DNA of 46,191 nucleotides, taken from the NCBI GenBank assembly GCA_028715705.1, contig JAQURJ010000006.1, forward strand, positions 1 to 46,191. The letters are read 5' to 3'. A program made the translations under genes and the position numbers. The notes under the pieces are model-generated. The model did not search any database, had not been told where the DNA came from, and saw only the letters and a list, made by a program, of their open reading frames with translations. Positions 1 through 46,191 of this stretch are shown here, piece by piece. How positions within the stretch are numbered: the stretch's first letter is position 1; the number at the start of each line of letters is the position of its first letter. This stretch comes from Phycisphaerae bacterium (GTDB lineage: Bacteria; Planctomycetota; Phycisphaerae; Sedimentisphaerales; Anaerobacaceae).

Positions 1-111
1 CGAGTCACTTGGACGTTTACGAGTGCCGAAAAACCGAAATTTTGAAATATTGTGTTCAAAAATTTACTCAAAAAATGTTAACTGAAGTTTTGAGCCTCAA
101 AAATCAAATTA

Positions 112-1308
112 TTAGAGGCTCCCTTTAATCACACAATGCAAAACCCTGTTGACAACCTTGCTTGTCATAGCCTCCATAGCCGCCCTGCATGAGGCGTTTT
201 CTCTTGTTCCGACAAAAAAGTTATCAATTTCCCTGCGGCTGATTTGTGCAAACACGTTTTTCATCTCACCGATAGCCGGCCCGATATTTCTGGTGCCAAG
301 CCAGTCCATAAACCCGCGCACATTTTCATCTATTATCCGCAACGCTTTAGCAATATCATCTTCGCGAGCCTTAAGATTCTGTTGGGCGGCTTCGGAAAGC
401 TCGTCTATACTATAAAGATATATATCTTCTATCTTAATCACATCCGGTGCGAAATTTAGCGGCACCGCAAGGTCGATTATTAATAACGGCCTTTTTTTCC
501 TGTGATGCATTACAGTTCTAAACGTTTTTTCTTCAAAAAGATAATTTTGTGATGCCGCAGAAGCTATGACAATATCGACTTCAGCAAGCAGGCCGTTGAG
601 CTGGTCCCAGTTTATGCTGCTTACATCGTATTTTCTTGCCATTTCAAGACCGCGCTGCGGTGAACAATTGGCGATGGTGATATTTTTACATCCGCTGTGT
701 AAAAGGTGACGAACCAATAGCTCACCCATTTCACCGGCTCCGATGACCGCGACCTTTGCGCAAGTGATGTCATAAAAAAGTTGCATAGCCAGCTCCACTG
801 CGACGCCGGCAACGCTTACCCTTCCGTTCAATATGGAAGTATTCGTAACTATCTTTTTACTGGTTGCAAACGCACAATGAAAAAGACGATTCAGAAATTT
901 TCCGACACTCTTTGTACCGCATGCCAATTTATAACTTTCTTTGACCTGTCCGGTTATCTGTGCTTCTCCAACAACCATACTGTCAAGACTGGCGGTTACC
1001 GTCAGTAGATGTCTTACCGCATCAACATTCTTATAAGCATAGATGAATTCATGAAACCTTTCCCGCGGGATTCCGTGAAAATCAGAAAGGAAACCGGTCA
1101 ATACTTTTTCATCGACCTCTGCTGATTCACTGCATGCGCAATATATTTCAACCCTGTTGCACGTTGACAATAATACAAATTCCGCCCTGTCAAACTTACT
1201 TTTTAGTTCATTTAACGCTTTAATGGTTTCCCCTGCATCAAATGCCAATTTCTCCCTGATATTTACCGGAGTGCTTTTATGATTAAGTCCTGCAACTATT
1301 ATCTTCAT
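112..1308 (-). CDS. hemA: Glutamyl-tRNA reductase
   Basis: This enzyme reduces glutamyl-tRNA(Glu) to glutamate-1-semialdehyde with NADPH, the first committed step of C5 tetrapyrrole synthesis in the cytoplasm. The 398-residue protein begins MKIIVAGLNHKST and has the STCNRVEIY motif whose Cys50 is the catalytic nucleophile. A Rossmann segment (VAVIGAGEMGELLVRHL) lies near residue 185, and a helical dimerisation region forms the C-terminus. The length is slightly below the usual 410-430. It is the last gene of a minus-strand ahbB-like/hemX/hemA run, with 9 bp between it and the hemX-like gene. Co-location with hemC across a divergent spacer supports a tetrapyrrole locus. Identification is firm. 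Confidence 0.96.
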   Translation of the reverse strand: MKIIVAGLNHKSTPVNIREKLAFDAGETIKALNELKSKFDRAEFVLLSTCNRVEIYCACSESAEVDEKVLTGFLSDFHGIPRERFHEFIYAYKNVDAVRHLLTVTASLDSMVVGEAQITGQVKESYKLACGTKSVGKFLNRLFHCAFATSKKIVTNTSILNGRVSVAGVAVELAMQLFYDITCAKVAVIGAGEMGELLVRHLLHSGCKNITIANCSPQRGLEMARKYDVSSINWDQLNGLLAEVDIVIASAASQNYLFEEKTFRTVMHHRKKRPLLIIDLAVPLNFAPDVIKIEDIYLYSIDELSEAAQQNLKAREDDIAKALRIIDENVRGFMDWLGTRNIGPAIGEMKNVFAQISRREIDNFFVGTRENASCRAAMEAMTSKVVNRVLHCVIKGSL

Positions 1309-1317
1309 TTTATTTAA

Positions 1318-2196
1318 TTATCTTTCCAAAGTCGAAACGCCGGGGCTGATAAAATTGTGGCTGGTTCCGCAAAAAATCGCTGTGCCAACGATCGCAAATA
1401 ATATAAAAATAAAAGCTGTGATTGTTAAATATGCCATCCCCCCGCCTTTAAGAACGATCTTACGTTTTAATATGATTGTTATTCCGCAAAGTGACCATAT
1501 TGCGACAATAAGAATTATCTTGGAATCAAACAACCAATTGACAAAACTTACGCCAAGCGCGGCGGAATTTATCGCTGCCATCCCGATTCCGCTTATCATT
1601 CCAAATGTTATAAACAAGAAACAAAACTCCAAAGAATGTATATTCATAAGCTCAAGTTTTTCAAGATTGGGCATTTTGCCAAGAACGTTTACGAAATTCT
1701 TTTTCTTGAGTTTATTTCTGCCAAGCAGATAAAGTACCGCATTAGCCGCGGCAAAAGTTAATGAAGCAACACCAAGAATCATTGTGATGCCATGAGCTAT
1801 TGCCCACGGAGTCGCTGCTATTGCACGGGGCTGCGACGGTGGTGCGGCGACGCTGCCAGCTATTAAAACTATGAGAAGAATGATCCATACCATTACAGAG
1901 TCGAACCATATTCGTCTGATCGTGAAGCTCAGAAATAAATACATTATCCCAAATACTATAGTAAGCAGGATTATCGATTCAAATAACTCCGTCAAAGGTA
2001 CAGCGTGTATTGAAATCCCCCTTAATGCCAGCAAAAGGATTTCCAGCAGCACCGCAATACCGACAAGGGCGGTTAAAGTAAGTCTCTTCCTTTTGCCGTT
2101 TGCGATTATCTGCAAAACACATACTATCGCCGCCGCTATATATACCCCCGCCGCAGTTATAAATATCATAAATTCAGATACCGGTAATCCTGCCAT
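1318..2196 (-). CDS. HemX/CcsA-like cytochrome c assembly-type membrane protein
   Basis: This is a 292-residue integral membrane protein with about eight hydrophobic helices, placed directly upstream of hemA like hemX in many bacteria. The segment WAIAHGITMILGVASLTFAA resembles the core of the CcsA/CcmC/HemX (YpjD) family, and the C-terminal CGTSHNF resembles the family's G-x-HS ending. The tryptophan-rich heme-handling WWD motif of true CcsA is not seen in the loop where it would be expected, which points to HemX rather than a cytochrome c synthetase. In other bacteria HemX influences GluTR level or heme handling. That role here is inferred from position. Gaps of 9 and 11 bp to its neighbours indicate an operon. 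Confidence 0.8.
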   Translation of the reverse strand: MAGLPVSEFMIFITAAGVYIAAAIVCVLQIIANGKRKRLTLTALVGIAVLLEILLLALRGISIHAVPLTELFESIILLTIVFGIMYLFLSFTIRRIWFDSVMVWIILLIVLIAGSVAAPPSQPRAIAATPWAIAHGITMILGVASLTFAAANAVLYLLGRNKLKKKNFVNVLGKMPNLEKLELMNIHSLEFCFLFITFGMISGIGMAAINSAALGVSFVNWLFDSKIILIVAIWSLCGITIILKRKIVLKGGGMAYLTITAFIFILFAIVGTAIFCGTSHNFISPGVSTLER

Positions 2197-2207
2197 ATTT
2201 ATCCTTT

Positions 2208-2702
2208 TCAGATAACGTTTTCTTCAGGGCTGATATATACTGGAGATGATTTTTTGAGTTCTTTTTCGGTAAACAAAACGCGGTATTCCGAAATTCTGCA
2301 TGCTTTGCTCATTCTGCGAATCGCCCATGTTACATTTTCAACACTTTTGCCGTGAACCATTGAATATAAATTGTACGGCCATGATTTGCTGGTTTGACGT
2401 TCGTAGGCATGGCTGACCTCTTTGAAACTCGCCAGAATTTTTCCTGCTTCCTCGACTCTCTCCCGTTCGACTTGCCAGGCCACCATAGCCCCAACATCGG
2501 CACCAGCCTTAAAGTGATTTACGACTGCCCCTATTCTCCGCAGGATTCCTTCCTGGTGCCATTTTTTGAGCATGTCAAGAAGTTGGTCAACTTCTATGCC
2601 TGCTTTTTTCGCCATATCCTTATATGGCTGCGGGCTGTTTGGAAAACCATCCTGAATAACCGCTAATACCTTTTTTTCAATATCAGAGAGGAGTAACCCC
2701 AT
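2208..2702 (-). CDS. Siroheme decarboxylase-like Lrp/AsnC-type protein (AhbA/AhbB/NirDLGH family)
   Basis: The protein has 164 residues with an N-terminal winged-helix (residues 1-60: SDIEKKVLAVIQDG…LLDMLKKWHQEGILRRIGAVV), followed by an AsnC-like ferredoxin fold. The string GILRRIGAVVNHFKAG and the later MVAWQV and SKSWPYNLYSMVHGKS are characteristic of the AhbA/AhbB and NirDLGH proteins. These decarboxylate siroheme to 12,18-didecarboxysiroheme in the alternative heme or heme d1 route. It sits at the head of the ahbB-like/hemX/hemA minus-strand operon, in keeping with a tetrapyrrole role. Only one subunit is visible. The usual partner (AhbA or AhbB) and the radical-SAM enzymes AhbC/AhbD are not in the window. 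A plain transcription regulator is less likely given the heme neighbours. Confidence 0.75.
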   Translation of the reverse strand: MGLLLSDIEKKVLAVIQDGFPNSPQPYKDMAKKAGIEVDQLLDMLKKWHQEGILRRIGAVVNHFKAGADVGAMVAWQVERERVEEAGKILASFKEVSHAYERQTSKSWPYNLYSMVHGKSVENVTWAIRRMSKACRISEYRVLFTEKELKKSSPVYISPEENVI

Positions 2703-2929
2703 TTTTTAATCCTACAACTCTGCGTGGACAAATTGACTCAGATACGAAACTTTTTTTCTCATAAATAATAATTCTATGATATCAGGCTCAAAATTATAAG
2801 CAGGAATTGCATAATTTTTGCGGTTGCTGAGACAAACACTTGGCTTTTCTTTGGAAATACTTGAATTTTCCGCAATTATCGTATAAAAACTTGGAAAAAT
2901 TACCAAAAATGAGCCATCGAAAGAACAAT
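2703..2929. promoter_or_regulatory. Divergent spacer between ahbB-like/hemX/hemA and hemC
   Basis: About 230 bp separates the divergent ahbB-like gene (minus) and hemC (plus), so promoters for both tetrapyrrole transcription units must lie here. The spacer is AT-rich. I did not find a convincing -35/-10 pair or operator by eye. Confidence 0.5.
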
Positions 2930-3862
2930 ATGAGATCGATACGGATTGCAAGCCGGGCAAGTAAACTCGCTTTAATCCAGTCGGGGTATATCGGCAAACT
3001 GCTCCAGGATATTTGCCCTGGAGTCGAAATTGCCATAGTAACAGTATCAACGAAAGGTGACCGTGATAAGTCCGACTTTTTGCATAAATCTGAATCGGTC
3101 GGTTTTTTCACATCAGAGGTTGAAAAATTTCTCCTTGAAGGTAAAGCCGATATCGCCGTGCATAGCCTTAAAGATCTGCCCACTGCTATAAGAGAAGGTC
3201 TTGTAATTGCGGCTATACCACAAAGAGAATCGCCAGCCGATGCCTTCATTGCCGCAAGTGGAATAACATCCATCGAAACACTGTGTTCCGGCGCGACTGT
3301 GGGAACTTCGAGCCTTCGGCGTATGGCACAATTGAAACGTATGAGAAGCGATTTGAACTGTGTCCCATTGCGAGGAAATGTGGAAACGAGAGTAAACAAG
3401 GTTGTTTGCGGCAAAATAGACGCGGCAATTTTAGCCTGTGCGGGGCTTAACCGGCTGGGTTTAGCTGATAAAATATCGCAGGTTCTTTCACCGGATGATT
3501 TTGTACCAGCTCCGGGGCAGGGCGCACTGGCGGTTCAAACTCGCTGCGATGATGAGAAAATTATCAGGCTTGTATCAAGACTCGACGATACGAATACTCG
3601 AATCGCCGTTGAAGCTGAGCGTTCCATCTTGGCCGTTTTGCAAGGGGGGTGTAGCATTCCGCTCGGTGTTTATGCCCAGATTGCCGGTGATGTTATTACT
3701 ATTTATGCTATGCTATCCGATGTCGAAGCTGAAAAATATATTACGCTTTCAAGAACCGGGCCCATTACTGATCGCAAGGCTCTTGTGGAAATAGTGGTTA
3801 AAGAATTGCTCGAAGCCGGAGGCGGAGAAATTCTCGAACAGCTAAAAAACTTTCGGTCATAA
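2930..3862 (+). CDS. hemC: Hydroxymethylbilane synthase (porphobilinogen deaminase)
   Basis: HemC polymerises four porphobilinogens into hydroxymethylbilane on a covalently held dipyrromethane cofactor. The protein starts MRSIRIASRASKLALIQSGY, the family's canonical N-terminus. It has SLKDLPT, TVGTSSLRRMAQLKR, LRGNVETRV and APGQGALAVQ, and the cofactor-bearing cysteine in LQGGCSIPLGVYA. I chose the ATG at 2930 because it gives the usual family start. In-frame ATGs at 2909 and 2840 would add non-conserved residues, and none has a strong ribosome site. It is divergent from the hemA operon. Two short coding-like stretches follow its stop (see the spacer entry), where hemD often lies in other genomes. 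Confidence 0.95.
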   Translation: MRSIRIASRASKLALIQSGYIGKLLQDICPGVEIAIVTVSTKGDRDKSDFLHKSESVGFFTSEVEKFLLEGKADIAVHSLKDLPTAIREGLVIAAIPQRESPADAFIAASGITSIETLCSGATVGTSSLRRMAQLKRMRSDLNCVPLRGNVETRVNKVVCGKIDAAILACAGLNRLGLADKISQVLSPDDFVPAPGQGALAVQTRCDDEKIIRLVSRLDDTNTRIAVEAERSILAVLQGGCSIPLGVYAQIAGDVITIYAMLSDVEAEKYITLSRTGPITDRKALVEIVVKELLEAGGGEILEQLKNFRS

Positions 3863-4177
3863 CCGATAACCCCCGGATGGAGGCAATAGGCTCTAAGTTG
3901 CTTGCCCAAGCAAAAGAAAATTGCCTTTGATGTTGCCCTCATCTTGCAAACAAGGTTTAGTACAAATATCGATTCCGTCCTTCGTCAATCTGTTGACCGG
4001 TTGCCAATACGGAAATGGCTATGATAATAGAGAAAGGATAATATTATTTATGTGCGCTTTGTCCTGAGAATAAATTTTGCGGTTCGTTGTTATTGTTCGT
4101 TTGTAATGTCCATAAACCATATACCAGCTCATATTAACCCAATAATTGAGGTTTTGGGATAGATTCTGTAAATAACA
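3863..4177. other. Spacer after hemC with possible gene remnant
   Basis: About 315 bp lies without an intact gene between convergent hemC and the last URO-D gene. Directly overlapping the hemC end in another frame (3841-3930), a reading of about 29 codons contains VITDNPRMEAIGSKLLAQ. Another short frame (about 3929-4024) reads LILQTRFSTNIDSVLRQ. They look protein-like but are interrupted by stops, so a decayed gene is possible. I cannot assign a family. Confidence 0.3.
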
Positions 4178-5257
4178 CTATCCAAATTGTTCAAGTTGTT
4201 CCAAAAAGTTTTGAGCTTGTTTTTGCGATGATGCCTCAGCAACAAAAAAAAGTTTGCGGCAATCGAGCTGCTGCCGCATTTTTCTGACAATCTCATAGTC
4301 TCTGATAGGTATGCCGCCGCCGCCAAATACTTGCCCTTTGCCCAGCAAATCAATCTTTTTATGCAAACAAGTCCAGTCTTTCTCCGCTGCCTCCCCGGCA
4401 CCCGGCTGCCACTGGATTACATCGATACCCTCAATTTCACAGATGGCGGGAAGATGAACAATCGCATCAGGGCCATCAAGATGATAAGTTGAGGCATCCA
4501 GCGATTTAATTTCTCGTTTCAGACACGAAACTTCAAATTCTCTGAACATCTCAGGACTTATCATACACGAAAAATCACACTGCGGCACACTGACTAAGCC
4601 ATGACAGTACATTTGATGCCGAGTAATAGAACCAAACTGCCTGGTATCCTGCTCAATCGATAAGGCATTAAGCGCCTGTTCATATGCCAAACAGACTGAA
4701 TCGAGAGCCCGCTTCACCTTATCTGGGTCTGTTATCACATCCATTAGCAGATTCTGAGGGCCTCTAATAGCGGACAGACAATCCAGACCCGCTTGCAAAT
4801 TCGGCCCGGTAATCAGTACTTTGCCGTCGCATCGGGCACGAAATGCCCGTAAAGACCTGATTGTTTTTTCCCACCATTGACTTTCGGGATGAAACTTAAT
4901 TTCAGCATCGTCCCAATTTTCTACAAATGGGACACACCAACTCGTGTCAGGATTATCCGGATGAAATTTCAACTCCGCCCCTAAAAGGGCAGAAAAATGG
5001 TCAGGCCCAAACTGAATCTGATAAAATGGAATCGCATCGCCAAGAAACACATGACTGTCTGCCCATGCGAGAAGCTGCTCAATGACGACATTCAAGTCAT
5101 TTTCTACAGAGGCGACAGATGAAGGCTTAGGACGCGGTTCTACGCCATCTTTTGGCGATACTATACTAACCAGCGGACGCGAAAGAGCTTCATTTTTCCA
5201 GAATGAGTCCCATCGCTGTCTTACCTGTTCAAAATCAGTTTTAAATTCAAGTTCCAT
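4178..5257 (-). CDS. URO-D superfamily protein, not HemE (paralogue 1)
   Basis: This is a 359-residue protein of the uroporphyrinogen decarboxylase/cobalamin-independent methyltransferase TIM-barrel superfamily. Visible signs are MISPEMFREFEVSCLKREI, the strand-helix STYHLDGPDAIVHLP with His259 and Asp261 (the position of the metal-binding H-x-C/D in MtaA-type enzymes), and IEGIDVIQWQPGAG. The HemE substrate motif around MRQAGR is absent, so heme synthesis is unlikely even though hemC is close. It is the most divergent of the URO-D genes here. The ATG overlaps the TAA stop of the upstream GH36 gene by one base (TAATG), so translation is probably coupled. Function is unknown. A role on glycan-derived or methylated substrates is only an inference from context. 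Confidence 0.75.
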   Translation of the reverse strand: MELEFKTDFEQVRQRWDSFWKNEALSRPLVSIVSPKDGVEPRPKPSSVASVENDLNVVIEQLLAWADSHVFLGDAIPFYQIQFGPDHFSALLGAELKFHPDNPDTSWCVPFVENWDDAEIKFHPESQWWEKTIRSLRAFRARCDGKVLITGPNLQAGLDCLSAIRGPQNLLMDVITDPDKVKRALDSVCLAYEQALNALSIEQDTRQFGSITRHQMYCHGLVSVPQCDFSCMISPEMFREFEVSCLKREIKSLDASTYHLDGPDAIVHLPAICEIEGIDVIQWQPGAGEAAEKDWTCLHKKIDLLGKGQVFGGGGIPIRDYEIVRKMRQQLDCRKLFFVAEASSQKQAQNFLEQLEQFG

Positions 5258-7152
5258 TAGGATTTTTGCTGTGGATAGGCCAACCGCTGAGAGATATTTA
5301 TGATGTCTCCCGCCTTTGAATCTATATCCAAAAAAGTAATGTTGTCATACGATTTTTCCAGCCGGTTCGGAGTATCAAAATTACTTATAATTAAATCAAC
5401 CGATACTTTCTGGGGGAAGGACAAGTAAAGATTGCCGCATGATGTAGCATTGAGTATCTCGGCATTTTTGATTTCAGATATATTCAATCTATTCTCGTTA
5501 TTAACAAGAAAATATATGTTCTTGTCCTTTCCCGGAACCAGCCAGGAGCACAAACACGGGTCAAGCGGAACTCTGAAATTCCTAAAGTTATCGATATTTT
5601 GTTTATACCAGGTATGATAGAATTTTATAGCCCTTTTATGTTGCGGGTTTAAAACTGCGAAATTTATAGAATAACTGGGAATACCAACGGCCATCATTTT
5701 AATTATCATAACGGTTGCCTCAGCAGGAGAGTCGCTGTTTGTAATGGTTTGATAATCGTTCAGGCTATATGGAGTGTAAGCGTTTACATATGCGGTTCGA
5801 AGAAAATTCCCTTCGGGATTATAAGGCGTATCTCCCGCTCTGATACAAGTGCCGTATTGATAAAGATATGGCGTTGCGTAATTCTGCTTGAGTTCTATAA
5901 TGTAGTTTTTATTTAAACTTCTGGTTTTTCTGTCAATCAGTTCAAGCGTTTTTGTCAACCCGTCTATCATTGAAGTTGTATCATGACGGTGCTCGTTACT
6001 GACACAAGGTTCATCAGGTACACAGTTAAACAGATCGTATTTCGCTCCGTCAACACCATAATCTCTTATCAGATCAGCACAGATATCCGCCATTACTTCC
6101 CTTGCCTGCTGGCACATAAAACATAAGGAGTGAAATTTATTATTAGTCATCATCAGGATGTCTTTTTTGTTTTGAATCAAATATTTTTCTCTTTTCCCAA
6201 AACATTCGGCATGAGGAGCAACTGCATGCGGAGCACACCATATAATCGCATTTGCGTCTTCTGCGTGGATTTTATCTACAAGCAATTTCAGGTTTTTTAT
6301 TTTGCTTTTGTCTTCACGCCAGTCGCCGATGTTAAGATTGATGTTGAAATCGCTGTCCAGTCCCGGGCCAAACCAGCCGTCGTCAATAATAAAGTTTTTT
6401 ATTCCCAACTCGACGCCTTCCCTGACGTTTTCCAAAATTACATCCTCGGTAACATCGTCGGAATACCAGTCCGTCCACGAACACCAGAAAGGAAGCAGGG
6501 TGTCGTCTGTTGTAACAGATTCAGATTTTAATATCCCAGCCATTGTAAGCGAAAATTCCCTTAAGCTGCTTATCCATGTCTCTTTTTCATTAATTTCCGC
6601 ACCTTCTTTGAAGTAAATGTACTCTGTTATAGAGCCGTCGCTTTTATCGCAGACAAAACCGGGGATCGGATAGACATCGGTCCCTCTTTGTATAGTCAGC
6701 GTAAAACGCTTCGTCCAAGCGCTGAGCGCCCTTCCGATTGCCGGCTCCCGAACAATAAAGTCAGTTTCTATATTAGGCCCAATAAGGCCGAATATAAAAT
6801 CGGTGTAAAGGTCTGCGCCTGTCAAAATAAAAAGAGGTATTCTTATATTGTTAACCCGTGAGAGCCATTTTTTGCCCCAGAAATCAACAAGCTGCATTTG
6901 TGAAGGATATGTCCGGCCGGTATCAGGGACTATTACCTGATGAAAGTTCTTCAAATTAGTGGATACAGTATAGCTTATAGTTTTCAGTTCATCATTTTTC
7001 GGCGGGGTTATTTTGATTTTGTATGGAAATCCATCTGCAAGACCGACACAAACGCCGGTCTTATTTACAACGGCAGTTTTTTTTAAATCCCTGATTTCGA
7101 ATTCGCAAATAACGTTTTTTTTAGTAGTTACGATTAATTTGAACTCAATCAT
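5257..7152 (-). CDS. GH36-like alpha-galactosidase (clan GH-D)
   Basis: The 631-residue protein has an N-terminal beta-sandwich (about 1-215) and then a TIM barrel opening with LPFWCSWTDWYSDDV. FIIDDGW (254-260) and GVDGAKYDLFN follow. Asp373 fits the clan-D nucleophile and Asp441 (CIRAGDTPYN) fits the acid/base position. The C-terminal beta domain begins near residue 540. The family releases terminal alpha-galactose or related sugars. There is no signal peptide at the N-terminus (MIEFKLIVTTKK), so it probably acts in the cytoplasm or periplasm on imported oligosaccharides. It lies 19 bp after the upstream URO-D gene and overlaps the downstream one by 1 bp, indicating one transcript. The exact substrate is not determined; related clan-D activities cannot be excluded. 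Confidence 0.82.
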   Translation of the reverse strand: MIEFKLIVTTKKNVICEFEIRDLKKTAVVNKTGVCVGLADGFPYKIKITPPKNDELKTISYTVSTNLKNFHQVIVPDTGRTYPSQMQLVDFWGKKWLSRVNNIRIPLFILTGADLYTDFIFGLIGPNIETDFIVREPAIGRALSAWTKRFTLTIQRGTDVYPIPGFVCDKSDGSITEYIYFKEGAEINEKETWISSLREFSLTMAGILKSESVTTDDTLLPFWCSWTDWYSDDVTEDVILENVREGVELGIKNFIIDDGWFGPGLDSDFNINLNIGDWREDKSKIKNLKLLVDKIHAEDANAIIWCAPHAVAPHAECFGKREKYLIQNKKDILMMTNNKFHSLCFMCQQAREVMADICADLIRDYGVDGAKYDLFNCVPDEPCVSNEHRHDTTSMIDGLTKTLELIDRKTRSLNKNYIIELKQNYATPYLYQYGTCIRAGDTPYNPEGNFLRTAYVNAYTPYSLNDYQTITNSDSPAEATVMIIKMMAVGIPSYSINFAVLNPQHKRAIKFYHTWYKQNIDNFRNFRVPLDPCLCSWLVPGKDKNIYFLVNNENRLNISEIKNAEILNATSCGNLYLSFPQKVSVDLIISNFDTPNRLEKSYDNITFLDIDSKAGDIINISQRLAYPQQKS

Positions 7153-7171
7153 CTTTAAACCTTATCCTTAA

Positions 7172-8164
7172 TCACGATTGCAAGACAGCAGGAATTTGCC
7201 GATAATTGCCCTGCTTTTTCCAGATATCCAGAATAAGCTCGTACCGTTTAAGAGGCATACCCGTATAAATACAGTTACTCGTTGAAAAAATGTAACCACC
7301 TCCCGGCATACCGTGCTTTAAAGCATAAGCAGCCGATTCAATAACTTCTTCGTCGGTGCCGGTATCCATTAAGCCGCAGTTGACATTTCCTATTAGGCAG
7401 AGTTTATCGCCGACCAATCGCTTGATTTCAGCGATATCAATTCCGCCCTGAGGGTCGAGACTGTGCAGCGCATGAGGACCGGCCGAAACAAGCGAATCGA
7501 GAATAGGCATAATGTTGCCGTCAGTATGCTTTATAGTATAAAAGCCCATCTGGCGATAGCCGGCAATCAGATTAGTCAAATACGGAGTAACAAATTCGTC
7601 GAACATCGCAGGAGAAAGGAAAGGGCCGCTGTTAAAGCAATAATCACTGCAAAGGGCAAAGCCGTCCAATACGGCGTTTTTTCTAAAAAATTCCGCCCTT
7701 TTTAATGCTTTATCGACAGCAGCTTGTGCCTTATCCTTAAATTGTTGCGGATTATCGGCAAGTTCACTGACAAAATTCATTATCTTATCGCCATTGGGCA
7801 GACCGCAGGTAATGTCCCCTTCTATCATCAAAAAATATTCCATTCCGGAAACTCTGCGGATTTCTTCCAGTGCATGCATAATACCCTGGTCGGAATTGTT
7901 ATCAGTCCAGCCTTTCGGTGAATGAAAGAAAATCGCCGAGTGTTCATACTTTTGCGCGGTAACTACATACAGGCTCGCAATGTCGCGTATATGGAGCTTA
8001 CGTTCATTCAGGGACATCTGGTTCCACTGTTTATAAAATCGATGAGATGGATGAACACGCCCAAAAGCCTCCATAGTCAGAAAAAACACGAGCTCAAAAT
8101 GAGGTACGCGACCTGAAGGCTGTCCGCCCTTGAGAGCCAAAATAAATTTTTCCCTTGGTTTCAT
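7172..8164 (-). CDS. URO-D superfamily protein, not HemE (paralogue 2)
   Basis: The 330-residue protein begins MKPREKFILALKGGQPSGRVPHFEL, a typical URO-D-family start. FLSPAMFDEFVTPYLTNLI and FYTIKHTDGNIMPILDSLV follow, with His213 and Asp215. LHSLDPQGGIDIAEIKRLVGD comes next, then IGNVNCGLM with Cys263. His-x-Asp plus a later Cys fits the zinc site layout of the MtaA-like branch more than HemE, and no MRQAGR-type motif is present. A modest ribosome site (TTTAGGT, 8 nt before ATG) precedes it. It sits 59 bp after the large glycosidase gene and 19 bp before the GH36 gene on the same strand. The substrate is unknown. Confidence 0.8.
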   Translation of the reverse strand: MKPREKFILALKGGQPSGRVPHFELVFFLTMEAFGRVHPSHRFYKQWNQMSLNERKLHIRDIASLYVVTAQKYEHSAIFFHSPKGWTDNNSDQGIMHALEEIRRVSGMEYFLMIEGDITCGLPNGDKIMNFVSELADNPQQFKDKAQAAVDKALKRAEFFRKNAVLDGFALCSDYCFNSGPFLSPAMFDEFVTPYLTNLIAGYRQMGFYTIKHTDGNIMPILDSLVSAGPHALHSLDPQGGIDIAEIKRLVGDKLCLIGNVNCGLMDTGTDEEVIESAAYALKHGMPGGGYIFSTSNCIYTGMPLKRYELILDIWKKQGNYRQIPAVLQS

Positions 8165-8223
8165 ATATTATTACCTAAACCAAATCGCCACTTAAATAAC
8201 CATTGTTCCGAACATCAACACTA

Positions 8224-11200
8224 TTAAAGTTGCTGCTGACAATGCTCAACAGCCGGGTCTGTACAATCAAGCCATTGGCTTGCCAAAATCGCAATATCAA
8301 GCATATTTGTATAACAATCCTTGTTAATATCTCCCGCTGGATAACCAAAATCACCACAACCACCTTCTGATGATGAGGATAAGACTTTTATATCGTCCCA
8401 GTAGCAGTAAGATGCGTTGCTTGCCGACGCACAAAAGAGTTTATCTAGTGATACGGGCGATGCATAGAAAGGCTGGTTAATCAGCAGACCCTGCCAGTTC
8501 GAATCGCCGGTTACTCTCACCCGTGCGTCAAAAGTCCGATTCTGGTAGTTTAAAGTTATCTCAAATTCATACCAAGTTCCATCCTGCAAACCGTTTATCA
8601 GCGTTACATTACCGCCTGAAGTTCGGACATATATTGAATTGGCATCTGCGTCCATCACTACTTCAGTGGCTTTATTACCGGCGGAATCCTGAATGGACAT
8701 ATATCCGTTCCGACTTCCGGAAGTAGGGTCTTTAAGATGCATGCCATACCACCTAACGGTATAGATACTGTTGTTGCCGCCACTACCAAAAACCAGTTTT
8801 GCATATTTACTGCCGCCTGCAGAGCCGTAAGTTCTCCCGCATTGAGTGCCGGCATAAACATTAACATTCGTAACCGCGACCTGATAATCGCTGGCATAAC
8901 CATCATCGGTCCACTGGATACCGGACGCTATATCCGGATCGTCACCATTGGCCCAGCCGCCAACAGGCCAGGTCCCGCTGCCGGCACTGCCCGCCTCGAA
9001 TGTCGTATTAACTTTCTTATTCTGATAAACCGTCTGATTGAGCGGGGTATATAACTTTATATCATAGTACTCTGTTCCTATGCACTCCGCCTGGGAGCCG
9101 GGTTTAGATAAAAACCGGAGTTCATGATTTATTCCGGCTGTTGGCGGCAGCACGACATAACGGACAAATTCGCTGTCCATCATTGAATCATCAGTTGCGA
9201 TATCAACCAAAGTTGTTATGATGTTGCCGTCAATGACCACCTGTTGAATTGATTTACGCAATGACAATCCACCTTCCCCATTGTAATAGGCCTGACATCC
9301 GAGTGGAACAAAATTAATAACAAGCATTCCGCCCTGACTTAAGTCTCCTCGGAACTTCACTTTCAAAGTCGGTAATATCCATGGCGATATGATTTCAGGC
9401 AAATCCTCGCCATAATCGAGGTCGGTGGTATATTCGCTGCCCTGCCATTTTGTTTTCAATCTATCGAAAGTATCAGGCCATAACTGGTTCTCTGTAAAAG
9501 GCGAGTTTCGGGCATAACCGATTTTTACAACCGGATTTTCAGCCTTCCACAGCAAATATGGATAGTTCTGCGTCCGGGTCGGCTCCATCACAAGACGGCT
9601 GTAAGCCGTTTTGGACTGCTGGTCAACACCAACCATCTGACCGAAATGATAGTAGCTTGAAGAAACGGTTTTATTACCATAATCCCAAGTTGCACCAAAA
9701 CCTTTGAAGTAGTTATCAAATCTGGGATGCAGCTGGTTCATCAGGGCGACATACTGTTCGGCATCCGGCATGGCCAAATTGACATAAGAAACGGCTGTAT
9801 CACGATAGGTGGAATTGCCAGTGTTCTGATAGAGGTTATTGTAAATGACCGCATAGTGATAATTCTTGTAAAACTTCGTCAAGGCCAGTGTTGCTTTTGC
9901 CATTGTCTGAAATCTTTCAAGGTCGCTATTGCCCGGCAAAAGCAATGCAGCTTGTTCAAGATTCTGGTTGGCGTCAGCGGCTATATTGATTTCGTTTGTA
10001 AGAGCAAATTGTGAAAGAACCGACGAAAGTGTCGATGTACTTACATTTTGTACGGCACTGGTCTGGGTTAAAACACAAGCCCTATTGTAGTAATAGATGC
10101 TTCGGCCTTTAACAAAATCCATCATTTGATACCAGTTGCTGTAATATTCATTAATTCTGGTGAATGCATCGGTAATTTTGTAAGTATCATCCAAGGCCGC
10201 AGCAACATAAGAATTGGCATCTGCCCCAAACTTGCCGGTAGCCCATTTTATCAGAAAATCATTGGGATCGAAACCATAAGGGTCCCATGCGATTTTTGAT
10301 GATGCCAGCCTGCTCGGCTCGTAAAGCGGCTCCGATTCAAGGATGCCATCACAGGGGCCCTGGCCATTTACCCCATAGCTCGATACAAGGGTCATCGCCC
10401 TTGTTTTTAATTTTGGCGCCGTGTAACAAAGCTGTGCAACACAAGGCTGGCTCATATTGGGATGATACAGATGCCAGCCAAAGGTCTCCATCCGAGGCAT
10501 ATTGATCAAGGACGTAAAGTGGTCCTGCCATAGGTAATCATTACCGGGAGGAACCGTTACCTTTGACCAGAAACGAACGTCTTGCGGAAGGAGACCGGCC
10601 AGAGACGCGAATTCACTGCTCGAACCTAAACCGTGGTCTATAATAATCCACGGACGCAAATAAACTCTGGGAACATCTGATTCATCTGTATATACAATGT
10701 TCGGGTCCAGCCCAACCCCTTGCAACATAGCCTTTCTTACTAAAAGCACATATTCCACAAGCCTGCTTTTATAGGACTGAGATTCACAATCCGTGCAGCC
10801 GCATGAGTAAATACTTTGGTCACCCTCGCCGATGTTCAAAAGAATGCCGGCTATATCATTCACATTGGTGAAAAGCCTCTTGACTTTATTAAATAACAAA
10901 TCTTTGCCGGCCTGTTTTGACGGACACATAAACGGATGATACCATGCGGTTTGACGCGTAGGCGCAACTTCCGGATGTGCGGTGATGAAAGCGTCTCTCG
11001 CCCACAGGGGCAATGACGGCTGGTATGTGAACAGATATATCTTTGTGCCATAACCTGCGGCATCGGATATTTCGCTTTTCAGGTCATTGCGGTTATCCAC
11101 TACCTGGTTGAGATAGTTTTGCTTGAACGCTGCATCTACATCATTGAAAACCTCATTGTTGTCTTCATAATAATTAAAAAGATATGTAGGGCTTGAGCTT

Positions 11201-12927
11201 TCGACTGCCCAGAAATGATCAAAATTTGCACGCTTATCGATGAGGCCCTGTCGAACAGAAAGGACAGGACGGTCTGCAATGTCAAAGGTTTGATTCAAAG
11301 CATCTTCGCCTTCCAGTAAAATTCTGTCCCGCAATTCCATCAGCCCATACAGAACACCTACTTCAGTAGCAGCAGTAACCAGAATACTGTTTGCATCGAT
11401 ATTCTTAATATAAAAACCCTGTTCGCCGACCCAGTTTGCATTGAAAGACAAACCAGCTTGTGTAATCAGCGAAGCAATATTGGGATCGTTATATCTGCCA
11501 GCATAAATAAATTTAGGATTTGGAATAACAACCTTTATATTGTCCCAATAGCCGTAATCCCAGTCATACCAAAAACGGCATTTTACTCTGTCGAGTGAAT
11601 AAGACGAACTGCTGTAAAAATCTTTGTTTGTTACAGTTACAGCCCAGTTCGGCTGACCGGCTAATCTTGCTTTTATGTCAAACTTTTTAGTTATATAGTT
11701 CAATACCACCTCAAATTCATACCAGGCGTTAACAGAAAAGTTATTAATCAAAGTTACCGCTGCCCCGGCACTTCCATAAGTGATTAGTCCTGTTTGATTG
11801 TTCATTCTCACATATGTGGAGATATTTTGTGAATCGTCCATCGCGTAAGTATAATGGCTGCAAATAGTGTTTAAATTCGTGCCGTATTTGGCGAACCACG
11901 TCATTTTATGGCGAGCATCATTTGTTCCACTGCCGAAATCGAGTAAAGTCTCGCCATAAGTGGAACTATTCCCCAAAACCCTGCCGCACTGAGACCCCTG
12001 AACGGCGCCGGTAGTAACAACCGTATGAGTGCCGGTTGCCGAACGCGACCATTGAACCCCGGAAGCTATATCAGGGTCGTCGCCATTGCCCCAGATTCCA
12101 TTGCCCGGCCATGTGTTTGGACCGGCGCTATTCGGTTCAAATGTTGTATCGGCTAAAGTTAATGCCACTGTTTCGCCCAGATAATGGGTATTGCCTATCT
12201 GAGAAGCAATGTCGGATATGCCTGCAAGGGTATCAGGCTCTATAAACACCTGCGATGAGCCGCCGGCCTGAAAGCCGCCTGTTATAACCAGATTATCTAT
12301 AGACAGCTTGCCGCTTGTAGTTCTTTCAAACTGCAGTTCGCCGTAAGGCTGGTCGGTCCAGTACTTGATGCGGTAATTTTCAGCTATCAGTATGTCGTCA
12401 ATGTATAAATTATAATAACGCATATCATTAGCATTTATTGATATCCGGAATTTATAAGTCTGGCCGGCGTTATAAGGCATAAGGTCCACCCGAGTGGTAT
12501 AGTGATAGGCAAATATCTGACCGTTGTCCGCAAAGCCTACGGAAGGACCTATTTTCCCTGTAATATCCATTATTTTGAAGCCGGCATATTTGTTGGTGTA
12601 CTCTACTCGGGCATCGAACTCGACCTGAAGCCACTCGCTGCCTTTGAATGTCTTTCTGACATCCGCATTACCCTCGCCATAATACAAAATAAGGGATTTA
12701 GTTCCACCAATTACATAAGTAGGGTTATTGGTAACCTCGCCGTTTGTCGTTATCACCCGCCAGCCATCCTGGCCATTAACATCACCAAAAGTAAAAGTTT
12801 CAAAATCAGTACTGTAGAGCAAAGTACGCGCATAACCAGCCGACACCGACAGCAATACCACTATAAGCAAATATATGGATGTTAATTTCATGGTTTTCAG
12901 TTCTTTTTTATATCGTTTTTGCAACAT
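8224..12927 (-). CDS. Large secreted GH67/GH20-like putative glycosidase with three lectin-like modules and a dockerin-like tail (gene A)
   Basis: About 1567 residues. The signal peptide ends near SVSAGYA. Lectin-like module type 1 (about 34-219, DFETFTFGDVNGQDGW) comes first. A GH N-terminal alpha/beta domain follows, split in two (about 227-259 and 470-536, ending LYGLMELRDRI) by a type 2 module (about 260-469, TTFEPNSAG…WYEFEVVLNY…YWDNIKVV). Next is the catalytic-like region with LLNIGEGDQSIYSCGCTDCES and METFGWHLYHPN. A second type 2 module and a C-terminal tail GDINKDCYTNMLDIAILASQW complete it. GEG and the glycine-rich context resemble the acid residue of GH67 alpha-glucuronidases, but the family is not certain. 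I chose the ATG at 12927 because AGGA lies 5 nt upstream. TTG/ATG codons at 12960-12945 lack a ribosome site, and ATG 12891 is another option. Paralogous to gene B. Confidence 0.72.
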   Translation of the reverse strand: MLQKRYKKELKTMKLTSIYLLIVVLLSVSAGYARTLLYSTDFETFTFGDVNGQDGWRVITTNGEVTNNPTYVIGGTKSLILYYGEGNADVRKTFKGSEWLQVEFDARVEYTNKYAGFKIMDITGKIGPSVGFADNGQIFAYHYTTRVDLMPYNAGQTYKFRISINANDMRYYNLYIDDILIAENYRIKYWTDQPYGELQFERTTSGKLSIDNLVITGGFQAGGSSQVFIEPDTLAGISDIASQIGNTHYLGETVALTLADTTFEPNSAGPNTWPGNGIWGNGDDPDIASGVQWSRSATGTHTVVTTGAVQGSQCGRVLGNSSTYGETLLDFGSGTNDARHKMTWFAKYGTNLNTICSHYTYAMDDSQNISTYVRMNNQTGLITYGSAGAAVTLINNFSVNAWYEFEVVLNYITKKFDIKARLAGQPNWAVTVTNKDFYSSSSYSLDRVKCRFWYDWDYGYWDNIKVVIPNPKFIYAGRYNDPNIASLITQAGLSFNANWVGEQGFYIKNIDANSILVTAATEVGVLYGLMELRDRILLEGEDALNQTFDIADRPVLSVRQGLIDKRANFDHFWAVESSSPTYLFNYYEDNNEVFNDVDAAFKQNYLNQVVDNRNDLKSEISDAAGYGTKIYLFTYQPSLPLWARDAFITAHPEVAPTRQTAWYHPFMCPSKQAGKDLLFNKVKRLFTNVNDIAGILLNIGEGDQSIYSCGCTDCESQSYKSRLVEYVLLVRKAMLQGVGLDPNIVYTDESDVPRVYLRPWIIIDHGLGSSSEFASLAGLLPQDVRFWSKVTVPPGNDYLWQDHFTSLINMPRMETFGWHLYHPNMSQPCVAQLCYTAPKLKTRAMTLVSSYGVNGQGPCDGILESEPLYEPSRLASSKIAWDPYGFDPNDFLIKWATGKFGADANSYVAAALDDTYKITDAFTRINEYYSNWYQMMDFVKGRSIYYYNRACVLTQTSAVQNVSTSTLSSVLSQFALTNEINIAADANQNLEQAALLLPGNSDLERFQTMAKATLALTKFYKNYHYAVIYNNLYQNTGNSTYRDTAVSYVNLAMPDAEQYVALMNQLHPRFDNYFKGFGATWDYGNKTVSSSYYHFGQMVGVDQQSKTAYSRLVMEPTRTQNYPYLLWKAENPVVKIGYARNSPFTENQLWPDTFDRLKTKWQGSEYTTDLDYGEDLPEIISPWILPTLKVKFRGDLSQGGMLVINFVPLGCQAYYNGEGGLSLRKSIQQVVIDGNIITTLVDIATDDSMMDSEFVRYVVLPPTAGINHELRFLSKPGSQAECIGTEYYDIKLYTPLNQTVYQNKKVNTTFEAGSAGSGTWPVGGWANGDDPDIASGIQWTDDGYASDYQVAVTNVNVYAGTQCGRTYGSAGGSKYAKLVFGSGGNNSIYTVRWYGMHLKDPTSGSRNGYMSIQDSAGNKATEVVMDADANSIYVRTSGGNVTLINGLQDGTWYEFEITLNYQNRTFDARVRVTGDSNWQGLLINQPFYASPVSLDKLFCASASNASYCYWDDIKVLSSSSEGGCGDFGYPAGDINKDCYTNMLDIAILASQWLDCTDPAVEHCQQQL

Positions 12928-15900
12928 TTCCATCCTACCTTTCATACTTATCATCGTCAAATACTAATACGCTGTAAACCATCAATCGCCTGTAAGGTGT
13001 TTCCTTGAGACGGCTTATCCCATTCATCAAAAACCGCGGCTATATTGTCAAAAGAAATGCCTTTTCCCCACTCACACTGTGCAATTAAGCCTCTGGGAGA
13101 GCCGCTAAAGGCTTTCTTTACTCTTCTGACCGCATTTCGTACATCTTCCTGTGACCCAAAGGGCAAAATATTCTGACGGTCAATTTCCCCCCAGAAAGTT
13201 ATTCTGCCGGAAAATTGCTTTCCCAACTGCTCAATATCCATACAAAATAACTGGGAATTAACGGCATCAACACCGATTTCAATTAAATCAGGAAATAAAG
13301 GCATAATAAAGCCGTCCGAATGAAAGAAAGCATACTTGCCCTTTTCGTGAAGTATATCGCAGTAATCCTTATAAAGGGGCTTAAAAAGTTCTCGCCACAT
13401 TTCCAGCGAAATAAGAAGGGATGTTTGCGAACCCCAGTCATCTAAAAAACCGACGGCATCTACATCGGTCTGCGCTAATATCCGCAATCCCCTGCAATAG
13501 AAATCGTGCACCATATCGATAAGATCGCGAACCTCTTTTGTGCCATAAGCAAAGTCTATTAAGAGCTTTTCCGTGCCGCGGAGAAATTGCATGCGTTCAA
13601 ACGGACGGACGCCTATGCCACCCTTTATAAATTTGTCCTTTATCTGCGAACAAAAATCGTTCACCTTTCCGGTGTCTGCATTATCAAGAAGCTCAAACGG
13701 CGGTTTATAATGAGCCAAATCCGACCAGTTCTCAATGATATGCTCCTTAACCTCGCCTGCAACTCCCGGCTCTGCGGAATACCACCTGCATCCCCATTCA
13801 TCAGTGTAAAAACCAACATTGCCGGGAGTGCCGCTGGCACGGGCAGACTTTCCATAAATAGTCGGAGAATTTGCAATATCTAAAGGAAACAGCCTTAACA
13901 TTTCATCCAGCCGGTCCTGGCAAAACATATTTACCCACGGCAGCGTCCACAAATCACGCGGCGCCCTGTCGACAGGTCTATGGTTTAAAGTCGCTATTAC
14001 TCGTTCACGTGAATTCATCTTTTTAATTTCATAAAAAACATATCAATATTCATATCCCCAGAGGGTAGAACCGGCAGCTTTTTCACGGTCATACGGACTT
14101 GTTGTATCAGGATTCTGTATGTATATCTTTTGAGGTACACGAGTATAAATTCTTGCTGAATATAACTCCGCTCCGGTACAGCCCGGCAAAGATTCGATGG
14201 ATAGTTCATGCACGGCTGTATCCGGCAGAACCTGTACAGGCAGCAACTGCACATAACGGATGAACTCACTGTCCTCGATAGTATCATCAGTAGCAATATC
14301 AATTAACGTCTTGACAGGCTTATCGTCCAGCGAAAGTTTTAATATTGATTTTCGCATCGACTCCTCGGACTCCGCATCACTCCTAGCTTTTCCGCCTAAA
14401 GGGACATATCGTAAAACAAGCATCGCTCCGCCGCTCAGGTCGGCCTGAAATTTAATACGCAGCTTCGGAAGTATCCAGGGCGACAGAACCGCCGGCAAAT
14501 CTTGGCTGTTGCCAGCCAAGTCCAAGACAAATTCATCGCCCTTCCACTTTCTGAGAAGCTCCGGATAAATGTTTTCCCATTTCATTTCCCAAGGCCAGGG
14601 AGCATATCGCTTGTAGCCTATCTTCTTGTGAGGATTTTGCAGTTCCAGAAGAAGATAAGGAAATTTTTCGCTGCGCAAAGACTCCATCACAATACGGTTG
14701 TACCCATTCCAGCACTGCTGGCTGACAGTAGCCAATTGGCCGAAAATATATGGAACAAATTTCGGGAAAGTATTGCCCGTCCAGCTTGTTTCAATCTTCT
14801 CAAAGTAACCGCTGAACTCTGGATGTATCTTATGCATCCAGTCGATATAAGCTTCCATATCCGGAACAGCCTTTTCGATGTGCTGAACGGCAAGTTTATG
14901 ATATGCCTGACTGCGGGCGCCAGCAGTTTCGCTGACATTATTATATATGAGAGCGAAATGATAGTTGTGATAAAATCGCGTCAGCGCCGCCGTTGCCTTG
15001 CCCATCATCCAGAACCTTTTAAGAACATTATCTTCCGGCTTAAGGGGCATCGCTTTGGTAAGATTCTTTTCTGCGTCTTCGGCTATTCTGATTTCTTCGG
15101 CAAGCCTGAATTTCGACAGCACAGTCTCAATCGTTCCTTCAGTAACATCGGCTACTTCTTTGTTCTGTTGCGCTGCCATTCCTCTACTGTAACAGTGAGT
15201 CTTTTTACCTTTAACAAAGTTCAGCATGTGAAACCAGTTGGTATTGGTCGGCAAAATTGTAAATGCGTCGGTTATCCTGTATGTATCCTTTAACGCTGCC
15301 GCCACATGCACCCCGGCCTCTTCGCCAAACCGTCGCTGTGCCCATTTCAGAAGAAATTCGTTAGAATCGAAACGGTACGGGTTCCACGCAATTTTAAGGC
15401 CGGCAAGACGGCTCGGCTCATATAAAAGATCATTATCATCGTCCGGACTTTGGCACTGCGACTGTCCCTTCAATCCGAGAGCCGCCAGCTTTACAGCACG
15501 GGCTTTAAGTTTAGGGGCTGTGTAGCATAATTGCGCTACGCAGGGCTGATTCATATTCGGATGGTATATATGCCAGCCGAAAGTCTCCATACGAGGCATT
15601 TTTATGTATGGATTGAATTGGTCGTTCCAGAGATAGTCGCCTCCCGGAGGAACTGTTATTTTCGACCAGAAGCGAATGTCTTCCGGCAACTTGCCGGACA
15701 GAACCGTAAATTTCTTACTGTCGCCATCGAAACCGTGATCGACAATCTGCCAGGGACGAAGATAGATTATGGCATCCGGCGTACTTTCATGAATTGCCTT
15801 GCGGATGAGCATAAGATACTCGATAAGCCTCTGTTCATAGGGCTGAGATTCGCATTTTTGGCATCCGCAGGAAAATATTGACTGCCATCCTTCGCCGAAA

Positions 15901-16389
15901 CACAATACCAAACCGTTAATACCGGAAACATCTCTGAAGAGATCCCTCATTTTCATATACAGTAAATCTTTGCTGACCTGATTCGAAGGACAGATAAACG
16001 GATGCCATTCTTTTTCCTGACGGGCAAATTTCACTTCCGGATGAGCGGCGATAAAATTTTCGTGCATCTTGGGCGGCAATGTCGGCTGAAACATGAACAA
16101 GTATGTCTTCGCACCATAAGCCTGTGCATCTGAAATAGCCCGTTTCAATTTCTCACGGTTAGCCTTTACTTTTTCAATATACTGTCTGCGAAAAACCTCA
16201 TCGTTGCCGAATATCTCCGGTGAATCTTCATACGAATATAGGGGAGTAGTACGCTCGTCAGCCCAGAAAGTTGTAAAATTCGCTCTTCTTTTGACATCGC
16301 CTATTCGAACCTCAAAAATCGGCCGGTCTTTGTAGTCAAACTTTTCCTTCAATATTTGCTGGCCATCTTCCTCGATTCTGTCCCGAAGC
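11336..16389. repeat. 5,054-bp direct tandem duplication, copy 1
   Basis: The unit runs from inside gene A, through the URO-D gene, to inside the gene for the chimeric glycosidase. It repeats with an exact offset of 5,054 bp in copy 2 (16390-21443). All stretches and encoded proteins I compared were identical. It begins with TCCATCAG (11336-11343). Confidence 0.93.
12957..14018 (-). CDS. URO-D superfamily protein, not HemE (paralogue 3, copy 1)
   Basis: The 353-residue protein starts MNSRERVIATLNHRPVDRAPRDLW, the typical opening of uncharacterised URO-D proteins. It has DDWGSQTSLLISLEMWRELFKPLYKDY and YAFFHSDGFIMPLFPDLIEIGVDAVN, with His233 and Asp235. GRITFWGEIDRQNILPFGSQEDVRNAV follows. 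The HemE Arg motif is absent, and the later Cys of methyltransferase relatives is replaced (GEIDRQ). It lies inside the tandem duplication and is identical in sequence to the copy at 18011-19072. Spacing is 24 bp from the upstream glycosidase stop, and it ends about 30 bp before the chosen start of gene A, so all are likely on one transcript. Function unknown. Confidence 0.82.
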   Translation of the reverse strand: MNSRERVIATLNHRPVDRAPRDLWTLPWVNMFCQDRLDEMLRLFPLDIANSPTIYGKSARASGTPGNVGFYTDEWGCRWYSAEPGVAGEVKEHIIENWSDLAHYKPPFELLDNADTGKVNDFCSQIKDKFIKGGIGVRPFERMQFLRGTEKLLIDFAYGTKEVRDLIDMVHDFYCRGLRILAQTDVDAVGFLDDWGSQTSLLISLEMWRELFKPLYKDYCDILHEKGKYAFFHSDGFIMPLFPDLIEIGVDAVNSQLFCMDIEQLGKQFSGRITFWGEIDRQNILPFGSQEDVRNAVRRVKKAFSGSPRGLIAQCEWGKGISFDNIAAVFDEWDKPSQGNTLQAIDGLQRISI

Positions 16390-17981
16390 TCCATCAGCCC
16401 ATACAGAACACCTACTTCAGTAGCAGCAGTAACCAGAATACTGTTTGCATCGATATTCTTAATATAAAAACCCTGTTCGCCGACCCAGTTTGCATTGAAA
16501 GACAAACCAGCTTGTGTAATCAGCGAAGCAATATTGGGATCGTTATATCTGCCAGCATAAATAAATTTAGGATTTGGAATAACAACCTTTATATTGTCCC
16601 AATAGCCGTAATCCCAGTCATACCAAAAACGGCATTTTACTCTGTCGAGTGAATAAGACGAACTGCTGTAAAAATCTTTGTTTGTTACAGTTACAGCCCA
16701 GTTCGGCTGACCGGCTAATCTTGCTTTTATGTCAAACTTTTTAGTTATATAGTTCAATACCACCTCAAATTCATACCAGGCGTTAACAGAAAAGTTATTA
16801 ATCAAAGTTACCGCTGCCCCGGCACTTCCATAAGTGATTAGTCCTGTTTGATTGTTCATTCTCACATATGTGGAGATATTTTGTGAATCGTCCATCGCGT
16901 AAGTATAATGGCTGCAAATAGTGTTTAAATTCGTGCCGTATTTGGCGAACCACGTCATTTTATGGCGAGCATCATTTGTTCCACTGCCGAAATCGAGTAA
17001 AGTCTCGCCATAAGTGGAACTATTCCCCAAAACCCTGCCGCACTGAGACCCCTGAACGGCGCCGGTAGTAACAACCGTATGAGTGCCGGTTGCCGAACGC
17101 GACCATTGAACCCCGGAAGCTATATCAGGGTCGTCGCCATTGCCCCAGATTCCATTGCCCGGCCATGTGTTTGGACCGGCGCTATTCGGTTCAAATGTTG
17201 TATCGGCTAAAGTTAATGCCACTGTTTCGCCCAGATAATGGGTATTGCCTATCTGAGAAGCAATGTCGGATATGCCTGCAAGGGTATCAGGCTCTATAAA
17301 CACCTGCGATGAGCCGCCGGCCTGAAAGCCGCCTGTTATAACCAGATTATCTATAGACAGCTTGCCGCTTGTAGTTCTTTCAAACTGCAGTTCGCCGTAA
17401 GGCTGGTCGGTCCAGTACTTGATGCGGTAATTTTCAGCTATCAGTATGTCGTCAATGTATAAATTATAATAACGCATATCATTAGCATTTATTGATATCC
17501 GGAATTTATAAGTCTGGCCGGCGTTATAAGGCATAAGGTCCACCCGAGTGGTATAGTGATAGGCAAATATCTGACCGTTGTCCGCAAAGCCTACGGAAGG
17601 ACCTATTTTCCCTGTAATATCCATTATTTTGAAGCCGGCATATTTGTTGGTGTACTCTACTCGGGCATCGAACTCGACCTGAAGCCACTCGCTGCCTTTG
17701 AATGTCTTTCTGACATCCGCATTACCCTCGCCATAATACAAAATAAGGGATTTAGTTCCACCAATTACATAAGTAGGGTTATTGGTAACCTCGCCGTTTG
17801 TCGTTATCACCCGCCAGCCATCCTGGCCATTAACATCACCAAAAGTAAAAGTTTCAAAATCAGTACTGTAGAGCAAAGTACGCGCATAACCAGCCGACAC
17901 CGACAGCAATACCACTATAAGCAAATATATGGATGTTAATTTCATGGTTTTCAGTTCTTTTTTATATCGTTTTTGCAACAT
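14043..17981 (-). CDS. Chimeric putative glycosidase: N-terminus of gene A fused to catalytic part of gene B
   Basis: About 1312 residues. The first ~536 residues (signal peptide, type 1 module, split N-terminal domain with inserted type 2 module, up to MELRDRI) are identical to gene A. The rest (EEDGQQILKEKFDYKDRPIFEV to WGYEY) is identical to gene B. The switch occurs at DNA positions 16390-16397 (TCCATCAG), a sequence shared by both parents, and the frame is kept because the parents are aligned paralogues. The catalytic-like region keeps FGEGWQSIFSCGCQKCES and METFGWHIYHPN. Unlike gene A it lacks the C-terminal type 2 module and dockerin-like tail. Unlike gene B it has gene A's signal peptide, not a lipoprotein signal. 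The start follows that of gene A (ATG 17981). It could be an assembly artefact (see findings). Confidence 0.7.
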   Translation of the reverse strand: MLQKRYKKELKTMKLTSIYLLIVVLLSVSAGYARTLLYSTDFETFTFGDVNGQDGWRVITTNGEVTNNPTYVIGGTKSLILYYGEGNADVRKTFKGSEWLQVEFDARVEYTNKYAGFKIMDITGKIGPSVGFADNGQIFAYHYTTRVDLMPYNAGQTYKFRISINANDMRYYNLYIDDILIAENYRIKYWTDQPYGELQFERTTSGKLSIDNLVITGGFQAGGSSQVFIEPDTLAGISDIASQIGNTHYLGETVALTLADTTFEPNSAGPNTWPGNGIWGNGDDPDIASGVQWSRSATGTHTVVTTGAVQGSQCGRVLGNSSTYGETLLDFGSGTNDARHKMTWFAKYGTNLNTICSHYTYAMDDSQNISTYVRMNNQTGLITYGSAGAAVTLINNFSVNAWYEFEVVLNYITKKFDIKARLAGQPNWAVTVTNKDFYSSSSYSLDRVKCRFWYDWDYGYWDNIKVVIPNPKFIYAGRYNDPNIASLITQAGLSFNANWVGEQGFYIKNIDANSILVTAATEVGVLYGLMELRDRIEEDGQQILKEKFDYKDRPIFEVRIGDVKRRANFTTFWADERTTPLYSYEDSPEIFGNDEVFRRQYIEKVKANREKLKRAISDAQAYGAKTYLFMFQPTLPPKMHENFIAAHPEVKFARQEKEWHPFICPSNQVSKDLLYMKMRDLFRDVSGINGLVLCFGEGWQSIFSCGCQKCESQPYEQRLIEYLMLIRKAIHESTPDAIIYLRPWQIVDHGFDGDSKKFTVLSGKLPEDIRFWSKITVPPGGDYLWNDQFNPYIKMPRMETFGWHIYHPNMNQPCVAQLCYTAPKLKARAVKLAALGLKGQSQCQSPDDDNDLLYEPSRLAGLKIAWNPYRFDSNEFLLKWAQRRFGEEAGVHVAAALKDTYRITDAFTILPTNTNWFHMLNFVKGKKTHCYSRGMAAQQNKEVADVTEGTIETVLSKFRLAEEIRIAEDAEKNLTKAMPLKPEDNVLKRFWMMGKATAALTRFYHNYHFALIYNNVSETAGARSQAYHKLAVQHIEKAVPDMEAYIDWMHKIHPEFSGYFEKIETSWTGNTFPKFVPYIFGQLATVSQQCWNGYNRIVMESLRSEKFPYLLLELQNPHKKIGYKRYAPWPWEMKWENIYPELLRKWKGDEFVLDLAGNSQDLPAVLSPWILPKLRIKFQADLSGGAMLVLRYVPLGGKARSDAESEESMRKSILKLSLDDKPVKTLIDIATDDTIEDSEFIRYVQLLPVQVLPDTAVHELSIESLPGCTGAELYSARIYTRVPQKIYIQNPDTTSPYDREKAAGSTLWGYEY

Positions 17982-20900
17982 TTCCATCCTACCTTTCATA
18001 CTTATCATCGTCAAATACTAATACGCTGTAAACCATCAATCGCCTGTAAGGTGTTTCCTTGAGACGGCTTATCCCATTCATCAAAAACCGCGGCTATATT
18101 GTCAAAAGAAATGCCTTTTCCCCACTCACACTGTGCAATTAAGCCTCTGGGAGAGCCGCTAAAGGCTTTCTTTACTCTTCTGACCGCATTTCGTACATCT
18201 TCCTGTGACCCAAAGGGCAAAATATTCTGACGGTCAATTTCCCCCCAGAAAGTTATTCTGCCGGAAAATTGCTTTCCCAACTGCTCAATATCCATACAAA
18301 ATAACTGGGAATTAACGGCATCAACACCGATTTCAATTAAATCAGGAAATAAAGGCATAATAAAGCCGTCCGAATGAAAGAAAGCATACTTGCCCTTTTC
18401 GTGAAGTATATCGCAGTAATCCTTATAAAGGGGCTTAAAAAGTTCTCGCCACATTTCCAGCGAAATAAGAAGGGATGTTTGCGAACCCCAGTCATCTAAA
18501 AAACCGACGGCATCTACATCGGTCTGCGCTAATATCCGCAATCCCCTGCAATAGAAATCGTGCACCATATCGATAAGATCGCGAACCTCTTTTGTGCCAT
18601 AAGCAAAGTCTATTAAGAGCTTTTCCGTGCCGCGGAGAAATTGCATGCGTTCAAACGGACGGACGCCTATGCCACCCTTTATAAATTTGTCCTTTATCTG
18701 CGAACAAAAATCGTTCACCTTTCCGGTGTCTGCATTATCAAGAAGCTCAAACGGCGGTTTATAATGAGCCAAATCCGACCAGTTCTCAATGATATGCTCC
18801 TTAACCTCGCCTGCAACTCCCGGCTCTGCGGAATACCACCTGCATCCCCATTCATCAGTGTAAAAACCAACATTGCCGGGAGTGCCGCTGGCACGGGCAG
18901 ACTTTCCATAAATAGTCGGAGAATTTGCAATATCTAAAGGAAACAGCCTTAACATTTCATCCAGCCGGTCCTGGCAAAACATATTTACCCACGGCAGCGT
19001 CCACAAATCACGCGGCGCCCTGTCGACAGGTCTATGGTTTAAAGTCGCTATTACTCGTTCACGTGAATTCATCTTTTTAATTTCATAAAAAACATATCAA
19101 TATTCATATCCCCAGAGGGTAGAACCGGCAGCTTTTTCACGGTCATACGGACTTGTTGTATCAGGATTCTGTATGTATATCTTTTGAGGTACACGAGTAT
19201 AAATTCTTGCTGAATATAACTCCGCTCCGGTACAGCCCGGCAAAGATTCGATGGATAGTTCATGCACGGCTGTATCCGGCAGAACCTGTACAGGCAGCAA
19301 CTGCACATAACGGATGAACTCACTGTCCTCGATAGTATCATCAGTAGCAATATCAATTAACGTCTTGACAGGCTTATCGTCCAGCGAAAGTTTTAATATT
19401 GATTTTCGCATCGACTCCTCGGACTCCGCATCACTCCTAGCTTTTCCGCCTAAAGGGACATATCGTAAAACAAGCATCGCTCCGCCGCTCAGGTCGGCCT
19501 GAAATTTAATACGCAGCTTCGGAAGTATCCAGGGCGACAGAACCGCCGGCAAATCTTGGCTGTTGCCAGCCAAGTCCAAGACAAATTCATCGCCCTTCCA
19601 CTTTCTGAGAAGCTCCGGATAAATGTTTTCCCATTTCATTTCCCAAGGCCAGGGAGCATATCGCTTGTAGCCTATCTTCTTGTGAGGATTTTGCAGTTCC
19701 AGAAGAAGATAAGGAAATTTTTCGCTGCGCAAAGACTCCATCACAATACGGTTGTACCCATTCCAGCACTGCTGGCTGACAGTAGCCAATTGGCCGAAAA
19801 TATATGGAACAAATTTCGGGAAAGTATTGCCCGTCCAGCTTGTTTCAATCTTCTCAAAGTAACCGCTGAACTCTGGATGTATCTTATGCATCCAGTCGAT
19901 ATAAGCTTCCATATCCGGAACAGCCTTTTCGATGTGCTGAACGGCAAGTTTATGATATGCCTGACTGCGGGCGCCAGCAGTTTCGCTGACATTATTATAT
20001 ATGAGAGCGAAATGATAGTTGTGATAAAATCGCGTCAGCGCCGCCGTTGCCTTGCCCATCATCCAGAACCTTTTAAGAACATTATCTTCCGGCTTAAGGG
20101 GCATCGCTTTGGTAAGATTCTTTTCTGCGTCTTCGGCTATTCTGATTTCTTCGGCAAGCCTGAATTTCGACAGCACAGTCTCAATCGTTCCTTCAGTAAC
20201 ATCGGCTACTTCTTTGTTCTGTTGCGCTGCCATTCCTCTACTGTAACAGTGAGTCTTTTTACCTTTAACAAAGTTCAGCATGTGAAACCAGTTGGTATTG
20301 GTCGGCAAAATTGTAAATGCGTCGGTTATCCTGTATGTATCCTTTAACGCTGCCGCCACATGCACCCCGGCCTCTTCGCCAAACCGTCGCTGTGCCCATT
20401 TCAGAAGAAATTCGTTAGAATCGAAACGGTACGGGTTCCACGCAATTTTAAGGCCGGCAAGACGGCTCGGCTCATATAAAAGATCATTATCATCGTCCGG
20501 ACTTTGGCACTGCGACTGTCCCTTCAATCCGAGAGCCGCCAGCTTTACAGCACGGGCTTTAAGTTTAGGGGCTGTGTAGCATAATTGCGCTACGCAGGGC
20601 TGATTCATATTCGGATGGTATATATGCCAGCCGAAAGTCTCCATACGAGGCATTTTTATGTATGGATTGAATTGGTCGTTCCAGAGATAGTCGCCTCCCG
20701 GAGGAACTGTTATTTTCGACCAGAAGCGAATGTCTTCCGGCAACTTGCCGGACAGAACCGTAAATTTCTTACTGTCGCCATCGAAACCGTGATCGACAAT
20801 CTGCCAGGGACGAAGATAGATTATGGCATCCGGCGTACTTTCATGAATTGCCTTGCGGATGAGCATAAGATACTCGATAAGCCTCTGTTCATAGGGCTGA

Positions 20901-21443
20901 GATTCGCATTTTTGGCATCCGCAGGAAAATATTGACTGCCATCCTTCGCCGAAACACAATACCAAACCGTTAATACCGGAAACATCTCTGAAGAGATCCC
21001 TCATTTTCATATACAGTAAATCTTTGCTGACCTGATTCGAAGGACAGATAAACGGATGCCATTCTTTTTCCTGACGGGCAAATTTCACTTCCGGATGAGC
21101 GGCGATAAAATTTTCGTGCATCTTGGGCGGCAATGTCGGCTGAAACATGAACAAGTATGTCTTCGCACCATAAGCCTGTGCATCTGAAATAGCCCGTTTC
21201 AATTTCTCACGGTTAGCCTTTACTTTTTCAATATACTGTCTGCGAAAAACCTCATCGTTGCCGAATATCTCCGGTGAATCTTCATACGAATATAGGGGAG
21301 TAGTACGCTCGTCAGCCCAGAAAGTTGTAAAATTCGCTCTTCTTTTGACATCGCCTATTCGAACCTCAAAAATCGGCCGGTCTTTGTAGTCAAACTTTTC
21401 CTTCAATATTTGCTGGCCATCTTCCTCGATTCTGTCCCGAAGC
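16390..21443. repeat. 5,054-bp direct tandem duplication, copy 2
   Basis: Second copy of 11336-16389 in direct orientation with no spacer. The junction (16390-16397) reads TCCATCAG, also found at both outer ends (11336-11343 and 21444-21451), as expected for a microhomology-mediated or unequal exchange event between genes A and B. Confidence 0.93.
18011..19072 (-). CDS. URO-D superfamily protein, not HemE (paralogue 3, copy 2)
   Basis: The 353-residue protein is identical at the amino-acid level to the one at 12957-14018, and the DNA looks identical, because it lies in the second tandem copy. The same features apply: the MNSRERVIATLNHRPVDRAP start, FFHSDGF with His233 and Asp235, and no HemE signature. 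It follows gene B by 24 bp on the same strand. If the duplication is real the cell carries two doses of this enzyme. If it is an assembly error only one gene exists. Confidence 0.8.
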   Translation of the reverse strand: MNSRERVIATLNHRPVDRAPRDLWTLPWVNMFCQDRLDEMLRLFPLDIANSPTIYGKSARASGTPGNVGFYTDEWGCRWYSAEPGVAGEVKEHIIENWSDLAHYKPPFELLDNADTGKVNDFCSQIKDKFIKGGIGVRPFERMQFLRGTEKLLIDFAYGTKEVRDLIDMVHDFYCRGLRILAQTDVDAVGFLDDWGSQTSLLISLEMWRELFKPLYKDYCDILHEKGKYAFFHSDGFIMPLFPDLIEIGVDAVNSQLFCMDIEQLGKQFSGRITFWGEIDRQNILPFGSQEDVRNAVRRVKKAFSGSPRGLIAQCEWGKGISFDNIAAVFDEWDKPSQGNTLQAIDGLQRISI

Positions 21444-21814
21444 TCCATCAGGCCATAGAGAATTCCTGTGTCAGTATTTGCTGTTATCAGAATAGTGCCA
21501 TTCTCAAGAGTTTTTATATAAAAACCCTGCTTGCCGAGCTCATCCTTTTGGACTTCAAGCCGAGACGTTTCTGCAATGGGAGTGATATAACTGCTGCCAA
21601 ACCTGCCCGCAACAATGATAATATCTCCGGTTTTCCCTATACTGGCCGATTCGGCAAGGTTGTGAATGCTGCCAATCTCTGCGGCGGTCTTTTCTATTCC
21701 CTTAATTACGCCAGCTTCGATAAATACGAGAATTTCAGCCTTTGCGCATCCGGCAATAAATACCAGAGAAATAAAGACGGCAAACAGTATTTTGCTTAGT
21801 TGTTGTGCAGTCAT
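19097..21814 (-). CDS. GH67/GH20-like putative glycosidase lipoprotein (gene B)
   Basis: This 905-residue protein is a paralogue of gene A without lectin modules. The N-terminus MTAQQLSKILFAVFISLVFIAGC has a lipobox (IAGC, Cys23), so it is probably a lipoprotein. Residues 27-128 form the uninterrupted N-terminal alpha/beta domain (VFIEAGVIKGIEKTAAEIG…GILYGLMELRDRI) seen in GH67/GH20-type enzymes. The catalytic-like region contains FGEGWQSIFSCGCQKCES with Glu290 and a C-x-C-x2-C cluster (298, 300, 303), IYLRPWQIVDHG, and METFGWHIYHPN. LKIAWNPYRFDSNEFLLKWAQRRFG follows, resembling the C-terminal helical part of GH67. It starts 45 bp after the stop of the upstream GH67-like gene. An alpha-glucuronidase or hexosaminidase-type activity is a guess; the family fit is partial. 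Confidence 0.75.
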   Translation of the reverse strand: MTAQQLSKILFAVFISLVFIAGCAKAEILVFIEAGVIKGIEKTAAEIGSIHNLAESASIGKTGDIIIVAGRFGSSYITPIAETSRLEVQKDELGKQGFYIKTLENGTILITANTDTGILYGLMELRDRIEEDGQQILKEKFDYKDRPIFEVRIGDVKRRANFTTFWADERTTPLYSYEDSPEIFGNDEVFRRQYIEKVKANREKLKRAISDAQAYGAKTYLFMFQPTLPPKMHENFIAAHPEVKFARQEKEWHPFICPSNQVSKDLLYMKMRDLFRDVSGINGLVLCFGEGWQSIFSCGCQKCESQPYEQRLIEYLMLIRKAIHESTPDAIIYLRPWQIVDHGFDGDSKKFTVLSGKLPEDIRFWSKITVPPGGDYLWNDQFNPYIKMPRMETFGWHIYHPNMNQPCVAQLCYTAPKLKARAVKLAALGLKGQSQCQSPDDDNDLLYEPSRLAGLKIAWNPYRFDSNEFLLKWAQRRFGEEAGVHVAAALKDTYRITDAFTILPTNTNWFHMLNFVKGKKTHCYSRGMAAQQNKEVADVTEGTIETVLSKFRLAEEIRIAEDAEKNLTKAMPLKPEDNVLKRFWMMGKATAALTRFYHNYHFALIYNNVSETAGARSQAYHKLAVQHIEKAVPDMEAYIDWMHKIHPEFSGYFEKIETSWTGNTFPKFVPYIFGQLATVSQQCWNGYNRIVMESLRSEKFPYLLLELQNPHKKIGYKRYAPWPWEMKWENIYPELLRKWKGDEFVLDLAGNSQDLPAVLSPWILPKLRIKFQADLSGGAMLVLRYVPLGGKARSDAESEESMRKSILKLSLDDKPVKTLIDIATDDTIEDSEFIRYVQLLPVQVLPDTAVHELSIESLPGCTGAELYSARIYTRVPQKIYIQNPDTTSPYDREKAAGSTLWGYEY

Positions 21815-21859
21815 TTTCGTTTTATCGTTTAATCATTTTTATAAACGGATTTCTGAATT

Positions 21860-24364
21860 TTACGGTATTACTTTATGGATATAATTTTTTGGATAAGTCG
21901 TACCTTTACTGAGTTCAACGCGGCTGAGATAATCGGACTGATTAATAAACCATGCATTGCCTGAAACGTCAAAGCATACATCTTCAGCCAAACCAACATC
22001 CTTCGGGTGGAATTTCAGTCCAAGGTGCCAATCGTCAACCGAAATTATACGGGTTTTGCCTGGAGTTTGGTCAGGAAGCGGTTCAATGCCGTACTTTCGC
22101 AGTTTAAATACGCCCTCATCAAAAGGAGGACTGCTGTAAGATTCAACGGCATAGAGATACCCTTTGTAAAAAGTCATACCTCTGATTTTCTTTTCCGTTA
22201 CCTCCGGCCGAGGCTCTTTAAAAGAAGGCACTGCCGCAAATGCCGCTATTTGACCATTAGCGTCAAGCTGAACGATACTGCGAAGATTATTGTCGCCAAT
22301 GAACAGTGAACCATTATTAACATCATACGAAACAGCATCAGGCTGAGTTATCTCAGCAGGCAGCTTTCTCCATATTACAGGAGCGGCAGTGTCAAAATCA
22401 GTACCCATTTGATATACAGCATCTTTCGAGCAAATTAAAAGCCTGCCCTGACCGTCGTCGGTCAATGCGCGAGCATCAAAGGCAAGCTCTTTACTTACAG
22501 CAAGCTCTTCTCCCTTAAAAGATATTTTATATATTTTGTTATCGGTGAGAATATAGAGATTATTTCCGACACAGGCGATTCCTTTTGGAGGACAAGAAAG
22601 CGGGCCTATCTTTTCAGCAACTATCTCGGGGAAAATGCGTGCGGGCTTGCCAGAGCGTTCAGCTTTTACGACGGTCTGCAATTCCCTAACGACATGCATA
22701 TAGCTCTGGCTTTCCGTTTTACCTTTTTTGGCAAGAAAGTCGCCGGGCGACTCATACAACTCAACACCGCGTTTGACCAGTTTTTCGATTGCATCGACCT
22801 GTGCATTTCTTTCCGCACCCTGCAGACCGAGGAGATAACAATAACGAAGCGTTCCAACCATGCAAACCTTTTTGGCCTCAGCGTACTTTTTATAACCAAC
22901 CAGGTCGTCGTGAATACTTTTGTAGTCGTCCGGTTTGAACTTTTCTTTGTTCTTCTCCAGAATCTCAATCATCTTGTCGCAAAGAGCTAGCGTTTTATTC
23001 AGGGCGGACTCCCATTCGCTAACCATACCCTTCGTTACATCGGGGTATCTCATCGAATAGTTGGGAACAGCGGCGTGTCCGACCTCTAATACGATTTCAA
23101 GGGGAGAATACTGCCATAACGGCCCGGCTCGCAAATAGGTGGAATGCGACGGCCCTATCGCTTCACGCATCACGTCATAGGAAATCGTCAGGATATCCGC
23201 CAGAGGTTCGGCGGTTTGGACTCCATAATTTTCCGTTGCCCAGTCAATATATATCCGGCGAGGGTCCTTAAACGGGTCATTAGCCAATGCATAATAAGTA
23301 TAAGCGTTGAGATGATTCCACGGCGACCAAAGGAGAGGCTCGTCACGTCCCCATGACGCTGCTACCCATTCAAGCGGTTTGTGATTTTTGAACCCGCCTG
23401 TGGTTTTTTCCGCTTCCATAATATCCTTAACAAGCGAAAAAAGCCCCACGACTCCCGGCTCCGGGATGCCGGCCAGTTCTCTGAAACGAGCAGACCATTC
23501 ATGAGCCATTCCACAGGGATACCAGCCAAAACCACGATATTCACAAACTGTTACATCAAATGAAACTATTTGCGGATGCCCGCCAACGTTACCAATTAAT
23601 GCATCAGTGGGCAGGCCTATATAGCTGTCACCAAACTGTTCTTTTGAAATGATATAAATATTCTTGATATCTTCCTTATCTGTTGTCAAAGGAAAATACT
23701 CTTTTACACGGGCAATGTCAGATGGGTTAGAAAGCCATGAACGGAGCATAAGAATACGATTCTTACCATCCTCATCATTCGCCTGCTTTATTCCTGCCCA
23801 TACGGCTTTCGCGTAAGCCCTGAATTCCTCCGGATTGCCGGCAGATATGTGCGCTTCAGTTAAAGTTATCATATAGCCATCGAGCCATGGCATCAATTTT
23901 ATCATTTCATAAAGCTTGTTCTTTAAAAACCACGTTCGTTTTTCCAACGTGTTAAGAAACTCTTTTTTGATGCCTCCGGAAAGGTTAATCTCGTAATTGT
24001 GCGGTACAATTTTCACCCCCTTTGCCTGCAACTGTTTGGCTATTTCGTGAATCCTAAGGCGGTTCTGCTCAGCCTCCTGACGGCATTTCTGGCGATCCTC
24101 AAACGCCTCGTCCGGCAGAAATTCGTAGTTATTCAAATTTTCATTGCGCCACGTAAGTGTTTGCCAAAAGGTGCAGCCGCTTTCCGGAATCGCCGGCGGA
24201 TAAGCGAAATTCGTATCTATCCTTACCTTTGAAAAATAAGCTTTTTTGGCGGAACACGCCTCTGAAGTCTTAATCTGTGCCGAGCTTGAATTGTCCTCGA
24301 AAGCAAAAACAGCGATGTTCAAAAAAACTATTACAACAAAGAAATTTCTTTGGCTGCTGCGCAT
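21860..24364 (-). CDS. GH67-like protein with C-terminal beta-propeller
   Basis: The 834-residue secreted protein has a signal peptide (MRSSQRNFFVVIVFLNIAVFAFE). Residues about 40-440 look like a GH67 alpha-glucuronidase barrel. DGYMITLTEAH (Glu170) could match the acid residue. SFDVTVCEYRGFGW (Glu275) resembles the GH67 QITQEYLG motif with a catalytic Glu, and YIDWATENYG resembles the C-terminal helical region. Residues about 590-834 contain repeated blades (GIACVGNNLYILTDNKIYKI, ALTDDGQGRLLICSKDAVY, SLFIGDNNLRSIVQL), suggesting an NHL-type propeller for binding. An AAGG-like ribosome site precedes the start. It heads the glycosidase/URO-D run. Removal of uronic acid from a glycan is plausible but not shown. 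Confidence 0.68.
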   Translation of the reverse strand: MRSSQRNFFVVIVFLNIAVFAFEDNSSSAQIKTSEACSAKKAYFSKVRIDTNFAYPPAIPESGCTFWQTLTWRNENLNNYEFLPDEAFEDRQKCRQEAEQNRLRIHEIAKQLQAKGVKIVPHNYEINLSGGIKKEFLNTLEKRTWFLKNKLYEMIKLMPWLDGYMITLTEAHISAGNPEEFRAYAKAVWAGIKQANDEDGKNRILMLRSWLSNPSDIARVKEYFPLTTDKEDIKNIYIISKEQFGDSYIGLPTDALIGNVGGHPQIVSFDVTVCEYRGFGWYPCGMAHEWSARFRELAGIPEPGVVGLFSLVKDIMEAEKTTGGFKNHKPLEWVAASWGRDEPLLWSPWNHLNAYTYYALANDPFKDPRRIYIDWATENYGVQTAEPLADILTISYDVMREAIGPSHSTYLRAGPLWQYSPLEIVLEVGHAAVPNYSMRYPDVTKGMVSEWESALNKTLALCDKMIEILEKNKEKFKPDDYKSIHDDLVGYKKYAEAKKVCMVGTLRYCYLLGLQGAERNAQVDAIEKLVKRGVELYESPGDFLAKKGKTESQSYMHVVRELQTVVKAERSGKPARIFPEIVAEKIGPLSCPPKGIACVGNNLYILTDNKIYKISFKGEELAVSKELAFDARALTDDGQGRLLICSKDAVYQMGTDFDTAAPVIWRKLPAEITQPDAVSYDVNNGSLFIGDNNLRSIVQLDANGQIAAFAAVPSFKEPRPEVTEKKIRGMTFYKGYLYAVESYSSPPFDEGVFKLRKYGIEPLPDQTPGKTRIISVDDWHLGLKFHPKDVGLAEDVCFDVSGNAWFINQSDYLSRVELSKGTTYPKNYIHKVIP

Positions 24365-24448
24365 AATCGATCGCCTTTTTCACACGGATTATCATATAAG
24401 AAAATTCACAAACATTATCTGTAGTTGAGCGTTATCCAAACAATAACA

Positions 24449-25186
24449 TTACCAATAATACAATGAGGTGCCAGCCCTGTATTTGTAATTGACGGTTTGT
24501 CGAGGGTCAATCTTCTGCCAAGTAACATCTCCACCGTTGCGTAACATATTACCGCCTTCACGTTTAGCTTTGGTATGATTCCATATCCATTGGTTAACAC
24601 CTGCCGTAGCTGTCCAATCACTGGTCATGTCGGATACCAGCGGAAACATCCCGGAATCGTTGGTCGTTTTTGGCATTCGCTTTGCTTCATTTCTATCAAT
24701 CCACGTGCCTTGGTAGTCGCCCCTGAAATTGCCGTAATATTGGTAGCCTATGCCGCCGTTCTTACTCCAGGTGAAAATCCATTTATCGTTATCCGGGCAG
24801 AACAACACCTTTCCTTCGGGAAGATAAGACGTGTAAAATGTGCTTTTATAATAAAACTTCCCCGTAGGGTTGTCCCCATCCCAATATTGTAAAGCACTCA
24901 AATCGTATGCAACATGAGGATGTTTTTGGGCCCAGTTAAATGTTGTACCGTTAACAACGATATTGTCGTGAGGCGGTAAATTACTATTATAATCCCCCGA
25001 ATACGCCAGCAGCGCAATATGGCATTGACGGAGATTGGTCGCACAGACAGTGCGTTTGGCCTGCTCTTTTACTCTTTGTAAGGCGGGCATTAATAGCGCC
25101 AAAAGCATAGCTATAATAGAAATGACAACTAGCAACTCTACTAAGGTGAAGGCACTAATCAGTCTCTTATATCTCAACTCGCACAT
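24449..25186 (-). CDS. Prepilin-leader (type II pseudopilin-like, DUF1559-type) protein
   Basis: About 245 residues. The start at 25186 is chosen because GGAG lies 7 nt upstream, giving [20 protein letters not shown]. This is a short basic leader followed by the class III prepilin cleavage motif A/FTLVE (Ala instead of the usual Gly at -1) and a hydrophobic helix [15 protein letters not shown]. The helix continues as [21 protein letters not shown], the form common in Planctomycetes and Lentisphaerae proteins. The C-terminal [17 protein letters not shown] resembles the family's N-x-x-x-DGHV-x-W ending, though the usual DGH is changed to GGD. Such proteins are numerous in these genomes and of unknown function. 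The gene lies 84 bp upstream of the GH67-like gene on the same strand and may be co-transcribed. Confidence 0.8.
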
Positions 25187-25276
25187 ATTGCCGCTCCATT
25201 TTTCTCGCATAGACTTAATCTCTATTCTCAGGCCAAAAATCCCTACCGCTGGCCACATCAAACAAAACCTCACACA

Positions 25277-25311
25277 ACGTCAGGAACTCCTTCGTGAAGT
25301 CCCTGACGTTA
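25277..25311 (-). terminator. Hairpin terminator after the PEP-CTERM gene
   Basis: An inverted repeat of about 12 bp (ACGTCAGGAACT / AGTCCCTGACGT, one mismatch that can wobble) with a 9-11 nt loop lies about 60 bp past the stop of the 25369 gene. On the minus strand a T-rich stretch (GGTTTTGTTTG) follows at a short distance. It would separate the small secreted-protein genes from the glycosidase operon. Confidence 0.55.
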
Positions 25312-25368
25312 CATTTTGACTTCAATAACATCAAAAAATTTACAGATCAACAGTTGTCTTAAGCCGGA

Positions 25369-26076
25369 TCAGCTCTCGTTACGACGGCGTTTCAACGCCA
25401 GTATGCCGGCAATGCCCAAACCGAGTATAGAAACGGTAGCAGGTTCCGGAATAAGCCCAGAGTAGATCGCTACATTATCGACATTCACTGCGGTAGATGT
25501 ATATCTCATGATTCGTAACGTACCAATATCGGTTGCGGAGCCGTCGTAGAAAGCATAATCATCAGCCTTCAGGACATTATCTACATACACATCGTAAGTC
25601 TGGGCGGTAATATCCGCAAGAATCCTGATATCATACGTCTGGGCAGCATATGTCATAAGATTAGTCGCGGTCGTGCCGTTGTAGGCCGTTATATACCCGG
25701 TACCGTTAAATAGCACACGCGCTGCTGTACGAGTAGTAGCGGCATTCAGTAAATCAAATTGCGATGTCCTGTTTGTGATGAGTGCCGTGGTCTTAAACGC
25801 AAGTGTAGCAGCGGTGGTCTGGGAGGCAAAGCTCTTTCGGACGTCTGCGTTAGCTCCGGAGTAATACACCTTAAGCGATTGTGCACCGGCAATTACACCC
25901 GTACCAGTAAAGATATCGCCGGCTCCTGCCGTGATAGTCCAGCCGTCCTGACCAGCTACAGTGCCGGTCGTAAAGGTAGGCGACTCAAAGCCTGTCGAGT
26001 AAATAAGCGTTGCCAGACTTGGAGAAGCAAACATTGCCGCTCCTAAAACAACTACTAAAACAATTAACTTCTTCAT
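25369..26076 (-). CDS. PEP-CTERM sorted secreted protein with one lectin-like type 1 module
   Basis: The 235-residue protein has a signal peptide (MKKLIVLVVVLGAAMFASPSLA). One type 1 beta-sandwich module follows (about 23-208: STGFESPTFTTGTVAGQDGW … DIRILADITAQTYDVYVDNVLKADDYAFYDG). The C-terminal PEP-CTERM sorting signal is PEPATVSILGLGIAGILALKRRR. PEP-CTERM proteins are processed by exosortase and linked to exopolysaccharide-producing envelopes. The DNA of its module is nearly identical to the second module of the adjacent 441-residue protein. A strong GGAGG site precedes the ATG by 9 nt. No catalytic residues are evident, so a carbohydrate-binding or structural role is inferred. Confidence 0.85.
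   Translation of the reverse strand: MKKLIVLVVVLGAAMFASPSLATLIYSTGFESPTFTTGTVAGQDGWTITAGAGDIFTGTGVIAGAQSLKVYYSGANADVRKSFASQTTAATLAFKTTALITNRTSQFDLLNAATTRTAARVLFNGTGYITAYNGTTATNLMTYAAQTYDIRILADITAQTYDVYVDNVLKADDYAFYDGSATDIGTLRIMRYTSTAVNVDNVAIYSGLIPEPATVSILGLGIAGILALKRRRNES
25475..25996. repeat. Near-identical module repeat, copy 1
   Basis: About 520 bp matches 26364-26885 in direct orientation (offset 889 bp) with only scattered substitutions. It encodes the type 1 module of the PEP-CTERM protein. Similarity stops sharply before the different C-terminal tails. Confidence 0.85.
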
Positions 26077-26209
26077 CTTCTCAATCCTCCAAAATAAATT
26101 TTTCTCTACTTGAACCTACACAACTTTATCAAAATCAGGTAAATAACCTGTCAATTTTTATCAGCCAATCAGCTTATTAAATTTTAACAATCTTCCCACG
26201 GCAGCTTTC

Positions 26210-27535
26210 TCACAGACAGTTGGAATCGCTTGGCTGCGTACAGTTGAGCCAGCCGTCAGCAACGCTGCCAAAGTCGATAAAGTCCACATAACAGTCCTCA
26301 TTAAGGTCAGCAGGCAGATAGCCCCAGTCACCGCATCCTATTAAACCGCCATAAATCGTCAAATCATCGACATTCACTGCGACAGACGTGTATCTCATGA
26401 TACGTACCGTACCAATATCGGTTGCGAGGTTGTCGTAGAAAGCATAATCATTAGCCTTCAGGACATTATCTACATACACATCGTAAGTCTTGGCGGCAAT
26501 ATCCGCAACAATCCTGATATCATACGTCTGGGCAGCATATGTCATAAGATCAGTCGCGGTCGTGCCGTTGTAGGCCGTTATATACCCGGTACCGTTAAAT
26601 AGCACACGCGCTGCTGTACGAGTAGTAGTGGCATTCAGTAAATCAAATTGCGATGTCCTGTTTGTGTTGAGTGCCGTGGTCTTAAACGCAAGTGTAGCAG
26701 TGGTGGTCTGGGAGGCAAAGCTCTTTCGGACATCTGCGTTAGCTCCGGAGTAATACACCTTAAGCGATTGTGCACCGGCAATTACACCCGTACCAGTAAA
26801 GATATCGCCGGCTCCTGCCGTGATAGTCCAGCCGTCCTGACCAGCTACAGTGCCGGTCGTAAAGGTAGGTGACTCGAAGCCGGTCGTGTAAAGTGTATCA
26901 TAAACGGCACTTGAAGTTATGGACAGATCGTCGATATACACGGGGGAGGTTGTATACCTCTGTATGCGAAACAAGCCGAGAGAACTTGTACCATTATAGA
27001 AGGCAAAATTATCCGCTTTCAGTACGTCATCCACATATAAATCATAAGTTTGATTAAAGATATCCACCTCGAGCCGGACATTATATACGATATGGCCGCT
27101 ATATGCCCCCACAGCGGTTCCAGTAGTACTATCATAGGCAACTATATTTCCCGTATCCTTAAACTCAACACGCGGACCTGTATGAGTACCAGCAGAGTTC
27201 ATCAGGTCAAGCCTCACGGTTTTGTTATTAACACTTGTATCGATTGAATACTCGACGGTAATGGTAATACCGCTCTGAGGAGTAAAACTTTTTCGGACAT
27301 CAGCTCCAGAGGTATACACCATAAGCGACTTTGTTCCATTAATCGCCCATGGGCCGTCATTAATATCACCAGCGGGAGCTGTAACAACCCAGCCATCCTG
27401 TCCATTTACATCGCCCGCTGTAAAACTTTCAAAGTCGGTCTGGTATATTGTAGTCCCTGCATAAACTGCCGGTGAAACCAGAAAAACCATGCCGCTTAAA
27501 ACAGTCAGTAAAACAACAAACTTTTTCATCTTCAT
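26210..27535 (-). CDS. Secreted protein with two type 1 lectin-like modules and a dockerin-like tail
   Basis: The 441-residue protein has a signal peptide (MKMKKFVVLLTVLSGMVFLVSPAVYA). Two type 1 modules follow: the first at about 27-210 (DFESFTAGDVNGQDGW), the second at about 215-395 (GFESPTFTTGTVAGQDGW). The C-terminal tail is DLNEDCYVDFIDFGSVADGW, with an EF-hand-like Asp pattern and flanking cysteines. The second module is almost identical in DNA to the neighbouring PEP-CTERM gene, while the first is closer to the module in gene A. GGAG 8 nt before the ATG supports the start. There is no enzyme domain. It probably binds glycans and docks to a surface structure. Confidence 0.82.
   Translation of the reverse strand: MKMKKFVVLLTVLSGMVFLVSPAVYAGTTIYQTDFESFTAGDVNGQDGWVVTAPAGDINDGPWAINGTKSLMVYTSGADVRKSFTPQSGITITVEYSIDTSVNNKTVRLDLMNSAGTHTGPRVEFKDTGNIVAYDSTTGTAVGAYSGHIVYNVRLEVDIFNQTYDLYVDDVLKADNFAFYNGTSSLGLFRIQRYTTSPVYIDDLSITSSAVYDTLYTTGFESPTFTTGTVAGQDGWTITAGAGDIFTGTGVIAGAQSLKVYYSGANADVRKSFASQTTTATLAFKTTALNTNRTSQFDLLNATTTRTAARVLFNGTGYITAYNGTTATDLMTYAAQTYDIRIVADIAAKTYDVYVDNVLKANDYAFYDNLATDIGTVRIMRYTSVAVNVDDLTIYGGLIGCGDWGYLPADLNEDCYVDFIDFGSVADGWLNCTQPSDSNCL
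26364..26885. repeat. Near-identical module repeat, copy 2
   Basis: Partner of 25475-25996. It encodes the second type 1 module of the 441-residue protein. Differences are few and include synonymous changes. Confidence 0.85.
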
Positions 27536-27635
27536 CTTTTTATCTCCTTCCTAAAAAAAGGAATCTAAACATTCTATTATCTTTTTCACTTACTAATGTC
27601 GATTATTAAAGAACTATTGAGCATTAACTTCATTG

Positions 27636-28598
27636 TTAAAGTAAATCTATGCAAACAGGGTCAGTAGGCGCGGTGCAATCCATCCATTGATTGGCAATAT
27701 TCGCAAAGTCCTTGAAATTCACATAACAGTCGCCATTGAGGTCGCCTTCATACCAGCCTGCGCAGTCAGCGGTAACCGTGATGTTATCCCAAAAACCATC
27801 AACACCCGTCGCACTGGTTTTGCACGTTATCCAGCCGAATGATTCCTGTTCCTCGCCATGTAAACCTTTTCTAAAATATCCGGATACTGTCGATGCCCAC
27901 ACCGGGGCGCCGGCCTGTTTTATATTCGCGGTATATTGTTTGGTCGCAAAATCCAAAACAATATTGATTTCATACCAGGTATCATCCTGATAAGAACTCA
28001 ACAATTCTTTGGTGCCGCTGGCACGTGCGGCATCCGCATCATTAAGTTGGATATTCGTCAAGCCGGCGCCTGATACTTTCATTAATATACCCAAGGCCAT
28101 ATTTTCCCAACTGCCTACCCGATTGGGATCACCTGCGGCGGCACCAGGGTCTCCAACGCCCTCATCGCCTATCATCAGACCCACATATTCAGTTGCAAAT
28201 GAACCGGTTTGTTTAAGTTTCTGGAACCAGTTCAACGTTAGGGTACGAGTATTTCTGCCCCCTCCAAAAAATAACGCGGTCATCGGACCCATACCCGCAG
28301 TGCTGGTTCGTCTAATCCTGCCGGATTGAGAACCCGCATATACATCTGCACCTGTTATAACCCTCAGGTCAGTTGGAATATTACCCGCATCGGAAATTTG
28401 GAAGACTTCCCACGATGCCCCCGAAGCAGGGTCAATGTCATTTCCATCGCCCCAGGTACTATCGCCCGGCCAAGTCCCTTCGCCGGCACTATTTGGTTCA
28501 AATGTTGTGCTGACCAGATCGACCGTCGCATTGGCCGGCACGCAAACCAGCGTCATACAGATAGCCCATAAAAAAGCTGCACTGACAATCTTTTTCAT
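27636..28598 (-). CDS. Secreted protein with one type 2 lectin-like module and a dockerin-like tail
   Basis: About 320 residues from the ATG at 28598, chosen because a GGAGA site sits just upstream and it gives a clean signal peptide (MKKIVSAAFLWAICMTLVCVPANA). An in-frame ATG at 28685 would add 29 unlikely residues. One type 2 module follows (STTFEPNSAGEGTWPGD … DTWYEINIVLDFATKQY … GFWDNITVT), the same fold as the module inserted in gene A and the one near its C-terminus. The C-terminal tail is GDLNGDCYVNFKDFANIANQW, a single EF-hand-like loop. The gene is divergent from the LacI-type regulator gene. No catalytic site is evident; glycan binding is inferred. Confidence 0.8.
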   Translation of the reverse strand: MKKIVSAAFLWAICMTLVCVPANATVDLVSTTFEPNSAGEGTWPGDSTWGDGNDIDPASGASWEVFQISDAGNIPTDLRVITGADVYAGSQSGRIRRTSTAGMGPMTALFFGGGRNTRTLTLNWFQKLKQTGSFATEYVGLMIGDEGVGDPGAAAGDPNRVGSWENMALGILMKVSGAGLTNIQLNDADAARASGTKELLSSYQDDTWYEINIVLDFATKQYTANIKQAGAPVWASTVSGYFRKGLHGEEQESFGWITCKTSATGVDGFWDNITVTADCAGWYEGDLNGDCYVNFKDFANIANQWMDCTAPTDPVCIDLL

Positions 28599-29098
28599 CT
28601 TTTCTTCTCCTTTCAAAAATTGCTGAAAATTCTCGCACAATCTAGAAATTCTTACACCGTTATTTTCGGGTGTTTTACAAAACACTATTTAGCTAACCTT
28701 AAAAGCTGTATCATTTCAGCAAAGTCCATACTACTTAACTTCGCAAATAATGTCAATAAAAATTTGAACTCGATAAAAAAAATTGAGATTTAAGGCTTAT
28801 CTATTCCCTAAAAAGACCTTTAATTATGTATATAACCTATTAGCAAAAAAGAACTTAAACTAGAATCATAATCACAATGATTTATTTCTCGTTTTTTTCT
28901 AAAAAGCCATACGCTGTCGAATAAAATTTGGTTTCTATTTCATTTTTAAAAGATTTTTCTTTCATTTTCAGGCTTTTTAGTGTATTTTAGTATTGATAAT
29001 GCGTTTTACCAATTATTAGTCTAATTTTGGCAATTGCCAGCCAGGATCGAAGATGTTAAAGTACTTCTAATCAAAACTAATTTGGAGACAGATAAATA
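28599..29098. promoter_or_regulatory. AT-rich divergent control region between secreted-protein gene and lacI-type gene
   Basis: About 500 bp without a gene, very AT-rich. It must hold promoters for the minus-strand secreted protein and the plus-strand regulator. A GATAAT hexamer near 28995 with a T-rich upstream segment is a possible -10 for the regulator. The clearest element is the palindrome at 29028-29039. Confidence 0.5.
29028..29039. promoter_or_regulatory. Candidate LacI-family operator palindrome
   Basis: TGGCAATTGCCA is a perfect 12-bp palindrome 59 bp upstream of the LacI-type start codon and downstream of the possible -10. Its size and symmetry fit a LacI-family half-site pair, though the usual central CG is replaced by AT. 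Autoregulation is an inference. Confidence 0.4.
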
Positions 29099-30157
29099 AT
29101 GGCGGTAACAATCAAAGATGTAGCAAAAAAGGCCAGCGTATCCCCCAGCACCGTCTCTATGGTGATTAACAGGCGTCACATAAACTCAAGGATAAGCAAG
29201 AACACACGACAAAAGGTGCTCGACGTGATAAGAGAATCAGGCTATGTGCCAAATCTGTATGCCAGAAGCATACGAAACGGCAGCACTTTTACCATCGGCA
29301 TAATAGTAGAGGACATAGACAGCCCTTCACGAATGATTATAAAGGGAGCAAAATTGCCGGCATCCGAAAAAGGTTATCACGTTATTGCAAGTGAAACTAA
29401 CGACAAGGCAGATGAAGAGCGTTTCTGTATTGAGAACTTCCTCTCACGCAGGGTTGATGGTATTATAATAATTCCTGCGGCATCGGGCGAAACGCTCGGC
29501 TATCTTAAGGAATTATACTCAACCGGCTTTCCGCTGGTCATTTGCGGACGTCCTTTTGTAACCGAAATGGACAGTGTCTTCGACCATCTTGAGGGTGGTT
29601 CATTCAGAGCGACAAGTTACTGTATCGAACAGGGACATACTAAAATCGCCTACTGCGCTGGTAATCCTGAGGGGATGATTTATAAACTCTCCGTCCTACC
29701 CCGATATCAAGGCTATCTAAAAGCATTGGAAGAAAACGGTATTGTACAGTTGCCCAAGAATTATTACATAACAACAAAAACAGTTGACCATGCCGGAGGC
29801 GAAGAGGCTGCTGAAGCAATTCTCAAAATGGCTGAAAAACCGACAGTCATTGTTTTCCGTAACGATGAAATGGCTGCCGGAGCTATACATTATTTGCGGA
29901 GCAAAAACATCCGAGTTCCCGATGACATATCCATAGTCGGTTATGGCAACAAGTCTTTCGCGGGTATACTTGAAGTACCCCTGACTACTATATCGCCTCT
30001 AAAAACTGAAATTGGAGAAAGAGCTGTGAGAATCATCCTCGACAAAATTGAAAATAGTAAAAAAAACAAGGGCAGTGAAGACACAAACAGAACCGTAACA
30101 TCAGTAGGTCTTATGCCCGAATTGGTGATACGGGATTCCGTTTGTCTGTTAAAATAA
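29099..30157 (+). CDS. LacI/GalR-family transcriptional regulator
   Basis: The 352-residue protein has the N-terminal LacI helix-turn-helix and hinge (VTIKDVAKKASVSPSTVSMVINRR … ISKNTRQKVLDVIRESGYVPNLYARS). A periplasmic-binding-protein-like effector domain follows (FTIGIIVEDIDSPSRMIIKGA, FRNDEMAAGAIHYLRSKNI, ISIVGYGNKSFAGILEVPLTTI). GGAG 8-9 nt upstream supports the ATG. It is the first gene of a plus-strand sugar operon (symporter, HAD enzyme, GH38-like protein). It likely senses a sugar from the glycans handled here and controls this operon, and perhaps the divergent secreted-protein gene. The ligand cannot be read from the sequence. Confidence 0.93.
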   Translation: MAVTIKDVAKKASVSPSTVSMVINRRHINSRISKNTRQKVLDVIRESGYVPNLYARSIRNGSTFTIGIIVEDIDSPSRMIIKGAKLPASEKGYHVIASETNDKADEERFCIENFLSRRVDGIIIIPAASGETLGYLKELYSTGFPLVICGRPFVTEMDSVFDHLEGGSFRATSYCIEQGHTKIAYCAGNPEGMIYKLSVLPRYQGYLKALEENGIVQLPKNYYITTKTVDHAGGEEAAEAILKMAEKPTVIVFRNDEMAAGAIHYLRSKNIRVPDDISIVGYGNKSFAGILEVPLTTISPLKTEIGERAVRIILDKIENSKKNKGSEDTNRTVTSVGLMPELVIRDSVCLLK

Positions 30158-30253
30158 CAAGTCCGGCAAATCAATCTCAAAATAAAGAATTGGCGATTTG
30201 TATAACTGTATATTGTGTTAAGATTACATATTTTTTAATCGAGAGGAAAAACT

Positions 30254-32164
30254 ATGAACTGGATTGACTGGATCGTCGTAGGGGCTTCCTGTGTATTGAT
30301 TATGGGAATAGGTTTGGCGTTTGCCAAACGCGGCAGTGGCAGTATGACGGATTTTTTCCTTGCTGGCAGAAAAATGCCGTGGTGGTTGGCAGGTCTTTCG
30401 ATGATGGCAACCAACTTTGCTTCCGACACCCCGCTTCATCAGTCAGGCAACGCTCGTAGAGGTGGTTTTCTCGGTTTTTGGTTCTATGTACCGGAAATTC
30501 TCAGGGAATTATCAATTTCTTTCTTCTTTGCCCGACTTTGGCGACGAGCCAGGATACTGACAGACGTCGAGTTTTTTGAGCTCCGACATGGGGCAGAAAG
30601 TGCGAAGATTCTGCGTATCGCCGTCGCTTCCTACAATTGCTTTATATACGCCCCTCTGAAAATAGGTCTTTTTACTCTGGCGATGAGCAAAATTGCCAGC
30701 GTAGTTTTCCAGATGCCGGAAACACTTCACTTCGCAGGTTATTCATTCAGCAGTCACATAGCGCTTTCAATAGGAGTTGTAGCCTTTGCGATGATATATT
30801 CGGCCGCTTCGGGGCTTTGGGGCGTTGCGGTTACTGACGTTCTGGAATGGCTTATCGCCATCACAGGAACTTATGCTCTGATGTTTTTTGCTTTTAAGGC
30901 AACTGGTGGGCCAAGCGGTTTGATTGATAAGCTTAAGGTAATATCCATTGATGGTCGCTTATCTTTTGACCCTTCGCGATTAAGCCCCGTAACCTTTTTC
31001 TCACCCGTGTTAATCCTTCTATTTTCACCGCACTGGTGGTTTGCGGATGGAGAACTGGCTGTCACTCAAAGGCTTATGGCATGCCGAAATGAGAAAGATG
31101 CGATGATGTCACAGCTTATGAGAACTGCGATGAACTTTACCGTTCGTTCCCTGCCGTGGATAATTTGCGGCATGGCTTCCATTGTTATTCTGGCTGATGT
31201 AACTATCGATGACCCCAATGATGCTTATCCGATGTTAATCCACAAGTTAATGCCTCACGGACTGCTGGGGCTTATGATGGTTTCTTTTTTGGCCGCTTTT
31301 TTATCATCTGCAGATATGTATTTAAATCTTGGTTCGGCATACTTTATGAATGATATCTATAGGCGTTTTATCGTTAAACATAGAGAGGAACACCATTACG
31401 TGGCAGTTTCAAAACTTGTAACTATCACAATGGCCATCCTTGGCATTATCGTCGCCGTTATGAGCAGTAGCGTCTGGGCTTTATTCAAATTGATGCTTCT
31501 GGTTATGTCGGGCACTATTATGATTCGAGCATTACGTTGGTTCTGGTGGCGCATCAACGGCTGGACGTTGGTATCCGCCATTGTGGCCAGCACAGTTACT
31601 GCGATAACTTTTTCCGTTTGGCAAATCGCATATTTTGAACCTAACGGTTTTATGAATTTCTTTAAGGTAGCTGTTCGTCCGCCGACGCAGTGGATTATCG
31701 ATACTTTACATATTACTGACAGTTCTTTCCCTCAATATGTGTACTTCACTGTAGATCTTAATCTGATAATGCTTATTGTCGCAATAGTGTGGATAACGAC
31801 GATGTTTTTAACCAGACCCGACCCTATAGAGTCATTGAAGGAATTTTATCGCCGAGTTCGTCCGGCAGGGATAGGATGGAAACCTATAGCCAAACTCTGC
31901 CCAGAAGTAAAAATAACCGACAGCTTTTCTGCGGACTTTATGGCGTGGGTTATAGGTTGTACTTTCTGCTATTCGGCATTTTTCACCGCGGCCGCAATGT
32001 ATTTTACAAAGTGGAAAATCGGGGCGATTCTGCTGACAATTACGATTGCCGCGGGCGTTCTGCTTAAATTTAAGGTTCTCGACCGATACAGCCGAATGGC
32101 CGCCATAGACAAACAATTAGAAGATGAGGCGTCAGGCAAGTCAGTCATTAAAGAAGGAACTTAG
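30254..32164 (+). CDS. Sodium:solute symporter (SSS family)
   Basis: The 636-residue membrane protein has about 14 hydrophobic helices. The N-terminus MNWIDWIVVGASCVLIMGIG is followed by GSMTDFFLAGRKMPWWLAGLSMMATNFA. This is the family's TM1 region and its conserved D-F-F-L-A-G-R signature. LLGLMMVSFLAAFLSSADMYLNLGSAYF matches the conserved TM8/TM9 region with serines of the sodium site. GAGAGG-like AGAGGA precedes the ATG by about 8 nt. It follows the LacI-type gene by 96 bp and is 4 bp ahead of the HAD gene. Transport of a mono- or small oligosaccharide by sodium symport is inferred from the operon. Confidence 0.9.
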   Translation: MNWIDWIVVGASCVLIMGIGLAFAKRGSGSMTDFFLAGRKMPWWLAGLSMMATNFASDTPLHQSGNARRGGFLGFWFYVPEILRELSISFFFARLWRRARILTDVEFFELRHGAESAKILRIAVASYNCFIYAPLKIGLFTLAMSKIASVVFQMPETLHFAGYSFSSHIALSIGVVAFAMIYSAASGLWGVAVTDVLEWLIAITGTYALMFFAFKATGGPSGLIDKLKVISIDGRLSFDPSRLSPVTFFSPVLILLFSPHWWFADGELAVTQRLMACRNEKDAMMSQLMRTAMNFTVRSLPWIICGMASIVILADVTIDDPNDAYPMLIHKLMPHGLLGLMMVSFLAAFLSSADMYLNLGSAYFMNDIYRRFIVKHREEHHYVAVSKLVTITMAILGIIVAVMSSSVWALFKLMLLVMSGTIMIRALRWFWWRINGWTLVSAIVASTVTAITFSVWQIAYFEPNGFMNFFKVAVRPPTQWIIDTLHITDSSFPQYVYFTVDLNLIMLIVAIVWITTMFLTRPDPIESLKEFYRRVRPAGIGWKPIAKLCPEVKITDSFSADFMAWVIGCTFCYSAFFTAAAMYFTKWKIGAILLTITIAAGVLLKFKVLDRYSRMAAIDKQLEDEASGKSVIKEGT

Positions 32165-32168
32165 AAGA

Positions 32169-33137
32169 ATGGATTTAAGCGGAATGATAAGTCTGAGCTC
32201 CTATGATTTTGCGGGGTTAGGCAAAACGACTATCGGGAAAAACGGGTGTAAGGAAATATACAAAACCGCCGATGAAAGAGCGGTTATAGCAGTGTTGGAA
32301 AATGATAATAAACTAATTTATTTTCCAACAGAAATCGGTATTCCAACTTTCTATCCATTGAAAAATATTGAGATGCCGGGAAAAATCTCAGGGGTACTTA
32401 TGGATTTAGACGGAACATCCGTAAAATCCGAGCATTTTTGGATATGGGTCATTCAGCAGGTTATTGCAGGGCTGTGTCAAAAGCCGGATTTCGAATTTGC
32501 CGAAGAAGACCTCCCGCACGTTTCAGGGCACAGCGTTTCGGAACATCTGCAATATTCCCTGAACAAATACTGCCGCGATATAGACAAGGCAACCCTGGTT
32601 AAAGCAAGAGATATGTATTTCAAGATAGTGCATCGCGAGCTGCAGAATGTATTGGAAAACAAGGAGATCAACGGCGTATGTTTTGAGCCGGCTCCATTTT
32701 TGAAAGAGTTTCTGTTGACTTTGAAAAACAACAATGTAAAAATAGGATTAGTCTCGTCCGGCTTATATGAAAAATCTATTCCGGAAATAAGCGCTGCTTT
32801 CAGAAGAATTCAACTGGGCGAACCTGCCGAATTTTATGACGGCATAGTTACTGCCGGTTTCAGCATTGGAAAAGGCCGGATTGGCACATTAGGCGAATTA
32901 GAACCCAAACCCCACCCCTGGTTGTATGCGGAAATGATGCACGCTCTTAATGTCCCCAAAAATGAGGTGGTGGGTCTGGAAGACAGCGGGGCAGGAGTGC
33001 TGTCGCTTATAAGCGCACAGATACCGGCTATAGGCATCGCAGGCGGAAACATAGAATCCGGCGGAGAAAAGTCTTTGTGCAGCGCATTTTTTAATAACCT
33101 TAAGGAAGCATTAGACTGTATAATGGCCCGCGTATAA
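32169..33137 (+). CDS. HAD-superfamily hydrolase (beta-phosphoglucomutase/phosphatase-like)
   Basis: About 322 residues from the ATG at 32169. That start lies 4 nt after the symporter stop, with GAAGGA/AGAAG upstream. A longer frame from 32124 would overlap the symporter and is rejected. HAD motif I is VLMDLDGTSVKSE (Asp79, Asp81). Motif II is in KIGLVSSGLYEKS. Motif III/IV is in EPKPHPWLYAEMMHALNV and VVGLEDSGAGVLSLISA. This is a subfamily I layout with a helical cap, as in beta-phosphoglucomutase or sugar-phosphate phosphatases. The first ~75 residues (DLSGMISLSSYDFAGLGK) are an unusual extension with no family I recognise. The likely substrate is a sugar phosphate from the imported sugar. 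Confidence 0.85.
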   Translation: MDLSGMISLSSYDFAGLGKTTIGKNGCKEIYKTADERAVIAVLENDNKLIYFPTEIGIPTFYPLKNIEMPGKISGVLMDLDGTSVKSEHFWIWVIQQVIAGLCQKPDFEFAEEDLPHVSGHSVSEHLQYSLNKYCRDIDKATLVKARDMYFKIVHRELQNVLENKEINGVCFEPAPFLKEFLLTLKNNNVKIGLVSSGLYEKSIPEISAAFRRIQLGEPAEFYDGIVTAGFSIGKGRIGTLGELEPKPHPWLYAEMMHALNVPKNEVVGLEDSGAGVLSLISAQIPAIGIAGGNIESGGEKSLCSAFFNNLKEALDCIMARV

Positions 33138-33177
33138 AGACACTTAACAAAATTTATATAAATTTCAGGCAAACGGT

Positions 33178-35967
33178 ATGAAGAATAAAAATTTAGAGAT
33201 GCACCTTATATCCAATACCCACTGGGACATCGAATATCTCTGGTCGGCCGGCGAGACGAGGATGATGCTGACAGAGATGATGGATGAGCTTTTGAAAATC
33301 TTTGAAGAAGACCCCGACTATAAGCATTTTCATTTTGACGGTCAGGTTTTTCCAATAGATGAATACCTCCAGATACGGCCTGAAAAAAAGGAAGAACTCA
33401 GCCGGTACATAAAGGATGGGAAGATTTTAATCGGCCCATGGTACTCTCTGCCGGACGAGTTTTTAGCGAGCGGCGAATCGCTGGTTCGGAACCTGCTTAT
33501 CGGGCATAAAAAAGCTCGGCAGTACGGCGATGTAATGAAAGTCGGTTATAACATATTTTCCTTCGGCCAGATTTCGCAACTGCCCCAGATATACCAGGGA
33601 TTTGGCATAGATACTATAATTTTCAAGCGAGGGATTAGCGAGCTTGTATCGGAAAAATTTGAATTCTGGTGGAAGTCGCCGGACGGTACCACAGCTTTGG
33701 CTCATCGTATCGGACCGGGAGGACGGAGCAATTTTTCTGAATATGTGTATTTGCCGGTAATAGCGGAAACATGGGGGGAAGGACGAGGATGGGAAGATGT
33801 AATCGGAACATTATTCAATTTGTGTGATGCTTACTCCAGTGATAACGTGCACCACTTGACAAATCCCGAACTGCCGTATCATCAGGAGAAAATTCCCGAT
33901 GCTATAGAAAAACTCAAAAATATGGTAACGGCAGGCTCTACAACTCCTTATCTATTGATTTTAGATGGTCACGACCAGAGCAGGGCTTATTGCCAGCTTA
34001 CACGTCTCGTAAAAGATATAAATAAAGTTTTAAGCGGCGACAAGCTGATTCACAGCTCCCTGCCGGTGTATGTGGATAAACTTAAAAAGGCTGTAAAAAA
34101 TTTAAAGGTTTTGTCCGGCGAGATGAGACATACCGGGCAAAACCAGCAGGGCCCGCTTTTGCCCGGCGTACTTTCCGGAAGAATGCCGCTTAAACAGATT
34201 AACGCGCAAGTCGAAATAAACCTGGAAAAATGGGCAGAACCAACCTCTGTTTTTGGTTGGATATTGGGCAAAGAATACCCCCAGGTTTTTCTGGAGGATG
34301 CATGGAAGGGAGTCCTCATCAACCAACAGCATGACGGCATAACTGGTACTCATATTGACAGAATATATCAAAGCATTATGGAGCGTTACCGTCAAAGCTT
34401 TGACATCGCCGAGACCCTTACCCGCAAAAACCTCGAATATATTGCCGGTTCAATAGACAAAACTGGCATCAACGATGATGATGTCGTACTGGTAGTGTTC
34501 AATCCGCTTACCTATACAAGAACTGAGGTCGTAAAAGCCACTGTGGATTTCTTCTGGGACAAAGATGTGAATTCTCTGGCTATTCAAGATTTCAACGGAC
34601 AAGATGTGATCGTTCAGAAGGTTTTTTCTAATGATGTCAGACTTGTGATAGAAAGGCCGTTCTTCCTGCCGCTGCGACCTGAAGGGATGAAAGAAATTCA
34701 GGTATATTTTGAAGCCAAAGATATACCGCCGTTAGGGTATAAGACTTTTCTGGTTAAACCAATGAAAGCTGAAAAAAGAAATTCCGGTTCTCTGATAACA
34801 GCGGCCAATGTTATGGAAAATGAATTTCTCAAGGTAAAAATAAATAATGATGGAACTTTGACCGTCACGGACAAATCAAACAATAACACCTTTGAAAATC
34901 TTAATTACTTTGTCGATGACGGCGACGTTGGACATCCTCTCTTTCACAAGGCGCCAGAATTCAATCAGGAAATAATAAGTTTGGGCAATCCCTGCAGCAT
35001 TTCTCTGGTTGAAGACAATCGGCTTTTAGCCGTCTTTAAAATCGAAGTTAAAATGTCGCTTCCAGGGTGGGTTGAAGTCAAAAAAATACTTTACGGCGAA
35101 AAACCCGGCAGTGAAACAACTCCTTTCGGCCGCAGTAATAACCAGAAGGAGATGGTCATAACTTCGTATGTCAGCCTAAAGGAAAATGCAAAAAGAGTTG
35201 AAATAATTACAAAACTTAACAATAACATTGAAGACCATCGCTTGCGTGTTTTATTCCCAAGCAGGATAAACACAAATTCCTCTTTTGCCGAAGGGCAATT
35301 CGATGTGCTTGAAAGATCCATCGAACCGCCTGATTCGAGCCTATGGCCGGAAGCAGCGCCGGTAGCACACCCGCAGCATTTCTTCGTCGATGTTAACGAT
35401 GGGCAAAAAGGTCTGGCAATTATAAACCAGGGATTGCCGGAATACGAAGTGATAAACAATAAAGACAGAGCTATTGCCTTAACCTTACTAAGATGCACCC
35501 GAATCGCAGGCAATTCAAAAAACAGTGTGAACCTTGAGCAGCCATTAGCTCAATGTCCTGGTGAGCATACATTTAGATATGCCATTTATCCGCATGCTGG
35601 ATGCTGGGAGAAATCCCGCATTTTTGAGCAGGCTTATACACATAATGTTCCCATGAAGATTGCTCAGGTCAGGAAAACAAAAGGGAAACTGCCAAAAGAA
35701 ATGAGCTTTTTCAAAATAGAGCCTGCTTCTTTGATATTAAGCGCGATAAAAAGAAGCGAAAATAGCAACAGCCTTATTATTCGTTTGTGGAATCCCACTC
35801 TTGATAATATCAAAGCCAAAATATCATGTTGCAATCAAATAAAATCGGCAGGGATAGTAGATTTAGAAGAAAAAATAATAGATAAGTTGGATCTAGCGAA
35901 AGATAATTCCATAATTTTTGATGTGGACAAAAAGAAAATTTTAAGCATCCAACTGATGTTAAAGTGA
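33178..35967 (+). CDS. GH38 alpha-mannosidase homologue with altered nucleophile position
   Basis: The 929-residue protein has the GH38 layout: an N-terminal barrel with ISNTHWDIEYLW (His15, Asp17 as metal ligands), a middle helical domain with NQQHDGITGTHID (His385, metal ligand), and large C-terminal beta domains. The segment that normally reads x-D-x-FG-x-x-x-QLPQI, carrying the Asp nucleophile/metal ligand, here reads NIFSFGQISQLPQI. Phe127 (codon TTT at 33556-33558) stands where Asp is expected. The protein has no signal peptide, so it is probably cytoplasmic. It is the last gene of the LacI/symporter/HAD operon, 40 bp after the HAD gene. It could be an inactive or re-purposed enzyme, use another residue, or carry a sequence error. 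Confidence 0.88.
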   Translation: MKNKNLEMHLISNTHWDIEYLWSAGETRMMLTEMMDELLKIFEEDPDYKHFHFDGQVFPIDEYLQIRPEKKEELSRYIKDGKILIGPWYSLPDEFLASGESLVRNLLIGHKKARQYGDVMKVGYNIFSFGQISQLPQIYQGFGIDTIIFKRGISELVSEKFEFWWKSPDGTTALAHRIGPGGRSNFSEYVYLPVIAETWGEGRGWEDVIGTLFNLCDAYSSDNVHHLTNPELPYHQEKIPDAIEKLKNMVTAGSTTPYLLILDGHDQSRAYCQLTRLVKDINKVLSGDKLIHSSLPVYVDKLKKAVKNLKVLSGEMRHTGQNQQGPLLPGVLSGRMPLKQINAQVEINLEKWAEPTSVFGWILGKEYPQVFLEDAWKGVLINQQHDGITGTHIDRIYQSIMERYRQSFDIAETLTRKNLEYIAGSIDKTGINDDDVVLVVFNPLTYTRTEVVKATVDFFWDKDVNSLAIQDFNGQDVIVQKVFSNDVRLVIERPFFLPLRPEGMKEIQVYFEAKDIPPLGYKTFLVKPMKAEKRNSGSLITAANVMENEFLKVKINNDGTLTVTDKSNNNTFENLNYFVDDGDVGHPLFHKAPEFNQEIISLGNPCSISLVEDNRLLAVFKIEVKMSLPGWVEVKKILYGEKPGSETTPFGRSNNQKEMVITSYVSLKENAKRVEIITKLNNNIEDHRLRVLFPSRINTNSSFAEGQFDVLERSIEPPDSSLWPEAAPVAHPQHFFVDVNDGQKGLAIINQGLPEYEVINNKDRAIALTLLRCTRIAGNSKNSVNLEQPLAQCPGEHTFRYAIYPHAGCWEKSRIFEQAYTHNVPMKIAQVRKTKGKLPKEMSFFKIEPASLILSAIKRSENSNSLIIRLWNPTLDNIKAKISCCNQIKSAGIVDLEEKIIDKLDLAKDNSIIFDVDKKKILSIQLMLK

Positions 35968-36019
35968 AAGCAGTTATACTGCTCCCAATTAACAAATCGC
36001 TGGAATTTGAGGCGGCTTG

Positions 36020-36288
36020 TTAAGATGAAAGGAGCTTTAAAGCTACAAGATACAAATTGCACAGATATTTTGTCGATAAATTATTTCCGTTCTTGTCGAT
36101 AGGGCTAGCTTTGCCGGAATGTGGATATGCAGCCTGTTCAAGATATCTCTGCATAGCAAGTTTTTTGTCTGCACCAAAGCAGTAGAGTTTACCTTTAATT
36201 TTCTTGCAATATTGACCTGTTTTGTGTAGTGTTAGCGGGAATTTATCAGAACGTGTTTTCCATTTTTTTTATTTTCGCTCTTTGACAT
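36020..36288 (-). pseudogene. Frameshifted, truncated tyrosine-type integrase relic
   Basis: On the minus strand a start MSKSENK (ATG 36288, AGGAG 7 nt upstream) runs into an A8 tract. In the shifted frame the protein continues KWKTRSDKFPLTLHKTGQYCKKIKGKLYCFG and then LAMQRYLEQAAYPHSG. This pattern resembles the N-terminal arm-binding part of site-specific integrases common in Planctomycetes. It stops at 36020 after about 90 codons, with no catalytic domain. The homopolymer frameshift plus the missing C-terminus mark it as decayed. Its position 149 bp from tRNA-Gly fits an old integration event. Confidence 0.6.
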
Positions 36289-36436
36289 AGTCATACTCCT
36301 AACAAAAAAACCAAAATTTAGGTTATATTTATGCAATACAGATAAACATTATAACCTCAATTTGGTTGTAGTCAGGGTTGTATTAAACTTTTAGGCAATT
36401 TGTTTAATTTTGTAAGTATATATAATATAAGTATTT

Positions 36437-36507
36437 GCGGGTGTAGCTTAATGGTAAAGCTCCAGCCTTCCAAGCTGGTCACGTGAGTTCGATTCTCATC
36501 ACCCGCT
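36437..36507 (+). tRNA. tRNA-Gly (anticodon TCC)
   Basis: A 71-nt cloverleaf: acceptor GCGGGTG pairs with CACCCGC, the anticodon arm is CCAGC-CTTCCAA-GCTGG, and the T-arm carries GTTCGATTC. The anticodon is TCC. CCA is not encoded. Confidence 0.95.
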
Positions 36508-36830
36508 TTGTGTCTATAACCCAGGGCAACCGATTGGGAGGCGGTGGCTTTTTGCAATGGGCGGAATTATATTGGCAAGAAAAAACACACCCCTATCGAT
36601 ATGTACTGCCCCTGCGCGATTAGGCTACCCAAAAAGATTACCCACTCCGAATAACAAAAAATTCTTTACCTTTTTCACCTATTGGCCTCATTTGTATCAA
36701 AACCGCCATTTTCATCTCATAAACCCGCAACCGACTTATATTACACTCAAGCCCACCTTGACTTATTGCCGTTAATTATTCTAAAATAAGCAAAATCCTT
36801 AATAATGTATAAGCAAAAGCCTTATAGGTT
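36508..36830. other. Spacer after tRNA-Gly with no visible gene
   Basis: About 320 bp. A 72-codon frame (36557-36775) is compositionally unlike a protein and has no family signs or ribosome site. I see no RNA gene or repeat. Confidence 0.4.
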
Positions 36831-37802
36831 ATGAGTAAATTCTCTATATATATCGCTTGCTCCTTAATACTGCTTGCGGCGGTTCCAGGTCGAACAGCCG
36901 AACATGCCGCTTACGCGCAGTTTGTCCATACACTCGGCCAAAAGTTTTCATTCATTGAAACTGACCACTTCTTTATCGTGTTCGACTCCGATGAAAACTG
37001 GGCAAAACAAACCGGAACCATACTTGAAGACTTGCACAACGGCTTTTACAACACATTCGAAAAAGCTGGCTATTCTTTAACGCCGCTTTCGGGCCGGCTT
37101 ATGTGGGTCTGTTTCACCGATTACAAGGATTTCGACAATTACGCATCCGACGCCGACTGGATGGATAACTCCTGGCTCGACGCATATTACTCTTCAAGAA
37201 CAAACCGCGTTGCTATGGTCTTGCCGCAAAATCTTAAAAACCGCAACTCTCGTCTGGTCGCTATGAATTTCGATACCAAGCTTCACCCGTCCGTGACAGA
37301 CAGCCCGAAATCCGGCTCGCCCGATCTGACCAGAACAGTCCACGAAGCCGCACATCAGCTCGCGTTCAACAGCGGCTTGCAGAAACGCGGGGTTATGTAT
37401 CCATTCTGGGTCTCCGAAGGGTTGGCTACCAACTTTGAATACACATCAATAGAAGGGGAAAACGAAAACCCCCTCTCCGGAAACAGTGTACGGCAAAAAA
37501 GGCTTCTAAATTCCCAAAACCGCAATAGGCTTTTGCCGCTCTTCGACTTTGTCGCTTCCACATCCATCCCTACCGGCAAAGGAACTGCTGCAAAGGACGC
37601 TTACGCTCAGGCCTGGGGATTTTGGCGTTTTCTCTTTAAAACTCACCCCCAACAGCTTAAGCAGTATCTTGAGATACTCGCGGATTCCAACCCCGGAAAA
37701 CGTGATTCTATCGCGATGTGTAGAGACTTTGAAACAGTTTTTGGTCCGGCAAAAGACCTTGAAGCACAGTGGCGTAACTTCATTAGTACCCTTGAAAAAT
37801 AA
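36831..37802 (+). CDS. DUF1570-type gluzincin-like secreted protein
   Basis: The 323-residue protein has a signal peptide (MSKFSIYIACSLILLAAVPGRTA). The metallopeptidase-like motif HEAAHQLAFNSGLQ (His171, His175) is followed by PFWVSEGLATNFE (Glu196). That HExxH plus SEG(L/F)A arrangement is the signature of the DUF1570/peptidase MA-like group frequent in Planctomycetes. Upstream, FIETDHFFIVFDS matches the group's N-terminal domain. It lies 10 bp from the end of the convergent dprA. The family is not well characterised; a zinc protease role is inferred from the motif only. Confidence 0.8.
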   Translation: MSKFSIYIACSLILLAAVPGRTAEHAAYAQFVHTLGQKFSFIETDHFFIVFDSDENWAKQTGTILEDLHNGFYNTFEKAGYSLTPLSGRLMWVCFTDYKDFDNYASDADWMDNSWLDAYYSSRTNRVAMVLPQNLKNRNSRLVAMNFDTKLHPSVTDSPKSGSPDLTRTVHEAAHQLAFNSGLQKRGVMYPFWVSEGLATNFEYTSIEGENENPLSGNSVRQKRLLNSQNRNRLLPLFDFVASTSIPTGKGTAAKDAYAQAWGFWRFLFKTHPQQLKQYLEILADSNPGKRDSIAMCRDFETVFGPAKDLEAQWRNFISTLEK

Positions 37803-37812
37803 TACCTGCTGG

Positions 37813-38958
37813 CTATTTTTTGATATAGGCGCTTCCAGGAAGTTCCTTTATAAGCCCTTTCAGCCGCAGCGAAATAAGTCCGGCATTGATACTGCCCGGC
37901 GACAGATCAGATTCTGAGATTATGACATCCTTATGTTTTGGATTTTTGCTGAGGCAATCGTAGATAACTTTTTCTTCGCTGCTCAGCTTCAGCTTATTTA
38001 CATCGAACAACGGCATTTCAACCCGCTCGGCGGTTTTTTCTGCGCTATCACTTATTATCCCGCCAATCTGGTCGCCGATATAGCCCAGCGCATCCATAAT
38101 ATCTTCCACACTCTCTATCAATCGTGCCCCCTGCTTTAGCAATAGATGCGAACCTTTATTGAGCGGTGAATCGATCCTGCCCGGAACAGCCATCACATCC
38201 CTGTTATTCTCAAGAGCCTGCTGGGCGGTGATCAACGCCCCGCTTCGCAAATTAGCCTCTATCACTATTGTCGCCAAAGACAGACCTGCGATTATTCTGT
38301 TTCGCGGCGGAAAATTTTCCGGTCGCGGCTCGGTACGCAGCGGCAATTCACTTATGCAAGCCCCGTTATTGGCTATAAGTTCAAAGAGCTTTTTATTCTC
38401 CGCCGGAAAAATATTCGCCAATCCGCAGCCCATTACGGCAAGAGTTCTGCCGCCTGCCGAAATAGCGCCCTGATGAGCTGCCGAATCTATCCCACGCGCC
38501 ATGCCAGAGCATATTGTAAATCCACCCGCCGCCAGCAGGTGCGCGAACATCGAAGCCTGCTCTCTGCCGTAAATACTGCACTGTCGCGAACCAACTATGG
38601 CAGCGCATAAATTGTCATCCTTGCTCAACGTCCCTTTAATATAAAGCACAGGCGGCGGATCATAGATCGCCTTCAATAGCGCCGGATACCTGCTATCTTC
38701 AATATTGACGATCCAAATGCCAAGTTTTTCCGCCAGTTCAAGTTCTCCACCGGCATCGAAACTATTCCGCGTCGCCGAAATTCGCTCAGCGGTTTTATAG
38801 CCAATCCCTTCTATTTTCGCAAGCTGCGACATAGATGCGGCAAGTGCGCTATCGACGCTGCCGAAATACTTCAGAAGCCGCGAAAACGTCTTCGGCCCTA
38901 CCCCATCTGCGCGTATCAGCTTAATCCACTTCTCTATCTGCGATGAATTGGTCTGCAT
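37813..38958 (-). CDS. dprA: DNA processing protein A (DprA/Smf)
   Basis: The 381-residue protein has an N-terminal helix-hairpin-helix segment (DGVGPKTFSRLLKYFG; IEGIGYKTAERI). The DprA Rossmann core follows, with VGSRQCSIYGREQA, CSGMARGIDSAAHQGA, GGRTLAVMGCGL, FPPRNRIIAGLS and VPGRIDSPLNKGSHLLLKQGA. A C-terminal winged helix (KLSSEEKVIYDCLSKNPKHKD…SLRLKGLIKELPGSAYIK) is also present. DprA loads RecA on incoming single-stranded DNA during transformation. It is convergent with the DUF1570 gene, 30 bp downstream of the cupin gene on the same strand. Identification is firm. Confidence 0.96.
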   Translation of the reverse strand: MQTNSSQIEKWIKLIRADGVGPKTFSRLLKYFGSVDSALAASMSQLAKIEGIGYKTAERISATRNSFDAGGELELAEKLGIWIVNIEDSRYPALLKAIYDPPPVLYIKGTLSKDDNLCAAIVGSRQCSIYGREQASMFAHLLAAGGFTICSGMARGIDSAAHQGAISAGGRTLAVMGCGLANIFPAENKKLFELIANNGACISELPLRTEPRPENFPPRNRIIAGLSLATIVIEANLRSGALITAQQALENNRDVMAVPGRIDSPLNKGSHLLLKQGARLIESVEDIMDALGYIGDQIGGIISDSAEKTAERVEMPLFDVNKLKLSSEEKVIYDCLSKNPKHKDVIISESDLSPGSINAGLISLRLKGLIKELPGSAYIKK

Positions 38959-38988
38959 AGGAATCCCTCCCTAAAAGTGATTCTTTCT

Positions 38989-39309
38989 TTACATTGTAAC
39001 CGGCGATACGCAAAAGATATAAATCAATGGCTCGCTGCCGGTGTTGATTATATCGTGCTCACTGTCCGGCGGGATATAGACGACCCTGCCTTTTTTTACA
39101 TCGAAACTTTGTTCTTCGACAACCGCCCTTCCTGTCCCTGACAGAACTATAATCATCTCCTCCCGCTGTTCGGTATTATGCTTTCCAACAGATTTATTTG
39201 GTTCAAGATGAACCTTTCCTGATTTCATCCCGCACGTCTGCGGACTGCCGGGCAAAAGCCGTTGATATTCTGGTTTGTCGTTCAGATCGAGTGTAAAAGC
39301 CTGCGGCAT
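38989..39309 (-). CDS. Small cupin-domain protein
   Basis: A 106-residue single-domain cupin. The first cupin motif includes SVGKHNTEQREEMIIVLSGTG, with metal-ligand type His and Glu residues. The second includes VVYIPPDSEHDIINTG with the later His. Proteins of this size bind a metal and either catalyse a simple reaction or bind a small ligand. The substrate cannot be inferred. It is 30 bp upstream of dprA on the same strand and may share its transcript. Confidence 0.82.
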   Translation of the reverse strand: MPQAFTLDLNDKPEYQRLLPGSPQTCGMKSGKVHLEPNKSVGKHNTEQREEMIIVLSGTGRAVVEEQSFDVKKGRVVYIPPDSEHDIINTGSEPLIYIFCVSPVTM

Positions 39310-39486
39310 CGCGAAATTCCTTCCTTAAAAATATAATTCATTGGATTCCGAGGCTATTTTTTGCAAAAAGACACAAAAGTCAATTCTTTTTTACATAGAA
39401 TTTTTTTGTGATGATCTAACAATACATAAGTTTGTAATGTTAGTGAATTGGCGGCACAATCGCTCTAATACGAATTAAAAACCTTT

Positions 39487-40164
39487 CTACAGACTCCAGT
39501 CCTGATGACCCTTAATGAATTTATTCTGTAGAAAAATCCCTACCGCTGTCGGAATCAAAAGAAGCAGCGGCATAAACCAATTATAGTTAAAAACTAATCG
39601 ATGTACATGATCAGAAGTAAAGGAGTAGTGATAGAACAACGCCAGAGCTCCCGCCATGATCAGCGTACTTCCGCCCAGACTGGAAAACAGCATAACAGCT
39701 ATCCGAAACACAATAAAGGAAATCATCCCCCCTGCCACGATACCAACCAAAGCTCCCATCCAGATATATTTCTCCGGCATTTGCAAAGCGTACCATAACG
39801 CAGCAGTCAGAATACCTCCAGCGATAGCACCAAGCACGCTAACGCCCCATCGCATAAGCGGAATAGAAAGAACAGCCAAAACTATACCCGCCAACACCGC
39901 TATCAGCGGATTAGCCGTTCCAACAATTATTTCACTTATCAAAGAACCAATGATAAGGCCGGCAGCCGCGAAACAGATCACCACCAGTATCTTAAATACC
40001 CGCCATCCATAAAGCAGGCATACCGTTCCGAACGCGATAAAAGTCAACGCTTCGAGAATACCGAGATTGGTAATCTGGTGCCAAATCTGGTCTATGGGAA
40101 CTATCGCCGCCGACTCGGCAGCCTGATCGGCGTCAACTGTGGCAAGTATCGAAAAAATATTCAT
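39487..40164 (-). CDS. Multi-pass membrane protein (TMEM198/DUF4203-like)
   Basis: The 225-residue protein has a ~35-residue soluble N-terminus and about seven hydrophobic helices (ALTFIAFGTVCLLYGW, ILVVICFAAAGLIIGSLI, PLIAVLAGIVLAVLSI, and so on). The glycine-rich helix pairs resemble TMEM198/DUF4203 proteins, which is only a tentative match. It overlaps the next gene upstream (40161) by 4 bp, so the two are translationally coupled and may form one complex. No catalytic motif is visible. Confidence 0.6.
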   Translation of the reverse strand: MNIFSILATVDADQAAESAAIVPIDQIWHQITNLGILEALTFIAFGTVCLLYGWRVFKILVVICFAAAGLIIGSLISEIIVGTANPLIAVLAGIVLAVLSIPLMRWGVSVLGAIAGGILTAALWYALQMPEKYIWMGALVGIVAGGMISFIVFRIAVMLFSSLGGSTLIMAGALALFYHYSFTSDHVHRLVFNYNWFMPLLLLIPTAVGIFLQNKFIKGHQDWSL

Positions 40165-40919
40165 TGCTGGTCTCCTTGTTCTTCTTCATCCTTTTCAACC
40201 TTCTTTTTGGGCTTATACGAGAAGAGCAGAAACTGCTCAAGAGTTCCAAAAGCGATCATGGCGGCAAAAATACTTAAATACACCAATGCGTTGGAATATA
40301 TCATATCCAAGGGAGAGCTATTCTTAAACATCAAAAGCAGAATCATGGCCGCGGACATTCCTATTGCACCGACCGCTGCGCAGCCGAAAGCTATTGCCAA
40401 TTTGTTAAATCTTGCGCCTATTAACAATATCACGATACCCGCCCCCCCACCAACAGCGAGATGCTTAATCGTCAATGCGTTACAAAAAGCTCGCATATAA
40501 AGCCACCAGTAATGACTGTATTCCTTGACAACATTTAATGATTGGTCAACTGTGAGCGGTTCGGCCTTTAGCATTGGAATATATATTTCATATCTGAAAT
40601 CCGCGGCAAGAAAAATTATCGCCGTCGCCGCGACCAAAGCGGCTGAGAACAGGGCAAAAAAGCCTCTATAAAGAAAAAAAGCGAAGACAAAAAGAATAAT
40701 CGCCGCCATTGCCGCGAGAGCGTATTTCTGCGGCGAAAAACAGGGCGTTAGCCATAAGGCAATCGCCGCCGCCAGGATACCGGCTATCCACGACCTGCCC
40801 CATATCCCCGCAAGCCAGGATATCAACCCGCAGATCAGCAGTATTATCCCCGGAATAAGCAGCACGACCGCCGGAAAATACGCGGTCTGCTGCTGAAGAC
40901 CAAATAGCAACTCTTTCAT
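40161..40919 (-). CDS. Multi-pass membrane protein of unknown function
   Basis: The 252-residue protein has about eight hydrophobic helices (AVVLLIPGIILLICGLISWLAG; LAAMAAIILFVFAFFLY; and others). A charged C-terminal tail, KPKKKVEKDEEEQGDQQ, probably faces the cytoplasm. It is the first gene of a two-gene unit with the membrane protein at 39487-40164 (4-bp overlap). I do not recognise the family. Confidence 0.6.
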   Translation of the reverse strand: MKELLFGLQQQTAYFPAVVLLIPGIILLICGLISWLAGIWGRSWIAGILAAAIALWLTPCFSPQKYALAAMAAIILFVFAFFLYRGFFALFSAALVAATAIIFLAADFRYEIYIPMLKAEPLTVDQSLNVVKEYSHYWWLYMRAFCNALTIKHLAVGGGAGIVILLIGARFNKLAIAFGCAAVGAIGMSAAMILLLMFKNSSPLDMIYSNALVYLSIFAAMIAFGTLEQFLLFSYKPKKKVEKDEEEQGDQQ

Positions 40920-41034
40920 AGTTTGCTCCTAAAAACCAAGGTTTCTTTCCACTTTTATCGGTTTTTGGGCTGGTTTTTCATAAATACAGAATCAAAAACA
41001 GCTAAAAAACAGGAAATCCTATTAAACGGAGGAA

Positions 41035-41118
41035 TGCGGATGAGAGGAATCGAACCTCCACGAGCGTGAGCTCACAGGCACCTGAAGCCTGCGCGTCTGC
41101 CAATTCCGCCACATCCGC
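41035..41118 (-). tRNA. tRNA-Leu (anticodon CAG)
   Basis: An 84-nt tRNA on the minus strand: acceptor GCGGATG pairs with CATCCGC, the anticodon arm is CAGGC-TTCAGGT-GCCTG (anticodon CAG), and a long class II variable arm (GAGCTCACGCTC) and a GGTTCGATTCC T-loop are present. CCA is not encoded. Confidence 0.95.
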
Positions 41119-41320
41119 GGCGAAGCGGGATTATCGTTCATTTTGGCTGTTTAGTCAAGAATTGTTTTGTTTTGCGGCGATGTTATTCTTTTGTCATTAG
41201 TTTCGGAGGTTTTTTTTACTTTTCACTTTGAGTTTTTCGCTGTAGAGCTGTAGGTTAATTCATATCTTTTGGTGGCTAAATCTTTTTTTGGCAAATACTT
41301 GCATTAAAACTTCTGAATTG

Positions 41321-41383
41321 CTCGGAGTATCTTCTGATTTACTCTGAGTATGTTCTGATTGACTTTGAGTACGTTCTGGTGTG
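41321..41383. repeat. Three imperfect 21-bp tandem repeats
   Basis: Units at 41321-41341, 41342-41362 and 41363-41383 share the core CTCTGAGTATGTTCTGATT with a few substitutions each. They lie in a non-coding region 154-216 bp upstream of the OmpA-like start. Confidence 0.75.
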
Positions 41384-41457
41384 TGCTGATTTGCTTATAT
41401 CCATAGTATCTTCTGTAAAATATTCTGCAAATTTCAAGATGCTGCACAACTTTCCTC

Positions 41458-41486
41458 TTGACGGGTTTGTATAAATCGTTTTTATT
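41458..41486 (+). promoter_or_regulatory. Candidate sigma-70-type promoter for the OmpA-like gene
   Basis: TTGACG (41458-41463) and TTTATT (41481-41486) are separated by 17 bp and lie about 50 bp before the start codon. The -10 match is only 4 of 6, so this is tentative. Confidence 0.35.
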
Positions 41487-41536
41487 TATGTACGAATTTA
41501 ACAGAAATGCAATCTATCTTAGGGAAAGGATGGAAA

Positions 41537-42319
41537 ATGCGAGCAATTAAGCTTACAGCCGTTATCGTCGCGATCGCAAGTCTTGTTCTGGTCAATGGAT
41601 GCGTACCCGAACAGGATTACAAGGACCTCAAGATCCAAAACACCACTCAGCAAAAACGCATCAATGAACTCGAAAGCCAGATACAGGCTATAAAGCTCGA
41701 GCTTGACCAGTGCCGCAGGCAGCTTGAAACCGCACAGGGACGCGGCGGTGCCGAGGCGCAAGCCATGCAGCAAAAAATCGCCGCTCTCGAAGAAGATCTC
41801 GCCAAGAAAACCGAACTTATCCGCGCCATGCAGCAGCAGCTTATCTATGGAGGCGCCCAGCTTCCGGCAGAGCTTAGCACTATGCTCGAAGAGTTCGCAG
41901 CAGGCAAGGATCTGGTCGAATATGACGCCGCAAGAGGCATCGTCAAGTTCAAAAGCGACCTGCTCTTTGAAAAAGGCAGTGCCGTAGTGGAATCTTCCGC
42001 TGCCGAAGCTGTCAGAGCGCTCGCCGGCATTCTCAACTCCGAGGAAGGCAAGAATTTTGATATCATCATAGCGGGACACACAGACGACATTCGTATAGCA
42101 AAACCCGAAACCCGCGCCCAGCACCCGACAAACTGGCATCTTTCCGCTCATCGCGCGATCAGCGTGCTTGACGTAATGGAAAGTGCCGGACTTACCCCGG
42201 AACGGATGAGCGTACGTGGTTTTGGCCAGTTCCGCCCGCTCGAGGAAAATCAGCCCAATCAGAAAGGTAACCCTGTCAACAGGCGAGTCGAGATTTATAT
42301 TGTTCCAAAAGGAGCATAA
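41537..42319 (+). CDS. OmpA-family lipoprotein with coiled coil
   Basis: About 260 residues from ATG 41537 (AGGA 6 nt upstream). An upstream ATG at 41507 adds ten residues and spoils the signal. The signal sequence ends LVLVNGC (Cys22), a lipobox with Asn at -2, so it is a probable lipoprotein. A long coiled coil follows (about 30-95: TTQQKRINELESQIQAIKLE…EEDLAKKTELIRAMQQQ). The C-terminal OmpA-like peptidoglycan-binding domain (about 130-260) has FDIIIAGHTDDIRI, NWHLSAHRAISVLDVM, SVRGFGQFRPL and NRRVEIYI. It probably tethers the envelope to peptidoglycan. A clear terminator follows the gene. Confidence 0.9.
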   Translation: MRAIKLTAVIVAIASLVLVNGCVPEQDYKDLKIQNTTQQKRINELESQIQAIKLELDQCRRQLETAQGRGGAEAQAMQQKIAALEEDLAKKTELIRAMQQQLIYGGAQLPAELSTMLEEFAAGKDLVEYDAARGIVKFKSDLLFEKGSAVVESSAAEAVRALAGILNSEEGKNFDIIIAGHTDDIRIAKPETRAQHPTNWHLSAHRAISVLDVMESAGLTPERMSVRGFGQFRPLEENQPNQKGNPVNRRVEIYIVPKGA

Positions 42320-42344
42320 AGTCCGTTTTAGTTTTGAGTTAATA

Positions 42345-42377
42345 TGCCCAGGCTAAGTTTCGCTTGGGCATTTTTTT
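42345..42377 (+). terminator. Rho-independent terminator after the OmpA-like gene
   Basis: TGCCCAGGC pairs with GCTTGGGCA (one G-T wobble) around an 8-nt loop, followed by seven T residues. Confidence 0.9.
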
Positions 42378-42390
42378 AATAGGATATTTT

Positions 42391-42852
42391 ATGGCAGAAC
42401 GCACTTTGATAATCATCAAACCGGATGGCATACAGCGGCACCTTATGGGTGAAATCATCTCTCGATTCGAACAGAAAGGCTTTAAGCTCGCAGCCGCCAA
42501 GTTCATGCAAATACCAGAAGTCGCCGCCAGAAAGCACTACGCCGTACACGAGGGAAAACCGTTCTTTGAAGGCGTCGTTAAATACCTTGCGTCTTCGCCT
42601 TCGCTGGTAATGGTATGGGAGGCCGAGGGTGTCATCGAAATGGCACGAAAAATGATGGGCGCAACATTCGGTTTCACAGCCGAACCCGGCACCATTCGAG
42701 GCGACTTTAGCTGCTCCAAAGGCTATAACTTGATCCACGGCTCGGACAGCCCGCAATCCGCTGCTTACGAAATACCTCTCTATTTTGCGGAAGACGAGAT
42801 TGCTGATTATGATTTCGCCGATTCGGCCTGGCTGTACGGCAAAAACGACTGA
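42391..42852 (+). CDS. ndk: Nucleoside-diphosphate kinase
   Basis: The 153-residue protein transfers the terminal phosphate of NTPs to NDPs through a phosphohistidine. The start MAERTLIIIKPDGIQRHLMGEII is canonical, with AGGA 6 nt upstream. A longer in-frame start at 42364 lies inside the preceding terminator and is rejected. The active-site His116 is in KGYNLIHGSDSPQSAAYEI, and the nucleotide-binding segment RKMMGATFG is present. Length matches the bacterial family. It is probably monocistronic, after the OmpA-like terminator. Confidence 0.97.
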   Translation: MAERTLIIIKPDGIQRHLMGEIISRFEQKGFKLAAAKFMQIPEVAARKHYAVHEGKPFFEGVVKYLASSPSLVMVWEAEGVIEMARKMMGATFGFTAEPGTIRGDFSCSKGYNLIHGSDSPQSAAYEIPLYFAEDEIADYDFADSAWLYGKND

Positions 42853-42900
42853 AAATTCAGCTTTCCAGCATTTAGAAACTGCGAATTTTCCTCCAAACAA

Positions 42901-42933
42901 TCCTTTGCGAATTCAGTAAAAATAAGCAAAGGA
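42901..42933 (+). promoter_or_regulatory. Hairpin that can sequester the msrB-msrA ribosome site
   Basis: TCCTTTGC (42901-42908) is fully complementary to GCAAAGGA (42926-42933). The right arm contains the AAGGA Shine-Dalgarno, 8 nt before the ATG. Pairing would hide the ribosome site. Confidence 0.5.
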
Positions 42934-42941
42934 TACAACAA

Positions 42942-43922
42942 ATGAAATATCTCAAACTTCTTTTGATTTTGCTTGTTGTTTTAGGATTAGCAGTTATTTT
43001 TTCCCCGCCGAAAAGCTCGTCGACCGAACAGAAAGGTGAAAAAATGTCCAAAAAACTCACCCAAGAAGAAGACCGCGTAATGATGCAAAAAGGAACAGAG
43101 GCCCCTTTCAGTGGGAAGTATTACAAACATTCCGAAAAAGGTGTTTACACCTGTAAAAATTGCGGTGCGCCCTTATACGAATCATCGGCAAAGTTTGAGT
43201 CCGGCACCGGCTGGCCCAGCTTTGACGAGTATATTAAGGGGTCCGTTAAAACCCAACCCGACGGCAGCAGAACAGAGATCGTTTGCGCCAAATGTGGAGC
43301 ACATCTCGGTCACGTATTCGAGGGCGAAGGCTTTACCGGCAAAAACACAAGGCACTGCGTAAATTCGGTATGTCTGAACTTTATGCCCAAGGCAAAGACC
43401 GAGCGGGCGTTTTTCGCGTCCGGCTGCTTCTGGGGAACAGAGTACTATTTAAAAAAACAGAACGGGGTTATATCGACAACAGTCGGTTACACAGGCGGCA
43501 ATGTCGAAAACCCCACATACAAACAGGTCTGTACCGGAAAAACCGGCCACGCTGAATCTGTCGAGGTCGTCTATGACCCGAACAAAGTCACTTACGAACA
43601 GTTGGTGAAACTGTTCTTTGAGACGCACGATTTTACTCAGCTCGACCGGCAAGGTCCTGATATCGGCAAGCAATATCGTTCAGCCATATTTTATCTGGAT
43701 GAGAACCAGAAAAAGACCGCTGATGCTGTGATTGATATCCTCCGCAAAAAGGGGGACGATGTGAAAACAGAACTGACCGCTGCGGGCGAATTCTGGCCCG
43801 CCGAAGACTACCATCAGGATTATTACGATAAAACCCAAAAGCAACCCTACTGCCATATCTATCGAAAGATATTCGATGTCAACGATATCAATGCCCCGCA
43901 GGAGAAAAAACAAACAGAGTAA
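42942..43922 (+). CDS. Membrane-anchored MsrB-MsrA fusion (peptide methionine sulfoxide reductase)
   Basis: The 326-residue protein repairs both R- and S-methionine sulfoxide in proteins. An N-terminal hydrophobic segment (KYLKLLLILLVVLGLAVIF) anchors or exports it, so it acts in the periplasm. The MsrB domain comes first (about 40-150), with zinc cysteines in CKNCGAPL and CAKCGAHLGHVF and catalytic Cys139 in RHCVNS. The MsrA domain follows (about 157-310), with GCFWGTEYYL (Cys162) and VGYTGG. GEFWPAEDYHQDYY completes it. The MsrB-then-MsrA order is one of the known fusion orders. A hairpin may mask its ribosome site. Confidence 0.95.
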   Translation: MKYLKLLLILLVVLGLAVIFSPPKSSSTEQKGEKMSKKLTQEEDRVMMQKGTEAPFSGKYYKHSEKGVYTCKNCGAPLYESSAKFESGTGWPSFDEYIKGSVKTQPDGSRTEIVCAKCGAHLGHVFEGEGFTGKNTRHCVNSVCLNFMPKAKTERAFFASGCFWGTEYYLKKQNGVISTTVGYTGGNVENPTYKQVCTGKTGHAESVEVVYDPNKVTYEQLVKLFFETHDFTQLDRQGPDIGKQYRSAIFYLDENQKKTADAVIDILRKKGDDVKTELTAAGEFWPAEDYHQDYYDKTQKQPYCHIYRKIFDVNDINAPQEKKQTE

Positions 43923-44071
43923 TGTCATTGCGAGGCCTGAAAGGCCGTGACAATCCCGATGCTTGTTTCTTTGTCATTTCGACCCCGTGAGTCCATTTGG
44001 ACGAATTAAGAGTTTGTCATTCCGAACGAATGTGAGGAATCTTAGATTTCTCGCTGTGCTCGAAATGACAA
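43923..44071. repeat. TGTCATT-type intergenic repeat cluster
   Basis: Contains a TGTCATTGCGAGG…TGACAATC element (43923-43955, with an internal GGCC hairpin). Next is a ~100-bp element bounded by perfect 12-bp inverted repeats TTGTCATTTCGA (43971-43982) and TCGAAATGACAA (44060-44071). It includes TGTCATTCCGAACGAATG and GAGGAATCTT. Similar strings are dispersed intergenic repeats in many environmental bacterial genomes. Confidence 0.7.
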
Positions 44072-44112
44072 TTTCACTATTTTATTTTCTCTGAGTCCTC
44101 TGTGGTTATTTT

Positions 44113-44673
44113 TTAAGCTATCAGATGTTGAGTAAGTATTTTGACGGCGATGGCGATAAGTATCAGTCCTCCGACAGCTTCAATCCCGAACTCGAAAAAC
44201 CGTCCGAAGTTTTTACCTACGTGGTAGCCAATAAAAGACAGGATAAATGTCACCACACCGATAATGACTACGGCGTAGAGAATGGAACTGGCCAGCAGCA
44301 TCGAAAAGGTAAAGCCGACAGCCAGTGCGTCGATACTTGTTGCAATGGCGAGAACCAAAAGCGTCGTGTTGGTAACGATTGCCTTGCGTTCGGTCTGTTC
44401 TATCTTAAATGACTCGTAGATCATTTTTATGCCGATGACCATAAGCAGCGTGAACGCTACCCAGTGGTCATAGCTGGCAATAAAGGTTTTGAGCCCCATG
44501 CCCAGAAAAAATCCTGCCAGCGGCATTATCGCCTGAAAAACGCCAAAAGCGAACGCCAGCCGCCACGCATCGCGCGAGACCGTCTTTTTCTGCAGAACAC
44601 CGGTCGCGACCGAAACCGCGAACGCATCCATCGCCAGACCAACAGCTATAAAAAGTATTGTTAAAAAACTCAT
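44113..44673 (-). CDS. mntP: Manganese efflux pump MntP
   Basis: The 186-residue protein has six transmembrane helices in two repeats. The signature GLAMDAFAVSVATG lies in the first half and ATSIDALAVGFTFS in the second. The acidic residues in these motifs bind the exported Mn2+. Length and layout match MntP (YebN). The upstream ~165 bp has no obvious yybP-ykoY manganese riboswitch on inspection, though a GC-rich hairpin (CCCGC…GCGGG) is present. It lies downstream of the glutamate synthase-like gene on the same strand. Confidence 0.95.
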   Translation of the reverse strand: MSFLTILFIAVGLAMDAFAVSVATGVLQKKTVSRDAWRLAFAFGVFQAIMPLAGFFLGMGLKTFIASYDHWVAFTLLMVIGIKMIYESFKIEQTERKAIVTNTTLLVLAIATSIDALAVGFTFSMLLASSILYAVVIIGVVTFILSFIGYHVGKNFGRFFEFGIEAVGGLILIAIAVKILTQHLIA

Positions 44674-44795
44674 TTTAGGAAAACCTATTCATCCCAAGAT
44701 AACAAGGCTTGTGTCTTCATCGCCTTCTATTCTTCAGACCCCGCACAAACTCCGCGGGACTGTCGTCGGATTTCAAACCAACATTGCTGCGACTC

Positions 44796-44825
44796 TTGTC
44801 ATTTCAACCGAAGGGATAAATGACA
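44796..44825. repeat. Short TGTCATT-type intergenic repeat
   Basis: TTGTCATTT (44796-44804) and AAATGACA (44818-44825) form an inverted repeat related to the cluster at 43923-44071. Confidence 0.6.
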
Positions 44826-44840
44826 GCGATTACAATTTGG

Positions 44841-46191
44841 TTATTTTCCTGCGAGGTATTCGTTAATGGCAGCGGCGGCGATGCGGCCCTGACCCATGGC
44901 AAGGATTACCGTGGCTGCGCCTAATACAATGTCACCGCCAGCGTAAACGCCGTCAAGTGATGTCTTGCATTTTTCATCGACAACGATATTGCCCCACTTG
45001 TTCAGTTCCAGCCCGGGTGTGGTCTGGCCTATCAATGGGTTCGCTCCATTACCAATAGCTATAATAACCGTATCAACGTCAATAGTAAATTCCGAGCCTT
45101 TGATGGGAACTGGTCTGCGTCTTCCGCTGGCGTCCGGTTCACCCAATTCGTATTTGAGGCATTCCAAGCCGGTGACGTGGCCATTGTCGCCGACTATGCG
45201 TTTTGGGTTCTGTAGGACGCAAAATTCAATGCCCTCTTCTTTAGCATGATGGACTTCCTCTACTCTTGCCGGCATTTCTTTTTCACTTCGCCTGTAAACA
45301 AGATAAACCTTTTCCGCACCGAGCCGGATAGCGGTTCTGGCTGAATCCATAGCGACGTTGCCGCCGCCGCAGACAGCGACTCTCTTTGATCTGGCGATGG
45401 GGGTGTCGGCTCCTTTGCCGTAATCATAAGCCTTCATCAGGTTCGCCCGCGTTAGGTATTCATTTGCGCTGTAAACGCCGACAAGACTTTCGCCTTCTAT
45501 TCCCATAAAGGACGGCAGCCCTGCTCCAACGCCGATATACACGGCATCGAAGCCATCCTCTTTCATCAATTGCTCGACTGTTCGCGTCCTGCCAACGATG
45601 AAATTACAAATCACGTTTACACCCATTTTCGTCAGGGTGTCAATTTCTTCCTGAACTATGGCCTTTGGCAGCCGGAACTCGGGAATGCCATAAACCATAA
45701 CTCCGCCGGGTTTATGGAACGCCTCGAACACGGTGACATCGTGTCCGGCGCGGCGAATGTCAGATGCGGTTACGATACCGCCGGGGCCGGAGCCGATAAC
45801 TGCGACTTTTTTGCCTGTCGGCGGTGCGACTTTTGGAACATCGCCATCCTTGACGTTATCGGATACGAACCGTTCCAGCCGACCTATGGAAACGGCCTTG
45901 TTGACATCCTTAAATTTCAGGCCGACTGTGCATTTTTCCTGACACTGCACCTCCTGCGGACATACCCTTCCGCACACGGCTGGGAGCAGCGAATTTTCTT
46001 TGATTATCGAAAGAGCTTCGTCGTTCTTACCCTCGGCGATAGCGGAAACAAAATCCTTTATCCTGATAGCGACGGGGCAGCCCTTTACGCAAGGCGCGGT
46101 TTTGCATTGCAGACACCGCATCGCCTCGAGCCGCGCCTGCAAAGGTGTATAGCCGGTAGCAACTTCGTTTACATTGCTTCGCCTTTCGGCT
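44841..46191 (-). CDS. gltA: Glutamate synthase small subunit-like NADPH oxidoreductase, 5'-truncated
   Basis: The reading frame runs off the right end of the window, so the start is missing (46142 is only an internal TTG). The visible N-terminal part reads SNVNEVATGYTPLQARLEAMRCLQC. It leads into the Fe-S cysteine clusters CLQCKTAPCVKGCPV and CGRVCPQEVQCQEKC. The FAD-binding motif GSGPGGIVTASDIRRAGH follows, then the NADPH-binding motif GGGNVAMDSARTAIRLGA. The C-terminal GGDIVLGAATVILAMGQGR is the usual flavoprotein end. The family transfers electrons from NADPH, either for glutamate synthesis or as the GltA-like subunit of NfnAB or other complexes. Which one cannot be told without the neighbours. 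Confidence 0.92.
   Translation of the reverse strand, partial: AERRSNVNEVATGYTPLQARLEAMRCLQCKTAPCVKGCPVAIRIKDFVSAIAEGKNDEALSIIKENSLLPAVCGRVCPQEVQCQEKCTVGLKFKDVNKAVSIGRLERFVSDNVKDGDVPKVAPPTGKKVAVIGSGPGGIVTASDIRRAGHDVTVFEAFHKPGGVMVYGIPEFRLPKAIVQEEIDTLTKMGVNVICNFIVGRTRTVEQLMKEDGFDAVYIGVGAGLPSFMGIEGESLVGVYSANEYLTRANLMKAYDYGKGADTPIARSKRVAVCGGGNVAMDSARTAIRLGAEKVYLVYRRSEKEMPARVEEVHHAKEEGIEFCVLQNPKRIVGDNGHVTGLECLKYELGEPDASGRRRPVPIKGSEFTIDVDTVIIAIGNGANPLIGQTTPGLELNKWGNIVVDEKCKTSLDGVYAGGDIVLGAATVILAMGQGRIAAAAINEYLAGK

What the first reader, a model, noticed from the sequence alone, without database searches (positions are those of the whole stretch)
11336..21451. Exact 5,054-bp tandem duplication joined at 8-bp microhomology
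Positions 11336-16389 and 16390-21443 repeat with a constant offset, and I saw no difference in any stretch compared. TCCATCAG stands at the left end, at the junction and at the right end. It arose between two paralogous glycosidase genes (A and B), doubling the URO-D gene and making a hybrid enzyme. Perfect identity implies a very recent event or an assembly error.
Basis: seen in the sequence. Interest (0 to 1): 0.72.

Follow-up and report, generated by a model that had tools for sequence, protein, structure and literature searches.

The report
Loop-assembled tandem duplication with hybrid glycosidase
A 5-kb stretch is written twice in a row in this draft genome of an uncultured bacterium, but the draft came from short reads that cannot measure such a repeat, so only the 246-base joint (which fuses two sister sugar-cleaving enzyme genes in frame) carries information, and the likely cause is an ordinary, possibly transient gene duplication.

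Summary
The repeat is real in the sequence: 11336-16397 equals 16390-21451 without one mismatch (5,062 bp, period 5,054, 8-bp TCCATCAG at the joint). On the minus strand it gives B > URO-D > hybrid > URO-D > A. The hybrid is an open 1,323-aa frame that carries A's N-terminal modules on B's catalytic part. The inference "perfect identity = very recent" fails. The window is one whole contig of a 186-contig MAG. In the 75% of that MAG I could read, exact repeats pile up at 121-127 bp, mostly at contig ends, and then stop: the mark of a short-read de Bruijn assembly with k about 127. The only longer ones are 137 bp and this one. A 5-kb repeat cannot have been bridged, so the second copy is a loop walked once more: copies identical by construction, copy number unmeasured. 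Two copies differ from one by only 119 128-mers (16271-16516). The joint lies at a homologous codon of the paralogues, so unequal (homeologous) recombination is likelier than random microhomology. A relative has plain B > A pairs and no hybrid. Most likely this is a genuine tandem duplication of unknown copy number and frequency; a chimeric-read artefact remains possible. Ordinary; low interest.

The parts
11336..16389 (.). repeat unit, copy 1 (5,054 bp; exact identity runs on to 16397)
16390..21443 (.). repeat unit, copy 2 (exact identity runs on to 21451)
16390..16397 (.). 8-bp TCCATCAG shared at the joint (also at 11336-11343 and 21444-21451); CTGATGGA in coding sense, same codon phase in A and B
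16271..16516 (.). 246-bp joint path: the only stretch whose 128-mers (119 of them) distinguish two copies from one
8224..12960 (-). gene A, 1,578 aa: N-terminal Sialidase-like_CBM, further insert, GH67N/uronidase-like catalytic part, C-terminal CBM-like and dockerin-like tail
   Evidence: tail read by eye
12957..14018 (-). URO-D family (MtaA/CmuA-like) gene, copy 1, 353 aa
14043..18014 (-). hybrid gene, 1,323 aa: A residues 1-547 then B's remainder (last 787 residues identical to B), open frame; lacks A's C-terminal CBM and dockerin-like tail
18011..19072 (-). URO-D family gene, copy 2, identical to copy 1
19097..21814 (-). gene B, 905 aa, Glyco_hydro_67N hit; weak alpha-galacturonidase-like hit; model most like GH115/GH138/GH67

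Best explanation
At the level of the assembly, the contig is one walk through a k~127 short-read graph in which a single 5-kb edge (N-terminal part of A, URO-D, most of B) has a self-loop through a 246-bp joint; the assembler passed the loop once, so two identical copies were printed. At the level of biology, the joint most probably comes from a genuine tandem duplication in some or all cells of the population. It formed by unequal recombination between sister copies of the locus at a short homeologous stretch of paralogues A and B, leaving B > URO-D > A/B hybrid > URO-D > A. Shown: the exact repeat, the assembly type, the homologous and in-frame joint, and the plain B > A order in a relative. 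Inferred: that the joint existed in cells, how it formed, and that the hybrid could be made as a protein (A's carbohydrate-binding and N-terminal domains on B's catalytic barrel). Unknown: copy number, age and frequency.
For: Exact repeat. De Bruijn signature: over 1.76 Mb the exact repeats cluster at 121-127 bp, 49 of 51 such pairs with a partner at a contig end, with only 137 bp and 5,062 bp above that; 186 contigs, largest 69 kb, smallest 2.5 kb. [quoted passage not shown] One copy and two copies differ by 119 128-mers only, so sequence across the joint must have been in the data; an 8-bp overlap is far below any k used. The joint is at A residue 540 / B residue 122, same codon phase, in a conserved motif; only 29 of 236 shared stretches of 8 bp or more between A and B lie at homologous positions. 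Relative G074 has B directly followed by A, no hybrid. Duplications between flanking homologous sequences are a standard bacterial route (PMC11721125).
Against: No reads were available, so depth and joint coverage are untested. Template-switch chimeras made in library amplification also prefer homologous positions. The shared exact stretch is only 8 bp, short for RecA-type pairing. The 29/236 argument is a modest likelihood ratio (about 8), not proof. The MAG has 6.6% estimated contamination.
Confidence: 0.62

Rival explanations
1. Artefact: the joint comes from chimeric molecules made in library amplification (template switching between A and B), which the assembler kept as a loop; no cell carries the duplication.
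For: All novelty lies in 246 bp; the joint sits in a homologous block, where template switching is also favoured; relatives lack it; metagenome graphs are known to hold many spurious cycles (PMC9104695).
Against: A k~127 path needs 119 consecutive 128-mers, which 150-base reads supply only as several staggered molecules (one 250-base read could suffice; read length is unknown); assemblers remove weakly covered joints (established knowledge). The reciprocal product, expected at similar frequency from template switching, is not in the assembly, though it might simply have been pruned.
Confidence: 0.25
2. One reading: a fixed, very recent duplication with exactly two identical copies.
For: Exact identity over 5,062 bp; all reading frames intact.
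Against: Identity and copy number are imposed by the assembly method, so neither is evidence; fixation is untested. It is one special case of the best explanation.
Confidence: 0.2
3. The joint comes from an excised 5-kb circle (unit closed on itself by recombination), the chromosome having one copy.
For: Circle closure gives exactly the same joint and graph loop (follows).
Against: No replication, integrase or mobile gene lies in the unit; such a circle would be lost by dilution. The assembly holds no reciprocal deletion joint.
Confidence: 0.05
4. Random end-joining or slippage at an 8-bp microhomology, with the homologous position a coincidence.
For: The exact shared stretch is only 8 bp, and there are 236 shared stretches of 8 bp or more between A and B.
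Against: Only 29 of those 236 are at homologous positions; the joint is in a 109-bp block of 72% identity.
Confidence: 0.15

Closest known systems
Bacterial tandem duplication by unequal recombination between direct repeats or paralogues (e.g. between rrn operons; reviewed in PMC11721125)
   Same: Direct head-to-tail copies, the join point between the two flanking homologous sequences, a hybrid of the two at the inner joint, an expected reciprocal deletion product.
   Different: The homology here is short and diverged (109 bp at 72%), and existence in cells is not shown because the assembly cannot resolve it.
Graph loops / phantom cycles in metagenome assemblies (PMC9104695)
   Same: A repeat edge with a self-loop; the number of turns cannot be known from the graph.
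   Different: Here the loop was printed inside a long linear contig rather than as a circular contig.
GH67/GH115/GH138 uronidase-type glycoside hydrolases (paralogues A and B)
   Same: PF03648 hit at B's N-terminal domain; Foldseek best hits GH115, GH138 and GH67.
   Different: About 10-12% identity; B reaches only 28 bits against NF049878's cut-off of 1300; no activity known.

Membership tests
Tandem duplication by unequal recombination between paralogues | two head-to-tail copies with a constant offset | tested here: met
   (in the assembly; not in reads)
Tandem duplication by unequal recombination between paralogues | joint at homologous positions of two flanking paralogues | tested here: met
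Tandem duplication by unequal recombination between paralogues | raised read depth and reads across the joint | not testable with these tools
   no reads held
Tandem duplication by unequal recombination between paralogues | single-copy ancestral order in relatives | tested here: inconclusive
   B > A pairs without hybrid in G074, but they also lack the URO-D gene and belong to another family; the window's genus has no other genome held
Assembly-graph loop in a k-mer assembly | repeats above k unresolved elsewhere; contig ends share about k bases | tested here: met
Assembly-graph loop in a k-mer assembly | copies exactly identical | tested here: met
Uroporphyrinogen decarboxylase superfamily (URO-D, MtaA/CmuA side) | PF01208 above the gathering score | tested here: met
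   55.3 bits against 23.9; MtaA/CmuA subfamily cut-off not reached (37.8 against 235.4)
Glycoside hydrolase family 67 | PF03648 N-terminal domain plus GH67 catalytic domains | tested here: not met
   only the N-terminal domain, marginal in B (24.7 bits against 24.3); no GH67 catalytic Pfam hit

The most novel reading that the evidence does not exclude
The locus is a natural amplification hot spot: in a living, uncultured population paralogue-mediated unequal recombination keeps making and losing copies of the unit, and its hybrid enzyme (A's carbohydrate-binding N-terminus on B's catalytic barrel, without A's dockerin-like tail) is a new, selected module combination.
Probability: 0.07. Interest if true: 0.45.

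Novelty: new member of a known kind. Interest (0 to 1): 0.16.

Why it matters
If the duplication is in cells, it is a snapshot of how a new multi-domain glycosidase can arise in one step in a carbohydrate-degrading bacterium. The more general use is a warning: in short-read MAGs an exact multi-kb tandem repeat is a graph loop, so its perfect identity and copy number must not be read as evidence of age. The repeat-length spectrum of the MAG itself shows this without any reads.

Tried and rejected
Close relatives: the genus has no other genome held. A single-sequence scan of genome contigs gave none; a profile scan gave G074's loci and one further species, L140, where B stands without A. In 161 genomes of the order only G000 and G074 encode close relatives of B. 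The reciprocal deletion joint is not in the assembly. A long-read or hybrid assembly was rejected because repeats above 127 bp are unresolved elsewhere. The structure model of B has modest confidence (pLDDT 63.8, pTM 0.47), so I use it only for the rough domain boundary and fold class. The exSPAnder paper was not held, so how a particular assembler walks a loop rests on general knowledge. Which assembler was used (metaSPAdes, a SPAdes bin reassembly, other) was not determined.

Full report
OBSERVATION. At offset 5,054 the two copies agree over 11336-16397 = 16390-21451, 5,062 bp with no mismatch; TCCATCAG stands at 11336, 16390 and 21444. Outside this the match drops to 46-48% in the next 250 bp, which is the in-register remainder of the two paralogues, and then to background. 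There is no N in the window.

ANATOMY. All genes involved lie on the minus strand, in transcription order B (21814-19097, 905 aa), URO-D family (19072-18011), hybrid (18014-14043, 1,323 aa), URO-D family (14018-12957), A (12960-8224, 1,578 aa). The URO-D genes are PF01208 members nearest to MtaA/CmuA-type models but below their cut-offs. B matches the GH67 N-terminal domain marginally; an AlphaFold model of modest confidence is most like GH115, GH138 and GH67 enzymes at 10-12% identity, so A and B are best called uronidase-like glycoside hydrolases of unassigned family. A and B share 50% of residues over 822 aligned positions and 58% of bases. A also has an N-terminal sialidase-type CBM and, read by eye, a second CBM-like region and a dockerin-like tail. 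The hybrid is identical to A for its first 547 residues and to B for its last 787. Its joint (A residue 540, B residue 122) falls in helix 115-132 of the B model, in the N-terminal domain just before the presumed catalytic barrel. It is therefore near a domain border, and the hybrid lacks A's C-terminal modules.

ASSEMBLY. The window is the whole of contig C6 of a 186-contig, 2.33-Mb MAG (95.7% complete, 6.6% contamination). I read 1.76 Mb of it (111 contigs) and listed all exact repeats of 60 bp or more. The lengths scatter from 60 to 100, then pile up at 121-127 (51 pairs, 49 of them with a partner at a contig end), and stop. Only two pairs are longer, 137 bp and 5,062 bp, both inside this contig. 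That is the signature of a de Bruijn graph with k about 127 built from short reads. Long or hybrid reads would have resolved many longer repeats. [quoted passage not shown] So the two copies were most probably printed from one edge. Their identity and their number are products of the method. The inference from perfect identity to recency falls away.

WHAT THE DATA CAN SAY. Rewriting the contig with one copy changes nothing but 119 128-mers at 16271-16516. An 8-bp overlap cannot join k-mers of 127, so sequence across the joint must have been in the reads. It is A-N-terminus/B-C-terminus, the product of duplication or circle closure, not of deletion; the reciprocal B/A joint is not in the assembly. 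Between A and B there are 236 maximal shared stretches of 8 bp or more, of which 29 are at homologous positions. The joint is one of these, in the same codon phase, in a 109-bp block of 72% identity that encodes YGLMELRDR, invariant in the A and B proteins of this genome and of G074. This favours homology-guided exchange by a factor of about eight over random microhomology. It does not separate recombination in cells from template switching in a tube, which also follows homology.

RELATIVES. No other genome of the genus is held. Among 161 genomes of the order only G074 encodes close relatives. G074 has B followed by A at three loci, adjacent without URO-D in at least two of them, and no hybrid. 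This makes A and B the old genes and the hybrid the derived one, as expected. But G074 is too distant to show the state just before the event.

JUDGEMENT. The feature is real in the sequence. The likeliest reading is a genuine tandem duplication, of unknown copy number and frequency, by unequal recombination between paralogues (0.62). The main rival is a chimeric joint (0.25). Both are ordinary. The lasting point is methodological: the repeat-length spectrum of the MAG itself tells that the identity of the copies is not evidence of age.

Noticed in passing
window 25451-26000 against 26340-26889: A second, diverged tandem duplication (offset 889, about 93-98% identical over roughly 530 bp, exact for 137 bp) between a 235-aa PEP-CTERM/CBM gene and a 441-aa gene with two sialidase-like CBM stretches; its copies differ, so unlike the 5-kb repeat it was truly resolved.
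   Followed up: partly
window 1-125; G000 contigs C118, C83, C77: The window's left end shares 124-125 bp with the ends of three other contigs: an unresolved repeat at the contig border, typical of the assembly graph.
   Followed up: partly
L030/L139, L137/L141, L138/L142 (G074): G074 carries several diverged B > A glycosidase pairs with further A-like genes nearby, so this enzyme pair has multiplied repeatedly in the order.
   Followed up: partly
window 7172-8164 and 12957-14018: Two different URO-D/MtaA-like genes flank gene A in a sugar-degradation cluster with LacI, sodium:solute symporter, GH38 and melibiase-like genes; why corrinoid or methyl-transfer-type proteins sit there is unexplained.
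   Followed up: no
L031 (G000:C106:1119-3650): A distant member (33% identity to B) of the A/B enzyme family elsewhere in the same genome.
   Followed up: no

What the first reader, a model, noticed from the sequence alone, without database searches (positions are those of the whole stretch)
14043..17981. In-frame hybrid glycosidase made by fusing paralogues A and B
The crossover lies at the codons for MELRDRI, a position shared by both parents, so the frame and fold are kept. The hybrid gives gene B's catalytic part the secretion signal and two lectin-like modules of gene A in place of its lipoprotein anchor. It is a natural example of changing localisation and binding without touching the catalytic region.
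Basis: partly seen in the sequence, partly recalled or inferred. Interest (0 to 1): 0.68.

Follow-up and report, generated by a model that had tools for sequence, protein, structure and literature searches.

The report
Hybrid sugar-cutting enzyme from tandem duplication
A bacterium's assembled genome holds a third, in-frame enzyme gene made when a 5-kilobase stretch was copied in tandem with its ends inside two related sugar-cutting enzyme genes, a known way of making new genes, caught here very young and not yet shown to be expressed.

Summary
A 5,054-bp segment is tandemly repeated with no difference: 11336-16397 equals 16390-21451, 5,062 bp each with 8 bp shared. One end lies inside gene A, the other inside its paralogue B. 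A single duplication of A-X-B therefore leaves both parents whole, doubles the URO-D-like gene X, and creates an in-frame A/B hybrid between them (an 'anti-Lepore' arrangement). The crossover is the 8 nt CTGATGGA (Leu-Met-Glu), in register, at the end of a GH67N-like domain.

The hybrid swaps B's lipoprotein-like N-terminus for A's signal and two lectin modules, but also swaps B's own GH67N-like domain (40% identical) and lacks A's third lectin and tail. In-frame by itself is weak evidence: 114 of 236 exact A/B matches of 8 nt or more are in frame.

No hybrid was seen in the two relatives carrying the family. The assembly looks short-read, so the joint is probably real but the copy number is unknown. 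Expression and localisation are untested. The enzyme family is unsettled (weak GH115/GH138-like fold match). Known kind of event; modest interest.

The parts
8224..12960 (-). Parent gene A: 1,578-aa secreted-type glycosidase-like protein (signal-like N-terminus, lectin module 1, GH67N-like domain with lectin module 2 inserted, catalytic part, third lectin-like module, C-terminal tail)
12957..14018 (-). X1, URO-D-like gene (353 aa), identical copy of X2
14043..18014 (-). Hybrid H: A codons up to Leu540-Glu542, B codons after; ATG at 17981 or in-frame TTG at 18014
16390..16397 (-). Crossover interval, 8 nt CTGATGGA identical in A and B
18011..19072 (-). X2, URO-D-like gene (353 aa)
19097..21814 (-). 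Parent gene B: 905-aa protein with lipobox-like N-terminus and GH67N match
11336..16397 (.). Repeat copy 1 (A N-part, X1, H/B C-part)
16390..21451 (.). Repeat copy 2 (A/H N-part, X2, B C-part), 100% identical to copy 1
21860..24364 (-). 834-aa gene of unknown family, 45 bp upstream of B, same strand (possibly in the same operon)

Best explanation
The ancestral order on the minus strand was B - X - A. A recent unequal exchange, between sister copies or at a broken fork, joined A to B at an in-register 8-nt identity inside the homologous 'LYGLMELRDRI' helix codons. It gave B - X - H - X - A: a 5,054-bp tandem duplication whose joint is an in-frame hybrid. Shown by sequence: the repeat, the joint, the open frame, both parents intact. 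Inferred: the event was single and recent, and the joint is physically present in the sampled cells. The hybrid starts 29 bp after X2 in a same-strand array with short gaps, so it is probably transcribed with it. If made, it should be an exported, lectin-bearing form of B's enzyme instead of a lipid-anchored one. That last step is inference only.
For: Exact 5,062-bp repeat with both ends inside the paralogues. Both parents and X are whole. The joint sequence occurs once in the genome. The joint is in register and lies in one of the more similar stretches of A/B (73% over 60 nt against 57% overall). Helix 299-316 of the model of H residues 235-1323 carries the joint. In trees of 15 family members H's N-domain groups with A and its catalytic part with B, and none of the other 14 moves between the A-type and B-type groups. 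A relative, G050, has A-type and B-type genes side by side without a hybrid. Precedent seen in passages: 9-bp border microhomology used to direct tandem duplication in E. coli (PMC11111574).
Against: There are no reads, so the joint and copy number cannot be checked. Zero differences over 5 kb is what a false duplication would also show. This contig's left end stops in a ~125-nt repeat shared with the ends of other contigs, as in short-read assemblies, and such assemblies do not reliably count 5-kb tandem copies. No relative with X between A and B was found, so the B-X-A ancestor is inferred.
Confidence: 0.8

Rival explanations
1. The tandem layout is an assembly product: a loop in the assembly graph caused by something other than a fixed duplication (an excised circle carrying the same joint, a minority of cells, a library chimera) was written out as two copies.
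For: Perfect identity of the copies; signs of a short-read assembly: largest contig 69 kb of 186, a contig end in a ~125-nt repeat. PMC12607827 says tandem duplications are difficult to detect with short-read assembly (passages).
Against: The joint shares only 8 nt between A and B, far below any assembler word length I know of, so reads with the joint must have existed. No other exact repeat over 155 bp in a 428,703-bp sample, so duplicated output is not a habit of this assembly.
Confidence: 0.13
2. The duplication is real but the hybrid is a by-product: what was kept, if anything, is a higher dose of X or of B's catalytic part, or the duplication is transient and neutral.
For: X is doubled whole; about half of all 8-nt exact matches would be in frame anyway (114 of 236); zero substitutions leave no time for selection to show. 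Short duplications can persist without selection: ~4,300 and ~7,100 generations to 50% loss for 3.3 and 2.6 kb in P. aeruginosa (PMC12607827, passages).
Against: In-register joint that keeps the domain boundary (29 of 236 matches) and an intact 1,323-aa frame; neither is decisive. This rival concerns what the hybrid is for and is compatible with the best explanation of how it arose.
Confidence: 0.45
3. The duplication is old and has been kept identical by gene conversion between the copies.
For: Conversion between direct repeats is expected on general grounds.
Against: No difference anywhere in 5,062 bp including gaps between genes; identity stops sharply at the joint. Recent origin is simpler.
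Confidence: 0.07

Closest known systems
Anti-Lepore-type hybrid genes and CYP11B1/CYP11B2 hybrids (recalled)
   Same: Unequal exchange between neighbouring paralogues gives a third, hybrid gene between two intact parents
   Different: Bacterial gene array, much more diverged parents (57% nt identity), with an unrelated gene duplicated whole along with the joint
Chimeric genes from tandem duplication, e.g. Drosophila (PMC5460883, listing and start of abstract; PMC4838838, abstract and introduction) and maize p1/p2 hybrids (PMC2686159, passages)
   Same: Duplication or recombination breakpoints inside paralogues create a chimera
   Different: There eukaryotic genes with introns; here an uninterrupted reading frame and a protein domain boundary
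Short-joint tandem duplications and amplifications in bacteria and phage (PMC11111574, PMC12607827, PMC9391042, passages)
   Same: Tandem repeats; joints in short matching sequence in PMC11111574 and PMC9391042
   Different: Those passages describe dose or marker changes; I saw no hybrid enzyme in them
GH115, GH138, GH67, GH84 glycosidases
   Same: Foldseek matches of the models: GH115 E 1.2e-14, GH138 1.9e-10; GH115 7.4e-14, GH84 1.0e-9
   Different: TM-scores only about 0.2-0.37, no Pfam catalytic match; family of the catalytic part not settled

Membership tests
Tandem-duplication hybrid gene (anti-Lepore type) | Both parents intact and flanking the hybrid | tested here: met
Tandem-duplication hybrid gene (anti-Lepore type) | Repeat ends coincide with the hybrid joint | tested here: met
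   Copies 11336-16397 and 16390-21451 overlap only at the joint
Tandem-duplication hybrid gene (anti-Lepore type) | Relatives keep the unduplicated order | tested here: inconclusive
   G050 has A-type and B-type genes adjacent without hybrid, but also without X between; no other genome of the genus was listed
Tandem-duplication hybrid gene (anti-Lepore type) | Joint and copy number supported by reads | not testable with these tools
   No reads held
GH67 alpha-glucuronidase | Pfam GH67 N-terminal domain (PF03648) | tested here: met
   B: 24.7 bits, cut-off 24.3, marginal; not listed for A or H at E 0.01
GH67 alpha-glucuronidase | Pfam match in the catalytic part | tested here: not met
   No catalytic Pfam family for A, H or B at E 0.01
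GH115 | Pfam match to a GH115 model | tested here: not met
   None at E 0.01
GH115 | Fold | tested here: inconclusive
   Best Foldseek rows for both models, but TM about 0.2-0.28 and mean pLDDT 63 and 69
GH138 / alpha-D-galacturonidase NF049878 | NCBIfam cut-off 1300 bits | tested here: not met
   28.1 bits for B, 19.8 for H; that NF049878 is GH138 is recalled
URO-D family (X1, X2) | PF01208 above cut-off | tested here: met
   55.3 bits, cut-off 23.9
MtaA/CmuA methyltransferase (X1, X2) | TIGR01463 above cut-off | tested here: not met
   37.8 bits, cut-off 235.4
Bacterial lipoprotein (B) | Signal peptide with lipobox | tested here: inconclusive
   LVFIAGC read by eye against a recalled motif; 3 of 5 B-type N-termini have such a Cys

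The most novel reading that the evidence does not exclude
A live, probably copy-number-variable array B-X-(H-X)n-A in which the joint itself makes a working enzyme of a not yet classified GH115/GH138-like family: one mutation has at once raised the dose of X and of B's catalytic part and moved that part from a lipid anchor to an exported lectin-bearing form.
Probability: 0.15. Interest if true: 0.55.

Novelty: new member of a known kind. Interest (0 to 1): 0.35.

Why it matters
If the joint is confirmed in reads, it is a very young natural domain swap between diverged bacterial paralogues, with parents and product side by side, so parent and hybrid proteins can be compared directly. It also shows how a short tandem duplication can make a new multidomain enzyme while leaving the old ones in place.

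Tried and rejected
Considered and rejected: a frameshift or chance similarity (5,062 identical bases). An assembly join by sequence similarity alone (only 8 nt shared at the joint; longest in-register A/B run 14 nt, elsewhere). The hybrid as the ancestor of A and B: A-type and B-type lineages both exist in G050, a B-type member exists in G241, and H is identical to each parent on its side.

Led nowhere: the first genome-contig scan with B found no relative. No match to B in plasmids. The paper search for the isolate name SMBSF gave one unrelated paper; a search joining glycoside hydrolase, URO-D and planctomycetes gave nothing used. Searches that could have shown a bacterial glycosidase hybrid made by tandem duplication listed none that I recognised from titles and abstract starts; this is no proof of absence. 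The anti-Lepore search gave no useful new paper. VIA-align was filled by the inserted lectin domain and tested little else. Gene 21860-24364 found no relative in G050 or G241. Promoter and terminator scans gave 27 against 21.1 (sd 4.3) and 11 against 10.5 (sd 2.7) in shuffles, so neither helped.

Full report
OBSERVATION. All genes concerned lie on the minus strand: B 19097-21814 (905 aa), X2 18011-19072 (353 aa), H 14043-18014 (1,323 aa), X1 12957-14018 (353 aa), A 8224-12960 (1,578 aa). Compared with itself at an offset of 5,054, the window is identical from 11336 to 16397 without one difference and unlike on both sides, apart from short paralogous similarity next to the ends. H equals A for its first 1,625 nt and B for its last 2,355 nt; the overlap is the 8 nt CTGATGGA at 16390-16397. 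The unit is therefore [A N-part, X, B C-part], present twice head to tail, and H is the joint. The joint sequence occurs once in the genome, and X occurs in the own genome only as these two copies plus one distant relative.

HOW IT AROSE. B-X-A with one exchange between A and B on two sister copies gives exactly B-X-H-X-A. A and B are 57% identical in 2,676 aligned nt, 73% in the 60 nt near the joint; the longest in-register run is 14 nt and lies elsewhere. Of 236 maximal exact A/B matches of 8 nt or more, 114 are in frame and 29 in register. An in-frame product is thus not surprising; an in-register one is less likely by microhomology alone (29 of 236, 12%) and fits pairing of the homologous genes. 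Precedents: 9-bp microhomology borders directing tandem duplication in E. coli (PMC11111574, passages) and T4 segmental amplifications attributed to short homologous sequences (PMC9391042, passages). With 0 differences in 5,062 bp the 95% upper bound is about 0.0006 per site: recent, or converted.

WHAT THE HYBRID IS. Alignment of family members (A3 was used for the model) shows that B-type proteins run: N-terminus, GH67N-like domain, catalytic part. A-type proteins have a further module before the GH67N-like domain, and most have a second, lectin-like one inserted inside it. In the model of H residues 235-1323 (mean pLDDT 68.8) the insert is a beta-sandwich, model residues about 67-255, and the joint lies in helix 299-316 at the end of the N-terminal domain. 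VIA-align gives the insert Z 17.3, rmsd 3.0 over 169 residues, to a part of sialidase BT_1020; lectin module 1 has Pfam PF22585. H thus has A's signal-like N-terminus, lectin modules 1 and 2 and GH67N-like domain, and B's whole catalytic part and C-terminus. Over the GH67N-like domain A and B are 40% identical, over the catalytic part 50%. H lacks A's third module, A residues 1318-1527, which is 39.5% identical to H 271-478, and A's tail, which looks dockerin-like to me (recalled motif; no Pfam match). B's N-terminus LVFIAGC resembles a lipobox (recalled motif, read by eye).

ENZYME FAMILY. No Pfam catalytic match for A, H or B. NCBIfam's alpha-D-galacturonidase model matches B at 28.1 bits against a cut-off of 1300. 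The PDB sequence search gave one weak match, a putative O-GlcNAcase, E 4.8e-5. Foldseek ranks a GH115 alpha-glucuronidase first for each model, with GH138 and GH84 chains below and low TM-scores. A GH115/GH138-like architecture is the best lead, not a classification. X belongs to the URO-D family but falls below the MtaA/CmuA cut-off.

RELATIVES. At E 1e-20, relatives of B were found in 2 of 161 genomes of the order (own genome and G050), and relatives of the A1 alignment in 3 of 397 of the class (own, G050, G241). At a looser E 0.001, 10 of 60 relatives match some part of H, most of them weakly. In trees of 15 members (4 from the own genome, 10 from G050, 1 from G241; the partial G241 copy was left out) H's N-domain is with A and its catalytic part with B; none of the other 14 switches between the A-type and B-type groups. 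No relative has X between A and B in what I read, so the immediate ancestor is inferred.

IS IT REAL. The genome has 186 contigs, the largest 69 kb. The left end of this contig is a ~125-nt repeat also found at the start of C131, at the end of C118, near the start of C77, in C83 and, at 92%, in C32. This looks like a short-read assembly stopped by short repeats (inference). Such an assembly can pass a tandem repeat only by walking a loop, so the number of units is not reliable. But a loop needs reads that hold the joint, because 8 shared nt cannot join two graph paths (inference from how such assemblers work). In 428,703 bp of this genome (the window, 19 stretches of 20 kb and one small contig, partly N) no other exact repeat exceeds 155 bp. 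I put about 0.8 on a real tandem duplication in the sampled cells.

STABILITY. In P. aeruginosa, engineered duplications of 2.6 and 3.3 kb were lost at about 1e-4 per generation, one of 17.8 kb at 9e-4, and all could amplify (PMC12607827, passages). A 5-kb duplication could therefore persist for thousands of generations without selection; its presence does not prove benefit.

NOVELTY. Hybrid genes at tandem-duplication joints are well known (Closest known systems). New here is the instance: diverged bacterial glycosidase-like paralogues, a joint at a domain boundary, and a change in predicted export and binding. Searches are my literature searches on this; I do not claim that no similar bacterial case is in print.

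Noticed in passing
window 25369-27535: Older partial tandem duplication of a lectin module: 25463-25762 and 26352-26651 are 93% identical at offset 889. A 235-aa protein with PEP-CTERM sits beside a 441-aa two-module protein; modules resemble those of A, so modules may have been shuffled in this locus before.
   Followed up: partly
window 7172-8164, 12957-14018 and 18011-19072: URO-D/MtaA-CmuA-like genes follow A, H and B. With a weak GH115-like (4-O-methyl-glucuronidase) fold match nearby this hints at handling of an O-methylated sugar. No B12-binding match was listed for the 25 window proteins scanned; five contigs of the genome hold one over the cut-off.
   Followed up: partly
window 1-125: The contig starts inside a ~125-nt repeat shared with the start of C131 and the end of C118 and found in C77, C83 and (92%) C32: a small interspersed repeat family of this genome.
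   Followed up: no
G050 (L031, L033, L035-L037, L039): One 2.4-Mb relative carries ten members of this otherwise rare family in several clusters, with varied module orders.
   Followed up: partly
window 29099-35967: Neighbouring cluster on the other strand: LacI-type regulator, sodium:solute symporter, HAD hydrolase, GH38 alpha-mannosidase.
   Followed up: no
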